Positions 1-64,000 of a stretch of 64,000 nt of DNA are shown one piece after another. How positions within the stretch are numbered: the first letter of the stretch is position 1; every line of letters starts with the position of its first letter. Origin of the DNA: Streptomyces globisporus (lineage in GTDB: Bacteria > Actinomycetota > Actinomycetes > Streptomycetales > Streptomycetaceae); the NCBI GenBank assembly GCA_014649555.1, contig BMTG01000008.1, forward strand, positions 186,001 through 250,000. The letters run 5' to 3'. The notes below the pieces were generated by a model. It was given only the letters and a program-made list of their open reading frames with translations. It did no database searches and had not been told where the DNA came from. A program made the position numbers and the translations under genes.

Positions 1-608
1 TGCACAAGGGCGAGAAGCGATACGCCTACGCCTTCGCCGTCGTCGGCGCACCGCTCTTCCTGGCCGGCGGCTACCTCGCCTACGCGATCCTGCCGCAGAC
101 CGCCGAGATCATGCTCGGCTTCAGCCCGGACGACGTACAGAACCAGATCGGGCTCGACAGCTATCTGGACCTGCTCGTCCGCATGGTGATCGTCTTCGGT
201 CTCGCCTTCGAGCTGCCGCTGCTCCTCGTCGCGCTGAACATGACGGGCGTCGTCTCCGGCAAGCGGATGCTGAGCTGGTGGCGCGGCATGGTCGTCGGCC
301 TCACCGCCTTCGCGGCCATCGCCACCCCCGGCGGCGAGCCCATCTCGATGCTGCTCCTCGCGGGGCCGCTCGCCGTCCTCTACTTCATCGCCACCGGCTT
401 CTCGCTGCTCAACGACAAGCGCCGCAACCGCAACAACCCCGACGCCGAGCTCAGCGACGACGAGGCATCGGAACTCGATCTGACGCCCGAGCCCGTCGGC
501 CGCGTGGAGAACGTCTCCTCCTCCCGCCCCGCGCTGCCCGGCCAGAACACGGGTGAGGCCGACGGGCCCGGATCGCACCGGCTGAACGGTTACGACGACA
601 TCACCTGA
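1..608 (+). CDS. tatC: Sec-independent protein translocase TatC, 3' part
   Basis: This is the C-terminal ~201 residues of TatC, the multispanning receptor of the twin-arginine translocase, which recognises RR signal peptides and moves folded proteins across the cytoplasmic membrane. The reading frame is open from base 3, so the start lies upstream of the window. Visible are the later transmembrane helices, the family-typical stretch YLDLLVRMVIVFGLAFELP, a second RMLSWWRG-type loop and the ATPGGEP turn, followed by a ~75-residue acidic hydrophilic cytoplasmic tail of the kind added in actinomycetes. The next gene begins 18 nt downstream. At least one protein in this window (the GHL10-like hydrolase at 45748) carries an RR signal and would be a client. 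Confidence 0.95.
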   Translation, partial: HKGEKRYAYAFAVVGAPLFLAGGYLAYAILPQTAEIMLGFSPDDVQNQIGLDSYLDLLVRMVIVFGLAFELPLLLVALNMTGVVSGKRMLSWWRGMVVGLTAFAAIATPGGEPISMLLLAGPLAVLYFIATGFSLLNDKRRNRNNPDAELSDDEASELDLTPEPVGRVENVSSSRPALPGQNTGEADGPGSHRLNGYDDIT

Positions 609-613
609 CCTTG

Positions 614-619
614 TAGGGT
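614..619 (+). promoter_or_regulatory. -10 hexamer TAGGGT of a leaderless promoter
   Basis: TAGGGT ends exactly 7 nt before the GTG at 627, and no Shine-Dalgarno sequence lies in between. This is the geometry of actinobacterial leaderless transcripts, where transcription starts at the first base of the start codon. The lipid kinase gene therefore probably has its own promoter despite lying only 18 nt after tatC. Confidence 0.6.
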
Positions 620-626
620 CCGGCGG

Positions 627-1520
627 GTGACCAGCGAGATCACCCTCTTCGTCAATCCCACCGCGGGACGCGGCCGGGGCGCGCACGCCGCGCAGCCGGC
701 CGCTTCCGCGTTGCGGGACGCCGGATTCTCCGTCCGTACGGTGCTGGGTGAGGACGCCGACGACGCCCTGCGCCGGGCCCGCGAGGCCGTCGCGGCGGGG
801 ACCGGGGCACTCATAGCCGTGGGCGGGGACGGGCTGATGTCCCTCGCCCTCCAGGCCGTCGCCGGGACCGCCACCCCGCTCGGGGTCGTCGCCGTCGGCA
901 CCGGCAACGACTTCGCCCGGGCGCTGGGTCTGCCGATCCGCGACCCGGCCGCCGCCGGAAGGCTGGCCGCACGGGCCCTCAAGGACGGCGGCCACCGCGA
1001 GATCGACCTGGGACGGGTCGGCGGCCGCTGGTTCGGCACCGTCCTCGCCTCCGGCTTCGACTCGCGGGTCAACGACCGGGGCAACCGGATGCGCTTCGTC
1101 GGCGGCCGGTTCAAGTACGACCTCGCGATCCTCGCCGAACTGGCCGCCTTCAAGCCGATCACGTACCGGATCCGGCTCGACGGGGGAGAGGTCCGCGAGA
1201 TCGAGGCGACGCTCATCGCGGTGGGCAACGGGACCACGTACGGCGGGGGCATGCGGATCTGCGCCGACGCGGAGATGGACGACGGCCTCTTCGACGTGAC
1301 CGTGGTGGGGGAGTGCACCCGCACCGAGCTGCTCAAGGTCTTCCCGAAGGTCTACAAGGGCACGCATCTGGACCACCCCGCCGTCACCGTGCACCGGGTC
1401 TCCTCGATCGAGCTGGTGGCGGCCGGCGTCACGGCGTACGCGGACGGCGAACCGATGGGTGCGCTGCCGCTCACCGCCACCTGCGTACCGGGGGCCGTCC
1501 GGGTGCTCACCGGGCCCTGA
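627..1520 (+). CDS. diacylglycerol/lipid kinase (YegS/BmrU/DgkB type)
   Basis: A 297-residue soluble kinase that phosphorylates diacylglycerol or a related lipid with ATP, recycling lipid into phosphatidic acid at the inner face of the membrane. Diagnostic motifs of the DAGK catalytic domain are NPTAGRGRG near the N-terminus, the nucleotide loop VGGDG around residues 65-69, and GTGNDFAR around 92-99. The C-terminal half is the beta-rich domain typical of YegS/DgkB, and the length is normal. The start is GTG, chosen because the TAGGGT hexamer sits 7 nt upstream. It lies between tatC and a helicase gene in the same orientation; whether the substrate is diacylglycerol, sphingosine-like or undecaprenol cannot be told from sequence. 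Confidence 0.88.
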   Translation: MTSEITLFVNPTAGRGRGAHAAQPAASALRDAGFSVRTVLGEDADDALRRAREAVAAGTGALIAVGGDGLMSLALQAVAGTATPLGVVAVGTGNDFARALGLPIRDPAAAGRLAARALKDGGHREIDLGRVGGRWFGTVLASGFDSRVNDRGNRMRFVGGRFKYDLAILAELAAFKPITYRIRLDGGEVREIEATLIAVGNGTTYGGGMRICADAEMDDGLFDVTVVGECTRTELLKVFPKVYKGTHLDHPAVTVHRVSSIELVAAGVTAYADGEPMGALPLTATCVPGAVRVLTGP

Positions 1521-1601
1521 CCGGCGCCGAGAGGGTCGAAGCCCAAGGGGATTTAAAGATCGGGCTGACTGTCGGAGGTGACGGGTAGGCTCGTAGCCAA
1601 G

Positions 1602-4442
1602 ATGACAGAGGACCTCTCACCAGCTGAGCGATACCAGGCATCCCGCGCCCGTGCGGCCGAAATGGCGACGGCCCTCGGGCCCTTCCGGGAGATGTACGAC
1701 TTCGGCCTGGACCCGTTCCAGATCGAGGCCTGCCAGGCCCTGGAGGCGGGCAAGGGGGTGCTGGTCGCGGCGCCCACCGGGTCGGGCAAGACGATCGTCG
1801 GCGAGTTCGCCGTGCACCTGGCCCTGGAGCAGGGCCGCAAATGCTTCTACACCACGCCGATCAAGGCGCTCTCGAACCAGAAGTACGCCGACCTGGTCAA
1901 GCGGTACGGCGCGGACAAGGTCGGCCTGCTGACCGGCGACAACAGCGTCAACTCCGAGGCGCCGGTGGTCGTGATGACCACCGAGGTCCTGCGGAACATG
2001 CTGTACGCGGGCTCCCAGTCGCTGTCCGGCCTCGGCTATGTGGTCATGGACGAGGTGCACTACCTCTCCGACCGCTTCCGGGGCGCGGTGTGGGAGGAAG
2101 TGATCATCCACCTCCCGGAGTCGGTGACGCTGGTCTCCCTCTCGGCGACCGTGTCCAACGCGGAGGAGTTCGGCGACTGGCTGGACACCGTGCGCGGCGA
2201 CACCGAGGTCATCGTCTCCGAGCACCGTCCTGTGCCGCTGTGGCAGCACGTGATGGCCGGACGCCGGATGTACGACCTCTTCGAGGAGGGGACCGACCAC
2301 GGCGGCCGGGGCGCAGCCCGCCGCGAGGTCAACCCGGATCTGGTCCGGCTCGCCCGCCAGGAGAGCCAGAACACCTACAACCCGCGTGACCGCCGCCGGG
2401 GCAAGATGGTGCGCGAGGCCGACCGCGAGCGTGAGCGGCGTCAGCGCGGCCGGATCTGGACGCCCGGCAGGCCCGAGGTCATCGACCGGCTGGACAACGA
2501 GGGGCTGCTCCCCGCGATCACGTTCATCTTCAGCCGGGCGGGCTGCGAGGCCGCCGTCCAGCAGTGTCTGTACGCCGGACTACGGCTCAACGACGAGGAC
2601 AACCGCCGGCTGGTCCGCGAGATCGTCGAGGAGCGGACCGCGTCCATCCCCGGCGAGGACCTCCACGTGCTGGGCTACTACGAGTGGCTCGAAGGCCTGG
2701 AGCGGGGCATCGCCGCCCACCACGCGGGCATGCTGCCGACGTTCAAGGAGGTCGTCGAGGAGCTGTTCGTCCGAGGGCTGGTCAAGGCCGTCTTCGCCAC
2801 CGAGACCCTGGCGCTCGGCATCAACATGCCCGCGCGCTCGGTGGTGCTGGAGAAGCTCGTCAAGTGGAACGGCGAGCAGCACGCCGACATCACCCCCGGC
2901 GAGTACACCCAGCTCACCGGCCGGGCCGGACGCCGCGGCATCGACGTGGAGGGCCACGCGGTGGTCCTGTGGCAGCGCGGCCTCGACCCGACGGCGCTGG
3001 CCGGACTCGCGGGGACGCGTACGTATCCGCTGCGCTCCAGCTTCCGCCCCTCGTACAACATGGCGGTCAACCTGGTGCAGCAGTTCGGGCGGCACAGGTC
3101 GCGGGAGCTGCTGGAGACCTCGTTCGCCCAGTTCCAGGCCGACAAGTCGGTGGTCGGGATTTCCCGGCAGGTGCAGCGCAACGAGGAGGGCCTGGAGGGC
3201 TACAAGGAGGGCATGACCTGCCACCTCGGGGACTTCGAGGAGTACGCGCGCCTGCGGCGCGACCTCAAGGACCGCGAGACGGAGCTGGCCAAGCAGGGTG
3301 CGGCGCAGCGGCGGGCGGCTGCGGCCTCGTCCCTGGAGAAGCTGAAGCCGGGCGATGTCATCCACGTTCCGACAGGGAAGTTCGCGGGGCTGGCCTTGGT
3401 GCTGGACCCGGGGCTGCCCGCCGGGCGGGCCAACGGGCATCGCGGCTTCGACCACCACGACGGGCCTCGGCCGCTGGTGCTGACGGCCGAGCGGCAGGTC
3501 AAGCGGCTGGCCTCGATGGACTTCCCGGTGCCGGTGGAGGCGCTCGAGCGGATGCGCGTCCCGAAGTCGTTCAACCCGCGCTCGCCGCAGTCCCGGCGCG
3601 ATCTGGCCTCCGCACTGCGGTCCAAGGCCGGGCACATCGTGCCCGACCGGCACCGCAAGGGGCGGGCGCCGGCCGCCGACGACCGCGAGATCGCCCGGCT
3701 GCGGACCGAGCTGCGGGCCCACCCGTGCCACGGGTGCGACGAGCGGGAGGACCACGCGCGGTGGGCCGAGCGCTACCACCGGCTGCAGCGGGACACCCGG
3801 CAGCTGGAGAAGCGGATCGAGGGGCGGACGAACACGATCGCCCGGACCTTCGACCGGATCGTCGCGCTCCTCACCGAGCTGGACTACCTCCGGGGCAACG
3901 AGGTCACCGCCAACGGGCGGCGGCTGGCGCGGCTGTACGGGGAGCTGGACCTGCTCGCCAGTGAATGTCTGCGGGAGGGTGTGTGGGAGGGGCTCAACCC
4001 TGCCGAGCTCGCCGCGTGCGTCTCGGCGTTGGTGTATGAGGCACGGCAGGCCGATGACGCGGTCGCACCCAAGCTGCCGGCCGGTCCCGCCAAGGTCGCC
4101 ATGGGCGAGATGGTGCGGATCTGGGGGCGGCTGGACGCCCTGGAGGAGGACTTCAAGATCAACCAGACGGAAGGGGTCGGGCAGCGCGAGCCCGATCTCG
4201 GCTTCGCCTGGGCGGTCTACATGTGGGCCTCCGGCCGGACGCTGGACGAGGTGCTGCGCGAGGCGGAGATGCCGGCGGGGGACTTCGTGCGGTGGTGCAA
4301 GCAGGTGATCGACGTGCTGGGGCAGGTGGCCGCGGCGGCGCCTCGGGATGCGGGGGAGGGGGCTTCCGGCGTGGCGAAGAGTGCGCGTAAGGCGGTGGAT
4401 GCGGTGTTGCGGGGGGTTGTGGCGTACAGCTCGGTGGGGTGA
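1602..4442 (+). CDS. DEAD/DEAH-box RNA helicase, Ski2/Mtr4-like (HelY family)
   Basis: A 946-residue superfamily 2 helicase. Residues 57-64 are the Walker A APTGSGKT, the DEVH box lies near 150, the SAT motif (SLSATVS) near 180, and motif [12 protein letters not shown] near 437. The last ~170 residues match the DSHCT domain of Mtr4/Ski2 proteins. A basic insert (residues ~235-290) and a long central arm separate the two RecA lobes from DSHCT. Bacterial members are actinobacterial-specific and thought to act on RNA or nucleic-acid remodelling. I chose the ATG at 1602; an in-frame GTG at 1578 is possible, but its GGAGG abuts the start codon with no spacer. A TAGGCT hexamer lies at 1586-1591. 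Confidence 0.9.
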   Translation: MTEDLSPAERYQASRARAAEMATALGPFREMYDFGLDPFQIEACQALEAGKGVLVAAPTGSGKTIVGEFAVHLALEQGRKCFYTTPIKALSNQKYADLVKRYGADKVGLLTGDNSVNSEAPVVVMTTEVLRNMLYAGSQSLSGLGYVVMDEVHYLSDRFRGAVWEEVIIHLPESVTLVSLSATVSNAEEFGDWLDTVRGDTEVIVSEHRPVPLWQHVMAGRRMYDLFEEGTDHGGRGAARREVNPDLVRLARQESQNTYNPRDRRRGKMVREADRERERRQRGRIWTPGRPEVIDRLDNEGLLPAITFIFSRAGCEAAVQQCLYAGLRLNDEDNRRLVREIVEERTASIPGEDLHVLGYYEWLEGLERGIAAHHAGMLPTFKEVVEELFVRGLVKAVFATETLALGINMPARSVVLEKLVKWNGEQHADITPGEYTQLTGRAGRRGIDVEGHAVVLWQRGLDPTALAGLAGTRTYPLRSSFRPSYNMAVNLVQQFGRHRSRELLETSFAQFQADKSVVGISRQVQRNEEGLEGYKEGMTCHLGDFEEYARLRRDLKDRETELAKQGAAQRRAAAASSLEKLKPGDVIHVPTGKFAGLALVLDPGLPAGRANGHRGFDHHDGPRPLVLTAERQVKRLASMDFPVPVEALERMRVPKSFNPRSPQSRRDLASALRSKAGHIVPDRHRKGRAPAADDREIARLRTELRAHPCHGCDEREDHARWAERYHRLQRDTRQLEKRIEGRTNTIARTFDRIVALLTELDYLRGNEVTANGRRLARLYGELDLLASECLREGVWEGLNPAELAACVSALVYEARQADDAVAPKLPAGPAKVAMGEMVRIWGRLDALEEDFKINQTEGVGQREPDLGFAWAVYMWASGRTLDEVLREAEMPAGDFVRWCKQVIDVLGQVAAAAPRDAGEGASGVAKSARKAVDAVLRGVVAYSSVG

Positions 4443-4517
4443 GCGGTGGCGTGGCGGGGAGCGGGGGCGCCTGCGGCGGGCTTGTTCCCCTGCCCGCCCC
4501 TTCCCGAAACCGGGGCT

Positions 4518-4606
4518 CTGCCCTGGGCCCCGCTCCTCAAGCGCCGGAGGGGCTGGGAGGTGGGGCGCTGCCCTGGGCCCCGCTCCTCAAGCGCCGGAGG
4601 GGCTGG
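4518..4606. repeat. two direct copies of a Streptomyces intergenic GC-rich element
   Basis: The same 39-nt sequence, beginning CTGCCCTGGGCCCC and ending GGAGGGGCTGG, occurs at 4518-4556 and again at 4568-4606 (50-nt period). It resembles the 'CTCAA(A/G)CGCCGGAGGGGCTG' element that I know to be scattered between Streptomyces genes. A 7-bp hairpin (4475-4481 with 4492-4498) just before it could terminate the helicase transcript. No gene is seen in 4443-4663. Confidence 0.75.
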
Positions 4607-4663
4607 AAGCGCCAGGCCGAGGTGAGGAGCGGGGTTGTAGGGGTTGCGCGTCGTGCTCGTCCG

Positions 4664-5101
4664 TCAGGTGCTGCGCGTTCTCGTCGTTGCTCCTGCGCAG
4701 ACCATGCCCAGCAGCACCGTCAGTCCGCCGACGACGATGTTGTTGATCACGATTCCGGCGTCCGGGCTGCTGCCCACCACCCAGGTCGACACGATGACCC
4801 ATGCCCCAATGGCGCAGATCGCCCAGCTCAGGCCGTACATGCGCTCGGGCATCACGGTGAAGCCGAGAGCCAGTACCGCGATGGCGATACCCATCACCAG
4901 GTTGTGCGTGACCAGAGCCGGCTGGCTCGCCGTGAAGTGAAGCACCCACGGGGAGACGGCGCAGTAGAGGCCGACGAGGAAGACCGGCGCGTCCACCAGC
5001 GCCACATCGCGGCCGCCCATCACGCGGTCGTACCGTGCACGCATTTCGGAGGCGTCGGGGTGGCCCGACAAGTCACTCCTCGCGTGTGAGACGTTGCTCA
5101 T
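4664..5101 (-). CDS. SPW-repeat integral membrane protein
   Basis: A 145-residue membrane protein with a hydrophilic N-terminus (~40 residues) and four hydrophobic segments arranged as two SPW repeats: the first reads CAVSPWVLHF, the second has the degenerate form GAWVIVSTWVVG. SPW-repeat proteins are small bacterial membrane proteins of unknown function. The ATG is preceded by GAAGGAG at a good distance. It is transcribed towards the helicase gene and is separated from the fasciclin gene upstream by ~200 nt containing a strong terminator hairpin, so it is probably monocistronic. Confidence 0.8.
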   Translation of the reverse strand: MSNVSHARSDLSGHPDASEMRARYDRVMGGRDVALVDAPVFLVGLYCAVSPWVLHFTASQPALVTHNLVMGIAIAVLALGFTVMPERMYGLSWAICAIGAWVIVSTWVVGSSPDAGIVINNIVVGGLTVLLGMVCAGATTRTRST

Positions 5102-5230
5102 GAGTTTTCGTCTCCTTCGGTCCTGCGAGCCCTGCCGCTGTGCGGATGGGTGCGGCAGGCACCCATACCTCCATAGTGCGCTTATCCGGCGCTTATGTGT
5201 ACATTTCGGGCGGGGTTTTTCCCGGGTACG

Positions 5231-5275
5231 ACGAGGGGCGGGAAGCCGCGTACACCGCGGCTGCCCGCCCCTCGT
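5231..5275 (-). terminator. two-tier terminator hairpin after the fasciclin gene
   Basis: The arms ACGAGGGGCGGG (5231-5242) and CCCGCCCCTCGT (5264-5275) pair perfectly, and an inner stem AGCCGCG/CGCGGCT extends the helix. It lies 23 nt past the fasciclin stop codon and separates that unit from the SPW gene. Confidence 0.8.
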
Positions 5276-5297
5276 CGATGGGGGAATCGGTGGAGGA

Positions 5298-5945
5298 CTA
5301 CTTCGGGGGCATCAGGACCGTGTCGACGATGTAGACGGTCGCGTTGGCGGTCGGGACGTTGCCGCAGACGACCTTCGAGTTGTCGTTCACGGTGTACTCC
5401 GTGCCCGAGCCGGCCGTCGTCAGCTTGCTCTTCTCCAGGGTGTCGAAGGACCCCTTCTCCAGCTGCTGCGGCGTCAGCTTCTCGCCCACCACGTGGTAGG
5501 TGAGGACCTTGGTGAGCTCGGCCTTGTTCGCCAGCAGCGCGTCCAGGTCGGCCTTCGGGATCTTCGCGAAGGCGTCGTTGGTCGGGGCGAACACCGTGAT
5601 GTTCTCGGCGTTGTTGAGCGTGTCGACCAGGCCGGCCTGCTTCACGGCGGCCACCAGTGTCGACAGCTCCTCGTTGTTCGAGGCGGCCGTCGCGACCGGG
5701 TCCTTCGCCATGCCGTCGAACGAGCCCGCGCCTTCCTTCGGCACCGACGAACAGGCCGGACCGAACGGCTCGTTCATGGTCGCCGAGTCGTCGGCCGAGG
5801 GGCTCGCCGGCGCGGATGCGCTGGGCGTGGAGCCAGCTGCCGAGTCCTTGGAGGAGTCGTCCGACGAGCAGGCGGTCAGCGCCAGCGGCAGCACGGCTGC
5901 TGCGGACACGGCGACGGCTGCGCGGCGGAAGAGGAGCGTGTTCAT
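5298..5945 (-). CDS. fasciclin-domain surface lipoprotein (MPT70/MPT83-like)
   Basis: A 215-residue exported lipoprotein. The N-terminal signal ends in the lipobox LTAC, whose Cys would be diacylated after Lgt/Lsp processing. A ~40-residue Ser/Ala/Pro/Asp linker follows, then one FAS1 domain with the conserved ITVFAPTNDAF (H1) and YHVVGEKL (H2-type) motifs. This is the architecture of mycobacterial MPT83; MPT70/MPT83 are the best known targets of SigK in Mycobacterium tuberculosis. The start is the ATG at 5945, with AGGAGAA 7 nt before it. A SigK-type promoter (6003-6031) lies ~50 nt upstream, and the sigK gene itself is in this window. FAS1 domains act in adhesion; the ligand here is unknown. 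Confidence 0.93.
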   Translation of the reverse strand: MNTLLFRRAAVAVSAAAVLPLALTACSSDDSSKDSAAGSTPSASAPASPSADDSATMNEPFGPACSSVPKEGAGSFDGMAKDPVATAASNNEELSTLVAAVKQAGLVDTLNNAENITVFAPTNDAFAKIPKADLDALLANKAELTKVLTYHVVGEKLTPQQLEKGSFDTLEKSKLTTAGSGTEYTVNDNSKVVCGNVPTANATVYIVDTVLMPPK

Positions 5946-6002
5946 GGCGTTTCTCCTGGATCGGGAGGGTAGTGCGGAGAGCGGTCTGTTCTGACACGAG
6001 GG

Positions 6003-6031
6003 GTTCGGCGCCGGGGCGGCCCGCGGATTGG
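6003..6031 (-). promoter_or_regulatory. SigK-type promoter of the fasciclin gene
   Basis: Read on the minus strand: -35 CCAATCC (6025-6031), 16-nt spacer, -10 CCGAAC (6003-6008). The -35 is embedded in GACCAATCCG, shared exactly with the two other SigK-type promoters here. The mycobacterial SigK consensus I know is CCATCC-N16/17-CCGAAT. The predicted leader is about 50 nt. Confidence 0.75.
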
Positions 6032-6076
6032 TCCCGGACTCCTCATTCACCCGTTCGGAGCAGATCCGGTGATCGA

Positions 6077-6104
6077 CCAATCCGTTCGGCCATCAGCCAC
6101 GAAT
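6077..6104 (+). promoter_or_regulatory. SigK-type promoter of the lipid-modification operon
   Basis: CCAATCC (6077-6083), 15-nt spacer, ACGAAT (6099-6104), inside the common 10-mer GACCAATCCG. It drives the rightward operon starting at 6165. It is back-to-back with the fasciclin promoter, only 45 nt between the two -35 elements, so both units can be switched on together. Confidence 0.75.
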
Positions 6105-6164
6105 GCCACTTGAGGGGCGCTCCAACAGCGCTCCGACCAGGCGGAAGAACCGGAGGGAGCCGGG

Positions 6165-7439
6165 ATGGCAGGGGAACGGCGGCGCACGGCCGTGGTGGGG
6201 TCCGGAGTGGCGGGACTGACCGCCGCCCACGTTCTCCACGACGTTCATGAGGTGACGCTCTACGAGGCGGACGACCGCGTCGGCGGCCACGCCCACACCC
6301 ATGATCTGGCCGCGTCCGACGGCCGGGTGCACCGTGTCGACTCCGGGTTCATCGTGCACAACCGACGGACCTACCCCCACCTGCTGCGGCTCTACGACGA
6401 ACTGGGCGTCGCCACGCAGGAGTCCGAGATGTCGATGTCCGTACGCTGCGAGGGCTGCGGTCTGGAGTACGCCGGAGCCCGGGGTCCCGCCGGGCTCTTC
6501 GCACAGCCGCGCTCCGCCGTGCGCGGCCCCTATCTGCGGATGCTCGCCGAGGTGCCGCGCTTCCACCGTGCCGCCCGGGCCCTGCTGGCGCTGCCGGAGA
6601 GCGGGGCGAGCGGTATGACGCTGGGGGAGTTCGCCCGGCGCGGGCGCTTCTCGCCGTACTTCCACGCCCACTTCCTGACGCCCATGGTCTCCGCCGTCTG
6701 GTCCTGCGACCCGGTCACCGCCCTGCGCTACCCGGCCCGCTATCTCTTCCGCTTCCTCGACCACCACGGCATGCTCACCATCGGGAACTCCCCGGTCTGG
6801 CGCACCGTCACCGGCGGTTCGCGCTCTTACGTCGACCTCGTCGTCAAGCAGCTCGCCGCCGTGCACACCGCGACCCCGGTCCGCGCCATCACCCGGCACG
6901 CGGACGGCGTCGACATCACCACCGAGGACGGCACGACCACCCCTTACGACTCCGTCGTCATCGCCACCCACCCCGACCAGGCGCTGCGGATGCTCGCCGA
7001 CCCGACCGACGCCGAGCGCAGCACGCTCGGCGCGTTCCGGTACTCCCGCAACCCGACGCTGCTGCACACGGACACCACGCTGCTGCCGCGCGCCCGGGGC
7101 GCCCGCGCTTCCTGGAACTACCTGATGCCCTCGTGCGCCGCCGACGCCGACCGGGTGACAGTGAGCTACGACATGAACCGGCTCCAGCGGCTCGACGCCC
7201 CGGACACCTACGTCGTCACCCTGAACGGCGCCGACCGGGTCGACCCGGACACCGTCCGAGCCCGCATGGTCTACGAGCACCCCGTCTACACCCCGGAGTC
7301 GGTCGCGGCCCAGACCCGGCTGCACACCCTGTCCGGCCCCGTCACCGCCTACGCGGGGGCGTACCACGGCTGGGGCTTCCACGAGGACGGCTGCCGTTCG
7401 GGGGTCGAGGCAGCCGCCGCCCTGGGGGTGAGGTGGTGA
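6165..7439 (+). CDS. FAD/NAD-dependent oxidoreductase, amine-oxidase fold (COG2907)
   Basis: A 424-residue flavoprotein starting with the dinucleotide-binding fold VVGSGVAGLTAAHVL (residues ~10-24) and the second FAD motif YEADDRVGGHAHTH. The C-terminal FAD contact region has AYAGAYHGWGFHEDGCRSG. This COG2907 family accompanies DUF1365 and cyclopropane-synthase-like genes in many bacteria and corresponds to Rv0449c next to sigK in M. tuberculosis. It probably oxidises or desaturates membrane fatty acyl chains, but the exact reaction is unproven. GGAGGGAG precedes the ATG. It is the first gene of a five-gene operon with 4-nt overlaps (6165-11566) driven by a SigK-type promoter. Confidence 0.88.
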   Translation: MAGERRRTAVVGSGVAGLTAAHVLHDVHEVTLYEADDRVGGHAHTHDLAASDGRVHRVDSGFIVHNRRTYPHLLRLYDELGVATQESEMSMSVRCEGCGLEYAGARGPAGLFAQPRSAVRGPYLRMLAEVPRFHRAARALLALPESGASGMTLGEFARRGRFSPYFHAHFLTPMVSAVWSCDPVTALRYPARYLFRFLDHHGMLTIGNSPVWRTVTGGSRSYVDLVVKQLAAVHTATPVRAITRHADGVDITTEDGTTTPYDSVVIATHPDQALRMLADPTDAERSTLGAFRYSRNPTLLHTDTTLLPRARGARASWNYLMPSCAADADRVTVSYDMNRLQRLDAPDTYVVTLNGADRVDPDTVRARMVYEHPVYTPESVAAQTRLHTLSGPVTAYAGAYHGWGFHEDGCRSGVEAAAALGVRW

Positions 7440-8158
7440 GCGCCCTCTACCCGTGCACCATCACGCACGTACGGAACCGGCCGACGAAGTACGCGCTCCG
7501 GCACCGGACCTACCTGTGGCTGATCGACCCCGACCGGCCGCCCCGGCTGCCGCGCGCCCTGCGGCCGCTGGCCCGGTTCGACCCCCGTGACCACTTCGGC
7601 GGCACCGCCCCCACCATCCGGGCCGGTCTCGAGCGTTTCCTGCGGGCCCGGGGCGTGGAGCTGGGCGACGGCACCGTCACCATGCTCACCCAGGCCCGGG
7701 TGCTCGGGTACGTCTTCAACCCGATCACCGTCTACTGGTGCCACCGAGCCGACGGCAGTCCCCTCTGCGTCGTCGCCGAGGTGCACAACACGTACGGCGG
7801 ACGGCACGGCTATCTCCTGCGTCCCGACGGTAATGACCGTGCCGTGACCGGCAAGGAGTTCTACGTCTCGCCGTTCTTCCCCGTGGACGGCGGCTACCGG
7901 ATGCGGCTGCCCGAGCCCGGGTCCCGTCTCGACCTGAGCGTCCACCTGGAGCGTGAGGGGGCGCGCCCGTTCACCGCGACCGTACGGGGCACCCGCCGCC
8001 CGGCCACCCCCGGGGAGCTGGTGCGTCTCGCCCTGCGCCACCCCTTCTCCACCGTCCTCGTCTCCGCCGCGATCCGCCTGCACGGCATCCGGCTCTATCT
8101 GCGCGGGCTCCCCGTGCAACCCCGTCCCCCGCACCGCACACAGGAAGGCATGCAGTGA
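7436..8158 (+). CDS. DUF1365 family protein
   Basis: A 240-residue protein of the DUF1365 family (COG3496; Rv0448c in the mycobacterial sigK locus). Recognisable features are the N-terminal HVRNRPTKYALRHRTYLWLIDPD, the central LGYVFNPITVYWCH motif, EVHNTYGGRHGY and the KEFYVSPFF segment. Its biochemical role is unknown, but it is almost always encoded beside a COG2907 flavoprotein and a CFA-synthase homologue, suggesting it takes part in the same acyl-chain modification. The GTG start at 7436 overlaps the previous stop codon as GTGA, so translation is coupled; an alternative GTG lies one codon upstream. Confidence 0.88.
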   Translation: MSALYPCTITHVRNRPTKYALRHRTYLWLIDPDRPPRLPRALRPLARFDPRDHFGGTAPTIRAGLERFLRARGVELGDGTVTMLTQARVLGYVFNPITVYWCHRADGSPLCVVAEVHNTYGGRHGYLLRPDGNDRAVTGKEFYVSPFFPVDGGYRMRLPEPGSRLDLSVHLEREGARPFTATVRGTRRPATPGELVRLALRHPFSTVLVSAAIRLHGIRLYLRGLPVQPRPPHRTQEGMQ

Positions 8159-9420
8159 CCGCTCCCACCTCGGCGCTGCCGGCAGAGCACACCCCCGGGA
8201 CCGACCCGGAACGCTGGCCCGACATCGTCACCCTGCCCCGGGTCTCCCGCGCCCGGACCGCCGTCGCCGAACGCATCGTCCGCCGCGCGCTCGGCAGGCT
8301 CCCCCTGCGCGCCCGGCTCGCGGGCCAAGGCGACATCGGCCTCGGCGGGCCCCTCATGGACATCCGCGAACCCGACGCCTTCTTCCGGCGGATCGGCGCG
8401 AGCGGACTCATCGGCTTCGGCGAGTCCTACATGGCCGGCGAGTGGGACGCGCCCGACCTCGTCGCCGTGCTGACCGTCCTCGCCGACAACGCCGCCGACC
8501 TCGTCCCCCGCTCCCTGCAACGCCTGCGTGGGATCTGGCATCTGCGCAGGCCCGCCGCGCAGATGAACACCCCCGAGGGCTCCCGGGACAACATCAGCCA
8601 CCACTACGACCTGTCGAACGAGCTGTTCGCCCTCTTCCTCGACGAGACGCTCTCCTACTCCTCCGCCGTCTTCCGCGGCTTCCCCGCCGAGCACGACCTG
8701 CTGCCCGCGGCCCAGCACCGCAAGATCGACCGGCTGCTCGACGCCGCCGGGGTCACCGACGGCACCCGGCTGCTGGAGATCGGCACCGGCTGGGGCGAAC
8801 TGGCCATCCGCGCGGCCGCCCGCGGCGCCCGGGTCACCACCGTCACCCTCTCCGCCGAACAGCGCGAACTGGCCCGGGCCCGCATCCGCGAAGCCGGGTT
8901 CGAGGACCGCGTCGAGGTACGGCTGAGCGACTACCGGCATGTCACCGGCGACTACGACGCCATCGTCAGCGTCGAGATGATCGAGGCGGTCGGCGAGGAG
9001 TTCTGGCCGGTCTACTTCGAGACCCTGGACCGGCTGCTCGCCCCCGGCGGCCGCATCGCCCTCCAGGCCATCACCATGCCCGACGACCGGCTGCGCGTCA
9101 GCCGGTCCACGTACACCTGGATCCACAAGTACATCTTCCCCGGCGGACTGCTGCCCTCCACCGAGGCCGTCGAGCGGATCACCACCGGCCACACCCGGCT
9201 GCGCACCACTCAGCGCATCCGGTTCGGCGCGCACTACGCCGAGACGCTCCGGCTGTGGCGCGAGCGGTTCACCGAGCGGACCGCCGAGGTCGACGCCCTC
9301 GGCTTCGACGCCGTCTTCCGCCGGATGTGGACCTTCTACCTCGCCTACTCCGAAGCGGGCTTCCGCTCCGGCTATCTCGATGTGCAGCAACTGCTGCTGA
9401 CCCGTGAGGAGACCGCGTGA
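8155..9420 (+). CDS. cyclopropane-fatty-acyl-phospholipid synthase homologue 1
   Basis: A 421-residue S-adenosylmethionine-dependent methyltransferase of the CFA/mycolic-acid-cyclopropane-synthase superfamily. It has an N-terminal lipid-binding region, the signature NISHHYDLSNELFALFLD (about residues 143-160), SAM motif I LLEIGTGWGELAIRAA, and the catalytic-region motif VEMIEAVGEEFW. Such enzymes transfer a methylene or methyl group to the double bond of unsaturated phospholipid acyl chains at the membrane surface. The counterpart in M. tuberculosis is ufaA1 (Rv0447c). GTGA overlap with the preceding gene. The next gene encodes a divergent second copy, so the two may catalyse successive or chemically different steps. 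Confidence 0.9.
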   Translation: MTAPTSALPAEHTPGTDPERWPDIVTLPRVSRARTAVAERIVRRALGRLPLRARLAGQGDIGLGGPLMDIREPDAFFRRIGASGLIGFGESYMAGEWDAPDLVAVLTVLADNAADLVPRSLQRLRGIWHLRRPAAQMNTPEGSRDNISHHYDLSNELFALFLDETLSYSSAVFRGFPAEHDLLPAAQHRKIDRLLDAAGVTDGTRLLEIGTGWGELAIRAAARGARVTTVTLSAEQRELARARIREAGFEDRVEVRLSDYRHVTGDYDAIVSVEMIEAVGEEFWPVYFETLDRLLAPGGRIALQAITMPDDRLRVSRSTYTWIHKYIFPGGLLPSTEAVERITTGHTRLRTTQRIRFGAHYAETLRLWRERFTERTAEVDALGFDAVFRRMWTFYLAYSEAGFRSGYLDVQQLLLTREETA

Positions 9421-10766
9421 CCACCTCCGCCACCAGGCCGCCCGCCCTGCGCACCCCGACCGGGGCCGCCCAGCGCATCGAACCGCTGATCGAGCGGTTC
9501 CTCGGCGGCGGACTGCCGGTCCGGGTACGGATGTGGGACGGCAGCGAGATCGGGCCCCGGGATGCCCCCACCGTCCATGTGCGGACCCGCAGAGCGCTGC
9601 GCCGCCTGCTGTGGGAGCCGGGCGAACTCGGCCTCGCCGAGGCCTACATCACCGGTGACATCGACCTCGACGCCGATCTCGGCGACGGGCTGCGCGCCAT
9701 GCGCCGCGCCGTGCGTGAACGCGGCCTCACCGCGCCCGCGCCCGCGCTCGCCGACCGGGTCAAGGCGGCGGTCCTCGCCCTGCGCCTCGGCGCGGTCGGC
9801 CCCCGGCCGCCGGTGCCCGCCGCCCGCGCGGGACTGCGCGGGGAACTGCACAGCAAGGCCCGCGACCGGGCGGCGATCAGCCACCACTACGACCTGTCCA
9901 ACGCCTTCTACGCCCTGCTCCTCGACGAGACGATGGCGTACTCCTGCGGCTACTGGACCAGTGACGCACCCGGCTACGGCCCGGCCGACGCCCAGCGCGA
10001 CAAGCTGGAGCTGATCTGCCGCAAGCTCGGACTGCGGCCCGGCGCGCGGCTGCTGGACATCGGCTGCGGCTGGGGTTCGCTGACCCTGTACGCGGCCGAG
10101 CACCACGGCGCCCGCGTCACCGCCGTCACCCTCGCCGCCGAACAGGCCGCGTACGTACGGCAGCAGGTCGAAAGCCGTGGACTCGGCGAGCTCGTCGAGG
10201 TGCTGAACATCGACTACCGGGACATCGCGGAGCGGCCCGGGACCCGGGGCGCGTACGACGCCGTCTCCACCATCGAGATGGGCGAGCACGTCGGGGACGC
10301 CGAGTACCCGGCGTTCACCCGGATCCTGCACGACGTGCTCCGGCCGCAGGGCCGGGCCATGGTCCAGCAGATGTCCCGGGGAACGACCGCTCCCGGCGGC
10401 GGTGCGTTCATCGAGTCCTACATCGCTCCCGACATGCACATGCGGCCGCTCGGTGACACCGTCGCCCTGCTGGAGGGCTCGGGGCTGGAGGTCCGCGACG
10501 TCGAGTCCCTGCGCGAGCACTACGTGTGGACGGTGGAGGCCTGGCGGCGCACCCTGGAGGAGCGCTGGGCGGAGTTCGTCGCCATGGTGGGGGAGGAGAC
10601 CGCGCGGGTGTGGCGGCTCTATCTCGTCGGCGGCGCGCTCGCGTTCGAGGAGCGGCGGATGGGCGTCGACCAGATCCTGTCCGTACGGCCCGACCCGGTC
10701 GGCTCCGCCGCGATGCCCCCCACCCGGCGCGACTGGTACGCGGCCGGGCCGGAGGAGCAGCGGTGA
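9417..10766 (+). CDS. cyclopropane-fatty-acyl-phospholipid synthase homologue 2
   Basis: A 449-residue paralogue of the preceding methyltransferase. It carries AISHHYDLSNAFYALLLD, SAM motif I LLDIGCGWGSLTLYAAEHHG, and a TIEMGEHVGDAEY segment where homologue 1 has VEMIEAVGEEFW. The N-terminal ~150 residues differ strongly from homologue 1 and contain a DGSEIGP / LGLAEAYITGDIDLD module as in CFA synthases of other actinomycetes. Two CFA-type genes in one operon are unusual relative to the single ufaA1 of mycobacteria. Translation is coupled by a GTGA overlap. A downstream DUF1295 reductase-like gene completes the set. Confidence 0.9.
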   Translation: MTTSATRPPALRTPTGAAQRIEPLIERFLGGGLPVRVRMWDGSEIGPRDAPTVHVRTRRALRRLLWEPGELGLAEAYITGDIDLDADLGDGLRAMRRAVRERGLTAPAPALADRVKAAVLALRLGAVGPRPPVPAARAGLRGELHSKARDRAAISHHYDLSNAFYALLLDETMAYSCGYWTSDAPGYGPADAQRDKLELICRKLGLRPGARLLDIGCGWGSLTLYAAEHHGARVTAVTLAAEQAAYVRQQVESRGLGELVEVLNIDYRDIAERPGTRGAYDAVSTIEMGEHVGDAEYPAFTRILHDVLRPQGRAMVQQMSRGTTAPGGGAFIESYIAPDMHMRPLGDTVALLEGSGLEVRDVESLREHYVWTVEAWRRTLEERWAEFVAMVGEETARVWRLYLVGGALAFEERRMGVDQILSVRPDPVGSAAMPPTRRDWYAAGPEEQR

Positions 10767-11566
10767 GCGGCTTCGCCTGGGCCGCGTTCGCGAGCGGGCT
10801 CGCGGGCGCGGCCGTCGCCGCCCTCGGCGTCATGCTGGTCACCTTCGCCGTCGCCCTGAAGAAGGGCGTGCACCGGATCGTCGACGTCGCCTGGGGCATC
10901 GGGTTCGCCGCCGTCGCGCTGGTCTCCTACGGCCTCTCGGCGGGCGAGGGCGACGACGTCCGCCGACTGCTCGTCACCGCGCTGACCGTGATCTGGGGGC
11001 TGCGCCTCGCGATCCACATCGGGCGGCGCGGGAAGGGGCACGGAGAGGACCCGCGTTACGAGAAGATGCTGGCCAAGGCCCCCGGCAACCCCCAGCTGTA
11101 CGCCCTGCGCAAGGTGTATCTGCTCCAGGGCGCGCTGGTCTGGCTCATCTCGCTCCCGGTCCAGGCCGCGCAGTACCTCACCGCGCCGCTCGCCTGGTGG
11201 GCCTGGGCGGGGGTGCTGCTGTGGGCGGTCGGGCTGGCCTTCGAGGCCATCGGTGACGCCCAGCTCGCCCGGTTCAAGGCCGACCCCGCCAACAAGGGGA
11301 AGATCATGGACCGGGGGCTGTGGTCCTGGACCCGCCATCCGAACTACTTCGGCGACTTCTGCGTCTGGTGGGGCCTCTTCCTCTTCGTCTGCCAGGCGCC
11401 GGCCGCCGCTGCCGCGACCGTCGTCGCCCCGCTGGTGATGAGCTTCCTGCTGACGAAGGGCAGCGGCGCGGCCCTGCTGGAGCGTCATATGGCCGACCGG
11501 CCGGGGTTCGACGCGTATGTGGCGCGGACGAGCGGCTTCTTTCCGCGGCCGCCACGTCGCGCGTAA
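10763..11566 (+). CDS. DUF1295 (steroid 5-alpha-reductase-like) membrane protein
   Basis: A 267-residue polytopic membrane protein of the DUF1295/COG3752 family (Rv0446c in the sigK locus of mycobacteria), distantly related to steroid 5-alpha-reductases and isoprenylcysteine methyltransferases. The family C-terminal signature is present: GLWSWTRHPNYFGDFCVWWG, then LERHMADRPGFDAYVARTSGFFP. These conserved His/Arg/Tyr residues normally bind a nicotinamide or SAM cofactor, so a membrane-embedded reduction of an unsaturated lipid intermediate is plausible but unproven. The GTG overlaps the preceding stop (GTGA) after a GGAGGAG. It is the last gene of the operon; a 17-bp terminator hairpin follows at once. 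Confidence 0.88.
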   Translation: MSGFAWAAFASGLAGAAVAALGVMLVTFAVALKKGVHRIVDVAWGIGFAAVALVSYGLSAGEGDDVRRLLVTALTVIWGLRLAIHIGRRGKGHGEDPRYEKMLAKAPGNPQLYALRKVYLLQGALVWLISLPVQAAQYLTAPLAWWAWAGVLLWAVGLAFEAIGDAQLARFKADPANKGKIMDRGLWSWTRHPNYFGDFCVWWGLFLFVCQAPAAAAATVVAPLVMSFLLTKGSGAALLERHMADRPGFDAYVARTSGFFPRPPRRA

Positions 11567-11572
11567 GCACGT

Positions 11573-11612
11573 GGAAGGGCCTGTTCCGCAGCCGCGCGGA
11601 ACAGGCCCTTCC
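11573..11612. terminator. bidirectional terminator hairpin
   Basis: A perfect 17-bp stem (11573-11589 with 11596-11612, 6-nt loop) lies between the convergent DUF1295 and photolyase genes, so it can end both the lipid operon and the sigK-rskA-phr transcript. Confidence 0.9.
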
Positions 11613-11626
11613 AGAGGTCGTACGGG

Positions 11627-12997
11627 TCAGTCCAGGCCACGCGCGCGTTCGAAGCGGGAGCGCGCCTCGGCCAGGTCCACCACCGGGTCGGGATAGTCGA
11701 TGCCCGCCCGGTCCGGGCCTGCCAGTTTCCAGGGCTCGTGGATCGCGGACCGCTTCACCTCCGCCAGCTCCGGCACCCACCGCCGTACGTAAGTGCCGTC
11801 CGGGTCGAAGCGCTTGCCCTGGACCACCGGGTTCAGGATCCGGTTGGGGCGGGTGTCCGTGCCCGTGCCCGCCACCCACTGCCAGTTGAGCTGGTTGTTC
11901 GCCACGTCCCCGTCGACCAGCAGGTCCAGGAAGTGCCGGGCGCCCACCCGCCAGTCCACGTACAGCGTCTTCGTGAGGAAGCTCGCGGCCAGCATCCGGC
12001 CCCGGTTGTGCATCCAGCCCTCGTGCGCGAGCTGCCGCATCGCCGCGTCCACCAGCGGATAGCCGGTGTGTCCCGTCTTCCAGGCGTCGATCTCGTCCTC
12101 GTCCGAGCGCCAGCGGTCGTGGCGCGGCCGGTAGTCGGTCCAGGAGGCGTCGTGGCGGGCCGCGAGGACCTGGTGGTGGAAGTCGCGCCAGGCCAGCTGC
12201 CGTACGAACGCCTCACCGCCGGGGCCGCCCTTCTCCCGTGCCCGGTTGGCCAGTTCGGCGGCGGAGACCGTACCGAAGTGCAGATGGGGGGAGAGCCGGG
12301 AGGTCGCGTCGCCGGCCAGGTCGTCGTGGCCGTCCTCGTAGTCGGCCAGGGGGCCGTGGAGCCAGGACGTCACCAGCTTGCGGCCCGCCTTCTCGCCGCC
12401 GCGCGCGAGGCCGGGGGAGAGGTCCTTGATCGTGTCCCGGTCCGGGAGCGTGTCGCCGGACACGCCGTCGGGTACCCGGACCGTGCGGGGAGCGGCCAGT
12501 GTGCCCCGTACTCCCTCCGCCTCCCAACGGCGGAAGTACGGGGTGAACACCGCGAAGTGGTCCTTGCCGCCCGTCGGGACCACCCGGCCCGGGGGGAGCG
12601 CGGTGACCACCGCGTCATGGACGCGCAGATCGCATCCGGTGCCCGCGAGGGCCTCCCGGACACGTTCCTCGCGCTGTGCCGCGTACCCGCTGACCCCGGC
12701 GGCGATGTGCACGGATGCGGCCCCGGTCTGCTCGACGACCCGCTTCACCTCGCGGGCGGTCTTCCCCCGGCGGACGATCAGTCTGCCGTCGCGGTCACGG
12801 AGTCCGGCGTCCAGGTCCGCCAGGCAGTCCGCGAGGAACGCCAGCCGGTTGGGTGCGTCGAAGCCGGCCCGGTGGACGGCGTCGTCCCGCACGAACAGCG
12901 GGACGACCTCGTCCGCGTCCCGCAGAGCGGCACGCAGCACCGGATTGTCGTGCAGACGCAGGTCGGAGGTGAACAGCACCACCGCGACACTACTCAT
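11627..12997 (-). CDS. phr: deoxyribodipyrimidine photolyase
   Basis: A 456-residue DNA photolyase that uses FADH- and light to split UV-induced pyrimidine dimers. The N-terminal Rossmann-like antenna domain starts VVLFTSDLRLHDNP. The C-terminal helical FAD domain shows RLSPHLHFGTVS, WRDFHHQVL, the GYPLVDAAMRQL motif with MHNRGRMLAASFLTK, and WQWVAGTGTDTRPNRILNP. Length is normal for class I CPD photolyases. It starts 38 nt after rskA on the same strand, so it is most simply read as the third gene of sigK-rskA-phr. Linking a photolyase to this sigma factor suggests the trigger is light or reactive oxygen made by light. Confidence 0.95.
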   Translation of the reverse strand: MSSVAVVLFTSDLRLHDNPVLRAALRDADEVVPLFVRDDAVHRAGFDAPNRLAFLADCLADLDAGLRDRDGRLIVRRGKTAREVKRVVEQTGAASVHIAAGVSGYAAQREERVREALAGTGCDLRVHDAVVTALPPGRVVPTGGKDHFAVFTPYFRRWEAEGVRGTLAAPRTVRVPDGVSGDTLPDRDTIKDLSPGLARGGEKAGRKLVTSWLHGPLADYEDGHDDLAGDATSRLSPHLHFGTVSAAELANRAREKGGPGGEAFVRQLAWRDFHHQVLAARHDASWTDYRPRHDRWRSDEDEIDAWKTGHTGYPLVDAAMRQLAHEGWMHNRGRMLAASFLTKTLYVDWRVGARHFLDLLVDGDVANNQLNWQWVAGTGTDTRPNRILNPVVQGKRFDPDGTYVRRWVPELAEVKRSAIHEPWKLAGPDRAGIDYPDPVVDLAEARSRFERARGLD

Positions 12998-13035
12998 GGA
13001 ACGCGTGCTCCCTTGCGGTACTCGTGGGTGGGACG

Positions 13036-13788
13036 TCAGGCGGTCGGGAAGTCCATCAGCGCCACCGGATCCGAGGTCGGTTCGGCGGAGCCACCGGCGG
13101 GCTCGACCGTGATGCCCATCCCGGACGCCTGGTCCACCGGCCCGTTCAGCAGGACCGCGTCGTCGCTCGCCTTCGGGTCCATCAGCCCGGCCGAGCGCAT
13201 CGTGCCCTCGTCGTTGAACCAGATCTGGTAGACCTTGCCGCTCGGCGGGGGAGCCATGTTCGCGGCCAGGAACACCGCGCGGTTCTGGCTCTGCGAGACG
13301 ACGACGGTGCCGCGGGCCCCGCCCGTCAGCTCACTCGACGACGTCTTCGCGTCGGGGGCCGAGAGCACCTGCGCCAGCTGCTCGTTCTGCCGCTGCGCCT
13401 GGTTCGCCTCCTGCCGCGCGTCCTGCGCCACCTGGTTCTGCCAGACCGCGACCCCGCCGAACGCGGCCGCCGCGGCGATGCAGGCGGCGAGCGCGTAGCC
13501 GGACCACCGTCCGGTGCGTCCCCGCCCGCTGCTCCGTTCACGTCTGCCGTGCGCCGGAGCCTCCTGGCGTACGGTCGTGATCTCCCGCAGCACCCGCTCG
13601 CGCAGCTCGCGCGGTGAGGGCTCGGCGACGGCGAGACCGAGCCGGGCGGCGGTGGCCGACAGCTCCCGCACCTCCTGGGAGCAGGCCTCGCAGTCCTCCA
13701 GATGCCGTTCGAACGCGCGCTGTTCGGACTCCGGCAGTGCATGCAGGGCATAGGCCCCGGTCAGCGTGTGCAACTCGGCCGTGCTCAT
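13036..13788 (-). CDS. rskA: anti-sigma-K factor RskA
   Basis: A 250-residue membrane anti-sigma factor. The N-terminal cytoplasmic part contains a zinc-binding anti-sigma motif H-x3-C-x2-C (His29, Cys33, Cys36), a single transmembrane helix lies near residues 95-115 (YALAACIAAAAAFGGVAVW), and the extracytoplasmic RskA domain ends with GKVYQIWFNDEGTMRSAGLM and a Gly/Pro-rich tail. Such proteins hold the sigma factor at the membrane until a signal causes regulated proteolysis. The ATG overlaps the sigK stop codon (ATGA), so sigma and anti-sigma are translationally coupled. Open reading continues far upstream in this frame through sigK, but that extension is only sequence antiparallel to other frames. 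Confidence 0.93.
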   Translation of the reverse strand: MSTAELHTLTGAYALHALPESEQRAFERHLEDCEACSQEVRELSATAARLGLAVAEPSPRELRERVLREITTVRQEAPAHGRRERSSGRGRTGRWSGYALAACIAAAAAFGGVAVWQNQVAQDARQEANQAQRQNEQLAQVLSAPDAKTSSSELTGGARGTVVVSQSQNRAVFLAANMAPPPSGKVYQIWFNDEGTMRSAGLMDPKASDDAVLLNGPVDQASGMGITVEPAGGSAEPTSDPVALMDFPTA

Positions 13789-14369
13789 GCGCTCACCCCC
13801 AGGCAGTCGCGCAGCCGGATGAGGCCGTCGCGGAGTCGTGTCTTGATGGTGCCCAGCGGCACGGAGAGGAGTTCGGAGACCTCGCGATAGGTCAGCCCCC
13901 GGTAGTAGGCGAGGGTCACCGACTCCCGTTGCAGCTCGGACAGGGTGCGCATACAGCGCCGTACCTGTTCTCTCTCCAGCCGGGTCTCGACCTGTTCGGA
14001 CACCTCGTCGAAGGCGGGCATCCGCTCCAGCAGCGCCGCCTTGTGCTCCCGGGCGGCGGCCGCCTCGGCCGAGCGGACCCGGTCGACGGCCCGGTGGTGG
14101 GCCAGGGTCAGCACCCAGTTCATCGCGCTGCCCCGGGATGCCTGGAAGCGGGGCGCGGTGCGCCACACCTCCACCAGCACCTCCTGCGCCACCTCCTCCG
14201 ACTGCGCCGGGTCGCGAAGGACACTGCGCACCAGGCCGAGTACGGGCCCGCTCACCGCGTCGTACACCGAGGCGAACGCGTCCTGGTCGCCCCGCGCGAC
14301 CCGCACCATGAGTTCCTGGAGATCGGGACCGGGGGAGGGCACCCCACTGATGTGTACGGCTTCCTTCAC
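13785..14369 (-). CDS. sigK: ECF RNA polymerase sigma factor SigK
   Basis: A 194-residue group IV sigma factor with region 2 (residues ~20-95, including SEEVAQEVLVEVWR) and region 4 (~130-188, ending in the helix-turn-helix YREVSELLSVPLGTIKTRLRDGLIRLR). Two cysteines, Cys139 and Cys189, are 50 residues apart; in M. tuberculosis SigK the redox-active pair (Cys133 and Cys183, from memory) has the same separation, so oxidative disulfide formation is a plausible way to release RskA. A promoter with the SigK-type motif lies upstream (14409-14436), pointing to positive autoregulation. Gene content around it (fasciclin protein, COG2907, DUF1365, CFA, DUF1295, RskA) matches the mycobacterial SigK regulon almost gene for gene. 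Confidence 0.92.
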   Translation of the reverse strand: MKEAVHISGVPSPGPDLQELMVRVARGDQDAFASVYDAVSGPVLGLVRSVLRDPAQSEEVAQEVLVEVWRTAPRFQASRGSAMNWVLTLAHHRAVDRVRSAEAAAAREHKAALLERMPAFDEVSEQVETRLEREQVRRCMRTLSELQRESVTLAYYRGLTYREVSELLSVPLGTIKTRLRDGLIRLRDCLGVSA

Positions 14370-14408
14370 GCGGGTTTCCTCCCGGGGCGATCGCTGGTTC
14401 CGGAAATG

Positions 14409-14436
14409 ATTCGGAGCCGGCGGCCGTGCGGATTGG
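14409..14436 (-). promoter_or_regulatory. SigK-type autoregulatory promoter of sigK
   Basis: Minus strand: CCAATCC (14430-14436), 15-nt spacer, CCGAAT (14409-14414). The -10 matches the mycobacterial SigK consensus exactly, and GACCAATCCG is identical to the other two sites. Predicted leader about 33 nt. Confidence 0.8.
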
Positions 14437-14483
14437 TCGGATGTCCGCGATCTTTCCAGACCGGGCCCGGGAGGACGCGTGAC

Positions 14484-14921
14484 TCAGGCGGCCAGCGTTT
14501 CGCGCCGCCGCAGACGGACGGTGCGGACCGCGAGGAAGATCAGCAGCCCGAACGGCGACAGCAGGATCGTCAGCACCAGCAGCGGGCCCATCAGCAGCGG
14601 TGGGAGTCCCAGCTTCCGGCTCTGGAGATACATCCACTGGCCGAGCAGGAGATCCCAGGCGATCACCTGCGCCCAGACGGCCCCCGCCCCGCCGGCCAGC
14701 GCCGTCAGATCGCGGAAGGTGTCGATGTCCGGGCTGCTCACCGCTGTCCAGAGCTCCGGGAAGACCGGGACGGCCAGGACGGTGTAGACGGCGAGCACCG
14801 GCAGCACCGTCAGCGGGGACGCTGCGACGCGGGCGGTGCCGGACCAGGTGGGGGCGAAGATCATCAGCAGCCAGAACGGGGCGGCCAGATAGAACGTGAT
14901 CTCGAAGAGTGCACCGGTCAT
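14484..14921 (-). CDS. ABA4-like (DUF4281) membrane protein
   Basis: A 145-residue integral membrane protein with four hydrophobic segments. The pattern WLLMIFAPTW near the start, the acidic loop and the central VWAQVIAWDLLLGQWMYLQSRKL match the ABA4-like/DUF4281 family, named after a plant protein involved in xanthophyll metabolism; bacterial members have no established function. Its ATG overlaps the stop codon of the upstream membrane protein gene (ATGA), so the two form a coupled pair reading away from the MerR gene. It ends ~50 nt before the sigK promoter. Location beside a light/redox-type sigma operon fits a carotenoid or membrane role, but that is inference. Confidence 0.75.
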   Translation of the reverse strand: MTGALFEITFYLAAPFWLLMIFAPTWSGTARVAASPLTVLPVLAVYTVLAVPVFPELWTAVSSPDIDTFRDLTALAGGAGAVWAQVIAWDLLLGQWMYLQSRKLGLPPLLMGPLLVLTILLSPFGLLIFLAVRTVRLRRRETLAA

Positions 14922-15883
14922 GCCACGGGCTCCTGTTCGGCGGTGGTACGGGACGGTCGGTCGGGGGCGGTCGGGCGCAGCACCCTCCAGGTGCCGTACG
15001 CCACCGCCGCGAGGATCGTTCCGGCGGCGGCGAGCGTGACCCCGTCCGGGTGGATCAGTGGCTGGCCGCGGAGCGCCTGCCAGGTGATGAGCGCGACGAG
15101 CGCCGCGTAACCGCCGACGGCGACCCGGACGAGGCGCAGCCGCACCCCGGCGTCGCGCAGCGCGGCGAAGCGGGGCGCGAGCAGCACCAGTGCGATCAGG
15201 AGGAGCGGTATCAGCTGGAGCGCGTGCATGCCCACGAAGTGCGGGGCCCGCAGATCGCCGCCGGTCGTCGACCAGCCGGTCAGCGGCATGGACGGGCCGC
15301 CGTCCGGTACGCCCACGGAGTGCGCGCCGATGGTGTCGGCGGCGTCAAGATTTCCGGCCGCCTGCTGGCTCTCGCTCGGCAGAGTCATCAGGAACCCGAG
15401 TCCCGCGCCGGCCAGGGCGATCAGCAGGCCGCCCCGGACGGCGAGGGCCGTCGCCCGGTCGGTGATACGGGTGCACAGCAGCAGGACGGCGATCACCAGG
15501 GTGGCCGCCCACAGCGCGACGATGGTCATCCCCATCGCGTTCCACAGGGCCGAGTCGAAGGCGGTCGCGGTGTTGAAGTGGCTGCGCTTCCCCCGGAGGA
15601 CCTGCGCGGTGATGATCACCATCTCGATCAGCCCCGTCAGTACGACGACGTGCCCCGCCCACCGGCCGATCCGTCGCCCGCGGGTGAGGAGCGTCAGCAT
15701 CCAGGCCAGCGTCAGGCAGTACGCGACGAAGGACACGCTGAACTTGAACGGCTTCGCCCAGATCGGCGCCCCCACCAGAACCCGGTCGTCGACCATGAGG
15801 CCGACGGCGGAGACGACGGCGAGAGCAGCCATCGCGGCGGAGAAGACGACTAATGGGCGATGCCAGGAACGCCATGACGGCAT
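14918..15883 (-). CDS. conserved integral membrane protein with a TTA codon
   Basis: A 321-residue protein with about eight transmembrane segments and a large loop containing GAHSVGVPDGGPSMP, GWSTTGGDLR and HFVGMHALQLIP. I know this motif set from a conserved but uncharacterised bacterial family; the histidines could bind a metal or haem. Codon 11 is TTA (complement of 15851-15853). TTA is decoded in Streptomyces only by the developmentally regulated bldA tRNA, so translation is likely delayed to late growth. AGGGGG precedes the ATG. It is divergent from a MerR regulator across a region with a CTATCCGATAG palindrome, and coupled to the ABA4-like gene downstream. Confidence 0.82.
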   Translation of the reverse strand: MPSWRSWHRPLVVFSAAMAALAVVSAVGLMVDDRVLVGAPIWAKPFKFSVSFVAYCLTLAWMLTLLTRGRRIGRWAGHVVVLTGLIEMVIITAQVLRGKRSHFNTATAFDSALWNAMGMTIVALWAATLVIAVLLLCTRITDRATALAVRGGLLIALAGAGLGFLMTLPSESQQAAGNLDAADTIGAHSVGVPDGGPSMPLTGWSTTGGDLRAPHFVGMHALQLIPLLLIALVLLAPRFAALRDAGVRLRLVRVAVGGYAALVALITWQALRGQPLIHPDGVTLAAAGTILAAVAYGTWRVLRPTAPDRPSRTTAEQEPVA

Positions 15884-15924
15884 GGGGACCCCCTGGGGTG
15901 ATGCGGCGGTGACGCGACCAGTAT

Positions 15925-15969
15925 GGATAGCCGCGCTGTCTGCTATCCGATAGAGGGACTATCTATGAT
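15925..15969. promoter_or_regulatory. MerR-gene promoter with CTATC operator palindrome
   Basis: GGATAG (15925-15930), the 11-bp palindrome CTATCCGATAG (15943-15953) and CTATCT (15959-15964) form a cluster of half-sites between the divergent membrane-protein and MerR genes. TATGAT (15964-15969) is a good -10 for the MerR gene, about 40 nt before its GTG. The palindrome falls in the spacer between -35 and -10, where MerR proteins normally bind. Confidence 0.55.
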
Positions 15970-16008
15970 GGGGGCGGTTTCTGGCAAGGGCGAAAGGGCG
16001 AACACGCG

Positions 16009-16803
16009 GTGCGCATCGGCGAATTGAGTCGCAGGTCCGGAGTTCCGGTGCCGACGATCAAGTACTACCTACGTGAAGGGCTGCTGGCCGCAGGGGAGTT
16101 GACCAGCCCTAACCAGGCGCACTACGGCCCCGGGCACGAGCGCAGGCTGCGGCTGATCAGGGTGCTGGTGGAAGTCGGCGGCCTCCCGCTCGCCGCCATC
16201 GGCGAGGTCCTGCGGGCCATGGATGATCCCGGGCAGCCGGTGCACGAGGTGCTCGGGGCCGCGGCGGACCGCGTCACGCCTACCGGCGGGGAGGAGGCCG
16301 GGCCGGACCTGGAGGATGCGCGCGAGGAGGTGGCCGAGCTGGTGCGGCGGCGCGGCTGGGAGGCGGATGAGCGGGGCCCCGCCGCCGAATCGCTGGCGGG
16401 GGTGCTGTGCGCGCTGCGCAGGGCCGGGCACGGCGGGTACGCCGAACTGCTGGACGTCTACGCGGACGCCGCCGAGCCGGTGGCCCGGGCCGATCTCGAC
16501 TACGTGCAGCGGCGGGTGGCGCGCGAGGACCTGGTCGAGAGTGTCGTGGTGGGAACCGTTCTCGGCGAGGCGATGTTCGGCGCGCTGCGGAGGCTGGCGC
16601 ACATCGACGTGTCGTTCCGGCGCTTCGAGTCGCCGGAGCAGCTGTCGGGGCCCGTGGAGCCGGTCGGGTCGGCAGGCTCGGGGGACTCCGGTGGCGGGGA
16701 GGCCGCCGGGGAAGCGGGCGGTGCCCGGGATGCGGAAGGCTCCGGCGTCACAGAGGGGGCCGGGGGCTCGGACGGCGGGGGGCCGGGCGCGGCGGGCGTC
16801 TGA
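16009..16803 (+). CDS. MerR family transcriptional regulator
   Basis: A 264-residue regulator. The N-terminus is a MerR winged helix: MRIGELSRRSGVPVPTIKYY followed by LREGLLAAGE, then a coiled helix region. The central ~110 residues form an alpha-helical effector-type domain (AELLDVYADAAEPVARADLDYVQRRVAREDLV) also seen in Streptomyces MerR proteins of the TetR-C-like kind. The last ~45 residues are low-complexity Gly/Ala/Glu. No cysteine metal-binding motif and no B12-binding domain is visible, so it is not a LitR-type light sensor. Start is the GTG at 16009. It probably controls the divergent membrane-protein pair and itself. The 289 nt downstream (16804-17092) show no gene. Confidence 0.85.
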   Translation: MRIGELSRRSGVPVPTIKYYLREGLLAAGELTSPNQAHYGPGHERRLRLIRVLVEVGGLPLAAIGEVLRAMDDPGQPVHEVLGAAADRVTPTGGEEAGPDLEDAREEVAELVRRRGWEADERGPAAESLAGVLCALRRAGHGGYAELLDVYADAAEPVARADLDYVQRRVAREDLVESVVVGTVLGEAMFGALRRLAHIDVSFRRFESPEQLSGPVEPVGSAGSGDSGGGEAAGEAGGARDAEGSGVTEGAGGSDGGGPGAAGV

Positions 16804-17092
16804 CGCTGGGGCCGCCCGCTTGGTGGGGCGAGCCTCGGCCCGGCGAACACAGTCCGCCGCACATCGTGATGCGTGGCGGACGGGGTCTGCTCGCCGGGCA
16901 GCCGTGTGGGCTCGCGGTCAGGCGGCCGCGGAGCCGCCGGGGCGACCCGGCGGCCAAGAGGCTCGGTAGCCGGGACTACGGGCCTGCGGTCGGGCCGCCC
17001 CGTGCCCCGGGGGCCGAGCGGCATCCCGCCGGCGATCCCGGCGGCCCGGACGCCCCTACGTGTGGCGGCTCGGGCGGCCCCGGGCGCAGCCG

Positions 17093-17944
17093 CTACGCGG
17101 CAGCCGTGCCGCTCTCCTGCTCGCGTTCCACCTGCTCGTTCCACTCGCGCTTCACCGCGCGCCACGCGTCGTCGTTCTGGCCGAGACGCCAGTAGCCCGA
17201 GATCGACAGCTGCGGCAGCGGGATCTGACGCTCCACGCGCAGGTGGCGGCGGATCTCCTTCACGAAGCCCGCCTCCCCGTGCACGAACGCCTGGACCTCG
17301 CCCTCGGGGAAGTCCAGCCCCTTCACGGCGGCGGTCAGCAGCTCGCCGACCGGTCGGTCCCCGCGGTGCAGCCAGGTCACGGCCACCCCGTCGGGCGTCA
17401 CGATCTTCTGCTCCTCCGAGGCGTCCGGCACCTCGACGAAGGCGTGCACCAGCGCGCCCACGGGCATCTGCTCCAGCGCCGCCGCGATCGCCGGCAGCGC
17501 GCTCTCGTCGCCGACCAGCAGATGCCAGTCCGCCGCGGCGTCGGGGCCGTAGCCGCCACCGGGGCCGAGGAAGGTCACCTGCTCGCCCACCTGCGCCCGC
17601 CGGGCCCACGGTCCCGCCAGGCCCTCGTCGCCGTGCACGACGAAGTCCACGGCCATCTCCCGGGTGGCCGGGTCCCACGAACGCACCGTGTACGTACGGG
17701 TGGTGGGCCACAGCTCGCGCGGGTAGGACTCCCGGATGGCCGCCATGTCGAACGGGTGCGCGTAGTCCGCGCCCTCGGGCGCGAAGCACAGCTTGATGTA
17801 GTGGTCGGTGAAGCCGGAGAGGGAGAAGTCCGCGAGCCCCTCGCCGCCGAGGACCACCCGCACCATGTGCGGGGTGATCTGCTCGGTGCGCACGACCTGC
17901 GCCCCCTGGGCCTTGGGTCCCTGCCGGGCCGGCCGCTCTGCCAC
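17093..17944 (-). CDS. siderophore-interacting protein / ferric-siderophore reductase (ViuB type)
   Basis: A 283-residue flavoprotein of the SIP/ViuB family that reduces imported ferric siderophores to release iron in the cytoplasm. The FAD-binding barrel has TRTYTVRSWD (RxYT type motif, around residues 82-91), and the C-terminal NAD(P)H domain shows LVGDESALPAIAAALEQMP and the terminal SGYWRLGQNDDAWRAVKREWN that is diagnostic of the family. The GTG at 17944 is preceded by AGGGAG. An iron-box palindrome lies 22 nt upstream of the start codon, so the gene should be repressed in iron-replete cells by a DmdR/IdeR-type regulator. No siderophore transporter is adjacent. Confidence 0.92.
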   Translation of the reverse strand: MAERPARQGPKAQGAQVVRTEQITPHMVRVVLGGEGLADFSLSGFTDHYIKLCFAPEGADYAHPFDMAAIRESYPRELWPTTRTYTVRSWDPATREMAVDFVVHGDEGLAGPWARRAQVGEQVTFLGPGGGYGPDAAADWHLLVGDESALPAIAAALEQMPVGALVHAFVEVPDASEEQKIVTPDGVAVTWLHRGDRPVGELLTAAVKGLDFPEGEVQAFVHGEAGFVKEIRRHLRVERQIPLPQLSISGYWRLGQNDDAWRAVKREWNEQVEREQESGTAAA

Positions 17945-17965
17945 GAGGTACTCCCTGGTTCGAAG

Positions 17966-17983
17966 ACTTAGGTATGCCTAAGT
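17966..17983. promoter_or_regulatory. DmdR/IdeR-type iron box
   Basis: ACTTAGGTATGCCTAAGT is an 18-nt perfect dyad (ACTTAGG / CCTAAGT, 4-nt centre) holding the TTAGG half-sites of the actinobacterial iron-regulator consensus. It sits directly upstream of the siderophore-interacting protein gene. Confidence 0.8.
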
Positions 17984-18014
17984 TAACACCTCGGCCGAGT
18001 CCCCGGTCGACCCC

Positions 18015-18938
18015 TCAGTGCTGAAGGACGGTCAGCAGGCGCTGGATCGCCCCGCTCAGCCCCCACTGCTCCGCCAGTGCCTCCAGGGCGGCCGGGTCGC
18101 GCGGCTCGCGCGGCAGCGCCGGGTCGAAATCGGGCAGGGGCACGTCCCCGGCCACCCGGACCACCTTCGGCGCGACGGCGACGTAGGCGCGCGACTCGTC
18201 CAGCCGTTTGCGCTGCGACGGGGTCAGCTTCGCCTTCGGGTCGTCCACCGCCGCCATGATCCCGCCGAGATCGCCGTACGCGTCCAGCAGCTTCGCCGCC
18301 GTCTTCTCGCCGATGCCCGGGACGCCCGGGAGGCCGTCGCTCGGGTCGCCGCGCAGCAGCGCCAGATCCACGTACCCCGCGCCGTCCACGCCGTACTTCT
18401 CACGCAGCCACGCCTCGTCGGTCAGCTGGAGCGTGCCGACGCCCTTGAGCGGGTACAGCACGCGCACCTGGCGGGCGTCGTCGACCAGCTGATACAGATC
18501 GCGGTCGCCGGTGACGATGTCGACCGGGCCCTTCGCCCGCGCCGTGAGCGTCCCGATGACGTCGTCCGCCTCGTACGGCGTGACGCCGACCCGGGCGATC
18601 CCGAGCGCCGCCAGTACGTCCTCGATGATCGGGACCTGCGGGGAGAGCGTGTCGGGGATCTCCTCCTCGTCCGTCTGCCCGGCGGGCGTCTCCTCGGCGA
18701 CCCGGTGCGCCTTGTACGTCGGGATCAGGTCGACCCGCCACTGCGGCCGCCAGTCGTTGTCCCAGCAGGCGACCAGCTCGTCCGGCCGGTGGTCGTGCAC
18801 CAGGCGGCCGATGAAGTCGAGGAGACCGCGCACCGCGTTCACGGGCGTCCCGTCCGGCGCGCGCACCGAATCGGGCACCCCGAAGTAGGCGCGGAAGTAC
18901 AGGGAAGCGGTGTCGAGGAGCATCAGGCGTCGCGTCAC
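18015..18938 (-). CDS. 5'-3' exonuclease (PolA N-terminal-domain-like, stand-alone)
   Basis: A 307-residue flap/5'-3' exonuclease equivalent to the N-terminal nuclease domain of DNA polymerase I, without a polymerase domain. The acidic metal-binding residues appear in MLLDTASLYFRAYFG, VACWDNDWRPQWR, YEADDVIGTL and the VTGDRDLYQL motif. The H3TH DNA-binding element is RGDPSDGLPGVPGIGEKTAAKLL. The reading frame can extend to 18995, but I chose the GTG at 18938: a CATCAT hexamer lies exactly 7 nt upstream and no Shine-Dalgarno is present, fitting a leaderless start. Such proteins act in Okazaki-primer removal or repair. Confidence 0.88.
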   Translation of the reverse strand: MTRRLMLLDTASLYFRAYFGVPDSVRAPDGTPVNAVRGLLDFIGRLVHDHRPDELVACWDNDWRPQWRVDLIPTYKAHRVAEETPAGQTDEEEIPDTLSPQVPIIEDVLAALGIARVGVTPYEADDVIGTLTARAKGPVDIVTGDRDLYQLVDDARQVRVLYPLKGVGTLQLTDEAWLREKYGVDGAGYVDLALLRGDPSDGLPGVPGIGEKTAAKLLDAYGDLGGIMAAVDDPKAKLTPSQRKRLDESRAYVAVAPKVVRVAGDVPLPDFDPALPREPRDPAALEALAEQWGLSGAIQRLLTVLQH

Positions 18939-19002
18939 AGACCCGATGATGCCCCACGACACCGACAGTCGCTCAAAGTAACCGCTTACCCGCACTCCGT
19001 CG

Positions 19003-19017
19003 CAGGTCAGTGACCTG
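19003..19017. promoter_or_regulatory. 15-bp palindrome upstream of the betaine transporter
   Basis: CAGGTCAGTGACCTG is perfectly self-complementary around its central G and is followed by a partial repeat GGTCACGG. It lies between the exonuclease gene and proV, about 165 nt before the proV start. A regulator binding site is the simplest reading; the protein is unknown. Confidence 0.4.
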
Positions 19018-19128
19018 GGTCACGGTCGCGTTTGGGTTGTGTAAGTGCGGGCAGGCGCGCCACCGGAGCGGACCACGTCGCATTTTCAACTAGTGCATGT
19101 GCCACGCGGACAGAGCCCGCATCGCTCC

Positions 19129-19161
19129 ACGGTCTGCCGGAGGGGGTGGCAGACCGTTTTT
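19129..19161 (+). terminator. attenuator-like intrinsic terminator in the proV leader
   Basis: ACGGTCTGCC (19129-19138) pairs perfectly with GGCAGACCGT (19148-19157), loop 9 nt, followed by a run giving five consecutive T residues. It points in the direction of proV and ends 22 nt before the GTG start, just ahead of the GAGG ribosome site. There is no complete gene upstream on this strand that it could serve. Confidence 0.75.
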
Positions 19162-19183
19162 CGGTTCAACGCGTGAGGTGTAT

Positions 19184-20344
19184 GTGTCCAGGCTGCAGGC
19201 CGAGCACTTGTACAAAGTGTTCGGCAGACGACCCGATGAAGCCGTGCGGAAGCTGGAGAGCGGTACCGGCCGCGACGAGCTGCGCGCCGAAGGAACGACC
19301 GCAGCGGTGATCGACGCCTCGTTCACCGTCGAACCGGGTCAGATCTTCGTCGTCATGGGGTTGTCCGGCTCGGGCAAGTCCACCCTGCTGCGGATGCTCA
19401 ACGGTCTTCTCGACCCCACCGCGGGCCGGGTGCTCTTCGACGGTCAGGACCTGACCGCTCTGAGCCCCCGCGAGCTGCGGAGCGTCCGCTCCACCAAGAT
19501 CAGCATGGTGTTCCAGCACTTCGCGCTCTTCCCCCACCGGAGCGTCCTGGAGAACGCCGCGTACGGCCTGGAGGTCCAGGGCGTCCCGCGCGAGGAGCGT
19601 GAGGTGCGCGCCGCCGAGGCACTGCGGCTGACCGGCCTCGAAGGCTGGGAGAAGTCCTGGCCCGACGAGCTCTCCGGCGGTATGCAGCAGCGCGTGGGCC
19701 TCGCCCGCGCCCTGGCCACCGACGCCGACCTGCTCCTCATGGACGAGTCCTTCAGCGCGCTCGACCCGCTGATCCGCCGTGACATGCAGGACCAGCTCCT
19801 GGAGCTCCAGAAGCGCCTGAAGAAGACCATCGTCTTCATCACGCACGACCTCAACGAGGCCATGCGCCTCGGCGACCGGATCGCCGTCATGCGCGACGGG
19901 AAGATCGTCCAGCTCGGCAGCGCCGAGGACATCCTCGTCACCCCGGCCAACGACTACGTCGCCTCGTTCACCCAGGACGTCGACCGCTCCCGGGTGCTCA
20001 CCGCCGGCGCGATCATGGCCGAGCCGCACACCGTGATGGGCGGCAAGGCCGCGGACGGCACGGAGCTGCGCACCCCGCAGGACGTGCTCGCCGCCGCCCC
20101 CGCCACGGTCGTCGAGGACACCCCGATCATCGACCTGTTCACGCCGTGCTCGCAGAGCCCGGACCCGGTCGCCGTCACCGACGCCAAGGGCAAGCTCGTC
20201 GGCGTCGTGCCCAGCTCCCGGCTGCTCGCCGTCCTCGGCGAGCCGATGACCCCGGCCGAGGCCCCCCGCGACACCGAGCCCACGGCCGACGTGAAACAGG
20301 CCGACGAGAAGAACGCCGACGTGAAGAAGGTGGCCGGTGTTTAG
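19184..20344 (+). CDS. proV: glycine betaine/proline ABC transporter ATP-binding protein
   Basis: A 386-residue ATPase of the OpuAA/ProV class that powers import of compatible solutes. It shows the family N-terminal extension (LYKVFGRRPDEAVRKL), Walker A GLSGSGKST, Q-loop FQHFALFPHRSV, ABC signature LSGGMQQRVGLARAL, Walker B LLLMDESFSALD and the switch His in FITHDLNEAMRLGD. The C-terminal ~100 residues are CBS-like (DTPIIDLFTPCSQSPDPVAVTDAKG), the ionic-strength sensing region in OpuA systems, followed by a lysine/aspartate-rich tail. I chose the GTG at 19184 because GAGG lies at proper spacing; the permease gene overlaps its last 8 nt. Confidence 0.9.
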   Translation: MSRLQAEHLYKVFGRRPDEAVRKLESGTGRDELRAEGTTAAVIDASFTVEPGQIFVVMGLSGSGKSTLLRMLNGLLDPTAGRVLFDGQDLTALSPRELRSVRSTKISMVFQHFALFPHRSVLENAAYGLEVQGVPREEREVRAAEALRLTGLEGWEKSWPDELSGGMQQRVGLARALATDADLLLMDESFSALDPLIRRDMQDQLLELQKRLKKTIVFITHDLNEAMRLGDRIAVMRDGKIVQLGSAEDILVTPANDYVASFTQDVDRSRVLTAGAIMAEPHTVMGGKAADGTELRTPQDVLAAAPATVVEDTPIIDLFTPCSQSPDPVAVTDAKGKLVGVVPSSRLLAVLGEPMTPAEAPRDTEPTADVKQADEKNADVKKVAGV

Positions 20345-22958
20345 GCTCCCCCTCGGCGAATGGGTCGACTCCGCGGTCGACTGGCTGCAGACCCACCTCG
20401 TCTGGCTCTTCGACGCCATCAGCTCGATCGTCAGCGGCATGTTCGACGGCATAGCCGCCGTCCTGTCCGCCCCCGCACCCCTGCTGTTCGCGGGCATCGT
20501 CGCCGTCATCGCCTGGTGGCTGCGCGGCCTGCCCGCCGCCCTGCTCACCTTCGTCGGGTTCGCCCTCATCGACTCCGTCGAACTGTGGGACGAGGCGATG
20601 GACACCCTCACCCTGGTGCTCGTCGCGACCCTCGTCACCCTGGTCATCGCCGTACCGCTGGGCATCTGGGCCTCCCGGTCCAAGACGGTCAGCGCGGTGG
20701 TCCGCCCGGTCCTGGACTTCATGCAGACCATGCCCGCCATGGTCTACCTGATCCCCGGCGTCATCTTCTTCGGCGTCGGCGTGGTCCCCGGCATCATCGC
20801 CACGATCATCTTCGCCCTGCCCCCGGGCGTCCGGATGACCGAGCTCGGTATCCGGCAGGTCGACGGCGAGCTCGTCGAGGCGGCCGAGGCCTTCGGCACC
20901 ACCTCGCGCAACACCCTGCTTCGCGTCCAGCTGCCCCTCGCCCTGCCCACGATCATGGCCGGAATCAACCAGGTCATCATGCTCGGCCTCTCCATGGTCG
21001 TCATCGCGGGCATGGTCGGCGGCGGCGGCCTCGGCGGCTCCGTCTACCGTGCCATCGGCAACGTCGACGTCGGCCTCGGCTTCGAGGCGGGCATCTCCAT
21101 CGTCATCCTCGCCATGTACCTGGACCGGATGACCGGCGCGCTCGGCACCGTGGTCTCCCCGCTGGGCCGCCGCGCGGTCGTCAAGGCCCGTGCGATGGCC
21201 GAGGGCTGGAAGATCTGGACCTACCGCCCGCAGCCCGTGGTCGCGGTCGCCGCGATCGTCGCCCTCGCCCTCGTGGCGGGCGGCATGAGCGTCTTCGGCG
21301 GCTCCAAGAACGACACCGCGGGCAAGACCGCGCAGGTCGGCGACGGCAAGAAGATCAGCATCGGCTACATCCCGTGGGACGAGGGCATCGCCTCCACCTT
21401 CCTCTGGAAGGAGATGCTGGAGCAGCGCGGCTTCGAGGTCGACGTCAAGCAGTACGAGGCCGGAGCGCTGTACACCGGCATGGCCAACGGGCAGATCGAC
21501 TTCCAGACCGACTCCTGGCTGCCGGTCACCCACGCCAGCTACTGGAAGAAGTACCAGGACCGCCTGGAGGACATGGGCTCCTGGTACGCCCCCACCTCGC
21601 TGGAGCTGGCCGTCCCGGCGTACATGAAGGACGTCAGGACGATGGAGGACCTGAAGGGCCGGGCCTCCGAGTTCAAGGGCCGCATCGTCGGCATCGAGCC
21701 GAGCGCCGGTGAGATGGGCCTGCTCAAGGACAAGCTGCTGCCGGGCTACGGCCTGGACAAGGAGTACAAGCTCATCGACGGCTCCACGCCGTCCATGCTG
21801 GCCGAGCTGAAGCGCGCGTACGCCAAGAAGGAACCGATCGTCGTTCCGCTCTGGTCGCCGCACTGGGCCTACAACGACTTCGACCTCACCAAGCTCAAGG
21901 ACCCCAAGGGTCTGTGGGGCAAGGGCGACGGCATCCACACCCTGGCGCGCAAGGGCTTCTCGCAGGAGAACCCCGAGGTCGCCAAGTGGCTGAAGAGCTT
22001 CAAGATGACCGAGAAGCAGCTCACCAGCCTGGAGGCCGAGATCCAGAAGGCCGGCTCGGGCAAGGAGCAGGAAGCCGTCCGCACCTGGCTGAAGGACAAC
22101 TCCGGCGTCGTCGACACGTGGGCCCCCGCCCCGAAGGCCGCCCAGGGCGTGAGCGGTGACGACGAGCGCAAGCGCCCGGTCGAGGTCGCCTGGTTCCCCT
22201 GGGAGGAGGACATCGCCGCCACGTACCTGTGGAAGGCGGTCCTGGAGGAGCGCGGCTACAAGATCAACCTCAAGCAGTTCGAGGTCGGCCCCATGTACGC
22301 GGCGATGTCGCGCGGCCAGATCGACGTGCAGTTCGACGGCTGGCTGCCGTACACGCAGAAGAACTACTGGAACAAGTACGGCGACCAGCTGACGGACATC
22401 GGCTCCTGGTACGGGCCCACCTCCATCGAGGTGGCCGTCCCCGACTACGTCAAGGACGTCAAGACCCTCGACGACCTGAAGGGCAAGGGCTCCGACTTCA
22501 AGGGCCGGATCGTCGGCATCGAGCCCGGCACCGCCACCATGGAGAACCTCAAGAAGAACGTCCTGCCGAATTACGGCCTGGACGGGGAGTACGAGGTCCT
22601 CGACTCCTCCACGCCCGGCATGCTGGCCGAGCTGAAGCGCGCGTACGCCAAGAAGGAGCCCATCGCGGTCCTGCTGTGGACCCCGCACTGGGCGTACAAC
22701 GAGTACGGCATGACCAAGTTGGAGGACCCGAAGAAGGCGTTCGGTGAGGGCGACCGGCTGCACACCATCGCCTCCAAGGAGTTCCCGGAGCAGTACCCGC
22801 AGCTGACGAAGTGGTTCAAGGACTTCAAGCTCACCGAGAAGCAGCTCGGCGGCTTGGAGAACGAGATCCAGAAGCGCGGCGCGGGCCGTGAGGAGGAAGC
22901 CGTGAAGGCCTGGATGGACGACAACCCGGGCATCGCGGACACCATGGCGCCGCAGTAG
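20337..22958 (+). CDS. glycine betaine ABC permease fused to two tandem OpuAC substrate-binding domains
   Basis: An 873-residue fusion. Residues 1-~300 are a ProW/OpuAB permease with about six or seven membrane helices and the coupling motif EAAEAFGTTSRNTLLRVQLPLALP. Residues ~338-600 and ~612-873 are two complete OpuAC-type extracytoplasmic binding domains, each with the Trp-rich pattern expected for quaternary-ammonium binding (first: YIPWDEG, DSWLPVTH, SPHWAYND; second: WFPWEED, DGWLPYTQ, TPHWAYNE). DNA encoding MLAELKRAYAKKEPI is nearly identical in both halves, showing duplication. Starts at a GTG overlapping proV by 8 nt. A strong UUCG-loop terminator follows. Permease-SBD fusions are known in OpuA; the doubled SBD is notable. 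Confidence 0.92.
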   Translation: MFRLPLGEWVDSAVDWLQTHLVWLFDAISSIVSGMFDGIAAVLSAPAPLLFAGIVAVIAWWLRGLPAALLTFVGFALIDSVELWDEAMDTLTLVLVATLVTLVIAVPLGIWASRSKTVSAVVRPVLDFMQTMPAMVYLIPGVIFFGVGVVPGIIATIIFALPPGVRMTELGIRQVDGELVEAAEAFGTTSRNTLLRVQLPLALPTIMAGINQVIMLGLSMVVIAGMVGGGGLGGSVYRAIGNVDVGLGFEAGISIVILAMYLDRMTGALGTVVSPLGRRAVVKARAMAEGWKIWTYRPQPVVAVAAIVALALVAGGMSVFGGSKNDTAGKTAQVGDGKKISIGYIPWDEGIASTFLWKEMLEQRGFEVDVKQYEAGALYTGMANGQIDFQTDSWLPVTHASYWKKYQDRLEDMGSWYAPTSLELAVPAYMKDVRTMEDLKGRASEFKGRIVGIEPSAGEMGLLKDKLLPGYGLDKEYKLIDGSTPSMLAELKRAYAKKEPIVVPLWSPHWAYNDFDLTKLKDPKGLWGKGDGIHTLARKGFSQENPEVAKWLKSFKMTEKQLTSLEAEIQKAGSGKEQEAVRTWLKDNSGVVDTWAPAPKAAQGVSGDDERKRPVEVAWFPWEEDIAATYLWKAVLEERGYKINLKQFEVGPMYAAMSRGQIDVQFDGWLPYTQKNYWNKYGDQLTDIGSWYGPTSIEVAVPDYVKDVKTLDDLKGKGSDFKGRIVGIEPGTATMENLKKNVLPNYGLDGEYEVLDSSTPGMLAELKRAYAKKEPIAVLLWTPHWAYNEYGMTKLEDPKKAFGEGDRLHTIASKEFPEQYPQLTKWFKDFKLTEKQLGGLENEIQKRGAGREEEAVKAWMDDNPGIADTMAPQ

Positions 22959-22984
22959 GGCCCACGGGCACAGAACCACCGGCA

Positions 22985-23026
22985 GGAAAGGGGTGGCCCC
23001 GCCTTCGGGCGGGGCCACCCCTTTCC
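22985..23026 (+). terminator. strong terminator hairpin with UUCG loop
   Basis: A perfect 19-bp stem (22985-23003 with 23008-23026) is capped by TTCG and lies 27 nt past the betaine permease stop codon. Confidence 0.92.
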
Positions 23027-23122
23027 GGCTTTCCGGAGGTCGTTTTCCGGACGTCGTGCGCAACCATGTGCGTAAGGTGCTGGCAACCGCGAGGATGGGC
23101 GGGTGCGGGAGGGAGCTCGGAC

Positions 23123-23668
23123 ATGGACGACAAGGACACACCGCGCGTGGGCGCCGCGGTCCGGCGTCGACGCCGAACCCTCGGCCTCACGCTGGCCGCG
23201 GTCGCCGAGCGCAGCGGGCTCTCCGTGCCCTTCCTCAGCCAGATCGAGAACGAACGGGCCCGCCCCAGCGCCCGCTCCCTCGACCGGGTCGCCGAAGCGC
23301 TGGAGACCACCACCAAGAAGCTCCACGCCGCCGCCGACTCCGCCCGCGCCGTGGACGTCGTCCGGGGCGAGGAGGGCGAGGGCGTACGCCGCCTGGTGCG
23401 CGGCCGCCACCAGCTCAGCGCCCTGGAGTTCTCCGGCGAACCGGACCTCGGCCGCGAGTTCCAGCACCGCAACGACGAGCTGATGTACGTCGTCGCGGGC
23501 GCCGTCGACGTCGAGGCGGAGGGCCAGGTGCACCGGCTGGAGAGCGGCGACACCCTGTTCCTCTCCGGCGGGGTCCGCCACCGCTGGCGCGCCACCGTGC
23601 CCGCCACCAAGCTCCTGGTCGTCGCGGTGGCCGAGCACATCGACGCCACCTTCGACTCGCGCCGCTGA
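23123..23668 (+). CDS. XRE-family regulator with C-terminal cupin domain
   Basis: A 181-residue regulator. Residues ~10-65 form a Cro/C1-type helix-turn-helix (GLTLAAVAERSGLSVPFLSQ then IENERARPSARSLDRVAEAL). The C-terminal ~75 residues are a cupin_2 barrel (HRNDELMYVVAGAVDVEAEG, then SGDTLFLSGGVRHRWRA) expected to bind a small ligand or metal. HTH-cupin proteins commonly control amino acid, polyamine or transport genes next to them. The ATG at 23123 has GGAGGGAG in front. The following B12-fold gene starts only 17 nt later, so they are probably co-transcribed; the betaine operon upstream is sealed off by its terminator. Confidence 0.88.
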   Translation: MDDKDTPRVGAAVRRRRRTLGLTLAAVAERSGLSVPFLSQIENERARPSARSLDRVAEALETTTKKLHAAADSARAVDVVRGEEGEGVRRLVRGRHQLSALEFSGEPDLGREFQHRNDELMYVVAGAVDVEAEGQVHRLESGDTLFLSGGVRHRWRATVPATKLLVVAVAEHIDATFDSRR

Positions 23669-23685
23669 GCGTCCTGGAGGCTGGA

Positions 23686-24402
23686 GTGCCCGTGCGCGTC
23701 GTCTCGCTGGTCCCCTCGCTCACCGAGGCCGTCGCCGTGAGCGCCCCCGGGCTGCTCGTCGGCGTCACCGACTGGTGCACCCACCCCGCGGACCTCGCCG
23801 CCGCCCGGATCGGCGGCACGAAGAACCCGGACGTGGCCGCGATCACCGCCCTCGCCCCCGACCTCGTGATCGCCAACGAGGAGGAGAACCGGGCCCCCGA
23901 CCTCGACGCGCTCCGGGCCGCCGGGCTCGACGTCCTGGTCACCGAGGTCCGCACCCTGGACCAGGCCCTCGCCGAACTCCGCCGCGTCCTCGTCGACGGC
24001 TGCGGGCTCGCCCGGCCCCGCTGGCTGGACGAGGCGGAGGCCGCCTGGGCCGCCCTGCCCGCGCCCGCCGCAAGCCCGCGCCCCGCCGTCGTACCGATCT
24101 GGCGCAGGCCCTGGATGGTGCTCGGCCACGACACCTTCGCCGGGGACCTCCTCGCCCGCCTCGGCGTCCGCAACGTGTACGCCGACCACCCCGAGCGCTA
24201 CCCCCGCATCCCGGTCGACGAGCTGAACGCCTCCGGGGCCGAGCTGGTCGTCCTGCCCGACGAGCCCTACCGCTTCACCGCCGACGACGGGCCCGAGGCC
24301 TTCCCCGCCCTGCCCGCCGCACTCGTCGACGGGCGGCTGCTCACCTGGTACGGGCCGTCGCTGGCCGAGGCGGCACGGGCGCTGCCGTCAGCGCTCCGCT
24401 GA
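23686..24402 (+). CDS. BtuF-like helical-backbone metal receptor, no export signal
   Basis: A 238-residue protein with the fold of periplasmic cobalamin/siderophore-binding proteins: VVSLVPSLTEAV at the start, GVTDWCTHPADL, IGGTKNPDVAAITALAPDLVIAN and a final WYGPSLAEAARALP. It has no signal peptide or lipobox: the binding-protein fold starts within a few residues of the GTG (GGAGG 5 nt upstream). It is therefore expected in the cytoplasm, unlike true ABC binding proteins, and no permease or ATPase lies beside it. Such stand-alone members occur widely in actinomycetes; ligand unknown. Its last 62 nt overlap the 3' end of the convergent TDT transporter gene. Confidence 0.8.
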   Translation: MPVRVVSLVPSLTEAVAVSAPGLLVGVTDWCTHPADLAAARIGGTKNPDVAAITALAPDLVIANEEENRAPDLDALRAAGLDVLVTEVRTLDQALAELRRVLVDGCGLARPRWLDEAEAAWAALPAPAASPRPAVVPIWRRPWMVLGHDTFAGDLLARLGVRNVYADHPERYPRIPVDELNASGAELVVLPDEPYRFTADDGPEAFPALPAALVDGRLLTWYGPSLAEAARALPSALR

Positions 24403-25516
24403 GCACCCCGCGCACCGTCCGCGTCCCGGCCGCCGCCCACGCCACGACCAGGACCACGTACAGCGCCACCGCCAGCCAGGTCAGCGCGTCCAGGCCGGTG
24501 TGCCGCGCCAGACCCGCCGCCCCCGTCACACACGTACCGACGGGGAAGGTGAACGCCCACCACGTCATCGCGAACCCCATCCCGTTCCGCGCGGCCCGCA
24601 CCACCATCGCGGCCGCCAGGGCCAGCCACAGCAGTGCGAAGCCCACCACCGGCACCCCGTACAGCACGGCGAACGCGCCGAACGCCGAGGCATAGGGGGC
24701 CGCGACCGCTCCCGGGGCGACATCGGCCAGCTGGTTGACGGCGGTCGTCGACTGGCCCAGCGGCCCCAGCACCAGAAACAGCGTCGGGGTGAGCGCGAGC
24801 GGCAGCGGACCGTGGTGGACCAGCCGGGAGAAGACCACCGGCAGGACCACCAGCGTCGCCAGCAACGACAGCCCGAACATCGCGTAGCAGGCCAGCAGCA
24901 GCGCCTCACGCGCCTGCCCGGCCCCCAGGTGCGGCACCAGCAGCGCGCCCTGCGAGGCCGACACCATCGGGGCGACCAGCGGCAGCAGCCAGACCGGCGA
25001 CGCGGTCCCGGGCGCGGGACGGTGGCGTACGACCATCAGATACGGCACCACGACGGCGGCGGCCAGCCCCACCGCCGTACCCGCCGCGAACAGCACCACG
25101 TCCACCGCGAGCGCCGCCCGCGCACCCACCACGTCCACGCCCACCGTCAGGGTGGCCCCGCCGACGGCCATCAGCGCCATCGACAGACAGCCGTAGAACG
25201 GCGCGACCGCCGGGTCCAGGAGGTGGGCGCGGGCCTGGTCGCGGTGGTGGATCCAGTGCCCGGCCCGCGCGGCGATGACGGCCAGGAGCAGCACGGCCGA
25301 GAGCGCCCACACCAGCGTGCAGGCCGTGCGCAGCCCGGGAACGTCCACCGGGAGAGCCGCGCCGGCGGACGCGACGATCGCGGTGCCCATCACGCTCGCG
25401 TACCAGTTGGGGCCGATGTGCCGCAGGGACGGCAGCCGCGTCGGAACCGCCGTCCGGGGGAGCGCGGGGTCGGAGAACGGCTGAAGCGATGCCTGGGTCT
25501 GCGGAAGGATGGCCAT
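24341..25516 (-). CDS. TDT family (tellurite-resistance/dicarboxylate, SLAC1-fold) transporter
   Basis: A 391-residue membrane protein with ten hydrophobic helices, beginning after a short hydrophilic leader with HIGPNWYASVMGTAIVA, the characteristic TDT/TehA N-terminal signature, and containing YLMVVRHRPAPGTASPVW and FAMTWWAFTFPVGT near the end. The family exports anions such as sulfite, malate or tellurite-related species. The ATG at 25516 lies 70 nt from a divergent LysR gene whose operator sits between them, so expression is most likely LysR-controlled. The end overlaps the preceding BtuF-like gene tail-to-tail by 62 nt. The open frame continues upstream antisense to the LysR gene, but that is not coding. 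Confidence 0.87.
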   Translation of the reverse strand: MAILPQTQASLQPFSDPALPRTAVPTRLPSLRHIGPNWYASVMGTAIVASAGAALPVDVPGLRTACTLVWALSAVLLLAVIAARAGHWIHHRDQARAHLLDPAVAPFYGCLSMALMAVGGATLTVGVDVVGARAALAVDVVLFAAGTAVGLAAAVVVPYLMVVRHRPAPGTASPVWLLPLVAPMVSASQGALLVPHLGAGQAREALLLACYAMFGLSLLATLVVLPVVFSRLVHHGPLPLALTPTLFLVLGPLGQSTTAVNQLADVAPGAVAAPYASAFGAFAVLYGVPVVGFALLWLALAAAMVVRAARNGMGFAMTWWAFTFPVGTCVTGAAGLARHTGLDALTWLAVALYVVLVVAWAAAGTRTVRGVLSGALTAAPVPPRPATARTR

Positions 25517-25569
25517 GCCACGATTCTTCGCGGGCGTCTCCGCACCCACCAGAGACCACGTTCCTATGA

Positions 25570-25592
25570 GGTCATAAGCTGACTTTATGACC
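25570..25592. promoter_or_regulatory. LysR operator overlapping -10 and start codon
   Basis: GGTCATAA (25570-25577) and TTATGACC (25585-25592) form a perfect 8-bp dyad with a 7-nt centre; inside it TAAGCTGACTTTA is a T-N11-A LysR box. TAAGCT (25575-25580) is also a -10 hexamer 6 nt before the ATG at 25587, so bound LysR protein would block its own leaderless transcription. Confidence 0.7.
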
Positions 25593-26522
25593 GGCGATGC
25601 ACCCCAGACACCCCCCACCCCCCTCGCCCACCGGGTCCCCGACCTCGGGGCGCTGGAACTGCTGCTCGCCGTCGCCCGGCACGGCAGCCTCGGCCGGGCC
25701 GCCCGGGACGTCGGCATCACCCAGCCCGCCGCCTCCAGCCGCGTCCGGTCCATGGAGCGGCAGCTCGGCGTCACCCTGCTGGACCGTTCCCCGCGCGGCT
25801 CCCGGCTCACCGACGCGGGCGCGCTGGTCACCGACTGGGCGCGCCGGGTCGTCGAGGCGGCCGAGGCCTTCGATGCCGGCACGCAGGCGCTGCGCGACCG
25901 CCGCGACTCCCGGCTGCGGGTCGCCGCCAGCATGACGATCGCCGAATACCTGCTGCCGGGCTGGCTGATCGCCCTGCGCGGGGAGCGCCCGGACACCGCG
26001 GTCTCGCTCCTCGTCGGCAACTCCGCGGCCGTCGCCCGCCGCCTGGTCACCGGCGAGGCCGACCTCGGCTTCGTCGAGGGCCTGTCGATACCGGAGGGCC
26101 TCGACGGCACCGTCATCGCCCACGACCGCCTCGTCGTGGTGGTCGCCCCGACCCATCCCTGGGCCCGCCGCCGCACCCCGCTGCTGCCCGGCGAACTCGC
26201 CGCCACCCCGCTGATCCTGCGCGAACACGGCTCCGGCACCCGCCAGGTCCTGGACGCGGCGCTCGCCGTGCACGGCGGCCTGGCGCAGCCGCTGCTGGAA
26301 CTCTCCTCCACCACAGCGGTCAAGGGAGCGGCCGAGAGCGGCGCGGGTCCCTGTGTCCTGAGCGAACTGGCCCTGGGCGAGGAGCTGTCCTCCCGCCGCC
26401 TCGTCAAGGTCCCGGTCGCGGGCGTACGGCTCCGCCGCCAGCTGCGCGCCGTCTGGCCCGGCGGCCACCGGCCCGTCGGCCCGGCCCGCGATCTGCTGTC
26501 CCTGACCGGCCGCGACAGCTGA
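25587..26522 (+). CDS. LysR-type transcriptional regulator
   Basis: A 311-residue LysR regulator: winged helix-turn-helix at residues ~20-78 (ALELLLAVARHGSLGRAARD, then GITQPAASSRVRSMERQLGV) and a periplasmic-binding-protein-like effector domain from ~105 to 300 (RVAASMTIAEYLLPGWL, IVGNS-like VSLLVGNSAAVARRL, EADLGFVEG, ILREHGSGTRQVL). The effector-domain wording is typical of the CysB/CysL-like group, which fits control of sulfur-oxyanion export through the divergent TDT transporter. The ATG is leaderless by position: TAAGCT ends 6 nt before it and there is no ribosome site. The operator lies across the start, implying autorepression. Confidence 0.9.
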   Translation: MTGDAPQTPPTPLAHRVPDLGALELLLAVARHGSLGRAARDVGITQPAASSRVRSMERQLGVTLLDRSPRGSRLTDAGALVTDWARRVVEAAEAFDAGTQALRDRRDSRLRVAASMTIAEYLLPGWLIALRGERPDTAVSLLVGNSAAVARRLVTGEADLGFVEGLSIPEGLDGTVIAHDRLVVVVAPTHPWARRRTPLLPGELAATPLILREHGSGTRQVLDAALAVHGGLAQPLLELSSTTAVKGAAESGAGPCVLSELALGEELSSRRLVKVPVAGVRLRRQLRAVWPGGHRPVGPARDLLSLTGRDS

Positions 26523-26570
26523 ACCCGGGACTCCCGTGACCGTGCCGGAGGCGGACTTTAGAGTGTGGGC

Positions 26571-27611
26571 ATGAGCTACGCGACGCCGCCCGGCTGGTAT
26601 CCGGACACGGGCGCACCCGGCCTGGAGCGCTGGTGGGACGGCACGTCCTGGACCGCGCACACCCGCTCACCCGCCGCCGCCGGGTCCGCACCCCACCAGC
26701 CGCCCGCACCGGCGCAGCCCGGCCCGGCGGGGTTCGGCCCGGCGGAGGGCGGACCGGGCGCGTTCGGACCGGCCGCGTCCGCTCCGGCCGGGTTCGGGCC
26801 GCCGTCGCTTCCGCTCCCGCACCAGCGCGGCCCGCACGACGGAGCCGGAAGCGGCAACCGGACGAAGATCCTGGCGGTGACGCTCTCCGGGGCGCTGGTC
26901 CTGGGCGCGGCCGTCACCGGCGCGATCCTGCTCGGCCGCGACGAGGGCGGGACGCCGGCGGCCCCGGCGACGACCACCTCGACGTCGGCCCCCGTCACCA
27001 CCCCCACGCCCCCCGCCACGGCCTCCGACGAGCCCGACCCGGACGAGAACCCGGCCGTCCTCGTCGACCAGCTCAACGGGGTCACGGTGCCGGTGCCCCA
27101 GGGGTGGGAGAAGCCGAAGAGCAGCTCCTCCGACGTCCCCACCATCCGCACCGTCCAGTCCTACGACTGCCCCGGCGGCTCCTCGTTCTGCTACCACGGC
27201 ATGGTCACCACCCACACCGCCCGGAGCGCCGAGACCGACCCCAAGGCCCTGGCCGAGGCCGACATCGTCACCGCCGCCGACCTGGCCTACGAGGAGGACA
27301 GCCTCGGCCGCCGCAACCACGGCGGCATCACCGCGCACAAGGTGCTCAAGGCCGAGCGGCTGTCCGTCGCCGGACGCGCCGGCTACCTGGTGCGCTGGCA
27401 GGTCACCACCGGCAAGGGGCCCGGCGGATACGTGCAGTCCGTCGCCTTCCCCTCGTCCGTGGGCAGCGGCACCCCCGTCATCGTCCGGCTCGCCTTCGAC
27501 GCGGACGTCGCCGAGCTGCCGCTCTCGCTGATGGACACGATCACCCGGGGCATCCGCCCGCTCGGAGACAGCGCGACGAGCGGAGGCGTGGGCGCGTCGA
27601 TCAGCCCCTGA
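26571..27611 (+). CDS. DUF2510 single-pass membrane protein
   Basis: A 346-residue protein. Residues ~5-35 are the DUF2510 tryptophan-rich motif (PPGWYPDTGAPGLERWWDGT), followed by a Pro/Gly/Ala linker, one transmembrane helix at ~98-121 (LAVTLSGALVLGAAVTGAIL) and a ~220-residue extracytoplasmic domain with a CPGGSSFCYHG disulfide-type pair. DUF2510 modules occur in actinobacterial membrane proteins of unknown role, often near secretion genes. I chose the ATG at 26571: TAGAGT (26559-26564) ends 6 nt before it, a leaderless arrangement; a GTG two codons upstream would be the only other option. Confidence 0.8.
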   Translation: MSYATPPGWYPDTGAPGLERWWDGTSWTAHTRSPAAAGSAPHQPPAPAQPGPAGFGPAEGGPGAFGPAASAPAGFGPPSLPLPHQRGPHDGAGSGNRTKILAVTLSGALVLGAAVTGAILLGRDEGGTPAAPATTTSTSAPVTTPTPPATASDEPDPDENPAVLVDQLNGVTVPVPQGWEKPKSSSSDVPTIRTVQSYDCPGGSSFCYHGMVTTHTARSAETDPKALAEADIVTAADLAYEEDSLGRRNHGGITAHKVLKAERLSVAGRAGYLVRWQVTTGKGPGGYVQSVAFPSSVGSGTPVIVRLAFDADVAELPLSLMDTITRGIRPLGDSATSGGVGASISP

Positions 27612-27638
27612 GCCCGCTGAACCCGCGCGTGCCCCCGG

Positions 27639-28841
27639 TCAGAGGAAGGTCTGCCCCTCGCCCCGGTACGTCGGAACGCTCGCCGTGACCCGGTCGCCCT
27701 CGATCAGGTGCAGCGTGTCGAAGCGCTCGCACAGCTCCCCGGCCTTGGCGTGCCGGAACCAGACCTTGTCACCGATCAGCAGATCGTCGGCGGGGGAGCC
27801 CAGCAGCGGTGTCTGCACCTCGCCCGCGCCCTCCTGCGGGTCGTAGCGCAGCCCCTCCGGCAGATACGGCACCGGCGAGCGGTCCGCGCCGGCCGCACCG
27901 GACGCCGGATAGCCGCCCCCGAGGACCGTCACCACGCCCACGCCCGGCCGGCGCACCACGGGCTGCGCGAACAGGGCCGCCGGGCGGGCGGTGAACGACG
28001 TGTAGTTGTCGAACAGCCGGGGCACGTACAGCCCCGAACCGGCGGCGATCTCCGTCACCGCGCTCTCGGCCGCCGTGTGCTGCACGCTGCCCGTGCCGCC
28101 GCCGTTCACGAACTCCAGCTCCGGCGTGACCGCCCGGACCGCCCGCACCACCTCGGCCCGGCGCACCGCGAGCTCCTTGCGGGCGGCGGCCTGCATCAGC
28201 CGGATCGCCCGGGACCGCAGCGGCCGCCCGGCGACCGCGTCCCCGACCCCGGCGACGTGGCCCTCGTACGCCATCAGACCCACCAGCCGGAAGCCCGGCC
28301 TGCGCGCCACCGAGCGCGCCAGTTCGGCGAGCTGGGCGGGGGAGCGCAGCGGCGAACGCAGCGCGCCGATCCGCACCCGGCCGCCCAGCATCCGCAGCGA
28401 GGTGTCCAGCTCCAGGCAGACCCGGATCTCCTCGCGCCCACCGGCCCGGGAGGCGTCGATCAGCTCCAGCTGGGAGTGGTCGTCCACCATCACGGTCACG
28501 GCGGCGGCCAGCTTCGGATCGGCGGCCAGCTCGGCGAAGGCGCCCCGGTCGGCCGACGGATAGGCGAGCAGGACATCCTCGAACCCGGCCCTGGCCAGCC
28601 AGAGCGACTCCGCCAGCGTGTACGACATGATCCCGGCGAACCCGGGCCGCGCGAGCACCCGCTCCAGCAGGGTCCGGCACCGTACCGACTTGCTCGCCAC
28701 CCGGACCGGCTTCCCCGCCGCCCGCCGCACCAGATCGTCGGCGTTCGCGTCGAACGCCTCCAGATCCACGATCGCGATCGGGGCGTCGAGATGGGCGGTG
28801 GCCCGGTTGTAGCGGGTCCGGTCAGCGGCGCGGGCAGTCAT
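27639..28841 (-). CDS. PLP-dependent amino acid deaminase/aldolase (alanine racemase N-domain fold)
   Basis: A 400-residue fold-type III PLP enzyme. The N-terminal TIM barrel resembles alanine racemase/D-threonine aldolase: PIAIVDLEAFDANADDLVRR, the Schiff-base lysine in PVRVASKSVRCRTLL, MSYTLAESLWLA, MVDDHSQLELID, and the phosphate-loop FVNGGGTGSVQHT. The C-terminal beta domain ends with GDKVWFRHAKAGELCERFDTLHLIEGDRV. Members labelled amino acid deaminase/aldolase act on D-serine/D-threonine type substrates; the substrate here is not determinable. I chose the ATG at 28841; the longer open frame continues into the divergent promoter region. Convergent with the DUF2510 gene with 27 nt between stops. 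Confidence 0.87.
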   Translation of the reverse strand: MTARAADRTRYNRATAHLDAPIAIVDLEAFDANADDLVRRAAGKPVRVASKSVRCRTLLERVLARPGFAGIMSYTLAESLWLARAGFEDVLLAYPSADRGAFAELAADPKLAAAVTVMVDDHSQLELIDASRAGGREEIRVCLELDTSLRMLGGRVRIGALRSPLRSPAQLAELARSVARRPGFRLVGLMAYEGHVAGVGDAVAGRPLRSRAIRLMQAAARKELAVRRAEVVRAVRAVTPELEFVNGGGTGSVQHTAAESAVTEIAAGSGLYVPRLFDNYTSFTARPAALFAQPVVRRPGVGVVTVLGGGYPASGAAGADRSPVPYLPEGLRYDPQEGAGEVQTPLLGSPADDLLIGDKVWFRHAKAGELCERFDTLHLIEGDRVTASVPTYRGEGQTFL

Positions 28842-28944
28842 GGCCGCAGCTTGCCAGAGAGCCGCTACGGCTGGGTAGGGGGACGATCGGGACAGATCCT
28901 CCACCGGCGGGGAGTCCCGTTCCCCGCGGCCTGCCCGCAGCCCG

Positions 28945-28950
28945 TAGAGT
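28945..28950 (+). promoter_or_regulatory. -10 hexamer TAGAGT before the Pro-rich membrane protein
   Basis: TAGAGT is the clearest promoter element in the 188-nt divergent region and would give a leader of about 73 nt ahead of the ATG at 29030, which has its own AGGGGG ribosome site. Confidence 0.5.
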
Positions 28951-29029
28951 GACCTGCACGCGAGCACCAACGGGCCTGTCAGCGGCGGTGATCCGTGGTC
29001 GGTACGAGGATGTGTCAGCAGGGGGCCGG

Positions 29030-30643
29030 ATGAGTACCGAAGCGCAGCGCGCTCCCGTCCCGCCCCGCCCGACCACCCCGCCCGCGCAGCCCCCGACACC
29101 ACCCCGGCCCGTCACGCCCCCGGCCCCCGTAGCCTCGGCCCCGGAGCCTCCGGCTCCGGCCCAGGAGGCTCCCACCGCACCGACCGCCCCGTCGGCGGCA
29201 TCGGACCGCCCCGGCCCGCCGGCAGCCTTCACCCAGCAGGGCGCATCGCGCCGCCAGGCGGCTCCAGCGCCGCACCCCGGCCCGCCTGCTGCTCCCGCCG
29301 TGCCCGCCGCGAGCCCCGCCTCCTCCGCGCGTGCCGCGAACCCCGCGCCCGTCACACGCCCGGGCCCGCCCGCGAGCCCCGCACACCCCGGCCCGTCCGC
29401 AACGGGCTCAACGCGCTCTGGTCCGCCTGCCGCGCGCCCGGCTCCCTCCGCGAGCCCCACGCCCCCCGGCCGCCAGACCCCGCCCACCCAGCGGCCCGCG
29501 CCCAGCAGGACGCCCGCGCCGACGCAGGCCCCCGCGAGCCCGGCGCCCACGCCGTCCGCCGCAAGCCCAGCCCCGCCCTCCGGACGCCCCGCGCAGCGCC
29601 CCACGCCGTCCGCCGCCGCTTCCGGGCAGGCACCCACCCCCGCGCCGCCCGCCTCGCACCCTGCCCCGCCCACCACGCGTCCCGCGCCCCCCGCACCGCC
29701 TGCCACCGGCCCCCATCCGGTCACCCCCGGCCCGCCCCCCGTCACCCGGCGCAGGCCCGTCGGGGCCGTCGATCTGACGCCCGCGCCGGGGGCCGTTCCG
29801 CCGCCCCCCGGTGGCTACCGGACGCCCATCCGCTACGGCTTCCCCGAGACCCCGGTCGAGACCACCACCCGGCTGCGCCCCGTCCGGCCCCGGCAGCGGT
29901 GGCGTACGGCGGCGGCCGCCGCCTGTGTCGTGCTCGGCCTCGGGCTGATCGGCGGGGCCGCCACCGGTGCCTGGCTGACCGGCGACTCCTCGGCCGGTAC
30001 CGCGAAGAGCCCGTACACCGCCGCCCGTGCCGCCTGGCACAGCGTCCCCGTCGACACGCTGTTCCCGCGCACCCTGAAGGGCCGGGGCGCGGGCCCCGGC
30101 GGTACCCACCGCACCTGGAACCGGGTCGCCGTCGCCGCCGACAGCACCTGCAAGGACGTCCTCGACCCGCTGCTCCTGACCACGCTCCGGTCCGTCGGCT
30201 GCGAGCGGATGGTGCGCGCCACCTACACCGACGCCACCCGTTCCGCCGTCACCACCGTCGGCCTCGTCTTCACCGAGGCCGACGCCTCCGGCATGCAGGC
30301 CCTGCGCACCCGGTTCACCGAGCAGAAGCTCGGCGCCCGCAAGGACCTCATGCCCCGTACGTACGCCCCGGAGGGCACCCCCGCGGCCTCCTTCGGCAAC
30401 GGGCAGCGCGCCAGCTGGACGGTCAACCCGCTCACCGAGATCCCGGTCGTCGTCCTCGCCGTCTCCGGCTTCGCGGACGGCCGCGCCGTCGCCGAACCGC
30501 AGCCCGCCGCCGACGCCATGGCCTCCGGCGCCGGGACGGACATCGCCCAGGCCGGGCTCGGCCACGAGGCGAAGGGCGTCGCGGACCGCGTGGAGCGCGG
30601 ACTGCGCACAGCCGTCGCCGAACTCACGGAGCAGCCCGGATGA
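29030..30643 (+). CDS. Pro/Ala-rich single-pass membrane protein, partner of mycosin-like protease
   Basis: A 537-residue protein. Residues 1-~270 are an extreme low-complexity Pro/Ala/Ser/Thr region without Asp/Glu clusters, then TPIRYGFPETPVETTTRL-type basic linker, one transmembrane helix around 293-317 (CVVLGLGLIGGAATGAWL) and a ~220-residue extracytoplasmic domain with two Cys (CKDVLDPLLL, SVGCERM) likely forming a disulfide. The ATG at 29030 has AGGGGG before it; stop codon overlaps the protease start (ATGA). I do not recognise the outer domain. The long proline-rich cytoplasmic arm could reach through or bind peptidoglycan-associated or septal proteins, and the coupling suggests it anchors, regulates or is cut by the protease. 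Confidence 0.8.
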   Translation: MSTEAQRAPVPPRPTTPPAQPPTPPRPVTPPAPVASAPEPPAPAQEAPTAPTAPSAASDRPGPPAAFTQQGASRRQAAPAPHPGPPAAPAVPAASPASSARAANPAPVTRPGPPASPAHPGPSATGSTRSGPPAARPAPSASPTPPGRQTPPTQRPAPSRTPAPTQAPASPAPTPSAASPAPPSGRPAQRPTPSAAASGQAPTPAPPASHPAPPTTRPAPPAPPATGPHPVTPGPPPVTRRRPVGAVDLTPAPGAVPPPPGGYRTPIRYGFPETPVETTTRLRPVRPRQRWRTAAAAACVVLGLGLIGGAATGAWLTGDSSAGTAKSPYTAARAAWHSVPVDTLFPRTLKGRGAGPGGTHRTWNRVAVAADSTCKDVLDPLLLTTLRSVGCERMVRATYTDATRSAVTTVGLVFTEADASGMQALRTRFTEQKLGARKDLMPRTYAPEGTPAASFGNGQRASWTVNPLTEIPVVVLAVSGFADGRAVAEPQPAADAMASGAGTDIAQAGLGHEAKGVADRVERGLRTAVAELTEQPG

Positions 30644-31821
30644 CCCGACGACCCCGTCGCGCCCTCGCCGCGGTCTGCGCCGCCGCCGTCCTCGCCCTCA
30701 CCGCCGCCGCGCCCGCCCACGCCGACGCCATCCGCGACCAGCAGTGGGCCCTGGACGCCCTGCACACGGACCGGGCCTGGCAGACCACCCGGGGCGACGG
30801 CGTCACCGTCGCCGTCCTGGACACCGGGGTCGACGACGCCCACCCCGACCTCACCGGCCAGGTGCTCCCCGGCAAGGACCTCGTCGGCTTCGGCGCCGCC
30901 CGCGGCGACTCCTCCTGGGCCCTGCACGGCACCGCGATGGCCGGCATCATCGCCGGCCGCGGCAACGGTCCCGGCTCCACCGACGGCATCCTCGGCATCG
31001 CCCCCGAAGCCCGGATCCTGCCGGTCCGGGTCATCCTCGAATCGAAGGACCCGGCCCGCGCCAAGGCCCGCAAGTCCCGGGGCGCCGCCCTGGCCGACGG
31101 GATCCGCTGGGCCGCCGACAACGGCGCCGACGTCATCAACCTCTCCCTGGGCGACGACAGCAAGTCCGCCCACCCCGACCCCGGCGAGGACGCGGCCATC
31201 CAGTACGCCCTGTCCAAGGGCGTCCCCGTGGTCGCGTCGGCGGGCAACGGAGGCGAGAAGGGGGACCGGATCTCCTACCCCGCCGCCTACCCGGGTGTGA
31301 TAGCGGTCGCCGCCGTCGACGAGTACGGCACCCACGCCTCCTTCTCCACCCGCCGCTGGTACGCCACCGTCAGCGCCCCCGGCGTCGACATCGTGGTCGC
31401 CAACCCCGACGGGCACTACTACATCGAGTGGGGCACCTCCGCCGCCGCCGCGTTCGTCTCCGGCGCGGTCGCCCTGGTCCGGGCCGCCCACCCCGGTCTC
31501 TCCCCGGCCCAGATCAAGAAGCTCCTCGCCGACACCGCCCGCGACGCCCCCGCCCAGGGCCGCGACGACGCCCGCGGCTACGGCATCGTCGACCCGGCGG
31601 AGGCCATCGAGGCGGGCGCCCGGCTGCGCCCTGCGGACCTGGACGCCAAGGCCGCCCCGGCCGGACACCGGGGGCGGTACTTCGGCGCGGGCCCGACCCC
31701 GCCCCGTACCGCCGGCGGGACGGCCAACTGGGCCGCCCCGCTCGCCGGCGGCCTCGGCGCGGCGCTGCTGGCGGCCGCCGTCGTCCTGTGGCGCGGCCGG
31801 AACGCCCCCGCCCGCCGCTGA
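30640..31821 (+). CDS. mycosin-like (type VII secretion-associated) subtilase S8
   Basis: A 393-residue exported serine protease. A Sec signal peptide ends at AAPAHADA (residues ~1-28). The subtilisin triad is visible as Asp in VAVLDTGVDDAHPD, His in LHGTAMAGIIAG and Ser in WGTSAAAAFVSG, with the oxyanion Asn in VASAGNGGEKG. The Ser box reads GTSAAAA instead of the usual GTSMAAP, a variant. A C-terminal transmembrane helix (AAPLAGGLGAALLAAAVVLW) and short basic tail anchor the catalytic domain outside the cell, exactly the mycosin topology. It overlaps the Pro-rich membrane gene by ATGA. No EccC, EccB, EccD or EsxA-like gene is present in this window, so it is an orphan mycosin. Confidence 0.92.
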   Translation: MTRRPRRALAAVCAAAVLALTAAAPAHADAIRDQQWALDALHTDRAWQTTRGDGVTVAVLDTGVDDAHPDLTGQVLPGKDLVGFGAARGDSSWALHGTAMAGIIAGRGNGPGSTDGILGIAPEARILPVRVILESKDPARAKARKSRGAALADGIRWAADNGADVINLSLGDDSKSAHPDPGEDAAIQYALSKGVPVVASAGNGGEKGDRISYPAAYPGVIAVAAVDEYGTHASFSTRRWYATVSAPGVDIVVANPDGHYYIEWGTSAAAAFVSGAVALVRAAHPGLSPAQIKKLLADTARDAPAQGRDDARGYGIVDPAEAIEAGARLRPADLDAKAAPAGHRGRYFGAGPTPPRTAGGTANWAAPLAGGLGAALLAAAVVLWRGRNAPARR

Positions 31822-31924
31822 GCACGCTCACCCCTTCGGCGTACGCCGAGCCCGGCCGCCGCTGAGCACCGACGCCGTGGCACCTGCGAGCAGGCCCCCG
31901 GACGCCAGGCACTACCCTCGTCCC

Positions 31925-32701
31925 GTGGAGCTCAAGAACATTCCGGACCCCGGTTTCTCCGACGACGACGGCTCGGCCTCCCCGGCCCTGACCAGTGCAC
32001 TCGACGCCTGGTCCCGGGACCGCAGCGCCGTCGGCCCGGTCCTCACGGCCCTGCGGGACGCCCGGCTCCTGGTGCCCGTCGTCGCCGTTCTCGGCGAGGT
32101 CGAGGAGGACAGTCAAGAGGGGCGCGAAGCACTTCAGAAGAGCGGTGGTGGGAGACGGGAGGGCGGGCTGCGGCGCGAGAAGACCAGCGACATGGCCGTC
32201 CCCACCCTCAAGGCGGGCGACCGGCGTGCGCTCCCCGCCTTCACCTCCACCGCCTCGCTCGCGCTCTGGGACCCCGAGGCGCGCCCCGTCGCCGTACCGC
32301 TGCACCAGGCCCTCCAGGCCGCCGCCCACGAGAAGGCCGACACCGTCGTGCTGGACCTCGCCGGGCCCGTCGCCTTCGAGCTGAGCGGGCAGGCGCTCCT
32401 GGCGCTGGCCGAGAACCGCACCAGCACCGACCCGCTCCAGGACCCCGCCGTCGCCGAAGCCGTACGGGACATCGTCGCCGCCGACCCCGCCGTCGTCCGC
32501 GCCCACCTCGGCCCCGGCAGCGCGGACGGCACCCTCGCGCTCGTCCTCGCCCCGGACGCGGTGCCCGCCGAGGCGGCCCGCCGTATCGCGCAGGCCCTCT
32601 CGGCCAGCGAGGTGCTGCGGGCCCGGCTGGTCAGCGGCCTTGACCTGGCCCTCCTCCCCGCCGGGACGGCCCTGCCGGGGGAGCCCCTCTTCGCCCGCTG
32701 A
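31925..32701 (+). CDS. SseB-family protein
   Basis: A 258-residue cytoplasmic protein with the SseB N-terminal fold: DARLLVPVVAVLGE, a charged linker, then KTSDMAVPTLKAGDRRALPAFTST and SLALWDPEARPVAVPLHQAL. The C-terminal ~90 residues are the family's second helical domain (DIVAADPAVVRAHL ... ALALSASEVLRARLVSGLDLALLPAG). The family is named after an enterobacterial enhancer of serine sensitivity; molecular function is unknown. The start is the GTG at 31925: TACCCT (31913-31918) ends 6 nt before it with no ribosome site, a leaderless arrangement. A 100-nt gap separates it from the protease gene. Confidence 0.82.
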   Translation: MELKNIPDPGFSDDDGSASPALTSALDAWSRDRSAVGPVLTALRDARLLVPVVAVLGEVEEDSQEGREALQKSGGGRREGGLRREKTSDMAVPTLKAGDRRALPAFTSTASLALWDPEARPVAVPLHQALQAAAHEKADTVVLDLAGPVAFELSGQALLALAENRTSTDPLQDPAVAEAVRDIVAADPAVVRAHLGPGSADGTLALVLAPDAVPAEAARRIAQALSASEVLRARLVSGLDLALLPAGTALPGEPLFAR

Positions 32702-32829
32702 TCGCCCGCTGATCGCCCCTGATCGTCAGGCCGGCACCGGCCCGACGAGCGCGAACCGCCCGCCGCCGTGAGAATTGTCGGGAAAATCGGATGAATCCGA
32801 CCTACCGGACGACATCGCGAGGTGGTTCC

Positions 32830-33543
32830 ATGCAGAAGCGGATCGTGGCGTCAGAGTTTCTCGGCACTCTGCTGCTGGTGTTCTTCGCCGTGGGGTCCGC
32901 GGTGGTTGCCGTCGAATACCTCGGCACGGTGGGCATCGCCCTCACCTTCGGCTTCACCCTCCTCGCGCTGGCCTACGCGCTCGGTCCGATCTCCGGCTGC
33001 CACGTCAACCCGGCGGTGACGCTGGGCATGCTGATGGCCGGCCGCATCGACCTCCGTACGGCCGTCGAGCGCTGGGTGGCCCAGTTCCTCGGCGCGATCG
33101 TCGGAGCGGCCCTGCTGTTCCTGCTGGCGAAGCAGATCCCCGGCCTGGAGACCAGCGGCGAGTTCGGCACGAACGGCTACGACGACCGGTCGGCCGTCGG
33201 CATCAACATCGGCGGCGCGTTCCTCGCCGAGGTCGTGCTGACGTTCCTGCTCGTCTACGTGGTCCTGGCGGTCACCCACAAGGTCGCGGTCACCGGCTTC
33301 GACGGGCTGCCCATCGGCCTGGCGCTCGCCGCGATCCACCTGGTGGGCATCCCGCTGACCGGCACCTCGGTCAACCCGGCGCGCAGCTTCGGCCCGGCGC
33401 TCTTCGCGGGCGGCGCCGCCCTCTCCCAGCTCTGGCTGTTCATCGTCGCGCCGCTGGTCGGCGGAGCGATCGCGGCCTACGCCCACCGGCTCACCCACCC
33501 CTTCCCCAACGTCCTGCCCGAGGAGACCGAGGACGCCATCTGA
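32830..33543 (+). CDS. MIP-family channel (aquaporin Z-like)
   Basis: A 237-residue six-helix channel. Both half-helix boxes are intact: CHVNPAVTLG in the first half and GTSVNPARSFGPAL in the second, the latter carrying the selectivity-filter Arg. The His in AAIHLVGIPLTGTSVNPARS and the short loop C favour a water-selective (AqpZ) rather than glycerol pore; the extracellular loop with ETSGEFGTNGYDD is longer than in E. coli AqpZ. The ATG at 32830 follows GAGGTGG; an upstream ATG in the same frame (32791) is less likely. In an osmotic context it complements the betaine importer elsewhere in the window. A terminator hairpin follows. Confidence 0.92.
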   Translation: MQKRIVASEFLGTLLLVFFAVGSAVVAVEYLGTVGIALTFGFTLLALAYALGPISGCHVNPAVTLGMLMAGRIDLRTAVERWVAQFLGAIVGAALLFLLAKQIPGLETSGEFGTNGYDDRSAVGINIGGAFLAEVVLTFLLVYVVLAVTHKVAVTGFDGLPIGLALAAIHLVGIPLTGTSVNPARSFGPALFAGGAALSQLWLFIVAPLVGGAIAAYAHRLTHPFPNVLPEETEDAI

Positions 33544-33573
33544 GGTCCGCGAACGGTCCCGGCGCACCTGCGC

Positions 33574-33609
33574 GGGAGCCCGCCGCCCCACGGGGGACGG
33601 CGGGCTCCC
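33574..33609. terminator. bidirectional terminator hairpin
   Basis: GGGAGCCCGCCG (33574-33585) pairs with CGGCGGGCTCCC (33598-33609) between the convergent aquaporin and DUF1844 genes. Confidence 0.8.
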
Positions 33610-33636
33610 TGGCGTACGGGGAAGGGGAGGGGGCGG

Positions 33637-33999
33637 CTAGCCGTAGACGGGGCCGGTGTACTTCTCGCCCGGGCCGTGGCCGGGCTCGTCCGGCACCAGC
33701 GAGGCCTCGCGGAAGGCGAGCTGGAGCGACTTCAGGCCGTCGCGCAGCGGCGAGGCGTGGAAGGTGCTGATCTCCGTGGCGCTCGCGTCCAGCAGTCCGG
33801 CCAGCGCCTGGACCAGCTTGCGGGCCTCGTCCAGGTCCTTGTGCTGCTCGCCCTCCTCGGTGAGGCCGAGCTTCACGGCGGCTGCGCTCATCAGGTTGAC
33901 GGCGACCGTCACGATCACCTCGACCGCGGGGACCTCCGCGATGTCGCGGGCCATGTCGTCGAAGCCGGGGTTCTCACTGCTGGGGGTCGCGTCGCTCAT
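33637..33999 (-). CDS. DUF1844 family protein
   Basis: A 120-residue small acidic protein of the DUF1844 family, recognised by the segment VIVTVAVNLMSAAAVKLGL, the DLDEARKLVQALAGLL helix and its place next to infC, where it is found in most actinomycetes. No function is established. The ATG at 33999 has TATCGT ending 6 nt upstream on the minus strand and no ribosome site, so it is probably leaderless. It is divergent from the infC leader, sharing about 85 nt between the two presumed transcription starts. Confidence 0.85.
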   Translation of the reverse strand: MSDATPSSENPGFDDMARDIAEVPAVEVIVTVAVNLMSAAAVKLGLTEEGEQHKDLDEARKLVQALAGLLDASATEISTFHASPLRDGLKSLQLAFREASLVPDEPGHGPGEKYTGPVYG

Positions 34000-34084
34000 G
34001 CCCACACGATAAGGGCAGGCCACCGCCCTTCCGTCCGCGGGCGTCCCTCCGGCCTCCGTGGTGCGGGCCCCGGGGATCGTGCGG

Positions 34085-34389
34085 TAGTCTGGTGGAACGA
34101 CCGGCCGGACATCTATGTGCCCGGCCCACAAGTGGAGGCTCCGATCTCCCACCTGGCTGTCCGTTCAGGACGGCGGGTCACCGGTCAGGCGGCGACCATC
34201 GTTCCGTACGGACGATGGGCCCGCCCGATAGCCCCGCGGTTCACCGCGGCGGTGTTCCGGTAGTTCCTGGAGCCTCGCCTTGTGTCCCGTCCGGGGCATT
34301 TTTGCCGTTCCGGCGCGGTTGGTCTTGACGTTATAAGACGTTACGCGGCTGTCCGCCAGGCGGTCGCGTGGTGCTACCGAGGAGGATCC
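34085..34389 (+). promoter_or_regulatory. infC promoter and long structured leader
   Basis: TAGTCT (34085-34090) is a likely -10; from it to the infC start are about 300 nt without a gene. The leader can fold several local hairpins: GGCCGG/CCGGCC (34103-34126), CCATCGT/ACGATGG with a CCGTACGG core (34196-34218), and CCGCGG/CCGCGG with a TTCA loop (34234-34249). A TTGACG-TTATAA segment at ~34325-34336 could hold a second promoter. infC leaders are regulated by ribosomal protein L20 in Firmicutes; whether this one is, is not known. Confidence 0.5.
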
Positions 34390-35049
34390 ATCAGCGCCGA
34401 GCCCCGCATCAACGACCGGATTCGCGTTCCCGAGGTCCGACTTGTCGGTCCCAGCGGCGAGCAGGTCGGGATTGTTCCGCTTGCCAAGGCCCTGGAACTC
34501 GCACAGGAGTACGACCTCGACCTGGTCGAGGTGGCGGCGACAGCCCGTCCGCCCGTGTGCAAGCTCATGGACTACGGGAAGTTCAAGTACGAGTCGGCCA
34601 TGAAGGCCCGTGAGGCGCGCAAGAACCAGGCGCACACGGTCATCAAGGAGATGAAGCTCCGGCCGAAGATCGACCCGCACGACTATGACACCAAGAAGGG
34701 TCATGTCGTCCGGTTCCTCAAGCAGGGCGACAAGGTCAAGATCACGATCATGTTCCGTGGTCGTGAGCAGTCCCGTCCCGAGCTGGGCTTCCGACTGCTC
34801 CAGCGTCTCGCTTCGGACGTCGAGGACCTGGGCTTCATCGAGTCCAACCCGAAGCAGGACGGCCGGAACATGATCATGGTTCTGGGCCCGCACAAGAAGA
34901 AGACCGAAGCCATGGCCGAAGCCCGCGAGGCCCAGGCCGCCCGCAAGGCGGAGCGTCAGGGCACGACCGACGCACCGTCCGAGGGCGAGACCGCCGAGGC
35001 CCCGGCCGACGCGGCCGAGGCTCCGGCCGAGACACCTTCCGAGGCGTGA
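34390..35049 (+). CDS. infC: translation initiation factor IF-3, ATC start codon
   Basis: A 219-residue IF-3, which keeps 30S subunits free and checks the initiation codon and tRNA. The N-domain begins [19 protein letters not shown]; the linker KARKNQ-type helix and C-domain ([20 protein letters not shown], then [15 protein letters not shown]) are complete, with an Ala/Glu/Pro-rich C-terminal extension of ~45 residues found in actinomycetes. No ATG/GTG is suitably placed: AGGAGG ends 4 nt before ATC at 34390. A non-canonical AUU/AUC start, discriminated against by IF-3 itself, is the classical autoregulatory device of infC. The frame continues upstream but would run through the ribosome site. 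Confidence 0.95.
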
Positions 35050-35108
35050 CCTTCGGGGGCCGCCACCCAGGCGCCCCCGGGTCATCCCGGAATCCCATAG
35101 AGATCTGA

Positions 35109-35145
35109 CGCCCCTGCAGTCCGGTGCTCCGCACCGCGAGGGGCG
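35109..35145 (+). promoter_or_regulatory. two-tier hairpin between infC and rpmI
   Basis: CGCCCCT (35109-35115) pairs with AGGGGCG (35139-35145) and encloses a second stem CGGTGC/GCACCG (35122-35127 with 35131-35136). It ends just before the rpmI ribosome site (GAGGAGAG), where a structure could attenuate, be processed or bind L20. No T-run follows. Confidence 0.5.
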
Positions 35146-35170
35146 CCACTGACGAGGAGAGAACGGCGCG

Positions 35171-35365
35171 ATGCCGAAGAACAAGACGCACAGCGGTGCC
35201 AGCAAGCGCTTCAAGATCACCGGCTCCGGCAAGGTGCTCCGCGAGAGGGCCGGCAAGCGCCACCTGCTCGAGCACAAGTCGTCCAAGAAGACCCGCTCGC
35301 TGACCGGCACGGTCGTCGTGGCTCCGGCCGACGCCAAGAAGATCAAGAAGCTTCTCGGCAAGTGA
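35171..35365 (+). CDS. rpmI: 50S ribosomal protein L35
   Basis: A 64-residue basic ribosomal protein: [20 protein letters not shown], then [20 protein letters not shown] and a terminal IKKLLGK, the full L35 length. ATG preceded by GAGGAGAG. It stands between infC and rplT as in nearly all bacteria, forming infC-rpmI-rplT. Downstream, GCCTCCGG/CCGGAGGC (35376-35396 region) makes a short hairpin before rplT. Confidence 0.97.
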
Positions 35366-35472
35366 GGCCCGGCCTCCGGCTCGCCCCGGAGGCACGACCT
35401 CGATCACACCGGGACCAATTCGTTTCCGGGCCGTGTGAAGACACCCACGGCCCCGCTACAAGGAGTTAACAC

Positions 35473-35856
35473 GTGGCACGCGTCAAGCGGGCAGTCAACG
35501 CCCACAAGAAGCGCCGGGCAATCCTCGAAGCCGCCAGCGGCTACCGCGGTCAGCGCTCGCGTCTGTACCGCAAGGCCAAGGAGCAGGTCACCCACTCCCT
35601 GGTCTACAACTACAACGACCGCAAGAAGCGCAAGGGCGACTTCCGTCAGCTGTGGATCCAGCGCATCAACGCCGCTGCCCGCCAGAACGGCATGACGTAC
35701 AACCGCCTCATCCAGGGTCTGAAGGCCGCCAACATCGAGGTGGACCGCAAGATCCTGGCCGAGCTCGCGGTCAACGACGCCAACGCGTTCGCCGCCCTCG
35801 TCGAGGTCGCCCAGAAGGCCCTCCCGAGCGACGTCAACGCCCCGAAGGCCGCCTGA
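35473..35856 (+). CDS. rplT: 50S ribosomal protein L20
   Basis: A 127-residue L20 that binds 23S rRNA early in large-subunit assembly and, in other bacteria, represses its own operon. The basic N-terminal arm ([20 protein letters not shown], then [15 protein letters not shown]) and globular C-terminal domain ([20 protein letters not shown]) are complete. Start is GTG with AGGAG 8 nt upstream. It closes the infC operon, followed by a 15-bp terminator hairpin. Confidence 0.97.
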
Positions 35857-35888
35857 TCCAGGCACCGCTTTCCCAGGTAGTACGTGAA

Positions 35889-35923
35889 CCGGACCCGCAG
35901 GCGCACACCGCCTGCGGGTCCGG
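35889..35923 (+). terminator. terminator of the infC-rpmI-rplT operon
   Basis: A perfect 15-bp stem (35889-35903 with 35909-35923) with a CACAC loop, 32 nt beyond the rplT stop codon. Confidence 0.9.
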
Positions 35924-35974
35924 TGCGTTGCCGCTGAACCCCACCGCCGTACGCAGAGAGGCTCGCCGCCGACC

Positions 35975-36820
35975 ATGGGCACCCCCGAACTGATCTCCCC
36001 CCGCTCCCCGCGCGTCGCCGCCGCCCGCCGGCTGGCCCGCCGCAACTTCCGGGGCAAGGAGCGCAGGTTCATCGCCGAGGGGCCCCAGGCCGTACGCGAG
36101 GCCGCCGCCCACCGCGGCGGGGACGGTGAGCCGACCCTCATCGAGCTGTTCGCCACTCCCGAGGCCGCCGACCGGTACGCCGACATCATCGAGGCCGCCC
36201 ACAGCGCGGGTGCCCGGGTCCACCTGGCCGACGCCGACGTCCTCGCCGACGTCTCCCAGACCGTCACCCCGCAGGGCCTCATCGGCGTCTGCCGCTTCCT
36301 GGACTCCCCCTTCCAGGAGATCCTGGACGCCAGGCCCACCCTGGTGGCCGTTCTGGCCAACGTCCGCGACCCCGGGAACGCCGGTACGGTACTGCGCTGC
36401 GCGGACGCCGCGGGCGCCGACGCGGTGATCCTGACCGATGCCTCCGTCGACCTCTACAACCCCAAGTCCGTACGCGCCTCGGTCGGTTCGCTCTTCCATC
36501 TCCCCGTCGCCGTCGGCGTCCCCGTCGACCAGGCCGTCCAAGGCCTGCGGGACGCCGGGGTGCGGATCCTCGCCGCCGACGGGGCCGGGGACGACGACCT
36601 GGACGACGAGCTGGACGCGGGCACCATGGGCACCCCCACCGCCTGGGTCTTCGGCAACGAGGCCTGGGGGCTCCCCGAGGAGACCCGTGCGCTCGCCGAC
36701 GCCGTCGTCCGCGTCCCCATCCACGGCAAGGCGGAGAGCCTCAACCTCGCCACCGCCGCCGCCGTCTGCCTCTACGCCTCCGCCCGCGCGCAGCGTCCGC
36801 GGCGCGCCCCCGACACGTGA
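35975..36820 (+). CDS. TrmH/SpoU-type RNA 2'-O-methyltransferase
   Basis: A 281-residue SPOUT enzyme that methylates a ribose 2'-OH in rRNA or tRNA with SAM. The N-terminal substrate-binding domain (NFRGKERRFIAEGPQAVREA) precedes the knotted catalytic domain with motif 1 LANVRDPGNAGTVLRCADAA, motif 2 AWVFGNEAWGLPEE and motif 3 RVPIHGKAESLNLATAAAVCL. Motif 1 includes the catalytic Arg after a conserved Asn. Its place beside rplT is conserved in actinomycetes, where it is usually annotated as an rRNA methyltransferase. The ATG at 35975 has only a weak ribosome site; an internal start a few codons later cannot be excluded. Confidence 0.9.
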   Translation: MGTPELISPRSPRVAAARRLARRNFRGKERRFIAEGPQAVREAAAHRGGDGEPTLIELFATPEAADRYADIIEAAHSAGARVHLADADVLADVSQTVTPQGLIGVCRFLDSPFQEILDARPTLVAVLANVRDPGNAGTVLRCADAAGADAVILTDASVDLYNPKSVRASVGSLFHLPVAVGVPVDQAVQGLRDAGVRILAADGAGDDDLDDELDAGTMGTPTAWVFGNEAWGLPEETRALADAVVRVPIHGKAESLNLATAAAVCLYASARAQRPRRAPDT

Positions 36821-36993
36821 CCCGGCGCCGTCCTCACGGCCCCCCGGCACACGATCCCGGCCAATCCCGCGCCCCCTCCCACCGGCGCACTCCCCTCCGC
36901 GCCCCCACAGGGTGTCGCCGGTTCACCGACGACTAGTAGGGTGACGAACTCGGGGGCCCACTGCACCGGTTCGAGAGGTGGGGATACGGGAAG

Positions 36994-39405
<2,412 letters not shown>

Positions 39406-39406
<1 letters not shown>

Positions 39407-41919
39407 TGCGCGTCCCGCTTTCCTGGCTGCGGGAGTACGTCGACCTGCCGGCGACGGAGACCGGCCGTGACGTCCAGGCCAAGCTCGTCTCCGTGGGCCT
39501 GGAGGTCGAGACCGTCGAGCAGATCGGTGCGGGCCTCAAGGGCCCCCTGGTCGTCGGACAGGTCCTGACCATCGAGGAGCTGGAGGGGTTCAAGAAGCCC
39601 ATCCGCTTCTGCACCGTCGACGTCGGCACCGCCAACGGCACCGGCGAACCGCAGGAGATCGTCTGCGGCGCCCGTAACTTCTCGGTCGGCGACAAGGTCG
39701 TCGTGGTCCTCCCGGGCGCCGTCCTGCCCGGCGACTTCGCGATCGCCGCCCGCAAGACGTACGGCAAGACCTCCCACGGCATGATCTGCTCCACCGACGA
39801 GCTGGGCATGGGCGACGACGGCACGCACGGCATCATCGTGCTGCCCCCGGAGCACGAGGTCGGCACCGACGCGATCGAGCTGCTCCAGCTCGTCGACGAG
39901 GTCCTCGACATCGCCGTCACCCCGGACCGCGGCTACTGCCTCTCGATGCGCGGTGTCGCCCGCGAGACTGCGACCGCCTACGGGCTGCCGCTGCGCGACC
40001 CGGCGCTGCTGGACGTGCCCGCGCCGAACGCGTACGGCTACCCGGTCCAGATCAGCGACCCGATCGGCTGCGACCGCTTCACCGCGCGCACCGTCACCGG
40101 TCTCCAGCCCGAGGCCCGCTCCCCGATCTGGATGCAGCGCCGGCTCCAGAAGGCCGGGATGCGGCCGATCTCGCTGGCCGTCGACATCACCAACTACGTG
40201 ATGCTGGAGCTCGGCCAGCCGCTGCACGCCTACGACCGCAACCGGGTCGACGGGCCGATCGGCGTGCGCCGCGCCACCCAGGGCGAGAAGCTCACCACCC
40301 TGGACGGCGCCGTCCGCGTGCTGGACGCCGAGGACCTGGTCATCACCGACAACCGCGGCCCCATCGGCCTCGCGGGCGTCATGGGCGGCGCCAACACCGA
40401 GATCGCCGACGCGGACGGCGAGCACGCGCTCACCACCGAGGTCGTCATCGAGGCGGCGCACTTCGACGCGATCTCGATCGCCCGCACCGCGCGCCGCCAC
40501 AAGCTGTCCTCCGAGGCGTCCAAGCGCTTCGAGCGCGGCGTCGACCCGCAGGCCGCCGCCGCTGCCGCGCAGCGCACGGTGGACCTGCTGGTCCTCCTCG
40601 CGGGCGGCACCGCCGAGGCCGGGGTCACCGAGATCACCTCGCCCCACGCGCCGCGCACCATCGCCATGCCGGCGAACCACCCGGACAAGGTGGCCGGCGT
40701 GGAGTACGGCCGCGAGACCGTCGTCCGCCGCCTCCAGGAGGTCGGCTGCGACGTCTACGGGCAGGACGAGCTGATCGTCACCGTCCCGTCCTGGCGGCCC
40801 GACCTGAACGAGCCGAACGACCTCGCCGAAGAGGTCATCCGCCTGGAGGGCTACGAGAACCTGCCCTCCACGCTGCCCACGCCCCCCTCCGGGCGCGGTC
40901 TCACCGACCGGCAGCGGCTGCACCGCCGCATCGGCCGGGTGCTGGCCGGGGCCGGTTACGTCGAGGCGCTCAGCTACCCGTTCATCGGCGACGCGGTCCT
41001 CGACCAGCTCGGCCTGGAGGCGGACGACGCCCGCCGCCGCACGGTCAAGCTGGTCAACCCGATCTCCGACGAGGAGCCGGCGCTGCGCACCACGCTGCTG
41101 CCGGGCCTTCTCGGCGCCCTGCGCCGCAACGACGGCCGTGGCAGCCACGACCTGGCGCTCTTCGAGACGGGTCTGGTTTTCCGGCCCACGGGCGAGGAGA
41201 CGCAGGCCGTCCGGCTGCCCGTCGACCGCCGCCCCACCGACGAGGAGATCGCCGGTCTGAACGCGGCCCTGCCGCGTCAGCCGCGCCGCGCCGCCGTCGT
41301 CCTCGCGGGCGCCCGCGAGCAGGCCGGCTGGTGGGGCAAGGGCACCCCGGCGACCTGGGCGGACGCCGTCGAGGCGGCCCGCCTGATCGCTGCGGAGGCC
41401 GGTGTCGAGGTCATCGTCCGCGCCGACCAGCACGCCCCGTGGCACCCGGGCCGCTGCGCCGCGCTGTACGTCAACGTGAACGGCGAGGAGACCCTCTTCG
41501 GGCACGCGGGCGAACTGCACCCGCGGGTGATCAAGGCGCTCCACCTGCCCGAGCGGACCTGCGCCGCCGAGGTCGAGCTGGACGTCCTGGAACAGGCCGT
41601 CGACGGAGCGCTCCAGGCGCCCAGGATCTCCACCTTCCCGGTGGCGACCCAGGACGTCGCGCTCGTCGTCGCCGCGGACGTCCCGGCCGCCGACGTCGAG
41701 GCGGCGCTGCGCGAGGGCGCGGGTGAACTCCTCGAATCGCTGCGGCTGTTCGACGTCTTCACCGGCGAGCAGATCGGCGGGGGCAACAAGTCCCTGGCGT
41801 ACGCGCTGCGCTTCCGCGCCGCCGACCGCACGCTGACCGTCGAGGAGGCGTCGGCCGCCCGCGACAGCGCGGTGGCCCTGGCCGCCGAGCGTACGGGCGC
41901 GGTGCTGCGCGGGGCGTAA
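39406..41919 (+). CDS. pheT: phenylalanyl-tRNA synthetase beta subunit
   Basis: An 837-residue beta subunit of the (alpha-beta)2 enzyme. Domains in order: start segment [17 protein letters not shown]-fold tRNA-binding domain (~40-150), B3/B4 editing domain ([20 protein letters not shown], which contacts mischarged tyrosine), B5 ([21 protein letters not shown]), catalytic-like core, and the terminal FDX-ACB anticodon-binding domain ([20 protein letters not shown] ... [20 protein letters not shown]). Length is normal. One-nucleotide stop/start overlap with pheS (TGATG). Ends in an 18-bp terminator. Confidence 0.96.
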
Positions 41920-41934
41920 CACCCCCTGGGCGTT

Positions 41935-41973
41935 GAGAAGGGGCGTATCCGGCCACCGGATACGCCCCTTCTC
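41935..41973 (+). terminator. pheST terminator hairpin
   Basis: A perfect 18-bp stem (41935-41952 with 41956-41973) with a 3-nt CCA centre, 16 nt past the pheT stop codon. From here to 42276 (about 300 nt) I see no gene. Confidence 0.92.
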
Positions 41974-42276
41974 CGTCCCGCCGATCGGCGGAGGGACCAC
42001 ACGCCGGATCCGGGAGCGGGAACCGGGAGGAAACGCGGTTCCGGCCGCCGTTCCGCAGCCACCCTCCTTCGTCGTCGGTCAGTGGGCCGTGCGGTCCGGG
42101 CGCCGCCCGCACTGCCTCGGAGTGTCGGGCAGGTAGCAGTGCGGACGGCGCGGGTGCGGGTCGTAGGCCGTTACGAGGGGGAGCCGACGACCCGGCCGCC
42201 TCTTGCGAGGGAGTTCATTCAACCGAGCCGGGGAGCCGCGCGGCAGAGCGCACAGCAGGAGGGTTCGGGCATTCCG

Positions 42277-42310
42277 TTCACACCCCGTGTGAATCGTGCT
42301 CCACTAGGCT
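42277..42310 (+). promoter_or_regulatory. 17-bp palindromic operator and promoter of the TPR regulator
   Basis: TTCACACCCCGTGTGAA (42277-42293) is a perfect 7-bp dyad around CCC. TAGGCT (42305-42310) is the -10; the palindrome covers the -35 region, so a bound protein would block transcription. The mRNA leader to the ATG at 42337 would be ~20 nt. Confidence 0.65.
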
Positions 42311-42336
42311 CATTGCGACACGCACCTGGGGGGACG

Positions 42337-43689
42337 ATGGAGCCCAATGTCCTGCTCGAATCGTTGATCGAGGAGTCCGGTGTCTCCCGGGCGGGCCTTG
42401 CCGGTCACGTCAACCGGGCGGGCCGGTCCCGCGGGCTGAGCCTGCGGTACGAACACACCGCCGTCTCCCGCTGGCTCAAGGGCCAGCGCCCGCGCGGCCA
42501 GGTGCCGGACCTCATCTGCGAGGTGCTGGGCGGACGGCTGGGCCGGCCCGTCGGGCTCGACGACATCGGGATGGGCACATCGGCGGCATCGGGAGGGACG
42601 GACACCGGATCCGGGAGCGCCTCCCTCTCCGGTTTCGTCGAGCGGGCCACCGCGCTGTGGCGCTCCGACGAACAGCAGCGCCCGCACCTGGCCACCGTCC
42701 CCGCCGTCACCGGGACCCCGGCGGTGATGCCGGTCTGGGAGTGGGAGAACCCCCCGGAGGACACCGACGTCTCCCGCCCCGGCCCCGGGCGGGTGAACCC
42801 CTCCGACATAGCGATGCTCAAGGCGGCCCGCGACCACTACGAGCAGATGTACCGCAAGACGGGCGGCATCGCGACCAGGTCCCGGATCGTCCGCTTCCTC
42901 AACGCGGAGGCCGCACCGCTGCTGCGCGGCGGCCACAGCGACGCGCTCGGCCGCAGCCTGCACCGGGCGACGGCCGGCCTGGTCGCGGTGGCGGGCATCT
43001 GCGCCTACGACTCCGACGCCCACGGCCTCGCCCAGCGCTACTTCCACCAGGCGCTGCGGCTCGCCAAGTCCAGCGGGGACCGGGGGCTCGGCGGCTATGT
43101 GATCGCCCTGCTGGTCACCCAGTCGCTGTTCCTGGGCGACTACCGCCGCTCCATCGCCTTCGCCGAGGCCGCGCTGCGGGCCGCCGGCGGCCACATCACC
43201 CCGGCCCTCGCCGCCGATCTGCACGCCATGCAGGCCAAGGCGTACGCCCAGCTCGGCGACGCCGCGAGCGCCCGCGCCTGCATCGGGCGGGCCGAGGCGC
43301 AGGCGGGCCGGATCCACACCGGCCGGGAGCCGGACGAGACCGGGTACGTCCAGCCGGGCCTGGTCGACGTCCAGGTGGCCGAGGCGCTGATCGGGCTCGG
43401 CGATCTGCCCGCCGCCCGGGAGCACGCGGCCTCCGCGGTGCGCGCCCCGGCGCACGACCGGGGGCGCGTGCACCGGCTCGCGATGCTCAGCCATATCGAG
43501 CTGCTCCAGGGGGAGGCCGACCGCGCGGCCACGACAGCTGCCGAAATGGCCGTACGGGCCCGGGGGATGGAGTCCCAGCGGCTGCGCGACCGGCTGCGGC
43601 AGGTCCGCGGCGAGCTGGCCGCGAGCGGCTGCGCCGACGCCGTCGAAACCACCGATCTCATCGACGAGGCGCTCCGCGTGCCTCTGTGA
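42337..43689 (+). CDS. NsdA/NsdB-like regulator with HTH and TPR-type repeats
   Basis: A 450-residue regulator. The N-terminus carries a helix-turn-helix-like region (VLLESLIEESGVSRAGLAGH to TAVSRWLKGQRPRGQVPDLI), a ~70-residue variable linker follows, and residues ~150-450 form alpha-helical TPR-like repeats (MLKAARDHYEQMYRKTGGIA, GLAQRYFHQALRLAKSSGDR, ALAADLHAMQAKAYAQLGDA). This layout is that of Streptomyces NsdA/NsdB, negative regulators of sporulation and antibiotic production; it is a paralogue or relative, and I cannot tell which. The ATG at 42337 has GGGGGG before it. A palindromic operator in its promoter suggests control by another regulator or itself. Confidence 0.8.
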   Translation: MEPNVLLESLIEESGVSRAGLAGHVNRAGRSRGLSLRYEHTAVSRWLKGQRPRGQVPDLICEVLGGRLGRPVGLDDIGMGTSAASGGTDTGSGSASLSGFVERATALWRSDEQQRPHLATVPAVTGTPAVMPVWEWENPPEDTDVSRPGPGRVNPSDIAMLKAARDHYEQMYRKTGGIATRSRIVRFLNAEAAPLLRGGHSDALGRSLHRATAGLVAVAGICAYDSDAHGLAQRYFHQALRLAKSSGDRGLGGYVIALLVTQSLFLGDYRRSIAFAEAALRAAGGHITPALAADLHAMQAKAYAQLGDAASARACIGRAEAQAGRIHTGREPDETGYVQPGLVDVQVAEALIGLGDLPAAREHAASAVRAPAHDRGRVHRLAMLSHIELLQGEADRAATTAAEMAVRARGMESQRLRDRLRQVRGELAASGCADAVETTDLIDEALRVPL

Positions 43690-43775
43690 GCTCCACCGAC
43701 GCCCCGCCGTTCGTTCCCCCCGACAGCCGAGCCTGCTGGCATGTTGACCCCAACATGTCGAAAGGCGGCAGAACC

Positions 43776-44306
43776 GTGCAGTGGACGAACTTAAGCGAAC
43801 AGAATGTGTATCAGAACCCCTGGTTCCGGGTGAATCTGGCGGATGTCGAACTGCCCGACGGCAGCCATCTCGACCACTTCGTCATCCGGCTGCGCCCCGT
43901 CGCGGCCGCCACCGTCGTCAACGAGGCCAACGAGGTGCTGCTGCTCTGGCGGCACCGGTTCATCACCGACAGCTGGGGGTGGGAGCTGGCCGCGGGCGTC
44001 GTCGAGGACGGCGAGGACATCGCGGCGGCGGCGGCACGCGAGATGGAGGAGGAGACCGGCTGGCGCCCCGGCGAGCTGCGCCCCCTGCTCACCGTGGAAC
44101 CGTCGAACGGCCTCACCGACGCCCGCCACCACCTCTACTGGTCCGACGAGGCACACTGGACCGGCCACCCGCAGGACCCCTTCGAGTCGTCGCGCCGCGA
44201 GTGGATACCCCTCAAGGTGGTCCCGGACATGATCGCCCGGGGCGAGGTGCCCGCCGCGAACATGGCGGCCGCCCTGCTGATGCTGCACCACCTGAGACTG
44301 GGCTGA
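43776..44306 (+). CDS. NUDIX hydrolase with an N-terminal TTA codon
   Basis: A 176-residue NUDIX protein. The complete Nudix box is GVVEDGEDIAAAAAREMEEE followed by TGW (G-x5-E-x7-R-E-x2-E-E-x-G), with the preceding RPVAAATVVNEANEVLLLWR typical of ADP-ribose/nucleoside-diphosphate-sugar hydrolases; the substrate is not known. The GTG at 43776 has AAGGCGG 7 nt upstream; an ATG seven codons earlier (43755) is the alternative. Codon 6 (43791-43793) is TTA, which needs the bldA tRNA, so the protein should appear mainly late in growth. It follows the NsdA-like gene by ~85 nt and precedes an 81-residue ORF. Confidence 0.88.
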   Translation: MQWTNLSEQNVYQNPWFRVNLADVELPDGSHLDHFVIRLRPVAAATVVNEANEVLLLWRHRFITDSWGWELAAGVVEDGEDIAAAAAREMEEETGWRPGELRPLLTVEPSNGLTDARHHLYWSDEAHWTGHPQDPFESSRREWIPLKVVPDMIARGEVPAANMAAALLMLHHLRLG

Positions 44307-44356
44307 CCCGGGCCCCGCGACGGATCCCGGGTAGGGGACAACCTCCGAGGAGGAGA

Positions 44357-44602
44357 ATGAGATTCCTTGTCCGGGCCGACCGTGACACGACCGTGGTGTT
44401 CGAGCCCACGGCGGAGGAGGTCTCTCTGAAGCCGGGCGAGACCCTCACTGTGGAGTGGTTCGCCGAGAAGACGGACGGGATGGTCTCGCTGGAGGAGGGA
44501 GACCTCGTCGTATCGGCCCCGAGCGGCGGGTACACACGCGTCTGGGGATCCGACGGGACGGAGATGTACGTCGGCCCCGACTCCGGCGGCGACGCACGGT
44601 GA
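44357..44602 (+). CDS. small conserved-looking protein of unknown function
   Basis: An 81-residue acidic protein, MRFLVRADRDTTVVFEPTAE and so on, predicted to be mostly beta-strand with a VSLEEGDLVVSAP turn. GAGGAGGAGA precedes the ATG and codon bias fits a real Streptomyces gene. I do not recognise a family. It is 50 nt downstream of the NUDIX gene in the same direction and may be in its transcript. Ends at a stop followed by the convergent acyl-CoA dehydrogenase-type gene. Confidence 0.65.
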   Translation: MRFLVRADRDTTVVFEPTAEEVSLKPGETLTVEWFAEKTDGMVSLEEGDLVVSAPSGGYTRVWGSDGTEMYVGPDSGGDAR

Positions 44603-44688
44603 CCGACGCTCCGGCCGTACGGTCCTGACCAGGGGGACGTAACCCGGCGGGCCCGGCCGCGTGAGCGACGGGCCCGCCACCGGGACGG

Positions 44689-45546
44689 TCAGTAGGCGTA
44701 GAAGCCCGACCCCGTCTTGCGGCCGAGCCGGCCAGCGTCGACCATCCGCTGGAGCAGCGGGGGAGCGGCGTACAGCGGCTCCTTATATTCGGCGTACATC
44801 GAGTCCGCGACCGAGGCCACGGTGTCCAGGCCGATCAGATCGGCCAGCTTGAGCGGACCCATCGGGTGGGCGCAGCCCATCTCCATGCCGTTGTCGATGT
44901 CCTCGCGGCTGGCGATGCCCGACTCGAACATCCGGATCGCGGAGAGCAGGTACGGGATCAGCAGCGCGTTCACGACGAACCCGGACCGGTCCTGGGCGCG
45001 GATCGGGTGCTTGCCGAGCACGTCCTGCACGACGGCCTCGGCGCGCTGGATCGTCTCGTCCGACGTGGTCAGCGCCGGGATCAGCTCGACGAGCTTCTGC
45101 ACCGGTGCCGGGTTGAAGAAGTGGATGCCGATGACCCGGTCCGGGCGCGAGGTGGCGACGGCCAGCTTCACCAGCGGGATCGAGGAGGTGTTGGAGGCCA
45201 GGATCGCGTCCTGCCGGGTCACCACCTGGTCGAGCACCTGGAAGATCTCCGTCTTGACCTGCTCGTTCTCCACGACGGCCTCGATCACGAGATCGCGGTC
45301 GGCGAACTCCCCGAGGTCGGTCGTGAAGCTCAGCCGGCCGAGGGTCTCGTCCCGCTCCTCCGCCGTGATCTTGCCGCGTTCGGCGGCCTTCGAGAGGGAG
45401 TTGTGCAGGCGGGTGCGGCCGATCTCCAGCGCTTCGCCGGTGGTCTCGGCGACCTTCACTTCGAGGCCGCTGCGCGCGCACACCTCCGCGATACCTGCGC
45501 CCATCTGGCCACAGCCCACCACTCCGACGCGTGCAATGTCGGCCAT
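44689..45546 (-). CDS. 3-hydroxybutyryl-CoA / 3-hydroxyacyl-CoA dehydrogenase
   Basis: A 285-residue NAD-dependent dehydrogenase that interconverts 3-hydroxyacyl-CoA and 3-oxoacyl-CoA in fatty-acid or polyhydroxybutyrate/butyryl-CoA metabolism. Rossmann start RVGVVGCGQMGAGIAEVCAR; catalytic His in VIGIHFFNPAPVQKLVE; substrate segment FVVNALLIPYLLSAIRM; terminal GRKTGSGFYAY is fully conserved. No enoyl-CoA hydratase is fused. I chose the ATG at 45546; a GTG four codons upstream with GAAAGG is also possible. It is convergent with the small gene at 44357 and divergent from the GHL10-like hydrolase. Confidence 0.94.
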   Translation of the reverse strand: MADIARVGVVGCGQMGAGIAEVCARSGLEVKVAETTGEALEIGRTRLHNSLSKAAERGKITAEERDETLGRLSFTTDLGEFADRDLVIEAVVENEQVKTEIFQVLDQVVTRQDAILASNTSSIPLVKLAVATSRPDRVIGIHFFNPAPVQKLVELIPALTTSDETIQRAEAVVQDVLGKHPIRAQDRSGFVVNALLIPYLLSAIRMFESGIASREDIDNGMEMGCAHPMGPLKLADLIGLDTVASVADSMYAEYKEPLYAAPPLLQRMVDAGRLGRKTGSGFYAY

Positions 45547-45747
45547 AAGGTCCGTCACCTCGTGCCTTTCGCTGTTCTCCGTATCGCAGGGTCCCGTGTG
45601 ATTCCGGTGCCCGCCTCGACCCCACGACGTTACTCCGAATGCCGACGCGAACGTCCCGCGGGTCACGGCGGCTACGGATGGGCATGATGCGGTTACGTAG
45701 AGCCATCGGAGTCGGATGCGGGACACGGCGGAGAGAGGTGGGCCGGA

Positions 45748-47052
45748 ATGCGGCGTACAGGTGTGGCGAGAAGGGCGTTCGTGCTGAGCGCGGCAGGACT
45801 GCTGGCGGCGATGACGACCGCCGGTGACGCGGTCGCCTCCCCTTCGGGGAGGCGGAAGGGCGGCGGGCTTCCGGAGGCGGCGGGGGAGGTGCGGGGCATG
45901 TGGATCGCCACCGTCGCCAACATCGACTGGCCCTCGAAGCCGGGCCTCACCGCGGCGAAGCAGGAGGCGGAGCTGTTCGCCCATCTGGACCGGGCGGTGG
46001 AGCTGCGGCTCAACACGGCGGTGTTCCAGGTCCGGCCGACCGCCGACGCCCTGTGGCCCTCGCCGTACGAGCCGTGGGCCGACTGCCTCACCGGAACCCA
46101 GGGCAAGGACCCGGGCTGGGACCCGCTCGGCACGGCGGTGCGCGCGGCGCACGACCGGAGCCTGGAGCTGCACGCCTGGTTCAACCCGTACCGGGTGGCG
46201 AACCACACGGACCCGTCCCGCCTGATCGCCTCCCACCCGGCCCGGAAGCACCCGGACTGGGTCGTGCCGTACGGCGGGAAGCTCTACTACAACCCGGGGC
46301 TGCCGGAGGTGCGCCGCTTCGTCCAGGACGCGATGCTCGACGCCGTACGCCGCTACGACATCGACGCGGTGCACTGGGACGACTACTTCTACCCGTATCC
46401 GGTGGCCGGGCAGACCTTCGACGACGACGCGGAGTTCGAGCGGTACGGCGGCGGCTTCGCCGACCGGGCGGCCTGGCGGCGCGACAACATCGACCGGCTC
46501 GTGCGCGAGACAGGGGAGCGGATCCGGGCGATCAAGCCGCATGTCCGCTTCGGCATCAGCCCCTTCGCGGTCTGGCGCAACAAGGAGACCGATCCGCTGG
46601 GATCGGACACCCGGGCGGGCGTGCAGACGTACGACGACCTGCACGCCGATACCCGTAAGTGGGTCAGGGAAGGGTGGATCGACTACATCTGCCCGCAGAT
46701 CTACTGGCACATCGGCCAGACCGCCGCCGACTACGCCAAGGTCCTCGCCTGGTGGAGCGCGACCGTCCGGGGCACGGGCGTCGAGCTGTACGTGGGCGAG
46801 GCGCTGTACAAAGCGGGCGACCCGGCGCAGGCGGACGCCTGGCAGGACCCGGCGGAGCTCTCCCGCCACCTCACCCTCGCCGGGGACCACGAGGAGGCGG
46901 GCGGCCATGTGTTCTTCTCCGGGAAGAGCGTGATGGCGGACCGGATCGGCGCGATGCGTCGCGTGGTGGCCGACCATTACCAGGACCGGGTCCGGCTCTA
47001 CCCGGACGGGGGGCGCGCCCGTTCCCACCACCGGCGCCGGTTCCCGGGCTGA
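45748..47052 (+). CDS. Tat-exported GHL10 (DUF187)-type glycoside hydrolase
   Basis: A 434-residue exported hydrolase of the GHL10 family (related to GH10-like TIM barrels). The signal peptide is twin-arginine: RRAFVLSAAGLLAA preceded by MRRTGVA, with cleavage after GDAVAS. The mature domain has EVRGMWIATVANIDWPS, VFQVRPTADALWPSPYEPW, LHAWFNPYRV, the acidic pair VHWDDYFYPYP, RFGISPFAVWRNK and WIDYICPQIYWHIGQ. DUF187 enzymes are thought to act on cell-wall polysaccharides. GAGAGGTGGG precedes the ATG. Transcribed away from the acyl-CoA dehydrogenase gene; a terminator separates it from the convergent DUF1918 gene. Confidence 0.88.
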   Translation: MRRTGVARRAFVLSAAGLLAAMTTAGDAVASPSGRRKGGGLPEAAGEVRGMWIATVANIDWPSKPGLTAAKQEAELFAHLDRAVELRLNTAVFQVRPTADALWPSPYEPWADCLTGTQGKDPGWDPLGTAVRAAHDRSLELHAWFNPYRVANHTDPSRLIASHPARKHPDWVVPYGGKLYYNPGLPEVRRFVQDAMLDAVRRYDIDAVHWDDYFYPYPVAGQTFDDDAEFERYGGGFADRAAWRRDNIDRLVRETGERIRAIKPHVRFGISPFAVWRNKETDPLGSDTRAGVQTYDDLHADTRKWVREGWIDYICPQIYWHIGQTAADYAKVLAWWSATVRGTGVELYVGEALYKAGDPAQADAWQDPAELSRHLTLAGDHEEAGGHVFFSGKSVMADRIGAMRRVVADHYQDRVRLYPDGGRARSHHRRRFPG

Positions 47053-47060
47053 GCCGCCGA

Positions 47061-47103
47061 CGCCGGGGGCCGGGGCCCTTCCGCACGGTCCCGGCCCCCG
47101 GCG
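47061..47103. terminator. bidirectional terminator hairpin
   Basis: A perfect 14-bp stem (47061-47074 with 47090-47103) between the stop codons of the GHL10-like hydrolase and the convergent DUF1918 gene. Confidence 0.88.
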
Positions 47104-47107
47104 CTTG

Positions 47108-47317
47108 TTACCGCGTCTGCTCGTCCTTCGGCGCCTCCATGTGCTGGACGACGCTGTCGGGACCCGGTGACATCAGGTGTTCATGGCCGTCGTCGAAGCG
47201 GAGCCGGTACGGGGGAGCGCCCCCGTCACCGAGCACCTCGATGATCTCGGCGACCCGGTCGTGCTGTCCCACGGTCCTGCCGTGCATCAGCAGCCGGTCG
47301 CCCGTGTGCGCCTCCAT
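47108..47317 (-). CDS. DUF1918 small protein
   Basis: A 69-residue DUF1918 protein, a small SH3-like beta barrel confined to actinomycetes: MEAHTGDRLLMHGRTVGQHD, then RVAEIIEVLGDGG, PYRLRFDDGHEHLMSPGPDS. Function unknown; several are co-expressed with stress genes. The ATG is preceded by GAGGAGG at 8 nt. It starts ~50 nt from the end of the EamA transporter gene on the same strand, so read-through from that unit is possible. Confidence 0.85.
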   Translation of the reverse strand: MEAHTGDRLLMHGRTVGQHDRVAEIIEVLGDGGAPPYRLRFDDGHEHLMSPGPDSVVQHMEAPKDEQTR

Positions 47318-47364
47318 CGGGAGCGACCTCCTCACAGGGGAAGACGGTGTCCGTGTCGACAAGT

Positions 47365-48387
47365 CTATGACCGTGCGGGCGGGGATTCCCGTCCTGACCG
47401 TACGGTCCTGGACCGCCGGACCGCGCCACGGCCGGCCCGCTGGGTGGCGGCGATGCAGACGAGTACGGCCACCGCCGCGACCGGAGCCGCCGCCGACAGC
47501 TCCTCGCCGAGCAGAAAGAAGGACCACACGAGCGTCAGCAGCGGCTGGGCGAGCTGGAGCTGGCTGGCGCGGGCCACCCCGATCGCCGCCATCCCCCGGT
47601 ACCAGACGTACAGCCCGAGGAAGGTCGATCCGGCGGCGACCCAGACCAGGCCGAGGACGCCGTGGGCGTTCAGGTGCACGGGTTCGAGCGGCAGAGCCAC
47701 CAGGCTGCCCGCCACCGCGAGCGGCAGGCACAGGACCAGCGCCCAGCCGATCACCTGCCACCCCGGCATCACCCTGGCCAGCCGGCCGCCCTCGGTGTAT
47801 CCGGCCGCGCAGACCAGCAGAGCGCCGAACAGATACAGATCGCCGGTCGTCAGGGCGCCGCCGCTCTGCTGAACGGTGAAGGCGATCACCACGGCCGCCC
47901 CGGCGAGGGCCGCGATCCAGAACGCGCGCGAGGGCCGCTCGCCGGTGCGCAGGGACCCGAGCACCGCCGTGGTCAGCGGCAGCAGACCCACGACCACGGC
48001 CGCGTGCGAGGTGGTGGAGGTCTGCAGGGCCAGCGTCGTCAGGAGCGGGAAGCCCACGACCACCCCGCCCCCGACCACCGCGAGCCCGGCCCGGTGGCGG
48101 CGCGCGGGCAGCGGGACGCGGGCGGCCAGCAGCACCCCGCCCGCGACCAGGGCGGCGAGCACGCTGCGCAGCGCCACCAGGGACCAGGGGCCGAAGCTCT
48201 CCAGGCCCCAGGCCGTGGCCGGAAAGGTGAGTGAGAACGCCATGACGCCGAGCCCGGCGAGCACGGTGCCGCTCCGGCCGGCCGGAGGGTCGGCCGGAGA
48301 AGTGGCTGCCGAAGTGGGGTGCGGGGTGGCCGCCGGATCGGCGACCGCTATCGCTGAAGACGGGGTAGCGCTATCCTGTGCTCTCAT
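47365..48387 (-). CDS. DMT-superfamily EamA-type exporter
   Basis: A 340-residue transporter with ten predicted helices in two EamA repeats (FSLTFPATAWGLESFGPWSL ... and FGALLVCAAGYTEGGRLARV), and a terminal basic tail. EamA proteins export amino acids, metabolites or drugs; substrate unknown. Its ATG (complement of 48385-48387) overlaps the ATG of the divergent MocR regulator at 48386, and both starts lack a ribosome site. TACGCT (minus strand) lies 5 nt before this start, fitting leaderless expression. Control by the adjacent MocR protein is the obvious hypothesis. Confidence 0.88.
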   Translation of the reverse strand: MRAQDSATPSSAIAVADPAATPHPTSAATSPADPPAGRSGTVLAGLGVMAFSLTFPATAWGLESFGPWSLVALRSVLAALVAGGVLLAARVPLPARRHRAGLAVVGGGVVVGFPLLTTLALQTSTTSHAAVVVGLLPLTTAVLGSLRTGERPSRAFWIAALAGAAVVIAFTVQQSGGALTTGDLYLFGALLVCAAGYTEGGRLARVMPGWQVIGWALVLCLPLAVAGSLVALPLEPVHLNAHGVLGLVWVAAGSTFLGLYVWYRGMAAIGVARASQLQLAQPLLTLVWSFFLLGEELSAAAPVAAVAVLVCIAATQRAGRGAVRRSRTVRSGRESPPARS

Positions 48388-48388
48388 G
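48346..48388. promoter_or_regulatory. overlapping divergent leaderless starts with CGCTATC direct repeat
   Basis: CGCTATC occurs at 48346-48352 and 48369-48375, a direct repeat 23 nt apart, the kind of operator MocR/GabR proteins bind. TATCCT (48372-48377) is the -10 for the MocR gene, 8 nt before its ATG. The 4-nt palindrome CATG at 48385-48388 contains both start codons. Confidence 0.6.
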
Positions 48389-49840
48389 CAAGAGCGTAGC
48401 AGCGTCGCCGAACTGGTCATCTCCCTGCGGGCCGAGCTCAACCGCTACTCTCCGGGTGGAAAGCTGCCGTCCAGCCGCGCACTCGTCGAACGGTTCCGGG
48501 TCAGCCCCGTCACCGTCTCCCGCGCCATCGCCCAGCTCGCCGCCGAGGGGCTCGTCACCACCCGCCCCGGCTCCGGCGCGTTCCGGGCGGAGCCCCGCGC
48601 CGCACTCCCCGCCCCGGGCGACACGTCCTGGCAGGAGGTGTCGCTGAGCGGCGACGGCGGGCCCGAGGTGGTGCCCCGTACCGTCGACGCCTCCGGGGTG
48701 CTGGTCACCCTCGCCGCTCCACCGCCCGGCGTCATCGAGTTCAACGGCGGCTACCTCCACGCCTCGCTCCAGCCCGAACGGGCGCTCTCCGCCGCCCTGG
48801 CCCGCGCGGGCCGCCGGCCTGGCGCCTGGAGCCGGCCTCCGACGGACGGGCTGCCCGAGCTGCGGTCCTGGTTCGCCCGCGAGATCGGCCCCGCCGTCAG
48901 CGCCGCCGACGTCCTGATCACCGCGGGTGGCCAGGGCGCCCTGGCCACCGCCCTGCGCGCCCTCGCCCCGCCCGGCGCCCCCGTCCTCGTGGAGTCGCCG
49001 ACCTACCCCGGGATGCTCGCCGCCGCCCGCGCCACCGGACTGCGCCCCGTCCCCGTGCCGATGGACGCCGACGGGGTCCGCCCCGAGCTGCTCGCCGACG
49101 CGTTCCGGGCCACCGGCGCCCGGGTCTTCGTCACCCAGCCGCTCTTCCAGAACCCCACCGGGGCCACCCTCGCGCCCGCCCGCCGTCCCGAAGTCCTGGC
49201 CATCGCCCGGGCGGCCGGGGCGTTCGTGGTCGAGGACGACTTCGCCCGCCGGCTCGTCCACGACGACTCGGGGCCGCTCCCCGCACCGCTGGCCGCCGAC
49301 GACCCCGACGGGACCGTCGTCCACGTCTGCTCGCTGACCAAGGTCACCTCGCCCAGCCTCCGGGTCGGCGCGCTGGCCGCCCGTGGCCCGGTGCTGGAGC
49401 GCCTGCGGGCCATCCAGGTCGTCGACAGCTTCTTCGTACCCCGGCCCCTCCAGGAAGCCGCCCTGGAACTCGTCGGCTCCCCGTCCTGGGGCCGCCACCT
49501 GGCCGCCGTCTCCGCCGAGCTGGGGCGTCGCCGTACGACCATGGCGGCCGCCCTCGCCGGCGAACTGCCGGAACTCACCCTGCCGCACCTCCCGGCGGGC
49601 GGCGGCAGCCTCTGGCTCCGGCTCCCGGGCGGCGGCGCGGGAGCCGGAGCCGACGAGCCGGCCGTCGTCTCGGCCGCGCTGCGCGCCTCGGTCGCCGTCG
49701 CCCCCGGACGCCCCTATTTCTGCGCCGAACCCCCGGCCGGACACGTCCGCCTGAGCTTCGCCGGGGTCTCAGGAGCGGCCGAGATCGCGGAGGGCGTCCG
49801 CCGCCTTCGTACCGCTTTCGACAGCCTTCTGGAGGGCTGA
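48386..49840 (+). CDS. MocR-type (GntR-aminotransferase) transcriptional regulator
   Basis: A 484-residue regulator: N-terminal GntR winged helix (LPSSRALVERFRVSPVTVSR, then AIAQLAAEGLVTTRPGSG), a ~50-residue linker, and a full aminotransferase class I-like domain from ~120 (DGLPELRSWFAREIGP, VESPTYPGMLAAARATGLR, TQPLFQNPTGATL, VEDDFARRLVHDD, Schiff-base Lys in CSLTKVTSPSLRVGALAARG). MocR proteins sense vitamin B6 species or amino acids through bound PLP. It starts at an ATG that overlaps the divergent exporter's start codon, so the two genes must compete for transcription. Confidence 0.92.
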   Translation: MQERSSVAELVISLRAELNRYSPGGKLPSSRALVERFRVSPVTVSRAIAQLAAEGLVTTRPGSGAFRAEPRAALPAPGDTSWQEVSLSGDGGPEVVPRTVDASGVLVTLAAPPPGVIEFNGGYLHASLQPERALSAALARAGRRPGAWSRPPTDGLPELRSWFAREIGPAVSAADVLITAGGQGALATALRALAPPGAPVLVESPTYPGMLAAARATGLRPVPVPMDADGVRPELLADAFRATGARVFVTQPLFQNPTGATLAPARRPEVLAIARAAGAFVVEDDFARRLVHDDSGPLPAPLAADDPDGTVVHVCSLTKVTSPSLRVGALAARGPVLERLRAIQVVDSFFVPRPLQEAALELVGSPSWGRHLAAVSAELGRRRTTMAAALAGELPELTLPHLPAGGGSLWLRLPGGGAGAGADEPAVVSAALRASVAVAPGRPYFCAEPPAGHVRLSFAGVSGAAEIAEGVRRLRTAFDSLLEG

Positions 49841-49866
49841 GGGCGGCACCCGGCCCACTGGCCCTC

Positions 49867-49895
49867 TTGACCAAACAGGCGTTCGGCCCCACGAT
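49867..49895 (+). promoter_or_regulatory. leaderless promoter of the histidine-phosphatase-like gene
   Basis: TTGACC (49867-49872), a 17-nt spacer and CACGAT (49890-49895) precede the ATG at 49902 by 6 nt. Both boxes and the spacing look like a vegetative promoter, and no ribosome site is present. Confidence 0.6.
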
Positions 49896-49901
49896 CCCGC
49901 C

Positions 49902-50477
49902 ATGACGCTTCGGGTCACCCTGGTCGCAGCGGCGCGCAGCTCCTCACGGCTCACCGAACGCTTCGACGACGACCGGCCGCTCGACCAGGCCGGCTGGCAC
50001 GAGGTGCAGATCGTCGCCCACACGCTCGTCCCGCTCGGCGCCGCCGAGCTGCGCTACTGCTCGCCCACGCCGCGCAGCCGCGCCACCGGGGACGCCCTCG
50101 GCTTCGCGCCGATGGCACAACCGGCCCTGCGCGACTGGGAGATGGGCCGCTGGCGGGGGATGACCCTGGGTGAGGTCACCGCTCGGGAGCCGGCCGCCGT
50201 CGACCTCTGGCTCGCCGACCCGCGCAGCGCCCCGCACGGCGGCGAGTCGATGCTCGGCTTCATCGGGCGCGTGGGCGGCTGGCTGGACACCCGCCCCGCC
50301 GACGACGCCCTCGTCGTAGCGGTCGCCGAGCCCGCCGTGATCCGGGCGGCCCTCGTCTACGCCCTGAACGCCCCGCCCGCCACGTACTGGAACGTCGACG
50401 TCCGCCCGCTGTCGACGATCACCCTGACCGGCCTGCCGGGGCGCTGGAGCCTGAGCCTGGAGTCGGGCATCCGCTGA
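49902..50477 (+). CDS. histidine-phosphatase-fold protein lacking both catalytic histidines
   Basis: A 191-residue member of the histidine phosphatase (phosphoglycerate-mutase-like) superfamily by overall pattern: DRPLDQAGWHEVQIVAHTL, LRYCSPTPRSRATGDALG, WEMGRWRGMTLGEV, HGGESMLGFIGRV. In active enzymes the first motif is (L/V)RHG and the last is HGGVIR; here these positions read LVAAARSSSRL and VAVAEPAVIRAAL, so the phospho-acceptor His and the second His are both absent. It is therefore probably a non-catalytic binding or scaffolding protein. Starts leaderlessly at 49902, ~60 nt after the MocR gene, and is followed by a serine hydrolase. Confidence 0.82.
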   Translation: MTLRVTLVAAARSSSRLTERFDDDRPLDQAGWHEVQIVAHTLVPLGAAELRYCSPTPRSRATGDALGFAPMAQPALRDWEMGRWRGMTLGEVTAREPAAVDLWLADPRSAPHGGESMLGFIGRVGGWLDTRPADDALVVAVAEPAVIRAALVYALNAPPATYWNVDVRPLSTITLTGLPGRWSLSLESGIR

Positions 50478-50607
50478 TCCGCGCCGTGACCACCGGGGCC
50501 TTCGTCGTGGCCGGGACACCGGCCCTTCCCTCCGATCCGACCAGTCGGTACGTTGCGTGGGGCACCCGGTTCCGCCGCCGGACGCCCGCCCGCGACGAGG
50601 AGGCTCC

Positions 50608-51777
50608 GTGCTGCAGATCCACGGCCACTGCGACGACCGGTTCGCCGGGGTCCGGGACGCCTTCGAGGAGAACTTCACCGAGCGCGGCGAACTGGGCGCG
50701 GCGGTGACCGTCCTGGCCGACGGCGCCACGGTGGTGGACCTCTGGGGCGGCTGGGCGGACGCGGCCCGCAGCCGCCCCTGGGAACGGGACACCCTGGTCA
50801 ACGTCTGGTCCACCGGCAAGGGCCCGACCGCGCTCTGCGCCCATGTCCTGGCCGACCGGGGACTGCTCGACCTCGACGCCCCGGTCGCCGACTACTGGCC
50901 GGAATTCGCCGCGAACGGCAAGGAATCCGTCCTCGTACGCCACCTCCTCTCGCACCGCTCCGGAGTGGCCGGGCCCGACACCCCGCTCTCCCTGGAGGAG
51001 CTGTACGACTGGGAGACGGCCTGCGCCCGGCTTGCCGCCACCGCCCCCTGGTGGGAGCCCGGAACCCGCTCCGGCTACCACGCGATCAGTTACGGATTCC
51101 TCGTCGGCGAAGTGGTCCGCCGGATCACCGGACTGCGGCCCGGGGCGTTCCTGCAGCAGGAGATCACCGGACCGCTGGGCATCGACTTCACCTTCGGCCT
51201 CCCGGAGAGCGAGACCCACCGCCTCGCCGAACTGGTCCAGGAACGCCCCGACCGGGCCGCCCAGGCGGCCCTCCTGGACCGGATGACACCGGTCGCCGTC
51301 GCCTCCCTGCTCAACCCGCCCACCGGCCGGGCCGCCGCCAACACCCCCGCCTGGCGCGCGGCGGAGATCCCCGCCGCCAACGGCCACGGCACCGCCCGGG
51401 CGGTCGCCGCGCTCTACGGGATCCTGGCCGGACGCGGCAGCCTCGACGGCCGCCGGATCCTCTCCGGGAAGGCGGCCGCCCGCGCCGGGGAAGGACAGGG
51501 GGCCTGCCGCGACCTCGTCCTCGGCGACGGCTTCCCGTACGAGACGGAGATCGCCCTCGGCTTCTGGCTGAGCGGCGAGAACCGCTCCTACGGCCCCGAC
51601 CCACGGGCGCTGGGCCACGACGGTGCGGGCGGTTCCTGCGGCCTGGCCGACCCGGATGCCTCCATCGCCCTCGGCTACGTCATGAACCGGATGGGCTCCC
51701 GCCTCGCCGACGACCCGCGCAAGACGGCCCTGGTGAACGCCGTCTACGCGGCCCACCGGGGTGCCGCCGGAGGGTGA
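50608..51777 (+). CDS. serine hydrolase, beta-lactamase/family VIII esterase type
   Basis: A 389-residue cytoplasmic hydrolase of the class C beta-lactamase-like family. The nucleophile motif S-x-x-K is in VNVWSTGKGPTALCAHVL (Ser then Lys three residues on), the Tyr motif is in SGYHAISYGFLVGEVV, and the terminal region has ALGHDGAGGSCGLADPD replacing the KTG box, as in family VIII carboxylesterases and EstB-type enzymes. No signal peptide is present. The GTG at 50608 follows GAGGAGG. Likely acts on esters or D-amino-acid amides; the substrate is unknown. Confidence 0.88.
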   Translation: MLQIHGHCDDRFAGVRDAFEENFTERGELGAAVTVLADGATVVDLWGGWADAARSRPWERDTLVNVWSTGKGPTALCAHVLADRGLLDLDAPVADYWPEFAANGKESVLVRHLLSHRSGVAGPDTPLSLEELYDWETACARLAATAPWWEPGTRSGYHAISYGFLVGEVVRRITGLRPGAFLQQEITGPLGIDFTFGLPESETHRLAELVQERPDRAAQAALLDRMTPVAVASLLNPPTGRAAANTPAWRAAEIPAANGHGTARAVAALYGILAGRGSLDGRRILSGKAAARAGEGQGACRDLVLGDGFPYETEIALGFWLSGENRSYGPDPRALGHDGAGGSCGLADPDASIALGYVMNRMGSRLADDPRKTALVNAVYAAHRGAAGG

Positions 51778-51852
51778 GCGGAATCCAGACTTCCGGCGTG
51801 CCGACCCAACCCGGGTTTCACCTGCGGTTGCCAGGAATGTGAGGATGTCACC

Positions 51853-52350
51853 ATGACAACCAAGGTCTACTTCGACATCACCATCAACGACGCCCCCGAA
51901 GGGCGGATCACGTTCAACCTGTTCGACGACGTCGTCCCCAAGACGGCGGAGAACTTCCGCGCGCTCGCCACCGGCGAGAAGGGCTTCGGTTACGCCGGCT
52001 CGTCCTTCCACCGCGTCATCACGGACTTCATGCTCCAGGGCGGTGACTTCACCCGCGGCGACGGCACCGGCGGCAAGAGCATCTACGGCGAGAAGTTCGC
52101 CGACGAGAACTTCAAGCTCAAGCACGACCGCGTGGGCCTGCTCTCGATGGCCAACGCCGGCCCGAACACCAACGGTTCGCAGTTCTTCGTCACCACGGTG
52201 CTCACCCCGTGGCTGGACGGCAAGCACGTGGTCTTCGGCGAGGTCGCCGACGAGGACAGCATGAAGCTCGTCCGCAAGATCGAGGCCCTCGGCTCCTCCA
52301 GCGGCCGCACCAGCGCCAAGGTCACCATCGCCGAGTCCGGCGTTCTCTGA
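51853..52350 (+). CDS. cyclophilin-type peptidyl-prolyl cis-trans isomerase
   Basis: A 165-residue cytosolic cyclophilin that isomerises proline peptide bonds during folding. The active-site set is complete: catalytic Arg in [55 protein letters not shown], and [16 protein letters not shown]. Only one Trp is at the drug-binding position ([11 protein letters not shown]), as in cyclosporin-sensitive forms. GAGG lies 9 nt before the ATG. It is probably a monocistronic housekeeping gene; a hairpin with arms at 52380-52391/52432-52443 follows. Confidence 0.96.
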
Positions 52351-52379
52351 CCCGACCGGCAGACCAGAGCGGTACCCGA

Positions 52380-52443
52380 CGGGCCCGTGGCAGGGCCGCG
52401 CCACCGACGTACGCGTCGGCGGGGCGGACCGGCCACGGGCCCG
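52380..52443 (+). terminator. hairpin after the cyclophilin gene
   Basis: CGGGCCCGTGGC (52380-52391) pairs with GCCACGGGCCCG (52432-52443); an inner stem CCGACG/CGTCGG makes it a long structured terminator. GGGCCCGTGGCA also occurs as a direct repeat at both arms. Confidence 0.65.
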
Positions 52444-52524
52444 TGGCATGTCTCCCGCGGTTTCCGTGGTGCCCACCCCCGCGATCGGGCAGTATTTGAG
52501 GTGTCCACGACGGGGGGAACGGCG

Positions 52525-53064
52525 ATGCGACGCACCGAAGCCGCACGGGAACTCGGCGGATTCGTCCGCGACCACCGCACCGACGGCAGCAGACGGCTAC
52601 GACTGGCCGGGGCCCTGCTGGTCACCGGCGTCGTCGGCCTCGCCTTCGGCGTGCCGGTGACCATCGCCTCCGTCGGGACGACCGACGGCGCGCCCGAACT
52701 GGCGGGCCTGCTCCTCGGGGTGGGGCTGGTCGGTCTCGGACTCGGAATCTGGCGCCTGACGCAGGCACTCCGTACCCGGGAACAGTGCTTCGACGTCCAC
52801 GAACGGGGGCTGACCCACCGGGTCGCGGGCGCCGCCACGCTGATCCCCTGGAGCGACATCGAGGGGATCGGGTCCGCCTCGGCCGAGGACGGACGCCCGC
52901 TGGCCGAGGCCCGGGGGATGGGCTTCGGCTTCGCCATCGAACTGCGCGACGCGCGGAAGATCCGGGTGGACACCTTCACCGAGGACGCGCGCGAACTGGC
53001 CGCCACGATTCACCGTGCGGTGAGCCTGGGCGAGTTTCCGCAGGGCCGGGGCCGCAGGCCCTGA
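52525..53064 (+). CDS. two-helix membrane protein with PH-like cytoplasmic part
   Basis: A 179-residue protein. After a short Arg-rich N-terminus come two hydrophobic helices (LAGALLVTGVVGLAFGVPVT and LLLGVGLVGLGLGIWRLTQA), then a soluble domain FDVHERGLTHRVAGAATLIP with WSDIEGIGS, the pattern of the small PH-like domain in DUF6585-type actinobacterial proteins. No function is known. Start uncertain: ATG 52525 has GGGGGGAAC upstream; a GTG at 52501 is in frame with TAT-like boxes 5-8 nt before. It is followed by a tandem repeat tract rather than a terminator. Confidence 0.65.
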   Translation: MRRTEAARELGGFVRDHRTDGSRRLRLAGALLVTGVVGLAFGVPVTIASVGTTDGAPELAGLLLGVGLVGLGLGIWRLTQALRTREQCFDVHERGLTHRVAGAATLIPWSDIEGIGSASAEDGRPLAEARGMGFGFAIELRDARKIRVDTFTEDARELAATIHRAVSLGEFPQGRGRRP

Positions 53065-53222
53065 CGGGCGAGCAGGGGGCCGTGACGCGCGAGCAGGGGG
53101 CCGTGACGCGCGAGCGGCAGGCCCGCAGGCCGTGACGCGCGAGCGGGTGACCCGCAGGCCGTCACGGGCGAGCGCGGGACGCCCTGACGGGAGGCCCGGA
53201 AGCCGTGACGGCCGGCCCGGGG
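53062..53222. repeat. tandem GACGCGCGAGC repeat tract
   Basis: At least five degenerate units, each beginning TGACG(C/G)GCGAGC, follow one another directly after the stop of the PH-like gene: two of 21 nt (unit ends AGGGGGCCG), then two of 29 nt (ends CCCGCAGGCCG), then shorter relics (CTGACGGGAGGC..., TGACGGCCGGCC). It lies in the 3' intergenic of two convergent genes. Confidence 0.7.
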
Positions 53223-53223
53223 C

Positions 53224-53625
53224 TTACTGCTGATCGTCGGAGCGCGCGGCCCGCTCGGCGTTGCGCTCCTTGATGCGAGCGGTCTCCTTGCGCACCTCGG
53301 CCTGCGTGGCGCGCTCCTTCTGGAGCCACTCGGGCATCTCGTCCTTCAGCGCGTCGACCTGCTCGGTGGTGAGCGGCTCGGTGACCCCGCCGCGGGCGAG
53401 CCCCGCGATGGAGACGCCGAGCTTCGCGGCGACGACCGGGCGGGGGTGCGGGCCGGTGCGGCGCAGCTCCACCAGCCAGGCGGGCGGGTCGGTCTGGAGG
53501 GCGTTGAGCTCGGTGCGGGAGACGGCACCCTCCTGGAACTCGGCGGGCGTGGCCTGGAGGTACACGCCCAGCTTCTTCGCCGCCGTGGCGGGCTTCATGG
53601 TCTGGGCGGTCTTGTGCGACGTCAT
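53224..53625 (-). CDS. DUF5997 family protein
   Basis: A 133-residue soluble, strongly charged protein with the DUF5997 core KPATAAKKLGVYLQATPAEF and WLVELRRTGPHPRPVVAAKL, and a lysine/arginine/glutamate-rich C-terminal helix. The family is restricted to actinomycetes and, as here, is coupled to a divergent gene for a LysR-substrate-domain protein; the cellular role is unknown. The ATG at 53625 has TACCCT ending 6 nt upstream on the minus strand and no ribosome site, i.e. leaderless. Confidence 0.82.
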   Translation of the reverse strand: MTSHKTAQTMKPATAAKKLGVYLQATPAEFQEGAVSRTELNALQTDPPAWLVELRRTGPHPRPVVAAKLGVSIAGLARGGVTEPLTTEQVDALKDEMPEWLQKERATQAEVRKETARIKERNAERAARSDDQQ

Positions 53626-53631
53626 GGGTCC

Positions 53632-53677
53632 AGGGTATCGACCATGGGACATACCTCCGACCACCGACCGGTAGCCT
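53632..53677. promoter_or_regulatory. back-to-back leaderless promoters
   Basis: TACCCT on the minus strand (53632-53637) and TAGCCT on the plus strand (53672-53677) each end 6 nt before their start codons (53625 and 53684), a mirror-image leaderless pair only 58 nt apart. Confidence 0.65.
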
Positions 53678-53683
53678 GGTTCC

Positions 53684-54469
53684 GTGACAGGCTCGGACAT
53701 CCCCTCATCCTTCCGGCTCGCGTACGTCCCCGGCGTGACGCCCACCAAGTGGGTGAGGGTCTGGCACGAGCGGCTGCCCGGCACCCCCCTGGAGCTCGTC
53801 CAGGCCACCGCCGCCGATGCCCCCGGACTGCTGGCGGACGGCGGCGCCGACGCCGGTCTCGTACGGCTGCCGGTCGACCGGGACGTCCTGGCCGCGATCC
53901 CCCTCTACACCGAGACGACCGTCGTGGTGATCCCCAAGGACCACGTCGCGACCACCGCCGAAGAGGTGTCGCTCGCCGAGCTGGCCGACGAGATCGTGCT
54001 GCACCCGCTGGACGACGTCCTCGACTGGGAGACCCTGCCCGGGCGCCCGGCCGTCGAGCGTCCGGCCACCACGGCGGACGCGATCGAACTGGTCGCGGCG
54101 GGCGTCGGCGTCCTCCTCGTCCCGCAGTCCCTGGCCCGGCTGCACCACCGCAAGGACCTCACCTACCGCCCGGTCCCGGAGACCCCCGAGTCCCGCGTCG
54201 CCCTGTCGTGGCCCCAGGCGGAGGAAGCCCCCGAGCTGGTGGAGGAGTTCATCGGGATCGTCCGGGGCCGCACCGTCAACAGCACCCGGGGCCGCGCGGC
54301 CACCCCGCAGCGCCCCACGGCCAAGGCCAAGGAGAAGGCCAAAGGCAAGCGGGCGGGTACGGGCGGCGGGCAGGGCGCTGCCCGGCACAAGCCGGCGGGC
54401 AGGAAGCCCTCGCCGGGCGGCCGGGCCGGCGGCCAGAGCGGCAAGCGCGGAAAGCCGCGCGGCCGGTAA
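53684..54469 (+). CDS. LysR substrate-binding domain protein without a DNA-binding domain
   Basis: A 261-residue protein made of the LysR effector domain alone: SFRLAYVPGVTPTKWVRVWH, DAGLVRLPVDRDVLAAIPL, TVVVIPKDHVATTAEEV, LVAAGVGVLLVPQSLARL. There is no helix-turn-helix, so it is not a classical regulator; it may bind a metabolite or modify another protein. The last ~55 residues are an Arg/Lys/Gly/Pro-rich extension (RGRAATPQRPTAKAKEKAKG and so on), suggesting nucleic-acid or phosphate contact. Leaderless GTG at 53684 and divergent from DUF5997, its usual partner in actinomycetes. Confidence 0.82.
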   Translation: MTGSDIPSSFRLAYVPGVTPTKWVRVWHERLPGTPLELVQATAADAPGLLADGGADAGLVRLPVDRDVLAAIPLYTETTVVVIPKDHVATTAEEVSLAELADEIVLHPLDDVLDWETLPGRPAVERPATTADAIELVAAGVGVLLVPQSLARLHHRKDLTYRPVPETPESRVALSWPQAEEAPELVEEFIGIVRGRTVNSTRGRAATPQRPTAKAKEKAKGKRAGTGGGQGAARHKPAGRKPSPGGRAGGQSGKRGKPRGR

Positions 54470-54603
54470 CGGCACCGAGCCCGCCGGGCCCGGCCCGCGC
54501 GCCGACTCCCGGAAACCACCCCGCACAACGCCCCGGAACGCCACCCTGCCGCGGTTCTCTCGTTGATGAGGCAACCGCCGTATGCAGGGGAGCCGTCCGT
54601 CCG

Positions 54604-55989
54604 ATGCCGAACATCCGCAAGAAACAGCACCTGGGCCTCATCGGGATGCTGCTCATCGCCGTCGCCTTCGCCGGACTCCATCTGACAGCGGTCACCGGAC
54701 GGGCCTCGCCCGACACCAAGAACTACCTCTCCTACGCCCTGAGCCTCAGCGGCGAGAGCCGCGAGGAGGCGGGCCGCCGGGCCATCGCCTACTCCTGCGC
54801 CAGCGGGCAGCACGCGTCCCTGAGCCCCGTCCCCTGGACCAACAGGAAGGCCGTGGGGGAGTCGGAGGAGCAGTGCGTCCGCCGGCTGAACGACTCGGTC
54901 GCGTACTGGTTGCGCCACGGCAACACGTCAGGGATGACCGCGCCGTTCGCCAACCAGCGGTTCATGGCCATCTTCGAGGCCAGGCCCGGCTATCCGCTGT
55001 TCCTGATCCCTTTCGTCGCCGTCCTCGGTATCACCTGGGGCCTCTGGCTGGCGGGGCTCGTCATCGCGCTCGCGGGCAGCGTCTGCGTTCTGCTCACCCT
55101 CCGCGCGGCGGGCGCCTCCCGGCGCGCCGGTCTGGCCGGGCAGGCCCTGTATCTCGCCCTGCCCACCGGCACCGTCGCCATGAACCCCCTGAGCGACGGC
55201 CTGTCCCTGGCGCTGGGCACGGCGGTCGCCCTCGGCTGTGTCCTGCTGCTGCGGGACCGGCCCCGTACGGACGGGGAATCCGGTACGGGCGAGGGGCCGG
55301 GGGCCTGGGCGGCCGCAGCGGGACCCCGTACGGGCGCGGCGCTCGTCGCGGGCGGCCTCGTCCTGATGTTCTTCGTCCGCTACTCGCAGGCGCTGCTGCT
55401 GGCGGCCGCTCTCGCGGGGGTCCTCCTTGCCTGGTCCGGGTGGCTCCGCCGGGAGCGCCGGCAGCCCGCCCCCGTACTCCGGGCGGCCGGACTGTGCGGT
55501 GCGCTGGCGGCGGGCATCTACGCCGGGGCGCATCTGCTGGGGTGGCCCATGGGCCAGGACAGCGCCCAGGACCTGCTGACCCACCACTACCAGCGCCCCG
55601 ATCTGCCCAACCCCTGGCCCGAGTTCTTCGTACAGGAGGGCGTCTTCTGGTCGGCGTGGCTGCGCCGCCAGGCCGACTCCCCCGTCCTCCCCGTTCTGCT
55701 CGCGTTCTCGGTCTGGGCGCTGCTGAGGAGGCGCTCCGTGGTGCTGCCGGTCGCCCTGGCGGCAGGTGCGGCGGGCCTCCTCAACCAGGCCGGCCACCCG
55801 AACCTGGGCCAGCTCTACGGCTTCCGCCTCATCGTGTTCCTCTGGCTGCTGCCCGTCCTGGCGATCCCGCTGCTGCTGGACCGGCCGTCCCGGGAACCCT
55901 CACCCGTCCCCGCGCAGCCGGAGGAGGTAGGTGGCGGTCACCGCGACGGCACGGTCGGCGTCGCCCACCAGGTCCGCGAGGGCGCGTGA
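54604..55989 (+). CDS. polytopic membrane protein, GT-C-like
   Basis: A 461-residue protein with about ten transmembrane helices. After TM1 the large first loop begins SPDTKNYLSYALSLSGESRE and runs ~100 residues with two cysteines (CASGQ..., QCVRRL) before TM2, as in GT-C glycosyltransferases and PMT-like enzymes that act at an outer-face lipid-linked sugar. No DxD/ExD motif is certain, so I call it GT-C-like only. ATG at 54604 with weak GGGGAG. Its 3' end overlaps the convergent MerR-HEAT gene by 90 nt. No cell-wall operon is adjacent. Confidence 0.7.
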   Translation: MPNIRKKQHLGLIGMLLIAVAFAGLHLTAVTGRASPDTKNYLSYALSLSGESREEAGRRAIAYSCASGQHASLSPVPWTNRKAVGESEEQCVRRLNDSVAYWLRHGNTSGMTAPFANQRFMAIFEARPGYPLFLIPFVAVLGITWGLWLAGLVIALAGSVCVLLTLRAAGASRRAGLAGQALYLALPTGTVAMNPLSDGLSLALGTAVALGCVLLLRDRPRTDGESGTGEGPGAWAAAAGPRTGAALVAGGLVLMFFVRYSQALLLAAALAGVLLAWSGWLRRERRQPAPVLRAAGLCGALAAGIYAGAHLLGWPMGQDSAQDLLTHHYQRPDLPNPWPEFFVQEGVFWSAWLRRQADSPVLPVLLAFSVWALLRRRSVVLPVALAAGAAGLLNQAGHPNLGQLYGFRLIVFLWLLPVLAIPLLLDRPSREPSPVPAQPEEVGGGHRDGTVGVAHQVREGA

Positions 55990-56895
55990 GGCCTTAGGGC
56001 CCGGGATGCCGGCCAGCGCCTGGGTGAGCCGCCCGCGCGCGGGCGGCCCGGTTCCCTCCTCGCCGATGCGGCCGGCGAGGAGGGAGGCGATCCGGTCCGC
56101 CGCCGCGTCATCGCCGGCCAGGACGCTCAGCACGTCGGCCGCGTCGGTGTCGTTCCTTCCCGCCACGATCATGTCGACGAGCACCGGGGTCGCGGCGGCC
56201 TCGCCCAAGGCCCCGAGCGCCAGCGCCGCCCGGCCGCGGACCACGGCATCAGGGTGCGCCAGCGCGTCCCGCAGCAGCGCGACGGCCTCGTCGCCGGGCA
56301 GCTCGGCGAGGGAGCGCACGGCACGTTCCCGCACCTCCGGCACCGCTGAGCCGAGCCCTTCGGCCAGGAGGGCCGCACTGCCGTCGGACCGGGCCAGGGC
56401 CCAGCGCAGGGCCCCGGCCACGACCGGGTCGCTCTCGTCGAGCGCCGCCTCGACCAGGGCCTCCACCGGAACCTCGTCGACCGGGGCCAGGGCCGCCCGC
56501 TGGCGGGCTCCGGCGCTCGGGGACCCCAGGGCCCGCAGCACCGCGAGGACCTGGAGGACGTCCTCCCAGCCGGCCGGGTCCGTGGCGTGGACCCGGTCCA
56601 GCCGGATGAGCAACTCGGTCTCGGCGGCGATACGTTCGCGCGTCCGGCGGATGAGGTCGTCGACCAGGTCCGCGGGGGTGAAGCCGGGATCGTCGAGCGC
56701 GCGCCCGATTTCCCGCAGCGACAGTCCCACCGCCCGCAGGCTCTCGATATGGAAGATGCGCCGGACGTCCTCCCCGGAATACTCCCGGTAGCCGGACCCG
56801 GTGCGGCCCGAGGGCCGCACCAGACCGAGCGACTCGTAGTGCCGGAGCATGCGGGCGCTGACCCCGGACCGCCGGGCGACCTCACCGATCAACAC
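55900..56895 (-). CDS. MerR family regulator with C-terminal HEAT repeats
   Basis: A 331-residue protein. Residues 1-~115 are a MerR winged helix and dimerisation helix (LIGEVARRSGVSARMLRHYE, SLGLVRPSGRTGSGYREYSG, EDVRRIFHIESLRAVGLSLR). Residues ~140-331 consist of HEAT-like helical repeats (AGALRWALARSDGSAALLAE, EVRERAVRSLAELPGDEAVA, DAVVRGRAALALGALGEAAA), a protein-binding scaffold not found in typical MerR proteins. It starts at a GTG 3 nt after the HEAT-protein gene stop, so both are in one transcript from the operator at 57609-57623. The 3' end overlaps the convergent membrane gene. Confidence 0.88.
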   Translation of the reverse strand: MLIGEVARRSGVSARMLRHYESLGLVRPSGRTGSGYREYSGEDVRRIFHIESLRAVGLSLREIGRALDDPGFTPADLVDDLIRRTRERIAAETELLIRLDRVHATDPAGWEDVLQVLAVLRALGSPSAGARQRAALAPVDEVPVEALVEAALDESDPVVAGALRWALARSDGSAALLAEGLGSAVPEVRERAVRSLAELPGDEAVALLRDALAHPDAVVRGRAALALGALGEAAATPVLVDMIVAGRNDTDAADVLSVLAGDDAAADRIASLLAGRIGEEGTGPPARGRLTQALAGIPGPKASRALADLVGDADRAVAVTATYLLRLRGDG

Positions 56896-56898
56896 GCG

Positions 56899-57576
56899 CT
56901 ACGACTCTCCCTCGCTGCTGCTTGTCCCACCCAGGGCCACCACGCGCTTCGCCTCCTCCAGGGCGAACGCGAATCCGGTGTCCGGATCGCGCCGCAGCCG
57001 CTCGGTGGCGAGCGCGTGCGCGCGCACGTCCGGGTCGGGGGAACGCTGCGCGGTGTCCAGGGCCGACACCATCGTGCTCCCCAGACCGACCAGCGCCCTG
57101 CTGAGGCTCAGCTGTGTCTCCTGCCCACCGCGCCCGAGCTGTGTCACCAGCACCGCGGCCAACGCGGCCTCCTCCCCTTCCGGTACGAGCACGACGGCCG
57201 TCCGCCAGGCAGTCCGGGCGACCTCGTCGTCGGCGTCCGTCAGGAGCGCCCGGGTGATCGCGGGCCACGCCCGCGGGTCCCCGACCTTGGACAGGGTGTG
57301 CAGCGCCTGGCTCCGGGCCTGCGGACGCTCCGAGCGGACTTCCCGGAGCAGCAGGGGCAGCGTGTCGGCGACCGGGTGGCGGGTGAGCGCCCACGTCAGC
57401 ATGTCGCGGACGAGGAACTCCGGCTCGACCGCGCACCGCTCGACCAACGGGCCGACGAAGCGCTGATCCGGCGTCGAGCCGATCGCCAGAGCGGCGCCCA
57501 GCCGCACCGACGACCGCTCGTCCCGCAGTGCCCGGAGCGCCCGTGCCTCATCCGTACCCTGTCCCGTGACCGTCAT
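56899..57576 (-). CDS. HEAT-repeat protein
   Basis: A 225-residue protein made of five or six HEAT repeats (ARALRALRDERSSVRLGAAL, ALTRHPVADTLPLLLREVRS, RSQALHTLSKVGDPRAWPAI, ARTAWRTAVVLVPEGEEAAL). I chose the ATG at 57576 because GAGGAGG lies 8 nt upstream; the frame is open to a GTG at 57615, but that would sit in the middle of the MerR-type operator. It directly precedes the MerR-HEAT gene; two HEAT proteins in one operon suggest they bind each other or a common partner. Confidence 0.85.
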   Translation of the reverse strand: MTVTGQGTDEARALRALRDERSSVRLGAALAIGSTPDQRFVGPLVERCAVEPEFLVRDMLTWALTRHPVADTLPLLLREVRSERPQARSQALHTLSKVGDPRAWPAITRALLTDADDEVARTAWRTAVVLVPEGEEAALAAVLVTQLGRGGQETQLSLSRALVGLGSTMVSALDTAQRSPDPDVRAHALATERLRRDPDTGFAFALEEAKRVVALGGTSSSEGES

Positions 57577-57608
57577 CGAGACCACCTCCTCGGCAAGCAG
57601 TGAAATGG

Positions 57609-57623
57609 TTGTCACCGTGTCAA
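57609..57623 (-). promoter_or_regulatory. MerR-type operator/promoter of the HEAT operon
   Basis: On the minus strand the near-palindrome TTGACACGGTGACAA lies just downstream of TTGACC, a 19-nt spacer leads to TTCACT, and the spacer length is that expected of MerR-activated promoters. Arms GTGACAA/TTGACAC differ at one base. Confidence 0.65.
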
Positions 57624-57652
57624 GGTCAAACCGGGGGAGGCCGGGTGCCGGC

Positions 57653-58261
57653 TCAGGGGCCGCGCCAGACGTTGGCGAAGGCGGTGTTCTCGATGGTCCG
57701 CCGCTGCCGTACGGCTTCCAGCTCCATCACCGCTTCATGGACGGTGGCGACCACGGTGGTCACCGTCTCGTCACCGAGACTCGGTTCGGCGTCGTCGGAC
57801 GGCTCGTCGCCGAGGCCCACGGCCGACGCGAGGGAGGCCAGGACGGGATCCCCCTCGTCCCGGCGGGCCACGGCCCGGCGGCGGGCGGGGGTGTCCACCA
57901 GCTCGACCTCCTTCGGACCGAACGGCAGCAGGCCGCTCCGCTTCCGCGTGAGCTCGCCGTCCTCCTCCAGCGCGTCCTGGTAGGCGGCCGCGAGGTCCCG
58001 GCCCCGGCGCCACAGCCAGTCCTCGATCCGCTCGTGGGGCGGCTGCCGGGTGATCCCCGCGGCGGCCGCGGCGAGCAGCCGGTCGTCCGGCACCGACGGC
58101 CCGCCCGGTACGACGAGGTCGCCGTCCACGGTGACGGTCCCCGCGTCGAGGAGGTCGAGCAGTTCGGCACCGGCGAGGGCCAGCGACAGATCGCCCTGCC
58201 CCACGGGATGCTCCGGCGCGGGGTCCATCGCGATGATGAACAGGTCTTTCGCCGTGGTCAT
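57653..58261 (-). CDS. GPP34 (GOLPH3-like) family protein
   Basis: A 202-residue all-helical GPP34-family protein, related to eukaryotic GOLPH3, which binds phosphatidylinositol-4-phosphate at the trans-Golgi. Recognised by MTTAKDLFIIAMDPAPEHPV, a GDLSLALAGAELLDLLDAGT core, RIEDWLWRRGRDLAAAYQDAL and a tail VRQRRTIENTAFANVWRGP. Streptomycetes carry many paralogues; a role in membrane or cytokinetic trafficking is suggested but unproven. GAGGGGAG precedes the ATG. It lies upstream of the HEAT operon in the same direction with a 76-nt gap that contains the MerR-type operator. Confidence 0.88.
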   Translation of the reverse strand: MTTAKDLFIIAMDPAPEHPVGQGDLSLALAGAELLDLLDAGTVTVDGDLVVPGGPSVPDDRLLAAAAAGITRQPPHERIEDWLWRRGRDLAAAYQDALEEDGELTRKRSGLLPFGPKEVELVDTPARRRAVARRDEGDPVLASLASAVGLGDEPSDDAEPSLGDETVTTVVATVHEAVMELEAVRQRRTIENTAFANVWRGP

Positions 58262-58371
58262 GAACGGCTCCCCTCAAAGGCATCGACGCATCCGGTACAG
58301 CCGGTCCTCGCCGGACCGCCCCGGCGGGACGCCGGTTCGGGGGCGGGCGACTGCTACGACCAGTATCGTCC

Positions 58372-59124
58372 TCATCCCCTCCGGACCGACGGCCGCAGCC
58401 TGTCGTGGAGCACCGCGAAGGCCGTGCACGCCACCGGGAGGACGAGGGCGGCGGTGACCAGGACGCCGACGACGACGGGCGCGAGGATGCCGGCGTAGTA
58501 CGCGGCGAAGAAGTTGCCCGGGGCCGGTTCGAGCAGCTCGCGGACGAGGGGCCGCAGCGGCAGGGCGGCCTGTACCGCGAGGCGGAGCACCCCGGCCGCG
58601 ACCGCGGCGAGCGGCAGCGCGAGGACCAGAACGCGCGGCACCCCCGTACGCGTCCATGTCAGCGACCAGGAGCGGCGCACGGCTGCCCACGGGCCGAGCC
58701 CGTCCGCGGCGGCGGCCGGAGCGAGAGCCAGGGCGAGGCGGAGCAGGACGGCGACACCCAGGGCGACGGCGGGGGAGGCCGAGACGAGGACGTAGGGCCA
58801 CGATCCGCGTTCCAGGGGCAGAGGCGTGGCGAGGTGGTAACCGGTGAGGGAGTCGGCCCAGGCCGCGACGCCGATCGGCAGCGGCCAGACGATCAGTCCG
58901 CGCAGCGCGTACACGAAGAGCACCGGCCGCACCCGTGCCCGTAGCGGCTCCGGCCCTGCCCCCGCCGTACCCGGCGGCTCGCCGGTCTCCGCCGCGACCG
59001 CCCGCGAACAAGACTGCAGGGCCGCGCTGCCGATGCCGAGCAGCTGAGCCTTACGTTCGTTCAGTTTCCGTTCCCGACAGAACGCGTGGCGGCCCCGGCC
59101 CGGTTCTCCGGGGCCGGCGGCCAT
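58372..59124 (-). CDS. polytopic membrane protein of unknown function
   Basis: A ~250-residue protein. The hydrophilic N-terminus is Arg/Gly-rich; five or six hydrophobic segments follow (VLFVYALRGLIVWPLPIGVA, YVLVSASPAVALGVAVLLRL, VLVLALPLAAVAAGVLRLAV, AGILAPVVVGVLVTAALVLP), separated by a cytoplasmic loop WAAVRRSWSLTWTRTG. The architecture resembles DUF-type glycerophosphoryl-membrane or DUF975-like proteins, but I cannot name a family. The start is uncertain; the frame is open to 59196, which would run through the argC promoter, so I chose the ATG at 59124. Divergent from argC. Confidence 0.6.
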   Translation of the reverse strand: MAAGPGEPGRGRHAFCRERKLNERKAQLLGIGSAALQSCSRAVAAETGEPPGTAGAGPEPLRARVRPVLFVYALRGLIVWPLPIGVAAWADSLTGYHLATPLPLERGSWPYVLVSASPAVALGVAVLLRLALALAPAAAADGLGPWAAVRRSWSLTWTRTGVPRVLVLALPLAAVAAGVLRLAVQAALPLRPLVRELLEPAPGNFFAAYYAGILAPVVVGVLVTAALVLPVACTAFAVLHDRLRPSVRRG

Positions 59125-59164
59125 GTGCCCGGCCACCGCACCTGTAGCCGGGCCCCTCCACTCT

Positions 59165-61395
<2,231 letters not shown>

Positions 61396-61399
<4 letters not shown>

Positions 61400-62325
61400 G
61401 CGCCGCGCGGAAGCACACCGCACTCCCGAAGGCGCAGACCCTCATCGAGGCGCTGCCCTGGCTGACCCGGCACCACGGCAAGACCGTCGTCATCAAGTTC
61501 GGCGGCAACGCCATGATCGACGAGGAGCTGAAGGCCGCCTTCGCCCAGGACGTCGTCTTCCTGCGGCACGCAGGCCTCAAGCCCGTCGTCGTGCACGGCG
61601 GCGGCCCCCAGATCAGCGCCCAGCTCGACAAACAGGGCCTGGTCAGCGAGTTCAAGGCCGGGCTGCGGGTCACCACCCCCGAGGCGATGGACGTCGTACG
61701 GATGGTGCTCGCCGGACAGGTCCAGCGCGAACTGGTCGGCCTCCTCAACCAGCACGGCCCCCTCGCCGTCGGCATGACCGGCGAGGACGCCCACACCATC
61801 ACCGCCACCCAGCACCGGCCCACCATCGACGGCGAGTCCGTCGACATCGGCCGGGTCGGCGAGATCACCGCCATCGACACCGGGGCCATCCAGGCGCTGC
61901 TCGACGACGGCCGCATCCCGGTCGTCTCCTCCATCGCCCGCTCCGCCGACGACCACCACGTCTACAACGTCAACGCCGACACCGCGGCCGCCGCGCTCGC
62001 CGCCGCCCTGAACGCCGAGACGCTGATGGTCCTCACCGATGTCGAGGGGCTTTACGAGGACTGGCCCAACAGCGACGACGTCATCAGTCGGCTGACCGCC
62101 AGTCAGCTGGAGAAGCTGCTGCCCGAGCTGTCCAGCGGCATGGTCCCCAAGATGCAGGGCTGCCTCCACGCCGTACGCAACGGTGTCGAGACCGCCCGCG
62201 TCATCGACGGCCGGGTCCAGCACTCGATCCTGCTGGAGATCTTCACCGACGAGGGCATCGGCACCATGGTCGTGCCGGACGCCCCCATCGACGTACACGG
62301 AGTACCTGAACAGGGGGAATCATGA
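61396..62325 (+). CDS. argB: acetylglutamate kinase
   Basis: A 309-residue kinase phosphorylating N-acetylglutamate, the arginine-controlled step. Phosphate-loop [12 protein letters not shown]; substrate site [85 protein letters not shown]. The N-terminal extension ([20 protein letters not shown]) is the arginine-binding kinase helix typical of feedback-inhibited forms. ATGA overlaps on both sides couple it to argJ and argD. Confidence 0.97.
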
Positions 62326-63527
62326 CCGGCACAGAGGCTTCGGGACTCACCTCGCGGTGGCAGGGCGCGCTGATGGACAACTACGGCACGCCCCGCCTGC
62401 CGCTCGTCCGGGGCGAAGGCGCGTACGTCTGGGCCGAGGACGGCACCCGCTACCTCGACTTCGTCGGCGGCATCGCGGTCAACGCACTCGGCCACGCCCA
62501 CCCGGCCGTCGTCGAGGCCGTCTCCACCCAGATCGCCTCCCTCGGCCATGTGTCGAATCTGTTCATCGCCGAGCCGCCGGTCGCCCTCGCGGAGCGGCTG
62601 CTCCAGCTCTTCGGCCGTCAGGGCCGGGTCTTCTTCGCCAACTCCGGTGCGGAGGCCAACGAGGCCGCCTTCAAGATCGGCCGGCTCACCGGGCGCAGCC
62701 ACATGGTCGCGACCGACGGCGGTTTCCACGGCCGGACGATGGGCGCGCTCGCGCTGACCGGCCAGCCCGGCAAGCAGGAGCCGTTCGTCCCGCTGCCCGG
62801 CGATGTCACGCATGTGCCGTACGGAGACGTGGACGCCCTGCGCGCAGCGGTGACCACCGACACCGCCCTGGTCATCATCGAGCCGATCCAGGGCGAGAAC
62901 GGCGTCGTCGTCCCGCCCAAGGGCTACCTGGAGGCGGCCCGGGAGATCACCCGGGCGACCGGGACGCTGCTCGTCCTGGACGAGGTGCAGACCGGGATCG
63001 GGCGCTGCGGCCAGTGGTTCGAGCACCAGGCGCACCAGAGTGTCGAGCCGGACATCGTCACGCTCGCCAAGGGCCTCGGCGGCGGTCTGCCCATCGGCGC
63101 GACGGTCGCCTTCGGCCCGGCCGCCGACCTGCTGAAGCCGGGTCACCACGGCACGACGTTCGGCGGCAACCCGGTCGCCTGCGCCGCCGGACTCGCCGTC
63201 ATCGACACCCTCGCGGCCGACGGCACGCTCGACAACGTCAAGCGGCTCGGCGAGAAGATCCGCGACGGCGTGGAGGCGCTGGGACACCCGCTGGTATCCC
63301 ATGTCCGCGGCAGCGGCCTGCTGCTGGGTATCGTGCTCACCGGACCCCTCGCACCGCAGGTGCAGCAGGCGGCCCAGGGAGCCGGCCTCCTGGTGAACGC
63401 GCCCGCCCCCGATGTCGTACGGCTCATGCCGCCGCTGATCATCGGTGACGCGGAGGTGGACGCGTTCCTGGAGATCCTGCCGGGCGCTCTCGACGCGGCA
63501 CACGGGGACGGACGATCCGGAGCATGA
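62322..63527 (+). CDS. argD: acetylornithine aminotransferase
   Basis: A 401-residue class III PLP transaminase converting N-acetylglutamate semialdehyde to N-acetylornithine. [88 protein letters not shown], and PLP-binding Lys in [18 protein letters not shown] with [16 protein letters not shown]. The ATG overlaps argB by 4 nt. argR starts 25 nt downstream, probably in the same mRNA. Confidence 0.96.
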
Positions 63528-63552
63528 CCCTCCGGAGAATGAGGCGACGACG

Positions 63553-64000
63553 ATGACCGAGGCGCAGGAATCCGAGCACGGCGGGCCGTCCGTGCCGCAG
63601 ACCCGCACCGCCCGCCACCGCCGGATCGTGGACATCCTGAACCGGCAGCCGGTCCGCTCGCAGAGCCAGCTGGCCAAGCTCCTCGCCGACGACGGGCTGA
63701 GCGTCACCCAGGCTACGCTCTCCCGGGACCTCGATGAGCTGGGCGCGGTCAAGATCCGCAACACCGGCGGCGAGCTGATCTACGCGGTGCCCAGCGAGGG
63801 CGGATTCCGCACCCCGCAGGCCCCGCTGGGCGGCTCGGCCAAGGAGGAGCGGATGCGCCGGCTCTCGGCCGAACTGCTCATCTCGGCCGAGGCGTCGGCC
63901 AACCTGGTGGTGCTCCGTACGCCGCCGGGCGCGGCCCAGTTCCTCGCCTCGGCCATCGACCAGGCCGAACTGCACGACATCCTCGGCACGATCGCGGGCG
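63553..64000 (+). CDS. argR: arginine repressor ArgR, 5' part
   Basis: The first ~149 residues of ArgR; the gene runs off the window. The N-terminal winged helix ([20 protein letters not shown], then [22 protein letters not shown]) recognises ARG boxes, and the beginning of the arginine-binding trimer domain is present ([20 protein letters not shown]). The ATG at 63553 follows GAGG. The repressor should close the loop on the promoter at 59165-59199. Confidence 0.95.

What the first reader, a model, noticed from the sequence alone, without database searches (positions are those of the whole stretch)
5298..14369. Streptomyces SigK regulon couples membrane-lipid modification, a fasciclin lipoprotein and photolyase: a candidate photo-oxidative response
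COG2907 flavoprotein, DUF1365, CFA-type methyltransferases and DUF1295 occur beside ECF sigma factors and photolyase in ChrR/RpoE-type singlet-oxygen regulons of Proteobacteria, and beside sigK-rskA in mycobacteria. Here both themes meet: RskA takes the place of ChrR, photolyase is in the sigma operon, and two CFA homologues are present. The lipid product is unknown.
Basis: partly seen in the sequence, partly recalled or inferred. Interest (0 to 1): 0.85.

Follow-up and report, generated by a model that had tools for sequence, protein, structure and literature searches.

The report
Streptomyces SigK photo-oxidative, furan-lipid gene set
A Streptomyces gene cluster places under one stress regulator a DNA-repair enzyme that runs on light, a surface protein and enzymes likely to make protective furan fats, much of the set that a photosynthetic bacterium switches on against light-made singlet oxygen, which offers a testable idea of what this regulator senses.

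Summary
Nine genes at 5298-14369 are a fasciclin lipoprotein, a UfaD-like flavoprotein, DUF1365 (UfaO family), two CFA-family methyltransferases, DUF1295, a class-I photolyase, RskA and SigK. One promoter, ACCAATCC-N16/17-CGRAY, precedes the fasciclin gene, ufaD and sigK: three matches in the window, 0.03 expected.

Five effector types match the published singlet-oxygen regulon of Rhodobacter sphaeroides (photolyase, UfaM, UfaD, UfaO, fasciclin), with SigK/RskA in place of RpoE/ChrR. CFA1 has the UfaM-type active site and groups with photolyase-linked CFAs of Rhodobacterales; CFA2 branches with the genome's ordinary CFA. A methylated furan fatty acid is the likely product.

In 93 other Streptomyces loci photolyase is nearby in 30: 9 in the sigK-rskA operon, 21 with a LitR-type regulator. 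The promoter also precedes a second fasciclin gene, a membrane molybdoenzyme (one mismatch) and a dipZ remnant elsewhere in this genome.

There are no expression or lipid data. Light or singlet oxygen as signal is inferred; M. kansasii light data support it only in part. Verdict: new variant of a known kind, directly testable.

The parts
5298..5945 (-). fasciclin-domain lipoprotein
   Evidence: Pfam Fasciclin 2e-34; start and lipobox LTAC read from sequence
6003..6032 (-). SigK-type promoter of the fasciclin gene (ACCAATCC-N17-CGAAC)
6076..6104 (+). SigK-type promoter of the ufaD operon (ACCAATCC-N16-CGAAT)
6165..7439 (+). UfaD-like FAD-dependent desaturase (COG2907 type, name recalled)
   Evidence: 37% identity to the UfaD-position protein of Qingshengfaniella
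7436..8158 (+). DUF1365 protein, UfaO family (predicted fatty-acyl oxygenase)
   Evidence: Pfam DUF1365 3e-67; 34% identity to the UfaO-position protein of Qingshengfaniella
8155..9420 (+). CFA1, UfaM-type SAM methyltransferase (SEQIY at E. coli Cfa 139/239/266/268/317)
9417..10766 (+). CFA2, second CFA-family methyltransferase (CEQMY at the same positions)
10763..11566 (+). DUF1295 protein (also weaker steroid-5-alpha-reductase and ICMT matches)
11627..12997 (-). class-I DNA photolyase, third gene of the sigK operon; only FAD_binding_7 protein found in the genome
13036..13788 (-). RskA anti-sigma factor (zinc motif HxxxCxxC; one membrane segment read from sequence; RskA_C)
13785..14369 (-). 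SigK ECF sigma factor with both cysteines that align with the redox pair of M. tuberculosis SigK
14409..14437 (-). SigK-type promoter of sigK-rskA-phr (ACCAATCC-N16-CGAAT)

Best explanation
The locus is an actinobacterial counterpart of the RpoE/ChrR singlet-oxygen regulon, driven by a SigK/RskA pair. Proposed mechanism: a membrane or envelope oxidative signal, most likely singlet oxygen or lipid hydroperoxide made by light, leads to loss of RskA or to oxidation of the SigK cysteine pair. Freed SigK then reads ACCAATCC-N16/17-CGRAY promoters. It raises itself, RskA and the photolyase; the fasciclin lipoproteins; a membrane molybdoenzyme elsewhere in the genome; and a lipid operon. In that operon CFA1 (UfaM-type) methylates an unsaturated acyl chain in phospholipid, UfaD introduces a second double bond and UfaO adds O2 to close a furan ring. 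The furan fatty acid scavenges singlet oxygen and, as in R. sphaeroides, may feed back on anti-sigma turnover. CFA2 and DUF1295 tailor the product. Shown here: gene content, promoter motifs, kinship by clade and active-site signature, recurrence. Inferred: SigK use of the motif, signal, lipid product, feedback.
For: (1) Three promoter copies in the window against 0.03 expected. In 25 other Streptomyces genomes, chosen among those with the locus, 108 matches against 2 for the reversed pattern. In 93 Streptomyces loci, 88 of 92 matches lie within 700 bp upstream of sigK (35), the molybdoenzyme (24), ufaD (20) or fasciclin (9); reversed control 0. (2) Five effector types match the R. sphaeroides RpoE regulon: phrA, cfaS/ufaM, RSP_1091 and RSP_1090, fasciclin RSP_1409 (PMC7074977, passages). 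(3) UfaM/UfaD/UfaO make furan fatty acids, and UfaO holds DUF1365 (PMC7380195: abstract, passages and one section). (4) CFA1 shares [SA]EQIY with 43 of 45 cluster-linked CFAs of the named loci and with all 10 of the nearer CFAs (45-49% identity to the Azospirillum CFA) of nine Rhodobacterales genomes, 9 of these 10 beside a photolyase; it groups with them in the tree (95 SH-aLRT). E. coli Cfa and the genome's own third CFA read CEHIY. (5) SigK cysteine patterns in 61 of 61 and RskA HxxxCxxC in 58 of 59 Streptomyces copies. (6) Photolyase within about 9 kb in 30 of 93 loci, though each of 26 genomes examined has only one; the in-operon state stands at three separate places on the UfaD tree. (7) Where photolyase is near but outside the sigK operon, a LitR-type regulator is present in 21 of 21. 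(8) R. capsulatus SigK-like RpoE and RskA-like ChrR rise with singlet oxygen; light raises fasciclin genes mpk83 and mpk70 in M. kansasii (PMC9861118, passages). (9) In V. cholerae blue light acts through ChrR and a MerR-like regulator in one predicted operon with phr (PMC5241685, passages).
Against: No expression or lipid data. In M. kansasii light raised mpk83 and mpk70 only 6- and 3-fold; dipZ did not change, and no sigK or ufaD-type gene is among the 14 genes of the table passage I saw. C. glutamicum phrB is not largely affected by light (PMC6739363, passages). 63 of 93 Streptomyces loci have no photolyase nearby, and 32 of 93 have no SigK hit of 200 bits nearby, some through contig ends. 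Fasciclin is beside UfaD in only 1 of 80 named loci. Plasmid copies in Streptomyces NBC_00158 and Rhodococcus erythropolis carry the lipid genes with no sigma gene annotated in the stretch shown. Other R. sphaeroides regulon members (RSP_1087-1089, rpoHII, folE2, cycA) were not looked for genome-wide and are not in the locus. R. sphaeroides UfaM/D/O themselves were not fetched; kinship rests on synteny, clade and signature in relatives. Unsaturated 18:1 chains are minor in Streptomyces (recalled). DUF1295 has no role in the published route.
Confidence: 0.6

Rival explanations
1. It is simply the known SigK envelope/redox regulon of actinobacteria (fasciclins, DipZ, Rv0449c-type lipid operon). 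The signal is redox or envelope stress without light, and the photolyase is an incidental third gene of the operon.
For: The same gene order occurs in other actinobacteria without photolyase: UfaD-UfaO-CFA-DUF1295-SigK-RskA in L171 and L174. A dipZ remnant and a second fasciclin gene carry SigK-type sites in this genome. The SigK cysteine pair is kept. The stimuli of SigK-RskA are said to remain obscure (PMC9861118, passages).
Against: Photolyase is within about 9 kb in 30 of 93 Streptomyces loci, although each of 26 genomes examined has just one, and the in-operon state stands at three separate places on the UfaD tree. Photolyase and fasciclin also belong to the R. sphaeroides singlet-oxygen regulon.
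Confidence: 0.27
2. The lipid operon makes a methyl-branched (10-methyl or tuberculostearic-like) or cyclopropane fatty acid rather than a furan: CFA1/CFA2 methylate and DUF1295 or the flavoprotein reduces. (This rival concerns the product only and can hold together with the regulatory reading.)
For: M. tuberculosis UfaA1 (Rv0447c) is reported to make 10-methylstearate in vitro with NADPH (PMC5660069, passages). DUF1295 is in 84 of 93 Streptomyces loci and has weaker steroid-reductase matches. CFA2 groups with the genome's canonical CFA.
Against: CFA1 differs from canonical Cfa at two active-site positions (C139 and H266 are S and Q) and falls in the UfaM-type clade. UfaD and UfaO occur together in 91 of 93 loci, and DUF1365 is the oxygen-adding step of the furan route (PMC7380195). 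The 10-methyl route shown in E. coli uses BfaA/BfaB, an FAD-binding oxidoreductase and its methyltransferase; BfaA was not compared with UfaD here.
Confidence: 0.25
3. The cluster is an ordinary collection of stress genes whose neighbourhood reflects lateral transfer of a mobile lipid operon, not common control.
For: Plasmid copies without SigK in the stretch shown; patchy occurrence, 92 of 246 Streptomyces genomes.
Against: The shared promoter lies upstream of separate transcription units and of off-locus genes of the same type.
Confidence: 0.05

Closest known systems
RpoE/ChrR (ECF11) singlet-oxygen regulon of Rhodobacter sphaeroides
   Same: Five shared effector types: photolyase phrA, UfaM-type CFA, UfaD, UfaO and fasciclin RSP_1409; autoregulated ECF/anti-sigma pair with a zinc motif in the anti-sigma factor
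   Different: The sigma factor is SigK-type (163 bits to 4nqw against 72 to RpoE). The anti-sigma factor is an RskA_C protein with no cupin hit. The genes are gathered in one locus. RSP_1087-1089, rpoHII, folE2 and cycA are not part of it
Mycobacterial SigK/RskA regulon (mpt70, mpt83, dipZ, Rv0449c operon)
   Same: SigK with the cysteine pair, RskA, fasciclin lipoproteins, a UfaD-UfaO-CFA-DUF1295 operon (Rv0449c-Rv0446c identities recalled), dipZ (a remnant here), CCGAAT-type -10 (recalled)
   Different: Photolyase is the third gene of the sigma operon, there are two CFA paralogues, a SigK-type site precedes a membrane molybdoenzyme, and RskA carries an HxxxCxxC motif (its absence in M. tuberculosis RskA is recalled)
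UfaM-UfaD-UfaO methylated furan fatty acid pathway
   Same: Same domains and gene neighbours, and for CFA1 the active-site signature
   Different: Extra CFA2 and DUF1295; activity untested; substrate chain in Streptomyces unknown
LitR/LitS light system of Streptomyces
   Same: Photolyase and the same lipid operon lie beside LitR-type regulators in 21 of 93 other Streptomyces loci
   Different: No LitR match in this genome at the threshold used, a weak test; the photolyase is tied to SigK instead

Membership tests
SigK (ECF19) sigma factor | NCBIfam SigK model over cut-off; best solved relative is SigK | tested here: met
   294 bits against cut-off 226; 4nqw 163 bits
SigK (ECF19) sigma factor | cysteine pair of redox interest (positions 133 and 183, PMC7509140, passages) | tested here: met
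   alignment; cysteine patterns in 61 of 61 Streptomyces copies
SigK (ECF19) sigma factor | own promoter and targets share one motif | tested here: met
   that SigK reads it was not tested
RskA anti-sigma factor | RskA_C domain and N-terminal anti-sigma domain, gene overlapping sigK | tested here: met
   4-bp overlap from coordinates
RpoE/ChrR (ECF11) system | RpoE-type sigma and ChrR with C-terminal cupin domain | tested here: not met
   SigK best match; the anti-sigma factor is RskA_C with no cupin hit
RpoE/ChrR (ECF11) system | targets phr, ufaM-type CFA, ufaD, ufaO, fasciclin | tested here: met
RpoE/ChrR (ECF11) system | targets rpoHII, folE2, cycA, RSP_1087-1089 | not tested
   not in the locus; no genome-wide search made
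RpoE/ChrR (ECF11) system | induction by singlet oxygen | not testable with these tools
   needs RNA data
UfaM-UfaD-UfaO furan fatty acid pathway | UfaO is a DUF1365 protein next to a UfaD-type flavoprotein | tested here: met
   91 of 93 Streptomyces loci have both
UfaM-UfaD-UfaO furan fatty acid pathway | UfaM-type methyltransferase, judged by clade and active site against photolyase-linked CFAs of Rhodobacterales | tested here: met
   CFA1 SEQIY, on the same side of a branch with 95 SH-aLRT; R. sphaeroides UfaM itself not fetched
UfaM-UfaD-UfaO furan fatty acid pathway | makes 9M5-FuFA | not testable with these tools
   needs lipid analysis
canonical cyclopropane synthase (Cfa) | E. coli Cfa residues C139, E239, H266, I268, Y317 (list recalled) | tested here: not met
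   CFA1 SEQIY, CFA2 CEQMY; E. coli and own third CFA CEHIY
class-I CPD photolyase | photolyase plus FAD_binding_7 domains, Trp triad (positions recalled) | tested here: met
   (E274 is Q here)

The most novel reading that the evidence does not exclude
SigK/RskA is the actinobacterial singlet-oxygen or lipid-hydroperoxide sensing pair, parallel to RpoE/ChrR. Its regulon makes furan fatty acids (mono-methyl by CFA1-UfaD-UfaO and, in strains with CFA2, a further methylated form) that both protect the membrane and help release SigK. This would explain the obscure SigK signal in actinobacteria generally. In Streptomyces the single photolyase has moved between LitR (light) and SigK (photo-oxidation) control more than once.
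Probability: 0.3. Interest if true: 0.82.

Novelty: new variant of a known kind. Interest (0 to 1): 0.62.

Why it matters
The stimuli of SigK-RskA are called obscure in a paper read here in passages (PMC9861118). Finding that its Streptomyces regulon shares five effector types with the RpoE/ChrR singlet-oxygen regulon, with a photolyase inside the sigma operon, turns that question into a few direct tests in a soil genus. It also predicts that Streptomyces make furan fatty acids, and it names CFA1, UfaD and UfaO as the enzymes. Searches of the held open library (20 of 80 papers listed, 8 of 8 listed each, none) showed no paper on SigK, fasciclin, photolyase and furan fatty acids together in Streptomyces; the nearest are the M. 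kansasii light study (PMC9861118) and the remark on the SigK likeness of R. capsulatus RpoE (PMC7074977).

Tried and rejected
Considered and rejected. (a) Both CFAs as ordinary cyclopropane synthases: rejected for CFA1 on active site and clade; CFA2 left open. (b) CFA2 as FufM (the second methylase of Rhodopseudomonas palustris): not tested, because that sequence was not obtained; only a parallel in patchy occurrence (55 of 93 loci). (c) Membership in ECF11/ChrR: rejected. (d) Coincidence of neighbours: rejected on promoters and recurrence. (e) Fasciclin beside UfaD as a general rule in Proteobacteria: not found (1 of 80). (f) The one genome-contig scan was aimed at Rhodobacterales to reach R. 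sphaeroides; it kept the best 80 of 321 relatives and that species is not among them. (g) A structure prediction for UfaO was asked for ten times and never accepted because the queue was full, so no fold evidence is offered. (h) Veyrier 2008 (PMC2258859) and Ziegelhoffer 2013 (PMC3546557) are not held and enter only as other papers describe them.
Full report
What is there. The window lies in a genome of 8.2 Mb (G000:C8:186001-250000). On the + strand, each overlapping the next by 4 bases, run a UfaD-like flavoprotein (6165-7439), DUF1365 (7436-8158), CFA1 (8155-9420), CFA2 (9417-10766) and DUF1295 (10763-11566). A fasciclin lipoprotein is divergent to the left (5298-5945). Converging from the right is the operon sigK (13785-14369), rskA (13036-13788), photolyase (11627-12997). 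The rskA-photolyase gap is 38 bp; an 81-base stretch across it folds worse than 189 of 200 shuffles.

Promoters. Reading the two intergenic regions showed one motif three times: ACCAATCC, 16 or 17 bases, CGAAT or CGAAC. The pattern ACCAATCC-N15-17-CGRAY occurs three times in 64 kb, each upstream of one of these transcription units; 0.03 are expected and no shuffle had more than one. In the whole genome an N14-17/CGAA form occurs six times, against none for the reversed pattern. A one-mismatch scan (22 matches against 3 reversed) added a site upstream of a second fasciclin lipoprotein (C2, about 620.13 kb; no mismatch, CGGAT) and a one-mismatch site at C12:14.46 kb immediately before a 527-aa protein. 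That protein has an Oxidored_molyb domain (1e-41) and its nearest solved relatives by sequence are sulfite dehydrogenases and oxidases. A site at C17:102.7 kb precedes a remnant of dipZ: an N-terminal piece weakly DsbD-like (below cut-off) and a C-terminal piece over cut-off for the thioredoxin-like C-terminal domain, whose only two solved matches, both weak (E 0.15-0.16), are DipZ. M. tuberculosis dipZ, mpt70 and mpt83 each have a SigK-dependent promoter in print (PMC9861118, passages). Of the remaining matches a few were looked at, where no related gene was evident; several look like chance and most were not followed.

Regulon across the genus. DUF1365 is present in 92 of 246 genomes of the genus and 35 of 296 of the phylum. 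One search gave 101 rows; leaving out seven fragmentary rows and the window's own, I fetched all 93 others, three of which are partial (G335, G438, G510) and some of which lie near contig ends. Of these 93 loci, 93 have UfaD, 91 both UfaD and UfaO, 89 CFA1, 84 DUF1295, 55 CFA2, 51 fasciclin, 61 SigK (at least 200 bits), 30 photolyase and 29 a LitR-type MerR regulator. That LitR representative matches MerR and B12-binding_2 over cut-off, and B12-binding below cut-off. The promoter pattern occurs 92 times in the 1.64 Mb of these loci, reversed pattern 0. Of these, 88 lie within 700 bp upstream of the labelled start of sigK (35), the molybdoenzyme (24), ufaD (20) or fasciclin (9), and 4 do not; distances for sigK are 35-99 bp and for ufaD 44-94 bp in 18 of 20. 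The molybdoenzyme gene is in 39 of 93 loci, 35 times beside a fasciclin gene on the same strand. In 25 whole genomes chosen among those with the locus there are 108 matches and 2 reversed. I fetched 52 stretches with 61 of these sites, nearly all away from the locus. By reading the downstream frames, with one Pfam check each for the first three types and phmmer for the rest, 10 are the molybdoenzyme, 8 a DUF4331 protein, 7 a second zinc-finger anti-sigma-like protein, 4 fasciclin lipoproteins and 5 SigK (one of them, L229, the sigK of that genome's own locus); two more are RskA-like; the remaining 25 are other or unassigned.

The photolyase. Each of 26 genomes examined, this one included, has exactly one FAD_binding_7 protein. 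Its presence within about 9 kb of the lipid operon in 30 of 93 loci is therefore far above what position alone would give (about 18.7 kb of 8 Mb). In 9 loci, and in the window, it is the third gene of the sigK-rskA operon; in the other 21 a LitR-type regulator is also present. In 19 of the 20 of these that were placed on the tree the two lie within about 1.2 kb, and in one 5 kb apart; one locus (L152) was left out because its UfaD is partial. On a tree of 92 UfaD proteins the in-operon state needs four changes, one of them the contig-truncated locus L113; it stands in one clade with the window and in two separate species. The LitR-linked state needs at least six. UfaD may itself have been transferred, and changes may be losses, so these are not counts of origins. 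In this genome no LitR match was found at the threshold used (a weak test: 10 of 26 genomes had a match).

Proteobacterial relatives. A scan with a UfaD alignment kept 80 named loci; one (L301) is an Acidimicrobiaceae MAG and the rest are Proteobacteria by organism name. Of the 80, 76 have UfaO, 53 a CFA, 46 ChrR, 45 an ECF sigma factor, 13 photolyase, 13 DUF1295 and 1 fasciclin; short contigs are included. I searched nine Rhodobacterales genomes whose UfaD locus showed no CFA. They hold 10 CFAs at 45-49% identity to the Azospirillum CFA, 9 of them beside a photolyase (each of the nine genomes has at least one), and 7 more distant ones at 40-42%. This is the phrA-cfaS arrangement that the locus numbers RSP_2143-2144 imply for R. 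sphaeroides. Qingshengfaniella alkalisoli shows fasciclin, ChrR, sigma, UfaD and UfaO in one row.

What the methyltransferases are. At the E. coli Cfa positions 139/239/266/268/317 (active-site list recalled), E. coli and the genome's own third CFA (C7) read CEHIY. CFA1 reads SEQIY. In a subset of actinobacterial CFA1 rows (about every fourth Streptomyces locus plus the other actinobacteria fetched, window included) 27 of 27 read SEQIY or AEQIY. The cluster-linked CFAs of the named loci do so in 43 of 45, and the ten nearer Rhodobacterales CFAs read SEQIY in 10 of 10. Six of the seven more distant Rhodobacterales CFAs were read, and all six are CEHIY. CFA2 rows, window included, read CEQMY in 13 of 15. 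In the tree CFA1 and the UfaM-type CFAs are on one side of a branch with 95 SH-aLRT, and CFA2 groups with the genome's own canonical CFA with 100 (quick method, midpoint root). So CFA1 is the UfaM candidate and CFA2 looks like a duplicated, altered Cfa.

Mechanism. In R. sphaeroides UfaM methylates 18:1 in phospholipid, UfaD makes a methylated diene and UfaO, which holds DUF1365, adds O2 to form the furan (PMC7380195: abstract, passages, one section). The RpoE/ChrR regulon there contains rpoE-chrR, phrA, cfaS, RSP_1087-1091, the fasciclin RSP_1409, rpoHII, folE2 and others, 13 of 15 induced by singlet oxygen; full RpoE activation needs RSP_1090/91 and CfaS (PMC7074977, passages; PMC6852236, passages). 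The Streptomyces locus holds five of these effector types (photolyase, UfaM-type CFA, UfaD, UfaO, fasciclin); the others were not looked for genome-wide. Its regulator is SigK/RskA: both cysteines named for M. tuberculosis SigK (133 and 183, PMC7509140, passages) have counterparts in 61 of 61 copies, and RskA has HxxxCxxC in 58 of 59. That a SigK/RskA-like pair can serve singlet oxygen is suggested by R. capsulatus, whose RpoE and ChrR are nearer to SigK and RskA (34% and 25%) than to their R. sphaeroides namesakes (24% and 13%) and rise with singlet oxygen (PMC7074977). Light raises mpk83 and mpk70 in M. kansasii (PMC9861118). UV lowers RskA protein in a high-altitude soil actinobacterium (PMC8965627, passages). 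In V. cholerae blue light acts through ChrR and a MerR-like regulator beside phr (PMC5241685, passages). LitR is the B12-based light regulator that drives litS in S. coelicolor (PMC12705666, passages). These are indirect.

Limits. Nothing here measures expression or lipids, and no call shows that SigK reads the motif. The M. kansasii table passage lists neither sigK nor the lipid operon, and C. glutamicum phrB is not largely affected by light. Most Streptomyces loci with the lipid operon do not have photolyase beside it, and a third have no SigK hit of 200 bits beside it. The function of DUF1295 and of fasciclin lipoproteins stays open. The statement that these parts have not been joined in print rests on library searches only; the 2008 paper on SigK regulon evolution could not be read.

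Verdict. The photo-oxidative interpretation is well supported by gene content and comparison but untested. I file the regulator as SigK/RskA, not as RpoE/ChrR, and say it works like RpoE/ChrR. It is a new variant of a known kind.

Noticed in passing
window 11627-12997: The photolyase has Q where E. coli photolyase has E274; all 32 actinobacterial copies examined (window, 30 Streptomyces loci, one other) share this, and 26 of the 31 others also have L at M345, while 12 of 13 copies from the named UfaD loci keep E and M.
   Followed up: partly
L163 about 3707-4070 (own genome C17:102.7 kb): A SigK-type promoter stands before a dipZ remnant that keeps only its first and last parts, so this lineage seems to have lost DipZ at this place.
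   Followed up: partly
L161:2884-4464 (own genome C12:14.46 kb): A protein with a sulfite-oxidase-type molybdenum domain has a one-mismatch SigK-type site at its start; in 39 of 93 Streptomyces loci the same gene is in the cluster, 35 times beside fasciclin. It could be an envelope repair or redox enzyme of the regulon.
   Followed up: partly
L191, L197, L200, L206, L211, L224, L226, L227 and L188, L194, L202, L205, L210, L223, L228: In other Streptomyces, DUF4331 proteins and a second zinc-finger anti-sigma-like protein follow SigK-type promoters (one Pfam check each).
   Followed up: no
window 14484-16803: An ABA4-like membrane protein, another protein and a plain MerR regulator next to sigK recur in 10, 10 and 9 of 61 SigK-type Streptomyces loci.
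   Followed up: no
L137, L140, L146, L150, L155: A second lineage of the lipid operon has photolyase and a LitR-type regulator divergent from ufaD and no SigK, so the same enzymes appear under a different light-linked regulator.
   Followed up: partly
L041 (Rhodococcus erythropolis plasmid, 31 kb) and L040 (Streptomyces NBC_00158 plasmid): UfaD-UfaO-CFA-DUF1295 are on plasmids with an alpha/beta hydrolase nearby and no sigma gene in the stretch shown.
   Followed up: no
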